From: a virus
Reading direction: 5' to 3' (one strand)
Length of the DNA: 22,646 nt
Virus record (IMG/VR): IMGVR_UViG_3300007538_003647
Coordinates: 1 to 22,646 of that record
A model generated the notes under the pieces. That model worked only from the letters and a program-made list of their open reading frames with translations. It was not told the origin of the DNA and did not search any database. This document shows, piece after piece, positions 1 through 22,646 of this stretch; within the stretch, counting starts at the first letter, position 1; the number at the start of each line of letters is the position of its first letter. Made by a program: the position numbers and the translations under genes.

Positions 1-131
1 AATCTTCCCGTCAAGATGTGGAAGAAGTTGCCTCACCAAGCAAGTTCCTTTCAGAGAACACCTCATCAGTTAGCAGATATATCGAAGCACTCGATAGACA
101 AGCAGAGAAAAAAAGGCTCTATGAAGCCTGA
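1..131 (+). CDS. 22: Prohead core scaffolding protein gp22, C-terminal end (partial)
   Basis: An open frame runs in from the left edge (first whole codon at 3) and stops with TGA at 129-131. The visible 42 residues are hydrophilic and end in SRYIEALDRQAEKKRLYEA, a helical, charged tail. In T4-like phages the gene directly before gene 23 is gene 22, the main scaffold of the prohead core, which the gp21 protease degrades during maturation. As I recall them, gp22 proteins of marine relatives end in a similar RY-x-x-AL segment. The assignment rests mainly on position before gp23, since too little protein is visible for a family match alone. The late promoter of gp23 begins only 5 bases after its stop codon. 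Confidence 0.65.
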   Translation, partial: SSRQDVEEVASPSKFLSENTSSVSRYIEALDRQAEKKRLYEA

Positions 132-136
132 AAAAA

Positions 137-144
137 TATAAATA
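137..144 (+). promoter_or_regulatory. T4-type late promoter (TATAAATA) for gp23
   Basis: A perfect TATAAATA octamer, the -10 element recognised by the T4 late sigma factor gp55. No -35 element is needed for this promoter class. The expected start point is about 6 bases downstream, near 150. That leaves a short leader carrying a strong AAGGAG ribosome binding site (157-162), six bases before the gp23 ATG at 169. The match to the T4 consensus is seen directly; use in vivo is inferred. Confidence 0.88.
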
Positions 145-168
145 TAGAGACATACAAAGGAGATACAA

Positions 169-1569
169 ATGTCATCTGAATTCGAAAACTACGGAACACA
201 AGCGTACGACGATCTTGTGGAAAAGTGGAACCCAGTTCTACAACACGATTCATTCGACAGAATCGGTGATTCATACAGGGCTAAGGTTACAGCAGTTCTT
301 CTCGAAAACCAAGAGAAGGCTATGCGTCAGCAATACCTCGCTGAGGCTCCAACCAACGCCATGGGTGGTGGTTTCAGCGTTAGCCAGGGTGCTAACCAAG
401 CAGGAAACATCGCTGGTTACGATCCAGTTCTAATCAGCCTCATCCGTCGTTCAATGCCAAACCTCATGGCATACGACATCTGCGGTGTTCAGCCAATGAG
501 CGCCCCAACCGGCTTGATCTTCGCCATGAAGTCCAAGTACGACAGCCAAGGCGGAAACGAAGCACTCTTCCAAGAAGCGTTTGCTAAGTTCTCCGGTAAG
601 GGTAATACTGCAACCGGCGCAACAACAACCGCTGCCGGTGGTGTTACCTTCACCGCAATTCCTCCAGGCATCTCAATGACCACAGTAGAGCAAACTCGCG
701 CTGCGATCTTCGGTCCAGACTTCCAAGGTATCTCAGCAGCCAACGCTGAAGATCTTGGTAACGGAACAGCATTCCAGCAAATGGCATTCACCATCGAAAG
801 AGTCGCTGTTGAAGCAAGAACTCGCGCCCTCAAGGCTGAGTACAGCACAGAACTCGCTCAGGACCTCAAGGCTGTTCACGGACTTGACGCTGAGACAGAA
901 CTTGCTAACATCCTCAGCACTGAGATCCTCACCGAGATCAACCGCGAACTCGTTCGCAACATCTACTTCAACGCCAAGATCGGTGCTGCTCAGCCAGACT
1001 TAAACGCTTACACAAGCGGTAATGGTAGCGGTGTCTATGACCTCGCTGCTGACTCAGACGGTCGTTGGTCAGCCGAACGCTTCAGAGGACTTATGTTCCA
1101 AATCGAGCGTGAGTGCAACGTCATCGCCAAGGAAACTCGTCGCGGTAAGGGTAACTTCATCATCTGCTCATCAGATGTTGCTTCAGCCCTCGCCATGGGT
1201 GGATTCCTCAACATCTCTCCTGCCCTCAACCAGCAACTCGATGTTGATGACACAGGTAACACCTTCGCCGGACTTCTTAACGGTAAGATCCGCGTCTACA
1301 TCGACCCATACAGCGCAACAAACGCTAACTTCGTATGTGTCGGTTACAAGGGTACATCACCATACGACGCCGGACTCTTCTACTGCCCATACGTTCCACT
1401 ACAAATGGTCAGAGCAGTCGGTGAGAACACCTTCCAGCCAAAGATCGGCTTCAAGACTCGCTACGGAATGGTCAGCAACCCATTCGCCGAGAACTCAAGC
1501 CTCACAACCGCTGGTGGTAACCAGTACTACAGACTCTTTGCTGTCAAGAACCTCCACGGTAACACCTGA
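169..1569 (+). CDS. 23: Major capsid protein gp23
   Basis: Product of 466 residues that builds the hexamers of the phage head; T4 gp23 is 521 residues. The N-terminal 59 residues form the proregion (helix-rich, ending QQYLAE). Residues E59|A60 sit in L-A-E|A, which fits the L/I-x-E|A/G consensus for the gp21 prohead protease, so the mature subunit would have 407 residues. After it come the glycine-rich start of the mature protein, the conserved segment around PNLMAYDICGVQPMSAPTGL and a long alanine-rich middle. The start is fixed by AAGGAG at 157-162. The gene has its own late promoter and a terminator 27 bases after the stop. Codon use is strongly biased to C-ending codons (AAC, ATC, TTC, GAC) and to GGT, unlike the AT-ending neighbours, as expected for the most abundant virion protein. 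No gene 24 (vertex protein) follows, so gp23 or a product encoded elsewhere may fill the vertices. Confidence 0.97.
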   Translation: MSSEFENYGTQAYDDLVEKWNPVLQHDSFDRIGDSYRAKVTAVLLENQEKAMRQQYLAEAPTNAMGGGFSVSQGANQAGNIAGYDPVLISLIRRSMPNLMAYDICGVQPMSAPTGLIFAMKSKYDSQGGNEALFQEAFAKFSGKGNTATGATTTAAGGVTFTAIPPGISMTTVEQTRAAIFGPDFQGISAANAEDLGNGTAFQQMAFTIERVAVEARTRALKAEYSTELAQDLKAVHGLDAETELANILSTEILTEINRELVRNIYFNAKIGAAQPDLNAYTSGNGSGVYDLAADSDGRWSAERFRGLMFQIERECNVIAKETRRGKGNFIICSSDVASALAMGGFLNISPALNQQLDVDDTGNTFAGLLNGKIRVYIDPYSATNANFVCVGYKGTSPYDAGLFYCPYVPLQMVRAVGENTFQPKIGFKTRYGMVSNPFAENSSLTTAGGNQYYRLFAVKNLHGNT

Positions 1570-1595
1570 TAGAATTGAAGATCTGAATGGGAACG

Positions 1596-1628
1596 GGGAG
1601 AGAGCATATGCTCTCTCCCTTTTCTTTT
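1596..1628 (+). terminator. Rho-independent terminator after gp23
   Basis: A perfect 10-bp stem (GGGAGAGAGC at 1596-1605, GCTCTCTCCC at 1610-1619) with an ATAT loop is followed by TTTTCTTTT at 1620-1628. It lies between the gp23 stop and gp3 and would uncouple the very abundant capsid message from downstream genes. It is the strongest terminator-like structure seen in the window. Confidence 0.9.
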
Positions 1629-1635
1629 ATACATA
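1628..1635 (+). promoter_or_regulatory. Possible late promoter (TATACATA) for gp3
   Basis: TATACATA differs from the TATAAATA late octamer at one position. It lies just after the gp23 terminator and 16 bases before the gp3 ATG, with the ribosome binding site GGAG at 1643-1646. A start near 1641 would just include that site. A promoter here is logical because the terminator would otherwise cut off gp3, but the single mismatch keeps this tentative. Confidence 0.4.
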
Positions 1636-1651
1636 CTAAAACGGAGAATGT

Positions 1652-2224
1652 ATGGCTGATCAATTCGAACCATTACCAAGAAGGTACAAAGACGTTCCAG
1701 ACGTTGAATATCGTTCATATGGTGTGACTTACGACGGAACTCAAGATAATAATTTTCTGAACAGAAATTATTTCCAACTCAGCATTCCAAGAATTCCAAA
1801 CTTCGAGCGATTTGTTCAAAGCGTAACCGTGCCACAATTTTCTTTCAGTGAGTTGACACAGCCAACCACACTTGGACTTGCTCCAGCATTTCCAGGCAGT
1901 GGATATGAGTTTTCTCCCCTTGTTATTGGTTATGCAGTAGATGAAAGATTTCTAAACTACCAAGAGTTGTACAGGTGGATGGAATCAATGGCATTTTTGA
2001 CAAATGAAAGAAGTCTCAACAACAGAAGAGAAAGCACCTCAGATATAACACTATCCATCAAGAATAGTGCTTACAGAGAAACCCATAGACTGGTATTCGT
2101 TGATGCATTTCCTCTGATACTAAGTCCAATTGAATTTACATCATTAGAGCCCATAACTGCACCGATAACAGGAACAGTTACGTTTGGTTATTCCCATTTT
2201 GAATTACATGAAGTAGAGGTATAA
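1652..2224 (+). CDS. 3: Tail tube terminator / tail completion protein gp3
   Basis: Product of 190 residues; T4 gp3 has 176. It forms a ring that caps the tail tube and fixes the sheath at the head-proximal end. The protein has the tube-protein fold shared by gp19, gp54 and gp3: an N-terminal FQLSIPRIP strand, VQSVTVPQFS, then EFSPLVIGYAVDERFLNYQE-LYRWM. This parallels T4 gp3, which reads FEYDPLIVRFIVDEELKSWI-GMYEWM at the same place. The C-terminal half has the expected DITLSIKNS and FPLILSPIEFT strands. Position between gp23 and uvsY also matches gene 3 in marine T4-like phages. GGAG at 1643-1646 selects ATG 1652; the ATG at 1648 opens only a three-codon frame. A gp19 or gp54 paralogue is the alternative, but length and the T4 gp3 resemblance favour gp3. 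Confidence 0.82.
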   Translation: MADQFEPLPRRYKDVPDVEYRSYGVTYDGTQDNNFLNRNYFQLSIPRIPNFERFVQSVTVPQFSFSELTQPTTLGLAPAFPGSGYEFSPLVIGYAVDERFLNYQELYRWMESMAFLTNERSLNNRRESTSDITLSIKNSAYRETHRLVFVDAFPLILSPIEFTSLEPITAPITGTVTFGYSHFELHEVEV

Positions 2225-2226
2225 AC

Positions 2227-2661
2227 ATGACACTAAGTGAATATCGGCAAATGGTTGAAGCCGATCTTAAGATTGATGAAACAGAACTCGACAGCGAATC
2301 CCTGAGAACTCCTCAACTACATTCGAAATACCTAAACTTTCTGACTGACGAAAAACTAAAAGCGTCTAAGTTAGAATACGACTACAACAGACTGAAAAAG
2401 TATAAGTGGTTGTATTATACAGGTAAACTTTCAGAGGAAGAACTCGCCGACTTTGGTTGGGAACCATTCCAACTCAGCATTCTGAAAACTGACATAGATC
2501 GTTTTCTGAATGCGGATGAAGAACTTCAATTGATCTCCAACAAATTGGAGTATCAAAAATCTGTTATATATTACTTAGAGAACATCATTAAAGTTATCTC
2601 CAATCGACAATGGAATATTCGTTCTGCCATTGATTGGATCAAGTTTACAAATGGTCAATGA
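2227..2661 (+). CDS. uvsY: Recombination mediator UvsY
   Basis: Product of 144 residues; T4 UvsY has 137. UvsY forms hexamers that load the UvsX recombinase onto gp32-coated single-stranded DNA during recombination-dependent replication and repair. The sequence follows T4 UvsY along its length: an N-terminal L-x-E-x-x-x-x-x-E-x-D-L-K-I-D helix, a LHSKYLNFLTDEKLKASKLE segment like the T4 LYSKWLNKHSS region, a YYTGKLSEEE segment matching YYSGRGDGDE, and a C-terminal IRSAIDWIKF helix. AGAGG at 2215-2219 is the ribosome binding site. The gene starts two bases after the gp3 stop and overlaps uvsW by ATGA, so the two recombination proteins are probably translationally coupled. Confidence 0.94.
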   Translation: MTLSEYRQMVEADLKIDETELDSESLRTPQLHSKYLNFLTDEKLKASKLEYDYNRLKKYKWLYYTGKLSEEELADFGWEPFQLSILKTDIDRFLNADEELQLISNKLEYQKSVIYYLENIIKVISNRQWNIRSAIDWIKFTNGQ

Positions 2662-4166
2662 GTGAATTCAAGATAAAACAACTGGATGCGGTAAACCTCA
2701 AGGTTGAATGCGATAAAGGTTTCGCTAAAGAACTTAGCGACTTCTTCACGTTCATGGTTCCCAATTTTCAATACACTCCTGCATATAGAAACAAGTTCTG
2801 GGACGGCAAAATTCGCCTGTTCAATTTCTATAACAGAACCATCTATACGGGTTTACTTTCTCATCTGAAGAAGTTTTGCGAAGACAGAAACTATTCATAT
2901 TCATTAGATCTTCACAAACAAGAAAATTATGGTTGCGAAGATATTGATACTTTCATAAAAGGTTTGAAGATTAGTGATGGTAAGAAAGAAATTAGTCTTC
3001 ACGATCACCAATATAAGGCAATCAAAGAGGCTCTTTTGAATAAGAGATGTCTTCTTCTTTCACCGACTGGTAGCGGAAAGTCTCTGATAATCTATACTCT
3101 TCTTCGATACTACCTTTCATGTACAGATCCTTCTAAGAAGTTTTTGATCATTGTTCCAACCACAGGATTGGCTTCTCAGATGAAATCCGATCTTTTGGAT
3201 TACTCGAAACTAGATCCTACTTTTAACGAAAAGGATATTCATGTCATATTTTCTGGTAAAGAAAAAGTTACTAGTTGCAGAGTGATTATTTCAACATGGC
3301 AAAGTCTTTATAAAATGCCAGAGTCATACTTCAACGACATAGAAGGTGTGTTCGGTGATGAATGTCACTTATACAAAGCCAAGTCATTGGTTGACATGAT
3401 GACAAAGATGAAGAACGCACACATTCGCATCGGAACCACAGGAACCTTGGACAATACCAAGACGCACAAGTTGGTCATTGAAGGACTGTTCGGTCCAACC
3501 GTTCGTGTCACTTCGACGGTCAAGTTGATCGAGAAGAATATTCTGTCTCAACTCAAGATCAACTGCATAACACTCAAGTACGACGAAGAAAAGTGTGCTG
3601 AAGTAAAAAGGGCAAAGTATCAGGAAGAAGTTGATTGGCTTGTATCCAGCGATGAAAGAAATCAATTCATTATTGATTTATCAACTAAATTGAAGGGAAA
3701 CACGCTTGTACTGTTCAACTATGTGGAAAAGCACGGCAAACCTCTCTACGAGCGTCTACGGGACGCTACGGACAAGCCTGTTTACTTCATTCACGGTAGC
3801 ACAGATGTTGAAGAGCGTGAAATGATTCGAAAGATCATTGATAAGAACGAGAACTCGATTTTATTGGCATCATACGGAACATGTTCCACTGGTATCAATA
3901 TCAAAAACATTCATAACATTGTTTTCGCCTTTCCCTCTAAGTCTGTTATTCGAGTTCTTCAGTCAATCGGTAGAGGACTTCGAACTTCTGACACAAAGGA
4001 TATTGCAAAACTTTACGACATAGGTGACGATCTCTGCTACAAGAGTTATAAGAACCACACTCTCAAACATCTCGACGAGAGAATTAAAATATATACTAAT
4101 GAAGGTTTTAATTATGAACAAATTGCCATACGGATTCGAGGAGGCTCAGATGAAAACATCCTATAG
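2658..4166 (+). CDS. uvsW: ATP-dependent helicase UvsW
   Basis: Product of 502 residues, nearly the T4 length of 503. This superfamily 2 helicase unwinds R-loops and branched DNA and promotes the switch from origin-dependent to recombination-dependent replication. Residues 1-90 form the small N-terminal domain with a NKFWDGKIRLFNF block (T4: YGNWDGRIRLLDY). The Walker A motif is SPTGSGKS at 135-142, motif II is DECH at 234-237, and motif VI is QSIGRGLR at 435-442, followed by the C-terminal domain. The ATG at 2658 is chosen because it overlaps the uvsY stop as ATGA and gives the family length. An ATG 24 bases upstream lies inside uvsY and adds eight unmatched residues. Confidence 0.95.
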   Translation: MSEFKIKQLDAVNLKVECDKGFAKELSDFFTFMVPNFQYTPAYRNKFWDGKIRLFNFYNRTIYTGLLSHLKKFCEDRNYSYSLDLHKQENYGCEDIDTFIKGLKISDGKKEISLHDHQYKAIKEALLNKRCLLLSPTGSGKSLIIYTLLRYYLSCTDPSKKFLIIVPTTGLASQMKSDLLDYSKLDPTFNEKDIHVIFSGKEKVTSCRVIISTWQSLYKMPESYFNDIEGVFGDECHLYKAKSLVDMMTKMKNAHIRIGTTGTLDNTKTHKLVIEGLFGPTVRVTSTVKLIEKNILSQLKINCITLKYDEEKCAEVKRAKYQEEVDWLVSSDERNQFIIDLSTKLKGNTLVLFNYVEKHGKPLYERLRDATDKPVYFIHGSTDVEEREMIRKIIDKNENSILLASYGTCSTGINIKNIHNIVFAFPSKSVIRVLQSIGRGLRTSDTKDIAKLYDIGDDLCYKSYKNHTLKHLDERIKIYTNEGFNYEQIAIRIRGGSDENIL

Positions 4167-4818
4167 AATCATTAAATTAAGTAGTGGCGAAGAAATCATC
4201 GGAAACATCAAGGGCAAAGAGAATGGTAAGTTGATTCTTGAACGTCCGATGATTTTTAAAACACAAATCGTAATGAACGGTTGGAGTAATGCTCAGAAAG
4301 AAATGGTGTTTCTGAGAGACTGGATTGCCTATACTGATGATAATGAAGCAAAGATACAAGAAACTCATATCACATCCATCTTTAAGCCAGATGAACTGGT
4401 AGTGACGATGTACGATAAAGCCAAAGTCCAGATGGACGAAAACCCACCTAAAGCAACAACTGCTGATTTAGGTAAGGGTGATCATGGAACAGTTGAGGAT
4501 CTGATTCGTCAAATGCTCAATATGGAAAATGAGGGAGATCCTCTGATGGATGTCTTCGATGGACCAGAAACAGAAGACGAGCAGGATCGAATCTATATGA
4601 ATATGGATATCTCAATCGAAAACTTGAAAGATCTAGTTTCAGATGGTATAATCTCGCCTAAGTTTTTCAAGTATCTGGAACAGATGTATATGGGCAAGAG
4701 TAAAATGAATCCAGAAAATATCTCCGATGAATACACTGGAGACGATACGAATCATCCTGATTACGGAAATCGTTGGACTGATTGGGATTCGGACTTATCT
4801 AATGAGGACTATAAGTAA
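4150..4818 (+). CDS. Sm-like domain protein, function unknown
   Basis: Product of 222 residues. The first ~95 residues read like an Sm/LSm barrel: IIKLSSGEEIIGNIKGKENG-KLILERPMIF has the L-x-x-G-x-x-x-x-G-x-I pattern of the Sm1 motif (strands 1-3), and SIFKPDELVVTMYDKA could be the closing strands. The rest is acidic (EGDPLMDVF, PETEDEQDR), has a helix around NLKDLVSDGIISPKFFKYLE, and ends in a D/N-rich tail. AGGAGG at 4139-4144, five bases upstream, fixes ATG 4150 inside the end of uvsW (17-base overlap); longer upstream starts in the frame have no such site. Sm/Hfq folds usually bind RNA, so a role in mRNA control is possible but only inferred. Its place between uvsW and the late sigma gene suggests a conserved neighbour of late-transcription genes. 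Confidence 0.72.
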   Translation: MKTSYRIIKLSSGEEIIGNIKGKENGKLILERPMIFKTQIVMNGWSNAQKEMVFLRDWIAYTDDNEAKIQETHITSIFKPDELVVTMYDKAKVQMDENPPKATTADLGKGDHGTVEDLIRQMLNMENEGDPLMDVFDGPETEDEQDRIYMNMDISIENLKDLVSDGIISPKFFKYLEQMYMGKSKMNPENISDEYTGDDTNHPDYGNRWTDWDSDLSNEDYK

Positions 4819-4873
4819 CTTTATATTTCCTTTCTCTCCCTTAACACAGGGAATTATAAGGGTGAAACAAGAC

Positions 4874-4896
4874 TTGTCAAGAAAAAAAGTTGACAA
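4874..4896 (+). repeat. Inverted repeat overlapping the gp55 promoter
   Basis: TTGTCAA (4874-4880) and TTGACAA (4890-4896) are perfect 7-bp inverted copies separated by nine A/G-rich bases. The right arm contains the TTGACA -35 element proposed for gp55, so a dimeric regulator or an RNA hairpin could act here. No T-tract follows, so it is not a terminator. Confidence 0.45.
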
Positions 4897-4917
4897 ATAA
4901 AACGTGGAGTGTAAAAT
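4890..4917 (+). promoter_or_regulatory. Sigma-70-like promoter for gp55
   Basis: A perfect TTGACA -35 box (4890-4895) is followed after 16 bases by TAAAAT (4912-4917), five of six matches to TATAAT. It sits in the only sizeable spacer of the replication half (4819-4923), just before the late sigma gene. A host-sigma promoter here is logical because gp55 must be made before late promoters work. The start point would be about 4924, very near the ATG, so the transcript could be nearly leaderless. Confidence 0.5.
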
Positions 4918-4923
4918 TCGTTT

Positions 4924-5436
4924 ATGAAAAAAAGTACGCATTATATCGACAATGATCATTTTTACAATGAGATGAAAGACTGGATTAAGTTGGTTAAGGA
5001 GGCAGAGAACGAAGGAGATCCTATGCCTCCTGTAACCGACTACATCGGTTTGTGTTTTATGAACATAGCAGAGAACCTCTCGAAGAAGGGAAACTTTGTG
5101 AAGTATTCCTTTCGGGATGAGATGGTGAGTGATGCAATAGAAAACTGCATCATGTACGCACATAACTTTGATCCAGACAAATCAAAGAATCCATTTTCTT
5201 ACTTTACACAGATAACTTATTTTGCTTTTCTTAGAAGAATAGAAAAGGAAAAGAAGCAGATGTATATCAAGTATAAGTTGATGGAGGAGAATCCAGAACA
5301 CACATGTAAATGGTTCAAGGAAAACTATTTCGAAAAGAATACTGATAAGACAGTAGAAGAGGCTCTCAAGGAAGAGTTTGAATTGACAGACAAAGATATA
5401 GATAAGTTTTCTGGAAAAGGGAAAAAGAATAAATGA
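4924..5436 (+). CDS. 55: Late-transcription sigma factor gp55
   Basis: Product of 170 residues; T4 gp55 has 185. It directs host RNA polymerase to TATAAATA late promoters, two of which are in this window. It matches T4 gp55 in the core: DYIGLCFMNIAENLSKKGNF (T4 [20 protein letters not shown]), FRDEMVSDAIENCI, and HNFDPDKSKNPFSYFTQITY (T4 [20 protein letters not shown]), then FAFLRRIEKEKKQ, the region 2-like part. The C-terminus is lysine-rich (KFSGKGKKNK) and lacks the SLDFLYE-type sliding-clamp-binding tail of T4 gp55. The nearest Shine-Dalgarno-like GGAG (4906-4909) is 14 bases from the ATG, which is weak. The gene is coupled to gp47 by ATGA. Confidence 0.93.
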   Translation: MKKSTHYIDNDHFYNEMKDWIKLVKEAENEGDPMPPVTDYIGLCFMNIAENLSKKGNFVKYSFRDEMVSDAIENCIMYAHNFDPDKSKNPFSYFTQITYFAFLRRIEKEKKQMYIKYKLMEENPEHTCKWFKENYFEKNTDKTVEEALKEEFELTDKDIDKFSGKGKKNK

Positions 5437-6494
5437 AAATAGCGTGTGTGAATGATTCGCATTTCGGTGCGAGAAATGATTCATCTTTATTTTTAGAACA
5501 CTTCATATCATTCTACGAAAATGTTTTCTTTCCTTATCTGAAAGATAACGACATAAAGAATGTCATTCATCTTGGTGATTTTTTCGACCGTAGAAAGTAT
5601 GTGAACTTCAGTACTCTAAAGATGGTGAGAGAAAAGGTATTGACACCTATGGAGGAGATGGGTGTCAATATCAATTTATTACTCGGAAACCACGACACTT
5701 ATTATAAGAACACCAACAAGGTGAATTCACCAAAGGAACTTTTGTCTGGTTATTCGAACATACACATACACGAAAAGCCTGTTGTAGTTGAATATGATGG
5801 CTTATGCGTTGGACTTGTTCCGTGGATTAATGAAGAAAACAAAGATGACTCGTTGAGTTTTCTTTCTTCGTGCAAATGTCCAATCGTTGCTGGGCATTTT
5901 GAGTTCAATGGTTACGAAGTTCTTCGAGGTGTGAAGTTCAGTGGTGGTATGTCAGATAGTTGTGTGAAGAGATTCGAGAAAGTATTGAGTGGGCATTTTC
6001 ATTCAAAGAGTCACAACAACAATGTCTTTTATCTTGGTACGCAATACCAGATTACTTTTAGTGACCTGAATGATGCGAAAGGCTTTCACGTTCTGGATAC
6101 AGAGACAAGGGAACTAGAGTTTGTCGAGAATCCAGAGAGAATGTTCTACTCATTTGTTTATGACGATACAGACAAAGAGTCACTCAAAACTCTCAAGAGT
6201 CAACTCACTAAAAAGTTAGAGAACAAATTTGTAAAGATAGTTGTAGAGAATAAAACTAAATCAAGTATGTTCGAAACATTTATTGATGCTTTATATGAAC
6301 TTAATGTAGCGGATCTGTCTGTCATAGAAGACTTTTCTACAAATCTTCAGGATGATGAAAAGGTGGATCTTGCACAAGATACTCTTACGATCATCAATAC
6401 AGAACTTGATTTAATTGAAACCGATTTGGATAAAGAGTCACTAAAGAGAATTATGAAAAACCTTTATATGGAGAGCATAACAAATGAAGAGTGA
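5433..6494 (+). CDS. 47: Recombination endonuclease subunit gp47 (Mre11/SbcD type)
   Basis: Product of 353 residues; T4 gp47 has 339. It is the metallophosphoesterase subunit of the gp46/gp47 nuclease that resects DNA ends to prime recombination. The metal-binding motifs are all visible and in order: D8-x-H10 (NDSHFG), GDFFDRR with D49, GNHD 85-88, GHF around H155, and GHFH 187-190. The C-terminal third is a helical cap ending in an acidic stretch. The start overlaps the gp55 stop (ATGA), and the end overlaps the SET-like gene by 11 bases. All expected catalytic residues are present, so the enzyme should be active. Confidence 0.96.
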   Translation: MKIACVNDSHFGARNDSSLFLEHFISFYENVFFPYLKDNDIKNVIHLGDFFDRRKYVNFSTLKMVREKVLTPMEEMGVNINLLLGNHDTYYKNTNKVNSPKELLSGYSNIHIHEKPVVVEYDGLCVGLVPWINEENKDDSLSFLSSCKCPIVAGHFEFNGYEVLRGVKFSGGMSDSCVKRFEKVLSGHFHSKSHNNNVFYLGTQYQITFSDLNDAKGFHVLDTETRELEFVENPERMFYSFVYDDTDKESLKTLKSQLTKKLENKFVKIVVENKTKSSMFETFIDALYELNVADLSVIEDFSTNLQDDEKVDLAQDTLTIINTELDLIETDLDKESLKRIMKNLYMESITNEE

Positions 6495-7236
6495 GGAAAT
6501 ATCAGTCACTGAGGAACAGGTTCCAGAAACCGCTCAATTTGACGAAAATGAAGAAAGAGTTGAAAGAATCAAGAAGGCTTCTTCTGCATATCGTATGGAA
6601 TCATCTGTCGATGGTGTTCGCAGCGGACCTACAAAGATTGTTCCGTCGAAGGCAAAGTGGGAATCATCTGTTGAACTCACTGTTGATTCTACTGGACTTT
6701 CGAAGGTAATTACTAGCAAGGATGTGAATAGGGGTGATCTTCTAGAAGAGTGCTACTACTATGTTCTTGAATCCCGCCGAGATGATTTTATTGCTTCTCT
6801 TCGGGATAAGGTTGCCGCTTATCTTTTCTGGTGTCTACCAGAAGATGAAAACGTGTACAAGTCCGATGAAGTTGGCAATCATGTCATCATTCCTCTTGGA
6901 AATGCTTTTGCTTATAATTCATCTAGCACACCAAATGCATATTTCCAGTTCGATTCAAAGATGCGAGTTCTTCGATTCTATGCCCTGAAGGATATTAAGT
7001 CTGGAGAAAACGTAACTATTGGATACCCAAACAATGGTATAGGACCATCTGGTATGTCTCCTGAGAAGTATAAAGACTTGACAGGGGATGTTATAAAGCA
7101 TAAAATGGAACAACCCAAGAAGAGTGGTGGTTGCTCCGCGTGTCAAAAGAAGAAAGAGGAGATGGAAAGGGTTATTGCGGAAAAGCAACTCACTGAAAAG
7201 AAATTCCGATCAAGAATTGTTGAAGAAGGCGTTTGA
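6484..7236 (+). CDS. SET-domain-like protein (putative lysine methyltransferase)
   Basis: Product of 250 residues. Residues 60-182 follow the order of a SET domain: STGLSKVITSKDVNRGDLLE (69-88) resembles the opening strand (G-x-G, then a-x-x-I-x-x-G-x-x-I-x-E), YNSSSTPNAYF (144-154) occupies the place of the NHSCxPN pseudoknot motif, and ALKDIKSGENVTIGY (167-181) matches the closing A-x-x-x-I-x-x-G-E-x-x-x-x-x-Y with the catalytic-type Tyr181. The usual His of NHS is Ser here. The C-terminal tail has a CSAC pair (217-220) and a charged helix; the N-terminal 55 residues look disordered. It sits between gp47 and gp46 with overlaps on both sides, so it is co-translated with the Mre11/Rad50-type nuclease. 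The SET fold is recognised from the motif pattern; substrate and activity are unknown. Confidence 0.68.
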   Translation: MKSEEISVTEEQVPETAQFDENEERVERIKKASSAYRMESSVDGVRSGPTKIVPSKAKWESSVELTVDSTGLSKVITSKDVNRGDLLEECYYYVLESRRDDFIASLRDKVAAYLFWCLPEDENVYKSDEVGNHVIIPLGNAFAYNSSSTPNAYFQFDSKMRVLRFYALKDIKSGENVTIGYPNNGIGPSGMSPEKYKDLTGDVIKHKMEQPKKSGGCSACQKKKEEMERVIAEKQLTEKKFRSRIVEEGV

Positions 7237-8954
7237 TGATAAACTTTAAAAAACTAAAATTCAAGAACTTTGGTTCATTTGGTAATTCTCTTACCGAAAT
7301 TGATTTTACTGAGAACAACTTGATTTTAGTTTCTGGTTTGAACGGACGAGGGAAGTCATTTGCTTACCTTGATGCAATAACATTTGCATTATATGGCAAA
7401 CCGTTTCGAAAGATAAATATTCCTCAACTTGTCAATACGATTAATGGCAAAAACTGCTTAGTTGAACTGGAGTTCTCTATTGGATCTTCAACCTTCAAGA
7501 TAAGAAGAGGATTATCTCCGAAACTCTTTGAGATTTACAAGAATGATGTTCTGATTGATCAGAACGCAAAGTCCAAGGATTATCAATTGTTGTTGGACGA
7601 GCAAATCTTAAAGATGAACTATAAGACTTTTACTCAGGTTGTCATTCTAGGCAGATCTTCCTTCGTCCCGTTCTTGCAGTTGTCTCCGGCAGATAGAAGA
7701 CAAATTATTGAGAATATTTTGGACATCAATGTTTTCTCCAACATGAATCAAATAGCAAAGGCTAAAGTATCATTATTGAAAGAGAATATTAATGATATTC
7801 AGAAAAAAATTGAAACAACCGAAGAAAAAATTCAGTATCAAGAAAAGTATATCCTTAAACTGGAAGAGCAAAGAAACTCCTCAAAAACTAAAACCGAGGA
7901 GAAAATGGATACCCTCAAGACAGAAATAAAGACTCTGATCGAGTCTATAAAATCTTTAAAGGAATCTGTTCATGATGGCATCGGTGAAGACTCACTTGAT
8001 AATCTGAGAGACAAAAAGTCTTCGTTAAATTCCGAGAAGAATACAGTCGTGAACAAGATTACCTCTGCACAAAAGAATCTAGATTTCTATGAAGACAATG
8101 AAAACTGTCCTGTATGTAAGCAGTCTATAGACTCACACTTCCGAGAGAATAAGATTAGTGAATCGTCTAGTTCCATTCAAACCTTTGAAACTGAACTAGA
8201 TGGTATCAAGAAAACTATAGAGGAATGTGAAGCAGAAATAAAAGAAGTTTCTGATAAGCATAAAGAGAATCAGAAGATTCAAGAACAGTATAGTATCAAC
8301 ATGAAAGTTCTTCAGAATTACCAGAAGGAATACGAAGAACTGGAAAAGGAACTTTCAAAAGAACCTGAGAATCAAGAAGAACTAGAAAAAGAAACTCAGG
8401 ATCTTCATGATCTGAATATTGTTCTTGAGAACCAAAAGCAATCTTTTGAAGATTTTAAACTGCAAAAGAAAGAGTATGACATTTGTGTTTCTTTGCTGAA
8501 GGATAGTGGTATCAAGAGTAAGATCATCAAACACTACTTGCCTCTTATCAACCGTGTGATAAATACCTTCCTCACTAACATGAACTTCTTTACAAACTTT
8601 GAATTGAACGAGGAGTTTGAAGAGATCATAAAGAGCAGACACCGTGATAAGTTCTCTTATATGTCTTTCAGTGAAGGAGAAAAACTCAGGATTGATCTTG
8701 CACTTCTATTTGCTTGGCGGGAAGTTGCTAGAGTAAAGAACAGTGCAAATTGCAATCTTTTGATTCTTGATGAGATCTTTGATTCTTCTCTCGACTCGAC
8801 TGGTACGGAAGAACTGATGAGGAATTTGAAGACACTCAAAAAGAATGGTAGTGTAATTGTAATCAGCCATAAGTTGGATCAGTTGGCAGATAGATTCGAT
8901 AAGACAGTTCTAGTGGAAAAGAAGAACAACTTTAGTTCTATAAAGATAAAATGA
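7236..8954 (+). CDS. 46: Recombination endonuclease subunit gp46 (Rad50/SbcC type)
   Basis: Product of 572 residues; T4 gp46 has 560. This ABC-type ATPase partners gp47 in DNA end resection. Walker A is GLNGRGKS at 34-41. A long coiled coil from about 175 to 425 is split by the zinc-hook CPVC at 291-294. The ABC signature is SFSEGEK at 477-483 and Walker B is LLILDEIFD with D512-E513. The ATG at 7236 shares its A with the stop of the SET-like gene (TGATG). A TTG directly upstream would add one residue and is less likely. The 3' end overlaps the next gene as ATGA. Confidence 0.96.
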   Translation: MINFKKLKFKNFGSFGNSLTEIDFTENNLILVSGLNGRGKSFAYLDAITFALYGKPFRKINIPQLVNTINGKNCLVELEFSIGSSTFKIRRGLSPKLFEIYKNDVLIDQNAKSKDYQLLLDEQILKMNYKTFTQVVILGRSSFVPFLQLSPADRRQIIENILDINVFSNMNQIAKAKVSLLKENINDIQKKIETTEEKIQYQEKYILKLEEQRNSSKTKTEEKMDTLKTEIKTLIESIKSLKESVHDGIGEDSLDNLRDKKSSLNSEKNTVVNKITSAQKNLDFYEDNENCPVCKQSIDSHFRENKISESSSSIQTFETELDGIKKTIEECEAEIKEVSDKHKENQKIQEQYSINMKVLQNYQKEYEELEKELSKEPENQEELEKETQDLHDLNIVLENQKQSFEDFKLQKKEYDICVSLLKDSGIKSKIIKHYLPLINRVINTFLTNMNFFTNFELNEEFEEIIKSRHRDKFSYMSFSEGEKLRIDLALLFAWREVARVKNSANCNLLILDEIFDSSLDSTGTEELMRNLKTLKKNGSVIVISHKLDQLADRFDKTVLVEKKNNFSSIKIK

Positions 8955-9718
8955 GTTTATTTGAAGAAACCTTAGAAGATTACCTCCCGTTAATTAAAGA
9001 CTGGATAGATCCTCTTCCCCCTCCGATTGTGGAGGAACATGAGGGATTTCTAATTGTTCGAGATGATTTGATTGGAGGTGGATCTAAAATGAGATTTGCT
9101 GATTATCTAATCCGATCACAGCCTGAAATTAAAGAGTGGGTGTATGGGAGTTCTCCTGCAACTGGCTATGCACAGATATCTCTTGCTCGTCTATGTACTA
9201 AGTACGACAAGAAGGCTGTTATCTTTATGGCAGATAGAGCAGTCGAAAAAAGACACCCTTACCAGTTGCAGGCAATACAAGAGGGTGCTATAATGAACTG
9301 GGTTCCAAACGGAATGCTTTCCGTTACGGAAAAAAGAGCAAGAGACTATGTATCAGATAATCCTACATCTCGTCGATTGCTTCCTATTGGTTTTGACGAC
9401 CCCACGGTCATCGCGTCGATCATTCGTGTGGCACAATCTATGGATGTTTCACCCAGTGAGGTTTGGACGGTTGGTTCTTCTGGAACTCTTACTAGGGGAT
9501 TACAACTCGCTTGGTCGGACGCGGAGTTTCACTGTGTTCGGGTGGGACACACGGGAACATATGGTCGGGCGAAAATTTACAAGTCGTCCTATGCTTTCAA
9601 CAAACCGACGAAGGTTCTTCCCCCGTTTCCGTCGGCGCCCACCTATGATGCGAAAGCGTGGGAGTTTATGTTAGAACACGCCTCACCAGGCGCTCTTTTT
9701 TGGAATGTAGGTGCATGA
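8951..9718 (+). CDS. PLP-dependent fold-type-II enzyme (ACC deaminase / D-cysteine desulfhydrase-like)
   Basis: Product of 255 residues. The N-terminal VRDDLIGGGSKMRFADYL has the R-D-D-L-x-G-G-x-x-K-x-R pattern of the ACC deaminase and D-cysteine desulfhydrase group, with K46 as the likely PLP-bearing lysine. GSSPATGYAQISLA (66-79) fits the substrate or carboxylate loop, and TVGSSGTLTRGLQLAW (173-188) fits the glycine/serine loop that holds the cofactor phosphate. It is much shorter than ACC deaminases (about 330 residues) but ends in a compact, seemingly intact C-terminus. It is locked between gp46 and a methyltransferase by ATGA overlaps on both sides. Bases 9390-9660 look richer in G+C than the first half. 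The fold is well supported. The reaction is not known and could be a deaminase, lyase or desulfhydrase, or could act on a modified nucleotide. Confidence 0.75.
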   Translation: MSLFEETLEDYLPLIKDWIDPLPPPIVEEHEGFLIVRDDLIGGGSKMRFADYLIRSQPEIKEWVYGSSPATGYAQISLARLCTKYDKKAVIFMADRAVEKRHPYQLQAIQEGAIMNWVPNGMLSVTEKRARDYVSDNPTSRRLLPIGFDDPTVIASIIRVAQSMDVSPSEVWTVGSSGTLTRGLQLAWSDAEFHCVRVGHTGTYGRAKIYKSSYAFNKPTKVLPPFPSAPTYDAKAWEFMLEHASPGALFWNVGA

Positions 9719-11301
9719 ATATACCATATGAACGAAATGAATATGTGATCAATCACAAGATGAATGTCTGTTTCGAGGATCTTCTCGAAATGGATGAGAC
9801 ACAATTTAGACAGTGGGTAGGTGAAATGCGTAATGCACTTTCCCATTCATGGGACACTTATGGTTGCCCACCAAGAACTGGAAAGTCGGTTCAGGATATC
9901 ATCGAAAACTGGAATAAGTTAGAAACATATCCTGTACACGAATTCGAGTTCGATGATGAATTGAGCGATGTCCCTAGAGATGTTATCATCAACAAGTCTA
10001 GAGGTGGTTCTGAAGTTGATCAGTTCTTCGAGAACATGTTTCGAACTCGCATCAACTATACTGATAAAGATAATGGGTATTCGATTTACGATCTGATTGC
10101 GGATCCTAGTAGATTTGAGCAAGTCTATAAGGGATCTCTAAGACATTTCCGTCGAGACTCTTTCTATAACTACGCACTATCTGCAATCAAAAATAGTACG
10201 AAGTATTCTATTGTCAGTGTCGATTCTGGTGAGAAGTGGATCGAGGCTTTCTTTACTCAATCAGATATCTTCAAGGGATATGACTTTTTACTTGAGCAAG
10301 TGAAGTTCAGAGAGGGAATGAACACTGGTTACTTCCAATTAGAGCAGTCAGATATTCTTCAATTGACAAAAGATCAGGTTCAAAAGTTTAAGGATTGTGG
10401 TTGGCTTAAGTATCGGCATCACTCTACCTTTGATATCGAGAACATGCCTGATGATCGGATCTATTCGATTCGGTTGTACCAGAAGGGTAAGAAGATCTTT
10501 CCTTCGTGCTTCAAGGCTTTTCGTATCGGATACATTCAACCCGCAGTCAATTTCCCACCCATGACTGCTAAATATCTCTATGAAAGATTTACTGAACATG
10601 TTAAGACTAAAGAAACTCTATACATTTATGACCCGAGTGCTGGCTGGGGTGGGCGGATTCTTGGTGCTATGTCTATGCGCGACGATCGCCGCGCCCATTA
10701 TCTTGGTGTTGACCCCAATCCTGATAATTATTTCGATAATGGCGTTTCTAAGTATTCTATGGTCGCTGATTTCTACAACCAAAGGACCACCAGATCCAAT
10801 TCTTTCTTCTCCGACACAAATGAATACACATTATATCAGTTAGGATCTGAAGAGGTTAGCAAGAATTCAGACTTTCAGCGGTACAAAGGAAAGATCGACT
10901 TGATCTTTACCTCCCCACCGTACTTCAACAGAGAAGCGTACAGTGAGGATGAGAATCAGTCTTACAAGAAGTATGGTTCGTCATACGAGTCTTGGAGGGA
11001 TGGTTTCCTGCGTCCCACCCTAGAGACTTGTGCAGAGTGGCTTGCACCTGGCAGATATCTGTTATGGAATATTGCCGACATTCTCGTTAAGGGTGACTAT
11101 CTTCCTCTAGAAGAAGATTCTAAAAATATTCTCGAAGAAATGGGGTTGGAATATAAATATAAACTGAAAATGGCTTTAGAAGGAATGCCTGGGCAAAATA
11201 GGGTGGATGAAAATGGGATACCTTTGTGTAAAAACTATTGCAAAGTGAACGGAAAGCATCTAAAATATGAACCCATCTATGTCTTTTGGAAACCGGAATG
11301 A
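9715..11301 (+). CDS. SAM-dependent nucleic-acid methyltransferase (TSPPY type)
   Basis: Product of 528 residues. The C-terminal half is a Rossmann methyltransferase: a P-x-x-AKYLYERF helix, then YDPSAGWGGRILGAM with D306 and G310-x-G-G (motif I, SAM binding), YLGVDPN (motif II), and DLIFTSPPY with T399-Y403 (motif IV). S/N/D-P-P-Y marks amino methylation of DNA bases (N6-adenine or N4-cytosine), and TSPPY is most common in N4-cytosine enzymes. Motif I comes before motif IV. The N-terminal ~290 residues carry no motif I recognise and may contain target recognition or a second activity. ATG 9715 overlaps the PLP enzyme stop as ATGA. A start 57 bases upstream lies inside that gene and is rejected. 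It could protect phage DNA from restriction, or cooperate with the PLP enzyme in a more elaborate modification. Confidence 0.82.
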   Translation: MNIPYERNEYVINHKMNVCFEDLLEMDETQFRQWVGEMRNALSHSWDTYGCPPRTGKSVQDIIENWNKLETYPVHEFEFDDELSDVPRDVIINKSRGGSEVDQFFENMFRTRINYTDKDNGYSIYDLIADPSRFEQVYKGSLRHFRRDSFYNYALSAIKNSTKYSIVSVDSGEKWIEAFFTQSDIFKGYDFLLEQVKFREGMNTGYFQLEQSDILQLTKDQVQKFKDCGWLKYRHHSTFDIENMPDDRIYSIRLYQKGKKIFPSCFKAFRIGYIQPAVNFPPMTAKYLYERFTEHVKTKETLYIYDPSAGWGGRILGAMSMRDDRRAHYLGVDPNPDNYFDNGVSKYSMVADFYNQRTTRSNSFFSDTNEYTLYQLGSEEVSKNSDFQRYKGKIDLIFTSPPYFNREAYSEDENQSYKKYGSSYESWRDGFLRPTLETCAEWLAPGRYLLWNIADILVKGDYLPLEEDSKNILEEMGLEYKYKLKMALEGMPGQNRVDENGIPLCKNYCKVNGKHLKYEPIYVFWKPE

Positions 11302-11990
11302 AACTGCAAGAAGAAACAATTGGATCAGTTCTTGACAAAATGGTTGACGACTACATCGTCAACCTCCGCGAAAATGGTTCGATCAGAAAGCCAAACATAA
11401 AGAATCTTGTTAAGGTTTACAAGCCAGCCAAAAAGGATCTTCGAGATCTTTTACAGGATTACAATATTTTACTTAGAGATGTCACAGATGCCATTGACGA
11501 AAAGAATGAGGATGTTGTTGAGGCTTGGGATTTTCTGAACAAAACTAAACTGAATCATCTTCGAGACTTTGTTGAAAATGTTTCTTCCTTCTTGGAAGAG
11601 AACAGTAAGATCAAGAGGCGAAGGAAGAGGGTTAAGCCAGAGATCTTAGTCAAGAATGTTCAGTACAAGGAAAGAGTAGAAAATTTTGAATCAGTTGATC
11701 CTGTGAAGATTATCGGATCTAAATACTTGGTGTGTTACAATCTGAAGTATGACAAGGTTGCCTTTTATGAAGCCACCGATGAACTGTCAGTGAAGGGAAC
11801 CACGGTGCAAGGTTTTGATCCAGAGAAGTCTTTTGTCAAGTCTGTCGGCAGATCAAAATTGACATATAAGTCGATCGCTGCCATGGGCATCAATAGCATC
11901 AAGTCAGAACTTCTTAAGATTAAAGCCAAGAATCTTCCTGCTACGGGAAGAATAAATTCAGACACACTTTTACTAAGAGTATCAAGATGA
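11298..11990 (+). CDS. Conserved-looking protein of unknown function
   Basis: Product of 230 residues that I do not recognise. The first ~110 residues are predicted helical and highly charged (around KDLRDLLQDYNILLRDVTD and KTKLNHLRDFVENVSSFLEE), followed by a basic patch KRRRKRVK. The second half is strand-rich (KIIGSKYLVCYNLKYDKVAFYEA) and lysine-rich to the end. The pattern of helical arm, basic linker and beta domain could suit nucleic-acid binding, but this is only a guess. ATG 11298 overlaps the methyltransferase stop (ATGA); an in-frame ATG at 11286 would add four residues. The 3' end overlaps the next gene as ATGA, so it belongs to the same translationally coupled group. Confidence 0.7.
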   Translation: MKLQEETIGSVLDKMVDDYIVNLRENGSIRKPNIKNLVKVYKPAKKDLRDLLQDYNILLRDVTDAIDEKNEDVVEAWDFLNKTKLNHLRDFVENVSSFLEENSKIKRRRKRVKPEILVKNVQYKERVENFESVDPVKIIGSKYLVCYNLKYDKVAFYEATDELSVKGTTVQGFDPEKSFVKSVGRSKLTYKSIAAMGINSIKSELLKIKAKNLPATGRINSDTLLLRVSR

Positions 11991-12286
11991 ATGTAAGAGG
12001 GGAATATCAGGAATACGACGAGAATGGTGAACCCGTTCAATACTTTCTCGACGATGTTGTAGAGTACAACAAGAAAACATATGTTGCCACTAGATCTGAA
12101 GATTTAGGTCATCCAATTCATGATGACAGTGGCTGGTTTCTTCTTGGACCTGGGGCATCTTTTTTCCGAACAGATTATGAGCCAATGTTCACCAAGGAGG
12201 GTGATAAATGGTTTGACACTACAACTGGTATAATGTATACTAGACATCAGCAAGACGATGGTGTCTTGTTTTGGATTGAAACGTGA
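11987..12286 (+). CDS. Small two-module protein, CBM5/12-like segment plus GDxWFDT repeat
   Basis: Product of 99 residues. Residues 15-55 (DDVVEYNKKTYVATRS, then GWFLLGPG) resemble the short beta modules of chitin-binding CBM5/12 type (x-V-x-Y-x-x-x-x-Y-x-A ... W-x-x-L). Residues 71-98 (GDKWFDTTTGIMYTRH, then VLFWIE) match the GDxWFDTxTGxLY...W-V/I-E motif that recurs in tail-fibre, collar and other structural proteins of marine phages. It is therefore probably a small surface or virion protein, although it lies in a replication operon. Joined to its neighbours by ATGA upstream and GTGA downstream. Function is inferred from motif resemblance only. Confidence 0.6.
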   Translation: MNVRGEYQEYDENGEPVQYFLDDVVEYNKKTYVATRSEDLGHPIHDDSGWFLLGPGASFFRTDYEPMFTKEGDKWFDTTTGIMYTRHQQDDGVLFWIET

Positions 12287-13131
12287 TTTTACTTGATAAC
12301 AACCAAATACTAATTGCTAGCATTTTCCAATCACTGAAAAACCCAGAACTAGAAGAAAAGAACTTTCTTCGTCATTTGGTACTCAACACCTACCGAATGT
12401 ATAGATCCTCCTTCAAAAAGGAGTATGGGGATCTGGTAATCTGTCACGATTCGTCTAACTGCTGGAGGAAGGATATTTTTCCAGAGTACAAGGCAAACCG
12501 AAAAGAAAGGCAGAAGACAGATTCTGTTGATTGGAACGATATCTACAACAAACTTCATGAAATCCGTGAGGAGATCAGTAAGAATTTTCCTTACAAGAAT
12601 ATTCGGGTAGAAAGAACAGAAGCAGATGATATCATTTCTGTCCTTGCCACAAAGTATTCTAAAACAGAAAAGGTTCTGATCGTTTCTAATGATAAGGACT
12701 TTAAGCAGTTGCTTCATTTACCAAATGTGAAGCAGTATGCACCAATGGGCAATTCGTTTGTTGAGTGTGAGAACCCTCATGACTTTCTACTTCAACATAT
12801 TATGATGGGTGATGCGTCAGACGGCATTCCAAATGTTCTCTCTGACAATGACACCTTCGTCGTAAAAGAGAAGAGACAGAAGAGACTCACAAAGAAGATG
12901 GTTAGTTTGATTCTAGAAGAGTATGAATCTAACAACATTCCTCCTTCCTTTTGTTCTGATGGATGGGAAAGAAACCAGAAATTGATTGATCTTTCGAAGA
13001 TTCCTGATAACATACAGCATTCCATTCTGGAAGCGTATGAGAACGCGGAGTGTGGAGATAGATCTTCAATGCTCAATTACATGATTGAGAACAGGCTTAA
13101 AAATTTAATAAACAGTTTGGAGGACTTTTAA
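12283..13131 (+). CDS. rnh: RNase H / 5'-3' FEN-family exonuclease
   Basis: Product of 282 residues; T4 RNase H has 305. It removes RNA primers and adjoining DNA from lagging-strand fragments. Acidic metal-binding residues of the FEN family are in order: D5 (LLDNNQ), D56 (CHDSSNCWRKDIFPEYKANR, the classic arch-base segment), E113/D115/D116 (TEADD), D137 and D139 (SNDKD), and D177/D180 (GDASDGIPN), followed by the start of a helix-hairpin-helix-like region. The start codon is GTG at 12283, overlapping the previous stop as GTGA; the next in-frame ATG is well inside the conserved region. The stop shares a base with the following ATG (TAATG). Confidence 0.92.
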   Translation: MILLDNNQILIASIFQSLKNPELEEKNFLRHLVLNTYRMYRSSFKKEYGDLVICHDSSNCWRKDIFPEYKANRKERQKTDSVDWNDIYNKLHEIREEISKNFPYKNIRVERTEADDIISVLATKYSKTEKVLIVSNDKDFKQLLHLPNVKQYAPMGNSFVECENPHDFLLQHIMMGDASDGIPNVLSDNDTFVVKEKRQKRLTKKMVSLILEEYESNNIPPSFCSDGWERNQKLIDLSKIPDNIQHSILEAYENAECGDRSSMLNYMIENRLKNLINSLEDF

Positions 13132-13307
13132 TGAAAAAGTCGAGGAAGAAGAGTGCGGAGCCTGACAGTTTTGATCGTCTAAAGGCAAAGCATAGTAAGA
13201 AACTTTTCCGCACAAAAAAGAATCAGCATAAGGTTATACTTAAAAACTACACCTCCAACAACTTGGAGGACATTGAACAGGTAGATGAATTGGAGAATAT
13301 AGACTAA
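13131..13307 (+). CDS. 58-residue basic/acidic protein of unknown function
   Basis: A short frame between RNase H and gp45, joined to both by one-base TAATG overlaps, which makes it a convincing real gene despite its size. The first ~38 residues are strongly basic (starts MKKSRKKSAEPDSFDRLK, then KHSKKLFRTKKNQHK). The last ~18 are acidic with spaced hydrophobics (NNLEDIEQVDELENID). TTGGAGG just before the ATG gives a good ribosome binding site. T4 has small genes 45.1/45.2 and rpbA near gene 45, but no clear resemblance is visible. Charge layout and location hint at a nucleic-acid-binding or clamp/polymerase accessory protein; this is inference. Confidence 0.72.
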   Translation: MKKSRKKSAEPDSFDRLKAKHSKKLFRTKKNQHKVILKNYTSNNLEDIEQVDELENID

Positions 13308-13999
13308 TGACAGAAACCACCGTGAAACTTGGAAAAGAAACCCTTGCAATTCTTAAGAATTTTGCAACACTTAATTCCAACATTTTGATCAATGAAGGTA
13401 ACAAAATTCAAACTCTCACTCCCACCAAGAATGTAATGGCTGTTGCTTATGTGCAGGAACAGTTTCCTTCTCGGTTTGGTATTTGGGATCTGAACAAGTT
13501 CCTTTCAACTATTTCGTTGTTTCGTGATCCTCAGATGGAGTTTCATGAAAAGTATGTGATCATCGGTGATCCAAGTGGATCCTCGGTGAAGTATTATTTT
13601 TCAGATGAAAGTCTTCTGACAGTTCCTACGAAGGATATCAACATGCCTGATACTGTTCTCAGTGTTATACTGAGTCAGCAGATCTTTACGGAACTTCAGA
13701 AGGCTTCTTCTGTTCTTCAACTTCCAGACTTGACCATTCGACCAAGTGAGGATGGAAAGAACATTCTTGCCGTTGTTGACGATCGACAAGATCCTACCAG
13801 CAACAACTACTCTGTTGATCTTGGTGAGAACCCTTGTGATGAGGACTTTGTTTTCAACTTCAAGTCAGATCTTCTTCGAATGTATCCTGGCGATTACACG
13901 GTCAACTTTACAGAGACAGTAATCAGTGAATTCGTGAACGCGAACATTGATTTGACGTATTATATTGCACTAGAGTCCTCTAGCAAGTACGGAGGTTGA
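13307..13999 (+). CDS. 45: Sliding clamp gp45
   Basis: Product of 230 residues; T4 gp45 has 228. It is the trimeric DNA polymerase processivity clamp, which in T4 is also the mobile enhancer of late transcription. Length, lack of cysteine-rich or catalytic motifs, an N-terminal LGKETLAILKNFATLNSNIL helix-strand unit like the T4 protein, and position directly before the clamp-loader ATPase support this. GGAG at 13292-13295 lies 11 bases before the ATG. It ends eight bases before gp44. Confidence 0.93.
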   Translation: MTETTVKLGKETLAILKNFATLNSNILINEGNKIQTLTPTKNVMAVAYVQEQFPSRFGIWDLNKFLSTISLFRDPQMEFHEKYVIIGDPSGSSVKYYFSDESLLTVPTKDINMPDTVLSVILSQQIFTELQKASSVLQLPDLTIRPSEDGKNILAVVDDRQDPTSNNYSVDLGENPCDEDFVFNFKSDLLRMYPGDYTVNFTETVISEFVNANIDLTYYIALESSSKYGG

Positions 14000-14007
14000 T
14001 TTAATTT

Positions 14008-14946
14008 ATGCTAGATCATGGTTTGTTCGTCGAGAAGTATCGTCCCCAGACACTGAGTGACTGCATACTTCCAAGTGAAATCAAAGACACTCTCACCAAG
14101 ATGGTGGAGTCTGGTGAATGCCACAACCTGCTTTTTCATGGTGGAGCAGGTTGTGGTAAAACCTCCGTTGCAAGAGCAATCTGCAACGATCTTGGAGCAG
14201 ATTACATTCTTATCAACTGCTCTGAGGATGGAAATATTGACACCTTGAGAACAAAGATTCGAAGTTTTGCAAGCACTGTTTCTTTGAATGGTAATGCAAA
14301 GGTTGTTATTCTAGATGAGTTTGATTATAGCAACGCTCAGAGTATTCAACCTGCTCTTCGTGGAGCGATTGAGGAGTTCTCTAAGAACTGTCGATTTATC
14401 ATCACTTGTAATTACAAGAATCGAATCATCTCCCCGATTCATTCTCGGTTCACGAATGTTGATTTTACAATCAAGAGTGATGAGAAGCCAAAGATTGCAC
14501 TGAAGATTCTTGGAAGGATTCAAGATATTCTGAAGACTGAGGGTATTCAATACGATCAAGAAGTTCTTGCAAAACTTATCACCAAGCACTTTCCAGACAT
14601 TCGTAGAATGCTGAATGAACTACAGAGGTATTCGTACAACGGTTCAATTGATGTTGGCATTCTTTCTTCGATGGGAGATGTTCATGTCAAGGATTTGATG
14701 AAAGCGATGAGTCAGAAGAACTTTGCTGAAGTTCGTAAGTGGGTTGTGAACAACCTAGATAATTCATACTCTGATATTTTTCGATCAATCTATGAGGGAC
14801 TGTCGGAGTATGTCAAGCCAAGTTCTATTCCTCAAGCAATCGTGACTCTTGGCGAATATCAATACAAGGCTGCTTTTGTTGCGGATCAGGAAATTAATCT
14901 AACTGCTCTGATGGTGGAGTTGATGATGGAGTGTGATTTCAAATGA
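14008..14946 (+). CDS. 44: Clamp loader ATPase subunit gp44
   Basis: Product of 312 residues; T4 gp44 has 319. This AAA+ subunit forms a tetramer which, with one gp62, opens gp45 and places it on primer-template DNA. It starts with FVEKYRPQTLSDCILP, the usual N-terminal signature of clamp-loader ATPases. Walker A is HGGAGCGKT at 44-52, Walker B is VVILDEFD with D103-E104, and SRF is at 146-148 (arginine-finger motif); the helical collar follows. GGAGG at 13991-13995 is 12 bases upstream, a long spacing. The stop overlaps the sulfotransferase start (ATGA), whereas in T4 and marine relatives gp62 normally follows directly. Confidence 0.96.
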   Translation: MLDHGLFVEKYRPQTLSDCILPSEIKDTLTKMVESGECHNLLFHGGAGCGKTSVARAICNDLGADYILINCSEDGNIDTLRTKIRSFASTVSLNGNAKVVILDEFDYSNAQSIQPALRGAIEEFSKNCRFIITCNYKNRIISPIHSRFTNVDFTIKSDEKPKIALKILGRIQDILKTEGIQYDQEVLAKLITKHFPDIRRMLNELQRYSYNGSIDVGILSSMGDVHVKDLMKAMSQKNFAEVRKWVVNNLDNSYSDIFRSIYEGLSEYVKPSSIPQAIVTLGEYQYKAAFVADQEINLTALMVELMMECDFK

Positions 14947-15497
14947 AAGTCTTCGGTATAGGAATGTTCAAGACAGGAACTACCTCTCTTGAAAAGGCTC
15001 TGGGTATTCTGGGTATCAGGCATATTCCGGGAGCAAATTATGGAGAATTGTTTTCATCATATATGAATGGTGTACATCAGGAGTACGATCCAGATGGATT
15101 TACTCCAGAGAAAATAGAAGCGATTAAACATGTAACAAGCCTTTTTGATGGATTCAGTGATCATCCTTGGATGTGGTCATATAAAGTTTGTCACCAGTTA
15201 TATCCAGACGCTAAGTTTATTTTGACTCTTCGAGAAAATTCTGATAAGATAGCAGACAGTGATATTAATTTCTGGAAGACGCATGGTGTGAGTGAAGAAG
15301 ACATTCCAGATAGAGAAGATTTTATTTTAAGGTATGAGAATCATAATGATATGGTTCGAGATTATTTTAAGGATAGTGATAACTATATCGAACTTTGTTG
15401 GGAGAATGGTGATGGATGGGAAGAACTCTGTCAGTTTTTAGATCTTCCTGTACCAAATGTAAAATTTCCTCATAAGAACAGGGGTGTATATTCATGA
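14943..15497 (+). CDS. Sulfotransferase-family protein
   Basis: Product of 184 residues. The N-terminal FGIGMFKTGTTSLEKAL is the PAPS 5'-phosphosulfate-binding loop (K10-T-G-T-T-S15) in the form typical of the Sulfotransfer_4-like group. YPDAKFILTLRE supplies the strand and R that bind the 3'-phosphate, and the end (WEELCQFLDLPVPNVKFPHKN) matches the common C-terminal W-x-x-L-C-x-F-L-x-x-P-x-P...P-H-x-N. It should transfer sulfate from PAPS to a hydroxyl acceptor, plausibly a glycan or small molecule; the acceptor is unknown. It overlaps gp44 and the GroES-like gene by ATGA, so it is co-translated with replication proteins, an unexpected place. It may functionally belong with the glycan cassette downstream of regA. 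Confidence 0.85.
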   Translation: MKVFGIGMFKTGTTSLEKALGILGIRHIPGANYGELFSSYMNGVHQEYDPDGFTPEKIEAIKHVTSLFDGFSDHPWMWSYKVCHQLYPDAKFILTLRENSDKIADSDINFWKTHGVSEEDIPDREDFILRYENHNDMVRDYFKDSDNYIELCWENGDGWEELCQFLDLPVPNVKFPHKNRGVYS

Positions 15498-15781
15498 AAA
15501 AGTTTGTTCCAGTAAGAGATCTAGTAGCACTAGAAACCACTCTAAAGGAAAAGAAGACAACCGAGCAAGGTATTATCTACACCGATAATCAAATTGAAGA
15601 TAATTACTACGTTTGGAGTACAGTATATGCGGTTGGTCCAGAAGTTACCGATGTAAAGCCTGGGGATCAGGTTCTATGGAAACTCGGATCTAATGATGGT
15701 GCCTTCTACAAGGATGGTGATTTTGTTGTGGATGTCGTGAAGTTCTCTGATCTATTGGTTGTACGAAATGAACCTGAGTGA
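15494..15781 (+). CDS. GroES-like co-chaperonin
   Basis: Product of 95 residues, the normal GroES length. FVPVRDLVALE matches the opening P-x-x-D-R/L-V-x-x strand. EQGIIYTDNQIEDN takes the place of the mobile GroEL-binding loop, whose usual form is G-G-I-V/L-L. YAVGPEVTDVKPGDQVLW matches V-x-x-V-G-x-G...V-k-x-G-D-x-V, and VVDVVKFSDLLVV is the C-terminal strand. In T4 the analogous gp31 replaces GroES so that GroEL can fold gp23; this protein is closer to true GroES than to gp31. It lies between gp44 and gp62, joined by ATGA upstream and overlapping gp62 by 14 bases. It most likely assists folding of the capsid protein. Confidence 0.88.
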   Translation: MKKFVPVRDLVALETTLKEKKTTEQGIIYTDNQIEDNYYVWSTVYAVGPEVTDVKPGDQVLWKLGSNDGAFYKDGDFVVDVVKFSDLLVVRNEPE

Positions 15782-16145
15782 TTTCCTAAATTCTATTAAT
15801 CATAAGAAGAATAATCTCTTTCAAGAAAACGAAGAGTTTGCTGAAAAGTCGTATTTACCCTATATCGTAAATAGGTGTCTATCCTATTTTCCAGATACAA
15901 TTCTTCATGCCAATCTGATGAACATGAATTCTGGACTTCCGAAACGAATGCAGTATGAGTATTACCTCAACAGCATTCGGAAGAACAAGAGATTTTCCAA
16001 GACTCATAAGAACGAGATGACTGATGAAATGTCTGTTGTGGTGAAGCATTTTTCGATCTCCAGATCTAAGGCAAGAGAGATTATTCCTCTGCTCAAGACT
16101 GAGTTCTTGGATGAACTGAAGGACATCTACCTCAAAAATCACTAA
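15768..16145 (+). CDS. 62: Clamp loader small subunit gp62
   Basis: Product of 125 residues, shorter than T4 gp62 (187) but of the length seen in marine T4-like phages. It is the single non-ATPase subunit that completes the gp44/gp62 loader. Resemblance to T4 is seen around KSYLPYIVNRCLSYFPDTIL (T4 VENALSQFPECMPAV), NLMNMNSGLPKRMQYEYYLN (T4 NLIGSGLSDEAHFNYLM) and KNKRFSKTHK (T4 RGKRYGKWAK). ATG 15768 is preferred to a TTG nine bases upstream. It lies within the end of the GroES gene and has no obvious ribosome binding site, so translation probably depends on coupling. A late promoter begins three bases after the stop. Confidence 0.88.
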   Translation: MNLSDFLNSINHKKNNLFQENEEFAEKSYLPYIVNRCLSYFPDTILHANLMNMNSGLPKRMQYEYYLNSIRKNKRFSKTHKNEMTDEMSVVVKHFSISRSKAREIIPLLKTEFLDELKDIYLKNH

Positions 16146-16147
16146 AG

Positions 16148-16155
16148 TATAAATA
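16148..16155 (+). promoter_or_regulatory. T4-type late promoter (TATAAATA) upstream of regA
   Basis: A second perfect late octamer, in the 37-base spacer between gp62 and regA and followed by a leader with AGAGG (16169-16173) nine bases before the regA ATG. The expected start is near 16161. It would drive regA and the glycan cassette that follows without a terminator. In T4 regA is mainly an early/middle gene, so a late promoter here is a notable difference. Confidence 0.8.
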
Positions 16156-16182
16156 CTAAAAAGTGAATAGAGGTATAACAAC

Positions 16183-16578
16183 ATGGAAGATGTATTTAAA
16201 GGATTGGGTGTACGAGTTAAATTAGAAGATGAAGATGACTTTCTGATCATAAAAGAAACTCTGACAAGGATGGGAGTTTCTTCTAGAAAAGAGAATAAGT
16301 TATTTCAGTCTTGCCATATTCTTCACAAGAAGGGAGAATATGCGATTGTTCATTTCAAAGAATTGTTTATTCTAGATGGATTAGAAAGTGACATCTCAGA
16401 GAGCGATGTAGGTAGAAGAAATCTTATTGCAAAACTTCTTGAAGAATGGGAACTTTGTGATATAATCGACACAGATCGAATAAAGGAACCTCTTGCGAGT
16501 ATGGGACAGATAAAGATTCTTTCTCATAAGAACAAGCATGAGTGGGAGTTGATACCGAAATACCACATAGGAAAATGA
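16183..16578 (+). CDS. regA: Translational repressor RegA
   Basis: Product of 131 residues; T4 RegA has 122. RegA binds the start-codon region of early phage mRNAs and blocks ribosome access. The match to T4 is strong: DDFLIIKETLTRMGV (T4 EDFLKVKETLTRMGI), FQSCHILHKKGEYAIVHFKE (T4 YQSCHILQKKGLYYIVHFKE), RRNLIAKLLEEWELCDII (T4 RRDSIAWLLEDWGLIEIV) and KHEWELIPKYHIGK (T4 KHEWKLVPKYTIGN). The last block carries residues linked to RNA binding. About nine extra residues lie at the N-terminus. The next gene starts three bases after the stop, so regA shares its transcript with the glycosyltransferase cassette. Confidence 0.97.
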   Translation: MEDVFKGLGVRVKLEDEDDFLIIKETLTRMGVSSRKENKLFQSCHILHKKGEYAIVHFKELFILDGLESDISESDVGRRNLIAKLLEEWELCDIIDTDRIKEPLASMGQIKILSHKNKHEWELIPKYHIGK

Positions 16579-16581
16579 TTT

Positions 16582-17214
16582 ATGAAAGTGATTAGTTTTT
16601 ATACTGTAGGTGACGACAACGATTATTACGAAAAATGTGCTGAACGACTTCGAAAGAATTGTTCTGACCTAAAAATAGATTTGGACTTGGTAGAAAAGAA
16701 ATCGCTCGGATCTTATCGAGTTAATTGTCTCTCAAAACCCCAGTTCATTCTCGACAAACTACAAGAGCATAATCAACCTGTTACATGGATTGATGTCGAT
16801 ACTATTTTTAGACAGTATCCGGCGGATTTTTATAACGAAAACTTGAAGAATGTTGACATAGCATTCTCCTCTTCGATACCAAATCTGGCTGGGATGAAAG
16901 CATCTCCTTTGTACTTTGCGAATAATGAAATTTCCAAGTCATTTCTTGGGGAGTGGATTCATATAGCGTCTGAAGTTTTGAAGCAGATGGATGTGAATTT
17001 CGATCATGAGATTTTATTTGGTATGTTCGAAAGACATAAGGAAGATTGTATGTACGGAGTATTCCCTCCAACATATTGTGTCTGGCCAGGTCATTCGAAT
17101 GAACACACCGTGATCGAAATGGGACTTTCAGACGTTCCTGACAAGGTGGAAGTTTTGAAGAAGATGGGAATTGATGGTGATCTTTTGAATGCTCAAACGA
17201 CAGGAATATTATGA
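16582..17214 (+). CDS. GT-A-type glycosyltransferase-like protein
   Basis: Product of 210 residues. The N-terminal part has the KVISFYTVGDDNDYYEKCA opening strand and helix seen in many phage nucleotide-sugar transferases. PVTWIDVDTIFRQYP holds the metal-binding D71-x-D73, with a preceding conserved KPQFILDKL helix. The rest (HEILFGMF, CMYGVFPPTYCVWPGH) fits an acceptor-binding half. It is the first gene of the sugar cassette, with AGGAAA at 16569-16574 upstream, and its stop overlaps the next gene as ATGA. Donor sugar and acceptor cannot be read from the sequence. Confidence 0.75.
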   Translation: MKVISFYTVGDDNDYYEKCAERLRKNCSDLKIDLDLVEKKSLGSYRVNCLSKPQFILDKLQEHNQPVTWIDVDTIFRQYPADFYNENLKNVDIAFSSSIPNLAGMKASPLYFANNEISKSFLGEWIHIASEVLKQMDVNFDHEILFGMFERHKEDCMYGVFPPTYCVWPGHSNEHTVIEMGLSDVPDKVEVLKKMGIDGDLLNAQTTGIL

Positions 17215-18062
17215 ATCGAATACAATGTATAGGTGCTGGGTTTGATTTAAATCATTCTACATGCTCAAACAAAAAACCAAAAACATTCGAGTGGACTTCG
17301 GATCCAGTCGAGAATCAGATTCTAATCGACAAAGCGATTTTGTTCTCGAATAAGATAGATAAAGGTTCTAGTAAGAAAAGATATGGATGGGTTTGCGAGT
17401 CTACGTCTATTGTTCCTGATGTCGTCGATGCTTTGTTTCATTATCATAAAATTATTTTCCAAGAAGGGAACTTTGAAGGAATATTTACATGTAGTGAAAA
17501 GTTATTAGATCTCGACGAAAGATTTATTCTTTGTCCTCCAGTCAGTAATCTTCCTTGGATTCCAGAAGATGGGTGGAATATCTACCCAAAGACAAAGAGT
17601 ATATCAATGTTCTGTTCACCCAAGGTTATGTGTGAGGGACACCGATTTAGACATAAGATAGCGGAAAAGAATCTTTCCAATCTAGATCTATTCGGTGGTG
17701 CTTTTGGATCACCACGGATAGGAATGTCAAACGATTTAAATACAAAATGGAATGATAAGAGAGATGGATTGTGTGATTATCGTTTTCATCTTGTTATCGA
17801 GAACGAGAAAGAGAATAATTATTACACAGAAAAACTAACAGATTGTTTTGCAACGGGTACTATTCCAATTTACTGGGGATGTGATAATGTTGGTGACTTT
17901 TTTGATGAGCATGGTATAATAAAGTTCACGGAAGATTTTGATCTAAATACATTGTCTGAAGAGTTGTATGAGGAGATGTTGCCTCATGTGAAGAATAATT
18001 TGGAAATTGTGAAATCTTTAGAGATGGTTGATGATGCAATCGCAAGACATATTTTCGACTAG
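17211..18062 (+). CDS. GT10 (fucosyltransferase-like) glycosyltransferase, copy 1
   Basis: Product of 283 residues. The C-terminal half carries the GT10 signature: CDYRFHLVIENEKENNYYTE (E197-N198, then T-E-K 206-208) and TIPIYWGCDNVGDFF, where GDP-fucose is bound in family members. The N-terminal half (RYGWVCESTSIVPDVVDALF, then GIFTCSEKLL) fits the acceptor domain. GT10 enzymes use GDP-L-fucose or related GDP-deoxysugars. Since a ColC/GDP-fucose-synthase and a ColD-like gene follow, this enzyme may transfer fucose or colitose. It shares the motif block with the gene at 20092, a likely paralogue. Joined upstream by ATGA; overlaps the next gene by about 32 bases. Confidence 0.82.
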   Translation: MNRIQCIGAGFDLNHSTCSNKKPKTFEWTSDPVENQILIDKAILFSNKIDKGSSKKRYGWVCESTSIVPDVVDALFHYHKIIFQEGNFEGIFTCSEKLLDLDERFILCPPVSNLPWIPEDGWNIYPKTKSISMFCSPKVMCEGHRFRHKIAEKNLSNLDLFGGAFGSPRIGMSNDLNTKWNDKRDGLCDYRFHLVIENEKENNYYTEKLTDCFATGTIPIYWGCDNVGDFFDEHGIIKFTEDFDLNTLSEELYEEMLPHVKNNLEIVKSLEMVDDAIARHIFD

Positions 18063-18957
18063 AGACTATTTAATAACAGGTGGTTCTGGACTGGTTGGAA
18101 CTGCGCTGAATGGTGGTAAAAAACCAAGCAGTTCGGTTCTTAACTTACTATCTCCCAAGTCAACATTCGAATGGTTTGAAAAAAATCAAGTAAGGAATGT
18201 TATACACTGTGCAGGTAGAGTCGGTGGTATAGGTGCAAACTCTGCTAAAAAAGGAACATTCCTTCGTGAAAACTTGATGATGACTATAAACTTGTTTGAG
18301 TCATCAAGAGTTTCTGGTGTCGATAAAATTGCTTCATTTCTTTCGACATGTATTTTCCCAGACAATGTTAAGTATCCTTTGACTGTTGATCAGATCTTTA
18401 ATGGTCCTCCCCATGACAGCAATTATGGTTACGCACATGCAAAGAGAATGCAATATGTTCAAGCGATGGCTTATAGGGAAGAATATGGCATGAACATTGT
18501 TTCTTTGGTTCCATGTAACATCTACGGAATTAATGACAATTTCAACATATCTTCTGGTCATGTAATACCATCGTTGATTCATAAGTTTTATGCTGCGATG
18601 AAGAATAAGACTAATGTTGAAATCTGGGGAACTGGTAGAGAAAAAAGAGAGTTTCTTTTTGCGAATGACCTTCACCAGATCGTTGCATGGGTAATGGACA
18701 ACTATAATGAGCAAGAACCTTTGATAATTTCTCCAGACGAAGAGTATGAAATAGGCGATGTAGTAGAATTGATAAGAAAAGAATTTGAATTTAAGGGAGA
18801 AGTCACTTATAATGGTGAGATGTCTGGACAATTCAGAAAACCATCAGACTCTTCTAAGTTAAAGAAACTGATGAATCCAGAGTTTACTACGTTGGAAAGT
18901 GGTATCAGGCAAACAGTAAATTGGTTTGTGAAAAACTATAAAAAGGCTAGAAAATGA
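18031..18957 (+). CDS. GDP-L-fucose synthase / GDP-L-colitose synthase (ColC)-like epimerase-reductase
   Basis: Product of 308 residues, an extended SDR enzyme. TGGSGLVG at 16-23 is the nucleotide-binding loop. NVIHCAGRVGGIGANSAKKG resembles GDP-fucose synthase (HLAAxVGGIxAN). Catalytic S105 with C107 (LSTCIFP), Y134-x-x-x-K138 (YGYAHAK) and H177 (SSGHVIP) match the S107/C109, Y136/K140 and H179 residues of the E. coli enzyme. EIWGTGREKREFLF matches the substrate-binding WGTGxPxREFLYVDD. It epimerises and reduces a GDP-4-keto-deoxyhexose. With the ColD-like gene immediately after it (ATGA overlap), ColC (GDP-colitose) is at least as likely as fucose synthase. Starts are ATG 18031 or 18034 within the previous gene. 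Confidence 0.88.
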   Translation: MMQSQDIFSTRDYLITGGSGLVGTALNGGKKPSSSVLNLLSPKSTFEWFEKNQVRNVIHCAGRVGGIGANSAKKGTFLRENLMMTINLFESSRVSGVDKIASFLSTCIFPDNVKYPLTVDQIFNGPPHDSNYGYAHAKRMQYVQAMAYREEYGMNIVSLVPCNIYGINDNFNISSGHVIPSLIHKFYAAMKNKTNVEIWGTGREKREFLFANDLHQIVAWVMDNYNEQEPLIISPDEEYEIGDVVELIRKEFEFKGEVTYNGEMSGQFRKPSDSSKLKKLMNPEFTTLESGIRQTVNWFVKNYKKARK

Positions 18958-20102
18958 CAAAGATTTTTGATGAATGGAAGTTGATGGATGAAGCAATTCC
19001 TCAAGATCATCTGGAGGAGATGTCTAACTTTATTCTGTCTGGTAATAAATTAACCTATGGCGAAAACATTAAACGGTTTGAGAATGCGTGGTCAAACTGG
19101 CAAGGATGTAAGTATTCCGTTTTTTGTAACTCTGGATCATCTGCAAATTTTCTTGCAGTGAATGCTGTTGAGCCAGATCATGGTAAAGCACTCTGGGTTT
19201 CCTCTGCTTGCACATGGTCAACAACAGTTTCTCCTATCATGTTGAAAAATGATCACCTTCAATTGTGTGATGTAAATCTGAATAACTTTGCACCCGATCT
19301 AAACGTACTCGAAGAGATTTTTAGGAATCAATCCCCGAAGTATCTTTTCTTAGTTCACCTTCTGGGGTTTAATTGTTATTCCGAGGAACTACAACAACTC
19401 TGTGACATGTATGGTGTAACAATTCTAGAAGATTGCTGTGAAGCGCACGGTGCAAACTACAAGGGAACAAAGGTTGGTAACTTTGGTAAAACCTCATCAT
19501 TTTCTTTCTACTATGGTCATCATATGACCACCATTGAAGGTGGTATGGTTTGTACTAATGATGAGTCTATTTACAAGAGACTTCTTCTTCTCCGTTCACA
19601 TGGACTCATGAGAGAGTTGCCTCAAGAAATGCAACAGGAACATCTTGAAGAGATGGTAGATCCTAATTTTACTTTCTTGATTCCAGGCTTCAACATGAGA
19701 TCTACCGAGATCAATGCCATACTTGGTATGAAGCAGATAGAAGATCTGGACAGTAGAATAGAAATTAGAAATGAAAACTATTTTAGATTTTGTGACAGAC
19801 TAGATGGAAACAAGTATGAAAATAACTTTGATCGAACTGGGATGTCCAACTTCTGTTTTCCTGTAATCAGAAAAGATGGTAGAATCTCTGAAGTTAAGAA
19901 AACATTACTAGAAAACAAAATTCATATTCGACCAATAATCGCTGGTAGTTTGTATGAGCATCCATTTATGAAGAGTGTTAACATGAAACGCTATGATAAG
20001 AACTCTTCATATATTCACAACAACGGAATTTACGTTGGTAATAATCACACAATAAATAATGACATGGTAGATTATTTAACGGACACTCTAAATGCTATAT
20101 GA
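18954..20102 (+). CDS. ColD-like PLP-dependent GDP-4-keto-6-deoxymannose 3-dehydratase
   Basis: Product of 382 residues of the DegT/DnrJ/EryC1 family; E. coli ColD is 388. The family lysine that binds PLP (SFF-x-x-K-x-x-x-x-x-EGG) is replaced: SFSFYYGHHMTTIEGG puts H189 there, the mark of ColD, which removes the 3-hydroxyl instead of transaminating. Other ColD-like blocks include SSGS-type CNSGSSANFL, ACTWSTTVSPI, LLGFNCYSEELQQL, LEDCCEAHGA, LLRSHGLMRELP (ColD IRAHGWTRNLP), FLIPGFNMRSTEIN, HIRPIIAG and NGIYVGNNHT (ColD NGLFVGNHQI). The cysteine cluster of the Fe-S RfbH/AscC 3-dehydrases, which also have this His, is not seen. The substrate GDP-4-keto-6-deoxymannose would come from Gmd, which is not in the window. 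The product would pass to the ColC-like enzyme encoded just upstream. Confidence 0.87.
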   Translation: MTKIFDEWKLMDEAIPQDHLEEMSNFILSGNKLTYGENIKRFENAWSNWQGCKYSVFCNSGSSANFLAVNAVEPDHGKALWVSSACTWSTTVSPIMLKNDHLQLCDVNLNNFAPDLNVLEEIFRNQSPKYLFLVHLLGFNCYSEELQQLCDMYGVTILEDCCEAHGANYKGTKVGNFGKTSSFSFYYGHHMTTIEGGMVCTNDESIYKRLLLLRSHGLMRELPQEMQQEHLEEMVDPNFTFLIPGFNMRSTEINAILGMKQIEDLDSRIEIRNENYFRFCDRLDGNKYENNFDRTGMSNFCFPVIRKDGRISEVKKTLLENKIHIRPIIAGSLYEHPFMKSVNMKRYDKNSSYIHNNGIYVGNNHTINNDMVDYLTDTLNAI

Positions 20103-20964
20103 CCCTGTTATAAAGAACGGAGAATATCTTTATCGCCCAGATTTAAAGTATGAATTTCCAGTAGAAATTCACTTTACAAGAATGGAAACTTTTGACGACG
20201 AAAACTCGTTCAAAGTTTTAGTTCTTTCCAATGAATCAATGATGTCTCCAAACAGATCAACAGTTGATGATGTGATTCGATATCATCAAAGATATGATCT
20301 GATTCTTTGTGCAGATGACTATATCATAACCTTTTGTCCTAATGCAATACTGTTCCCGTATGGAAGTACTTGGTTAAACCGAGGAAAGATAAATCATCCA
20401 GACGGGTTGGGGTGTTATGAGGATGATGTCGAAGTTTTTCGTAACAATAACAAAAAGTTTGGAGTGAGTTTTCTTGCATCATGGTATAGAATTGATCGAC
20501 CTGGTTACAATTTAAGAAGACAGTTGTGGCAAAGACAGTTTGATATAAAGATTCCTAGAAGTTTTTATACTAGCACTAAATGTTTTTCACCAGATGCTAG
20601 GGATGCTTTTCCTTTACCTAACGGAGAAAAGGAAACCTTGTTCGATAGCATCTATCATGTTTGTATAGAGAATCATTCTGTTGGTCATTATTTCACCGAA
20701 AAGATAGTGGATGCTTTTCTATCAGAGACTATGCCAATATATTGGGGATGTCCTAACATAGAAGACTACTTTAATCCAGAAGGTATTATAACTTTCCAAA
20801 CGATTGACGAGTTGATAAACAAAATAAATAGTTTGACGCCAGACTATTATCATGATAGACTTAATGTCGTTCAAGAAAATAAGAAGCGAGCGATAGAGTT
20901 TGCTAATTTTGATGAAAGAATTTTCAACACCATAAAGGATTTTTATAATGATTCCCTTGACTGA
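20092..20964 (+). CDS. GT10 (fucosyltransferase-like) glycosyltransferase, copy 2
   Basis: Product of 290 residues. SIYHVCIENHSVGHYFTEK (E193-N194, T-E-K 202-204) and TMPIYWGCPNIEDYFNPEG are the GT10 signature, close to the block of the gene at 17211. FGVSFLASWYRIDRPGYNLR fits the segment just before the donor-binding half, where bacterial GT10 enzymes have an arginine-rich loop. The N-terminal half (VLVLSNESMMSP, ILCADDYIIT) forms the acceptor domain. The ATG lies 11 bases inside the ColD-like gene. It probably transfers the GDP-sugar made by the two preceding enzymes; the acceptor is unknown. Confidence 0.82.
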   Translation: MLYDPVIKNGEYLYRPDLKYEFPVEIHFTRMETFDDENSFKVLVLSNESMMSPNRSTVDDVIRYHQRYDLILCADDYIITFCPNAILFPYGSTWLNRGKINHPDGLGCYEDDVEVFRNNNKKFGVSFLASWYRIDRPGYNLRRQLWQRQFDIKIPRSFYTSTKCFSPDARDAFPLPNGEKETLFDSIYHVCIENHSVGHYFTEKIVDAFLSETMPIYWGCPNIEDYFNPEGIITFQTIDELINKINSLTPDYYHDRLNVVQENKKRAIEFANFDERIFNTIKDFYNDSLD

Positions 20965-21580
20965 AGAATATCATCCAAAACAAGTCAAGTCTGTTATGGA
21001 TTTGATGGATAAATTTGATATAACTGATATGATTTATTGTGATGTTGGTTCCTGTGTAGGAGAACTGTTGCAATATTATTCTCAGATGATGAGTTTTGGT
21101 TATGCTTTTGAGCCAAATGTAGGTAACTATAATTTCTTGGTAGAAAACTATCTCAGTGATAAAGTTGTTATAGAAAACTTGGCTGTTTCTTCAGAGTGTG
21201 GAGTTATAGATTTTCTTTCTACAGAGAAAAAAGGGGATCATTGTTCGCGCAATAAAAAATACGCCGACAAGAATAATGAGTCTTCTGATTATGTTGTTAA
21301 ATCTGTTCCTTGCGTGACACTAGATTCATACTTTGAAAATAAAGAAATTGATTTCATTAAGGTAGATGTTGAGGGTGAAGAGTGGGAAGTTCTCAGGGGT
21401 GCTCAGAATCTCATGAGAAACACTAATGTTATTTTTCAAGTAGAATTTCACAATCGAGATAATTGGGATCAGAGAGAAATTATTTATGATAACGGTTACG
21501 AAATATACTCTCTAGAATTAGAAAAGTATGATAGAGATTGTGAACGTCCCTACCAAGCGTTTTTAATGAAAGGTGATTGA
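20948..21580 (+). CDS. FkbM-family SAM-dependent methyltransferase
   Basis: Product of 210 residues. YCDVGSCVGELLQYY (motif I, D32), GYAFEPNVGNYNFL with the acidic E55 that binds SAM ribose, ENLAVSSECGVIDFL and DFIKVDVEGEEWEVLRGA (138-152) are the ordered blocks of the FkbM family, whose members mostly O-methylate sugars or secondary metabolites. In this cassette it may methylate the transferred deoxysugar. It overlaps the GT10 gene by 17 bases and shares a base with the next gene (TGATG). Confidence 0.9.
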   Translation: MIPLTEEYHPKQVKSVMDLMDKFDITDMIYCDVGSCVGELLQYYSQMMSFGYAFEPNVGNYNFLVENYLSDKVVIENLAVSSECGVIDFLSTEKKGDHCSRNKKYADKNNESSDYVVKSVPCVTLDSYFENKEIDFIKVDVEGEEWEVLRGAQNLMRNTNVIFQVEFHNRDNWDQREIIYDNGYEIYSLELEKYDRDCERPYQAFLMKGD

Positions 21581-22197
21581 TGCCAAAGGATCCTCAGCAT
21601 ATAAAACTTAGTATTCTAATACTTTCCATCCCGTCTAGAATCGAAAAACTTCAAAAACTTATTTCAAGATTAGAATCCCAGATTACAGACAATGATGTAG
21701 AGATTCTGTCTCTTCTTGATAACAAGTCTTTTCACATTTACGAGAAACGTAACGAACTTCTAGAGATGGCTAGAGGTGATTATATTTGTTTCCTAGATGA
21801 CGATGATTTCATCACAGAAGATTATGTTCCTTCAGTTCTAAAAGCGATTGATGAGAATCCTGATGTTATCTGTTTTAAACAACATTGTAACTACAATGGA
21901 TATCCTTTCGATGTTTACTTTGACATCAACCATCAATGGTCACCAATGGAACAACTTCGGTTTAATGGAATAAGTTTCAACGACCTCAAGCGACCTCCTT
22001 TTCATATGTGTCCGTTCAAGTCGGAAATATCCAAGTCTGAAAAGTTCAGAGAAAAGTATGACTCGAACGGTCAGTCATGTGAAGATGCAGACTGGTTGCT
22101 TAGACTATATCCCAAGGTAAAGAGTCAAGTTTTTATTGACAAGGTTTTGCATCAATATCTTTATAGTAGTCAAGAAACGGAGTCGATCCTAAAATGA
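21580..22197 (+). CDS. Family 2-type glycosyltransferase
   Basis: Product of 205 residues. HIKLSILILSIPSRIEKLQK is the N-terminal GT2 strand and helix, KRNELLEMARGDYICFLDDD has the R-N-x-x-x-x-x-x-G-x-Y-x-x-F-L-D-D-D pattern with the metal-binding DDDD at 73-76, and SCEDADWLLRLYP carries the ED acceptor-side motif. Short for the family but apparently complete. ATG 21580 shares its A with the FkbM stop; a TTG just upstream would add one residue. The stop overlaps the next gene as ATGA. Sugar and acceptor are unknown. Confidence 0.85.
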   Translation: MPKDPQHIKLSILILSIPSRIEKLQKLISRLESQITDNDVEILSLLDNKSFHIYEKRNELLEMARGDYICFLDDDDFITEDYVPSVLKAIDENPDVICFKQHCNYNGYPFDVYFDINHQWSPMEQLRFNGISFNDLKRPPFHMCPFKSEISKSEKFREKYDSNGQSCEDADWLLRLYPKVKSQVFIDKVLHQYLYSSQETESILK

Positions 22198-22646
22198 GAG
22201 TTATAGCATTTTCTCTTTGGGGTGACAATCCTCTTTACACTGTTGGTGCGATTCGAAACGCGGAGATAGCAGCAGACATTTATCCAGAATGGACATGTCG
22301 TTATTATGTTGGTAATACTGTTCCTTCTGAGATTACAGATCGTCTGAGATCAATGACAAACACCGAAGTTGTGTTTCGTGATTCGCCAGGCACTCCACAC
22401 TCTATGTTCTGGAGATTTGAGCCTGCATGGGATTCTTCCGTTGAATATATGATTGTTCGTGATACGGATAGTCGCTTGGGTGTTCGAGAGAAGGCAGCAG
22501 TAGATGAATGGATCGAGAGTGGGAAGCGTCTTCATATCATGAGGGATCATCCTTACCACAACACTCCAATCATGGGAGGTATGTGGGGATGTAAACCAGT
22601 TCTGCTTCCAGACATGCAGTTTATGGCAGAAGAATGGCTGAAGACA
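22194..22646 (+). CDS. Glycosyltransferase-like protein, N-terminal part (runs off the window)
   Basis: 151 residues are visible before the right edge. MRVIAFSLWGDNPLYTVGAI is a typical opening of phage and bacterial sugar-transferase-like proteins. IVRDTDSRL has the metal-binding D90-x-D92. REKAAVDEWIESGKRLHIMR and PIMGGMWGCKP are segments I associate with a recurring unnamed family of marine phage and surface-glycan loci. ATGA overlap with the preceding GT2 gene puts it in the same cassette. No stop is reached, so length and C-terminus are unknown. Confidence 0.75.
   Translation, partial: MRVIAFSLWGDNPLYTVGAIRNAEIAADIYPEWTCRYYVGNTVPSEITDRLRSMTNTEVVFRDSPGTPHSMFWRFEPAWDSSVEYMIVRDTDSRLGVREKAAVDEWIESGKRLHIMRDHPYHNTPIMGGMWGCKPVLLPDMQFMAEEWLKT

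Follow-up and report, generated by a model that had tools for sequence, protein, structure and literature searches.

We analysed a 22,646-nt stretch of DNA (hereafter, the window), a 22.6-kb record that is an incomplete genome fragment, and found it to be a piece of a T4-like phage in which eight plus-strand open reading frames follow regA and run from 16582 to the contig end. The T4 genes gp23, gp55, gp44 and regA share the contig with this cassette, which lies in the phage replication region. A sequence-only reading made earlier had described eight overlapping genes, and indeed all junctions overlap (by 4, 35, 4, 11, 17, 4 and 4 nt in succession), with the last gene cut by the contig end; the 35-nt overlap, between GT10 A and the SDR, becomes about 29–32 nt if the SDR begins at either ATG after its TTG. 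The features are as follows.

16148..16155, plus strand: T4-type late-promoter consensus TATAAATA, 35 nt upstream of where regA starts (a consensus match only)
16183..16578, plus strand: regA translational regulator (PF01818, 135.8 bits), a T4 core gene that immediately precedes the cassette and lies outside the pathway
16582..17214, plus strand: glycosyltransferase-like protein of the nucleotide-diphospho-sugar transferase type with a DVD motif (PF03407, Nucleotid_trans-like, 19.6 bits, below the 22-bit cut-off)
17211..18062, plus strand: GT10 fucosyltransferase-family glycosyltransferase A (PF00852, 34.8 bits, above the cut-off)
18028..18957, plus strand: GDP-L-fucose-synthase (GFS)/ColC-type SDR (5-epimerase/4-reductase), TTG start, with ATG possible at 18031 or 18034
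18954..20102, plus strand: ColD-type PLP 3-dehydratase (His in place of the catalytic Lys; without the Fe-S segment; supported by tree and Foldseek)
20092..20964, plus strand: GT10-like glycosyltransferase B (PF00852, 21.0 bits, below the 23.9 cut-off)
20948..21580, plus strand: FkbM-family methyltransferase, accessory (PF05050, 62.7 bits), missing in the related loci L004 and L008
21577..22197, plus strand: GT2 glycosyltransferase (PF00535, 44.6 bits)
22194..22646, plus strand: putative transferase with a DTD motif, truncated where the contig stops, without a Pfam or PHROG family

A multi-gene run of sugar-nucleotide and glycosyltransferase genes of this kind within a phage genome is what qualifies as a phage LPS/glycan biosynthesis cluster, and the phage type carrying it here is aquatic and T4-like. 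For the host assignment, gp23 and gp44 favour neither cyanophages nor pelagiphages, being about 54–58% identical to both. The octamer at 16148..16155 is a candidate promoter for regA plus the cassette: the exact octamer also precedes gp23 (137–144), where a late promoter is expected, and it recurs upstream of regA in the related loci L004, L011–L014 and L022, with (T/A)ATAAATA at that place in L008, L015 and L023; the same scan found none upstream of gp44–gp47. Scans for sigma-70-like promoters and terminators stayed near chance level, the window yielded no RNA-family or tRNA matches, PADLOC found no defence system in the cassette, and no flippase, polymerase or ligase gene was found within it.

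The transferases largely matched what had been proposed. Both GT10 assignments were right, including the one that is weak in Pfam, as the best PDB match of each is an H. pylori alpha1,3-fucosyltransferase (45.7 bits for B), and the single GT2 transferase and the FkbM methyltransferase were likewise recovered. The two proposed DxD-type transferases do carry the motifs (DVD and DTD); however, one is a marginal family match and the other has no family. Homologues of the first occupy the corresponding position in L008 and L015, and the full-length version of the second is a 223-aa protein at L004:6326-6997. GT10 is a fucosyltransferase family (alpha1,3/4). Since GT10 relatives also occur in phages such as S-SM2, which are absent among the PLP-enzyme matches listed, the GT10s are not tied to colitose.

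The PLP enzyme is well supported as ColD-type, as the earlier reading had held, by its active site, the absent Fe-S segment, the fold search, the tree, and its co-occurrence with a GFS-type reductase and Gmd. Against solved relatives it scored highest with ColD (184 bits vs. 107 for E1 and 95 for perosamine synthase), although its identity to E. coli ColD is only 31%. Its H189 aligns with ColD H188, the histidine that replaces the catalytic lysine of the aminotransferase fold and that is found in 170 of 179 aligned rows; it also keeps ColD H215 and R219, where E1 has W and C, and Cys occupies just two of the eight columns that hold the E1 [2Fe-2S] cysteines (one of eight in E. coli ColD). At ColD position 329 the window and L008 have His, with Glu in nearly all other ColD-type rows shown. 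The predicted structure (pLDDT 92.9) retrieved only ColD at Foldseek ranks 1–10, including the GDP-perosamine complex 3b8x. The phylogeny that the sequence-only reading had proposed as a check put the enzyme with ColD, apart from E1 and from Lys-type enzymes, at splits with 98–99% SH-aLRT, in a tree where E. coli ColD itself sits on a long branch.

The same check was less kind to the reductase. The SDR is homologous to GDP-L-fucose synthase, judging by its profile and structure-relative matches (GFS, 247 bits; NF047922, 198 bits; Epimerase family) and its predicted structure (pLDDT 94; TM 0.94 to GFS 4bl5), and it keeps all the catalytic residues (S107/C109/Y136/K140/H179/R209 in GFS numbering). 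These residues are the same in E. coli ColC and Fcl, so sequence cannot choose between the two. Naming the SDR as ColC from similarity or tree is unsupported, given 30% identity to E. coli ColC vs. 29% to Fcl and a phage clade that, in the free tree, stands apart from both; an AU test did not reject a joint clade with ColC (p-AU 0.454). The description of a ColC/GDP-fucose-synthase-like reductase thus stands for the GFS homologue and its full active site, but not for ColC identity, and describing the pair as 'committed' to GDP-colitose went too far, since GDP-L-fucose is another product that this reductase could make.

The SDR and PLP-enzyme genes share a 4-bp overlap and are arranged as in E. 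coli O55 colC-colD, and they recur together. Adjacent GFS-type SDR and ColD genes (within 100 bp) were found in 22 of 36 related viral loci (ColD 46–69% identical), with an adjoining GFS-type SDR absent in the other 14, and the pair is also adjacent in 19 of 43 other viral loci. In L009 and L011–L014 the pair sits between gp45 and gp44, and in the window and L008 it follows regA; it moves as one block among T4 core genes. Cassette order, except for FkbM, is kept both in L004, whose contig is 99.1% identical, and in L008, whose PLP enzyme is 69% identical, which argues that the run is not there by chance. dN/dS was 0.04–0.17 wherever computable, indicating purifying selection on the pair.

Gmd, whose absence from the window had been pointed out, was indeed not found there, nor in the further 3.3 kb supplied by L004. 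A strong Gmd was also missing from the records of 74 and 82 kb to which L016 and L036 belong. Nevertheless, 13 of 35 related records contain a member of the family that scores at least 350 bits, and gmd, GFS and ColD genes are contiguous in the isolate cyanophages S-CAM7 and ACG-2014f. Genomes of relatives such as S-CAM7 measure about 200 kb.

We reasoned that these genes encode a two-enzyme phage module, set amid glycosyltransferases, that would produce a GDP-3,6-dideoxyhexose and most probably GDP-L-colitose, a reading that we hold somewhat more readily than we doubt it. Several of the findings above weigh against it: the SDR is as near to Fcl as to ColC; identity to E. coli ColD is low, and the window's residue at ColD position 329 departs from that in nearly all other ColD-type rows shown; Gmd is missing from the window and L004, and a strong Gmd from the L016 and L036 records; the cassette has no flippase, polymerase or ligase gene; GT10 relatives occur in phages outside the listed ColD matches; and 14 of the 36 related loci have no GFS-type SDR beside ColD. 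The evidence for ColD, the recurrence of and selection on the pair, and Gmd in relatives together make GDP-L-colitose the likeliest product, with GDP-L-fucose possible. The substrate, product, acceptor and role that we infer are these. Gmd, supplied by the host or encoded in another part of the phage genome, would make GDP-4-keto-6-deoxy-D-mannose; the ColD-type enzyme would load PMP, eliminate the C3 hydroxyl with His189 as acid/base, and hydrolyse the enamine, with glutamate recharging the enzyme; and the GFS-type SDR would then epimerise C5 and reduce C4 with NADPH. The GT10 and other transferases may couple this sugar to a glycan, with possible O-methylation by FkbM, so that colitose would probably be attached to a host-cell or virion glycan. 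Our first guess at a role is that the host surface glycan would be remodelled during infection.

The alternative that survives best, though we think it rather unlikely, is that the SDR acts as a conventional GDP-L-fucose synthase with the ColD-type enzyme working alongside, and that GDP-L-fucose is the main donor for the two GT10s, colitose being a side product or destined for another transferase. It accords with the fucosyltransferase affinities of the GT10s, with the SDR's nearest solved relatives being GDP-fucose synthases, and with an SDR tree that puts several cyanophage Fcls without ColD (P-SSM2, S-SKS1, S-SCSM1 and DSL-LC03) beside ColD-paired ones. However, the window SDR overlaps ColD rather than gmd, and the pair recurs and moves together; moreover, as ColD and GFS are competitors for a single intermediate, it is unlikely that ColD would be kept under selection with its product unused. 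Improbable to a further degree is amination, instead of epimerisation and reduction, of the ColD-type product, giving GDP-3-deoxyperosamine (4-amino-3,4,6-trideoxy-D-mannose) or GDP-perosamine. A Lys-type DegT enzyme does lie directly before ColD in L015, L022, L023 and L035 (the two tested, from L015 and L023, match GDP-perosamine synthase at 225–231 bits) and about 4 kb downstream in L008; but neither the window nor the 5.2 kb that follow ColD in L004 contain such an aminotransferase, and the window ColD is paired with a complete GFS active site. We give very little credence to the PLP enzyme being a 3-dehydratase for another nucleotide sugar (of the CDP-glucose or dTDP series) outside the GDP pathway: its best NCBIfam model is RfbH (174 of 423 bits) and the deposited annotation of the S-CAM7 copy reads putative CDP-4-keto-6-deoxy-D-glucose 3-dehydrase, but E1/RfbH enzymes form a separate supported clade and need the Fe-S cysteines missing here, grounds on which we rejected that identity, and the partner genes belong to the GFS and Gmd families. 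Finally, that the cassette is a functionless passenger or headful 'stuffer' DNA is hardly credible, for although its content varies among close relatives (L004 lacks FkbM), its ORFs are intact in dozens of contigs, the low dN/dS indicates constraint, and the SDR and ColD show zero amino-acid changes between the window and L004.

A broader reading, to which we give rather low odds, is that a diverse group of T4-like phages with interchangeable GFS, ColD, GDP-perosamine-synthase-like aminotransferase and Gmd genes may choose among fucose, colitose, perosamine and possibly 3-deoxyperosamine for new phage-specified host or virion sugars. The function of phage sugar clusters becomes testable because the cassette points to a specific two-step chemistry whose genes show purifying selection and turn up in many phages. 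Colitose is a rare sugar that is elsewhere known from the surfaces of bacteria, and looking for a 3,6-dideoxyhexose whose addition depends on the phage alone would show whether phages put a surface sugar of their own in place during infection.

What is new here is a conserved ColD-GFS module in phages, and our literature search found no paper tying colitose genes to a phage genome; phage LPS-type clusters, on the other hand, have been known since P-SSM2 and were raised as possible headful 'stuffer' DNA (PMC3037559), and superinfection exclusion was long ago proposed in print as a purpose for those of cyanophages. The closest bacterial counterpart, E. coli O55 colC-colD with gmd (NC_013941), shares both enzyme families, their order and 4-bp overlap, the ColD active-site histidine and the GFS/ColC catalytic residues, but its proteins are only 31% (ColD) and 30% (ColC) identical to those of the phage. 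Its genes belong to an O-antigen locus on the chromosome, alongside wzx, wzy, manB, manC, gmd and a fucosyltransferase annotated alpha-1,2, whereas the phage cassette lies in a replication region with GT10s and no gmd, wzx or wzy in view. E1/RfbH (CDP-4-keto-6-deoxyglucose 3-dehydratase) shares the His-for-Lys PLP 3-dehydratase fold and differs by its [2Fe-2S] cluster and by W and C at ColD positions 215 and 219. Cyanophage LPS/GDP-fucose clusters (P-SSM2, S-SSM7 and S-SCSM1; PMC3037559, PMC9602691) likewise combine Gmd, GDP-fucose synthase and many glycosyltransferases, but the stretches read in P-SSM2 and S-SCSM1 are without a ColD-type dehydratase. Among phages, S-CAM7 and ACG-2014f are alike in being T4-like and in carrying a GFS, then a ColD-type enzyme, then glycosyltransferases, with their PLP genes deposited as aminotransferase or CDP-dehydrase rather than as colitose genes; unlike the window, they have a ColD that is about 36% identical and an SDR of the other GFS clade, and their sugar cassettes lie upstream of a tail-fibre gene and include gmd.

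Downstream of regA, eight + strand ORFs, each overlapping the next, run from 16582 to the contig end, and ORF overlaps together with Pfam and PDB searches bear out the eight-gene cassette proposed in the sequence-only reading.

Cassette ORFs of the window (ORFs 1-7 assigned by Pfam/PDB searches)
ORF 1, +, Nucleotid_trans protein with a DVD motif (marginal)
ORF 2, +, GT10
ORF 3, 18028-18957, +, GDP-L-fucose-synthase (GFS)-type SDR
ORF 4, 18954-20102, +, DegT/ColD-type PLP enzyme
ORF 5, +, second GT10-like protein
ORF 6, 20948-21580, +, FkbM methyltransferase
ORF 7, +, GT2
ORF 8, +, DTD-motif protein without a family match (full length, 223 aa, in the related contig L004)

L004 matches the window at 99.1% identity over 15234-20923 and at 96% over 21576-22646. 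FkbM is missing from L004 and from the related locus L008, and at this point the upstream GT10 of L004 has a new C-terminus; the difference between the window and L004 is a recent insertion or deletion. L004 reaches 3.3 kb beyond the window edge, where it carries methyltransferase-like, WbqC and family-less genes; no gmd was found in this stretch.

The proposal that ORFs 4 and 3 form the committed GDP-colitose pair, ColD and ColC, held for the first enzyme, on residues, fold search and tree, and not for the identity of the second. The best solved relative of the PLP enzyme was E. coli ColD (184 bits, vs. 107 for E1 and 95 for GDP-perosamine synthase). Its H189 aligns with ColD H188, the replacement for the aminotransferase lysine, and this His-for-Lys exchange is the defining mark of 3-dehydratases (PMC8987622); H216 and R220 correspond to ColD H215 and R219, positions occupied by Trp and Cys in E1. 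The window enzyme lacks the cysteine segment of E1, and ColD is told from E1 and SpnQ by its missing [2Fe-2S] motif (PMC8987622). With the AlphaFold model (pLDDT 92.9), the ten top-ranked Foldseek entries were all ColD, among them the GDP-perosamine complex 3b8x. In a 143-row tree the enzyme fell on the ColD side of the split from E1/RfbH, within an all-phage clade (24 rows, 99% support). The ColD assignment carries one reservation: at ColD position 329, the window and L008 have His, and nearly all other ColD-type rows shown have Glu.

The SDR is a member of the GDP-L-fucose synthase family, scoring 247 bits against human GFS and 135 against E. coli GFS (model pLDDT 94, TM-score 0.94 to 4bl5), and keeps every GFS catalytic residue, the same residues being found in both Fcl and ColC. 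It shares 30% identity with E. coli ColC and 29% with E. coli Fcl. In the SDR tree it falls in a clade made up mostly of phage sequences (30 rows, 98%), separate from the group containing both Fcl and ColC, although grouping it with ColC was not rejected by an AU test (p 0.454). Because residues, identity and tree do not single out ColC, we regard that name as a guess at function based on gene context; GDP-L-fucose may be a further product of the SDR.

The two genes overlap by 4 bp, as do colC and colD of E. coli O55. Among 36 viral loci with a ColD 46-69% identical, a GFS-type SDR lies no more than 100 bp away in 22. The pair lies between gp45 and gp44 in five loci (L009, L011-L014) and after regA in the window and L008, and this occurrence at different core-gene positions argues that it acts as a unit. 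Pairwise dN/dS was 0.04-0.17 for SDR and ColD where computable, with zero amino-acid differences between the window and L004. Gmd-family genes of at least 350 bits occur in 13/35 records with window-type ColD (four exceed the TIGR01472 cut-off); since the records are fragments, absence from the remainder says little. S-CAM7 and ACG-2014f carry gmd, GFS and ColD consecutively; in the 642-kb megaphage LR756502, a GFS-ColD pair is present and a strong Gmd is not. The megaphage locus L005 encodes two 3-dehydratases, one ColD-type (with GFS) and one E1/RfbH-type (11023-13122 and 19511-20812), and E1-type genes also occur in L061, L064 and L065.

In the proposed pathway, a Gmd of host or phage would provide GDP-4-keto-6-deoxy-D-mannose, the ColD-type enzyme would remove the C3-OH, and the SDR would epimerise C5 and reduce C4 to give GDP-L-colitose for the GT10 and other transferases. 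The chemical steps follow from the enzyme families; we infer the substrate, product and acceptor. The cassette run contained no flippase or polymerase gene, which makes adding the sugar to an existing host glycan or to the virion likelier than building a new O-antigen; host-surface remodelling and virion decoration are both compatible with the data.

Four relatives have a Lys-type aminotransferase directly 5' of the ColD-type gene.

Lys-type DegT aminotransferases
L015, 8840-9988
L022, 8901-9998
L023, 8861-9994
L035, 8893-9987

The two tested, from L015 and L023, matched GDP-perosamine synthase (225-231 bits). Together with ColD, such an enzyme could yield GDP-3-deoxyperosamine, and its presence hints that several GDP-deoxysugars may be options. 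The T4-like contig L023 also carries nonulosonic-acid genes (NeuB, PF03102, 246 bits, 15172-16727, plus a NeuA-like gene) alongside ColD, GFS and Gmd.

The 22,646-base record is probably a genome fragment, with T4-type core genes in T4 order. Family or similarity searches confirmed gp23, gp55, gp44 and regA; uvsW, gp47, gp46, gp45 and gp62 are putative names from sequence and place. The capsid and clamp-loader proteins show ~54-58% identity to those of cyanophages as well as of pelagiphages, and so favour neither type of host. No tRNAs or Rfam matches were found in the window. Between gp44 and a GroES-like gene lies a Sulfotransferase-domain protein (14943-15497; PF17784, 111.5 bits), possibly a further glycan modifier. 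A SET-domain protein (6484-7236; PF00856, 28.7 bits) lies between gp47 and gp46, and a 255-aa protein (8951-9718) resembling cysteine-synthase-like PLP enzymes by eye, with no Pfam match, precedes a 547-aa DNA-methylase-like protein (9658-11301).

The motif TATAAATA, the T4 late-promoter consensus, lies 32 nt upstream of gp23 and 35 nt upstream of regA (16148-16155); it or the shortened (T/A)ATAAATA precedes regA in 10/16 sequences, and no exact TATAAATA was found upstream of gp44-gp47. On this consensus match, late transcription of regA and the cassette is possible; T4 regA is not usually regarded as a late gene.

LPS clusters are known from phages P-SSM2 and S-SSM7. An early proposal saw such clusters as a block to other phages (PMC2984593), and another paper warned that stuffer DNA is a possible explanation (PMC3037559); S-SCSM1 has Gmd and GDP-fucose synthase (PMC9602691). 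Among the papers we searched, none was found to connect phage genomes with colitose or ColD. What is new here is a ColD-GFS module, conserved and under selection, in T4-like phages.

Follow-up and report, generated by a model that had tools for sequence, protein, structure and literature searches.

A ColD-like enzyme of a marine T4-like virus, predicted to be a GDP-sugar 3-dehydratase, is encoded beside a ColC-like partner

ColD of Escherichia coli O55 represents a characterised kind of 3-dehydratase. As described in a review (PMC8987622), catalysis by ColD begins with a Schiff base between PMP and the 4-keto sugar; a histidine abstracts a proton and the C3 hydroxyl is lost, followed by release and hydrolysis of the enamine and regeneration of PMP by glutamate. 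E1, of the RfbH type, shares the His-based PMP chemistry and, according to the same review, carries a [2Fe-2S] cluster and requires E3 (PMC8987622). In E. coli O55, colC is placed ahead of colD with a 4-bp overlap, and the cluster includes a GT11 gene. GDP-perosamine synthase differs from these enzymes in having a catalytic lysine and carrying out transamination; its substrate, GDP-4-keto-6-deoxymannose, is the same as that of ColD.

The DNA analysed here (the window) is a one-contig virus record of 22,646 bases. It harbors T4-like core genes, namely, those for the major head protein (PHROG 138), gp45 (PHROG 223) and gp44 (PHROG 168), along with a DNA helicase and a gp46/SbcC-like subunit. The head protein was nearest to those of marine cyanophages and also near that of pelagiphage HTVC008M, all at <58% identity among the matches listed, and the virus is a marine T4-like one. 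A sulfotransferase (PF17784, 6.7e-32) is encoded at 14943-15497, directly after gp44. The ORF at 8951-9718 (255 aa) showed no Pfam match at 0.001; it has GGGSKMR near its N-terminus, which we take to resemble a fold-type II PLP enzyme. The glycan genes and the ORF of interest are arranged as follows:

16183-16578, regA-type translation repressor (PHROG 242), just before the glycan genes
16582..17214, + strand, first ORF of the cluster, following regA, with weak similarity to nucleotide-diphospho-sugar transferases (PF03407, 19.6 bits, below the cut-off of 22)
17211..18062, + strand, GT10 of the fucosyltransferase type, directly upstream of the ColC-like ORF (PF00852, 34.8 bits, cut-off 23.9)
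18028..18957, + strand, ColC/WcaG-like epimerase-reductase, 309 aa (best PDB match, NCBIfam, conserved Fcl residues)
18954..20102, + strand, predicted ColD-like PMP-dependent GDP-sugar 3-dehydratase, 382 aa, catalytic His189 (PDB search, model and fold search, residue map, tree)
19497..19544, + strand, motif SFSFYYGHHMTTIEGG, residues 182-197 of the ColD-like ORF (coordinates from codon arithmetic)
20092..20964, + strand, probable second GT10-like transferase, directly downstream of the ColD-like ORF (PF00852, 21.0 bits, below the cut-off of 23.9)
20948..21580, + strand, FkbM-family methyltransferase of the same glycan cluster (PF05050)
21577..22197, + strand, GT2 glycosyltransferase (PF00535)

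An independent contig (L002) encodes a protein identical to the ColD-like ORF amid the same genes. In the ORF list of this contig, the GT10 and GT2 ORFs have no FkbM methyltransferase ORF between them, and the glycan cluster therefore varies between near-identical viruses.

The original prediction had started from the replacement of the PLP lysine by histidine in a DegT-family enzyme, and MAFFT alignment bore this out, with H189 (codon 19518-19520) occupying the Schiff-base lysine position and aligning with H188 of ColD. The motif itself was read correctly, although it had been placed at 19500-19545 and its true start is three bases earlier. The same column contains histidine in two RfbH-like proteins and lysine in E. 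coli ArnB. The homologue scans, each with one pattern that contained HHM, drew on 80 matches listed of 558 confirmed stretches and on 80 of 533. His was kept in all 166 ColD-like rows aligned, a count biased by the presence of HHM in one search pattern behind the rows, and HT replaced HH in six of them. Lysine was present in 9/186 aligned rows, all of the aminotransferase type (eight viral or bacterial ORFs and ArnB). Since the independent contig gives an identical protein and the aligned ColD-like rows keep the residue, H189 is not a sequencing slip.

By sequence and by modelled fold, no solved relative comes closer than E. coli ColD; E1/RfbH and all the sugar aminotransferases rank behind it. 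The best PDB sequence was ColD (2gms, E 4.9e-53), followed by RfbH/E1 (3bcx, 1.2e-29) and perosamine synthetase (3bn1, 3.5e-26); the identity to ColD was 31% across 375 aligned positions. The window ORF matched the Pfam family DegT_DnrJ_EryC1, and the NCBIfam models for RfbH (174 bits, cut-off 423) and PseC (173 bits, cut-off 423.5) both scored below cut-off, so the ORF has earned no equivalog name. An AlphaFold model (49 sequences; pLDDT 93.0, pTM 0.91) was compared with solved structures, as the original prediction had proposed to do with ColD, and ColD was the closest in both searches. Foldseek ranked it first (3.3e-31), the best 14 rows being 12 ColD chains and 2 of E1. VIA gave a Z of 49.1 for ColD (rmsd 2.1, 374 aligned), 45.7 for E1 and 44.7 for the best aminotransferase, i.e., leads of 3.4 and 4.4; it is the order and not the height of these scores that serves as evidence, because the whole superfamily scores high. 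The fold is shared with ColD across 374 to 376 aligned residues, and also with RfbH/E1 and the GDP-perosamine synthases (3bn1, 3dr4, 3dr7).

The likeness to ColD extends to the active site. Residues S60, G61, W88, D160, C162, E163 and S184 of the window protein correspond to S55, G56, W88, D159, C161, E162 and S183 of ColD, and H189, R214, H216, R220, N247 and R249 correspond to H188, R213, H215, R219, N248 and R250. Five of these (W88, E163, R214, H216 and R220) are common to the two proteins, and the RfbH reference differs at each of them; opposite R220 it has one of the cysteines regarded as Fe-S ligands. The alignment columns that we take from the E1 literature to be those of the four RfbH Fe-S cysteines, with which the observed spacing fits, hold one Cys (C162), an R, a gap and a P in the window protein, and the C162 column is Cys in E. 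coli ColD as well. The cysteine cluster of RfbH/AscC-type dehydrases, reported as not seen in the original prediction, is thus lacking at three of its four positions; ColD likewise has no Fe-S cysteine set. A reading as an Fe-S 3-dehydrase (RfbH/E1/SpnQ) was ruled out, the four-cysteine [2Fe-2S] motif being absent.

A quick tree was built from 94 of the 186 aligned rows, omitting near-duplicate and short rows as well as, from L092 upward, the genome loci with even numbers. The window protein was one of the 8 members of an all-viral group (SH-aLRT 99), itself nested in an all-viral group of 20 (SH-aLRT 99). ColD and 84 other His rows were set apart from three RfbH rows (SH-aLRT 93); the branch of E. 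coli ColD was long and basal. Sequence and model together make a GDP-sugar 3-dehydratase the best reading of the window ORF, as had been predicted; the identity as a 3-dehydratase is firmly predicted, with the GDP base and the activity predicted from the nearness to ColD.

The strongest support for this function is the upstream ColC-like gene, which was absent from the original prediction and makes the case stronger than it was by the motif alone. The ColC-like ORF is listed with a TTG start, with more Met codons immediately after, and overlaps the start of the ColD-like ORF by 4 bp; gene order and overlap are the same as in E. coli O55. Its best PDB match was GDP-L-fucose synthase (E 2.9e-72), and it scored 198 bits against the NCBIfam model GDPFucSynFcl, under the cut-off of 500. 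The residues at Fcl S107, C109, Y136, K140 and H179 are kept; the epimerase Cys and His and the S-Y-K triad are common to E. coli Fcl and E. coli ColC. With 30% identity to ColC, 29% to Fcl and catalytic residues identical in both, the ORF lies equally close to the two.

The pairing recurs in related viruses. A ColC-like gene was found directly upstream in 9/9 loci of the window subclade (L007-L010, L012-L016); of the 17 loci that the wider viral clade has outside this subclade, 6 had a directly adjoining Fcl-like gene. Among the matches listed, an Fcl-like neighbour was present in 43/79 viral loci and 18/80 bacterial and archaeal loci; the same cut-offs applied as a control to viral Lys-type DegT loci gave one in 57. 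In L008 and L009 the pair is flanked by gp45 and gp44, gp44 comes directly after it in L010, a DNA polymerase gene follows it in L007 and L012, and in L014 and L016 it is found amid GT11 and GT10 genes. In view of these varied sites among T4-like core genes, the pair behaves as a two-gene unit and looks like a cassette.

The window enzyme differs from ColD in being viral and in its limited sequence identity, and its locus differs from E. coli O55 in having GT10 rather than GT11 neighbours; no GMD, mannose-activation genes or O-antigen flippase/polymerase were recognised in the window. We consider it probable (roughly 0.72), by analogy, that the ORF encodes a ColD-type, Fe-S-free PMP-dependent 3-dehydratase which, with its ColC-like partner, leads to GDP-L-colitose. 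A GDP-mannose-derived substrate is fairly well indicated by the analogy with ColD, and the likely product is not an amino sugar but L-colitose or a closely related sugar, since a ColD relative adjoins its usual partner gene. The exact substrate and product we infer, as ColC-like and fucose-synthase sequences are inseparable and the window has no GMD; the glutamate dependence and the glycan target are likewise put forward by comparison. In the proposed scheme, glutamate would convert PLP to PMP as in ColD, and PMP would then be joined, as a Schiff base, to GDP-4-keto-6-deoxy-D-mannose at its C4 keto group. H189 would remove a proton from PMP with departure of the C3 hydroxyl, and the enamine would be freed and then hydrolysed to GDP-4-keto-3,6-dideoxymannose, which the upstream ColC-like enzyme may convert by C5 inversion and C4 reduction to GDP-L-colitose. 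A neighbouring GT10 fucosyltransferase-type enzyme could move colitose onto a glycan. The premise of the original prediction, that ColD employs its His as the base and uses PMP and glutamate for 3-deoxygenation, is in agreement with PMC8987622.

The sugar itself is where another reading has some room. Here the enzyme would still be a ColD-type 3-dehydratase, with a different GDP sugar as its substrate or end product (a D-configured 3,6-dideoxy sugar or a 6-deoxy-heptose, for example), and L-colitose would not be made. According to PMC10440746, GDP-6-deoxy-4-keto-heptose is used by enzymes of Campylobacter jejuni HS:5 and HS:11 that share 62-67% identity with ColD, and the sugar can therefore not be fixed by sequence at 31% identity. 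Other partners also occur in the wider viral clade, i.e., a perosamine-synthase-like gene in four loci (L011, L017, L018, L027) and another SDR downstream in four (L019, L022, L024, L025). The C. jejuni pathway, however, has a separate epimerase and reductase (PMC10440746), whereas in the window one Fcl/ColC-like protein, with the epimerase-site Cys and His and the S-Y-K triad retained, serves as partner, and GMD stands alongside the pair in cyanophages S-CAM7 and ACG-2014f; a different GDP sugar is thus unlikely, though it is the most credible of the alternatives. Less probable still is that the upstream gene encodes nothing more than a GDP-L-fucose synthase serving the GT10 enzymes, with the His enzyme a separate function or a relic. 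The top PDB match of the upstream ORF would fit such a role, as would cyanophage P-SSM2, which under the same match has an Fcl-like gene and an annotated GDP-mannose dehydratase. The 4-bp overlap, the linkage throughout the window subclade and the placement of the pair alone between gp45 and gp44 in two loci speak against it, as do the intact ORF, its conserved active-site residues and the same protein in a second contig.

An identity as a sugar aminotransferase, which the PHROG, Pfam and RefSeq names imply, is very improbable. Pfam DegT_DnrJ_EryC1 and PHROG 3139 ('aminotransferase') favour it, and PMC8987622 describes SpnQ, a His enzyme, as transaminating without reductase; ColD and E1, however, had no transferase activity under the conditions where SpnQ had it. 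With no lysine at the Schiff-base position and the ColD structure closer than that of any aminotransferase, this reading was ruled out by the His, the nearest structures and the ColD literature (PMC8987622).

More complete gene sets for the predicted route that we favour, from ColD-like dehydration to GDP-L-colitose, are carried by two cultured cyanophages. S-CAM7 and ACG-2014f have GMD, ColC-like, ColD-like and GT11 genes in a row. Their ColD-like proteins (S-CAM7 gp230, ACG-2014f gp225) share with the window the motif GHHMTT(V/I)EGG and the ColC-like gene upstream; they differ in having 36-37% identity to the window protein, in the GMD in the row and in the GT11 downstream, and the S-CAM7 ColC-like protein is closer to E. 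coli Fcl (48%). The cyanophage GMD proteins showed 63-65% identity to E. coli Gmd, that of S-CAM7 scoring 539.7 bits with TIGR01472 (cut-off 415). A complete GDP-colitose route is therefore predicted for both phages, which opens the idea to a direct test in cultured cyanophages. GMD was not found in the window or in L002, both of which are fragments; a strong GMD match (>340 bits) was obtained in 9/23 related virus records and in 1/10 records of the window subclade, all fragments. The window virus may thus rely on host GMD or encode one elsewhere.

Some ColD-like genes of the wider clade come after a Lys-type DegT gene. A scan with this Lys-type protein gave 59 viral loci, 57 of which had a Lys ORF of at least 150 bits. 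A ColD-like ORF was directly beside the Lys ORF in 29 of the 57 and anywhere in the locus in 32, with His kept in 26/26 ColD-like ORFs examined (two of these, in L186 and L187, were not adjacent). The closest PDB entry to the Lys protein was GDP-perosamine synthase 3dr7 (3.5e-69), a structure with GDP-3-deoxyperosamine bound. The small ORF directly upstream of the Lys gene was DUF6165 in 5/5 examined, and a DUF6165-like ORF was present in 35/59 loci; none was found in the window. The module of DUF6165, Lys DegT and His DegT recurs in L170-L228, e.g., at L170:5640-8240, L178:5625-8267 and L182:5646-8269. It is possible, though on balance doubtful, that the His 3-dehydratase is an exchangeable part of two cassettes in marine T4-like and jumbo viruses, colC-colD leading to GDP-L-colitose and DUF6165-Lys-His leading to GDP-3-deoxyperosamine. 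So read, the Lys-His module would predict GDP-3-deoxyperosamine (4-amino-3,4,6-trideoxymannose) as its product and a role for DUF6165 in it. To our knowledge, this compound has been made in vitro only, in work in which ColD reportedly supplied the substrate. L186 and L187, whose ColD-like proteins score 560 and 591 bits against that of the window, contain a ColC-ColD pair of the window type, with a Lys-type DegT gene ~4 kb downstream of the pair and a DUF6165-like ORF in the locus.

The enzyme itself is a viral addition to the known ColD type; the points of note are the predicted viral colitose route and the possible second cassette. No viral ColD or colitose route was found in the open-licence literature, judged by titles and abstract openings. 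We know of 3,6-dideoxy sugars only from bacterial surface glycans, and L-colitose on the host or virion surface could alter which phages adsorb. The expectation that routine annotation would name an aminotransferase held for PHROG 3139, for the RefSeq cyanophage homologues and for E. coli O55 ColD itself. RefSeq names the row in S-CAM7 and ACG-2014f as 'nucleotide-sugar epimerase' twice, 'aminotransferase' and 'glycosyltransferase', and one S-CAM7 GenBank record gives 'putative CDP-4-keto-6-deoxy-D-glucose-3-dehydrase'. Viral genes named 'aminotransferase' can be C3-dehydratases, and the name masks a possible viral 3,6-dideoxy-sugar route. E. coli O55 ColD (NC_013941.1 2553701-2554867; L169:11702-12868) is entered in RefSeq as 'DegT/DnrJ/EryC1/StrS family aminotransferase'. 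The 642-kb uncultured phage LR756502.1 (L006) encodes a ColC-ColD pair and a separate RfbH-like ORF with the Fe-S cysteines, its ColD-like and Fe-S RfbH-like 3-dehydrases lying at L006:9953-11122 and 17511-18812, and both types also occur together in L056, L057 and L085.
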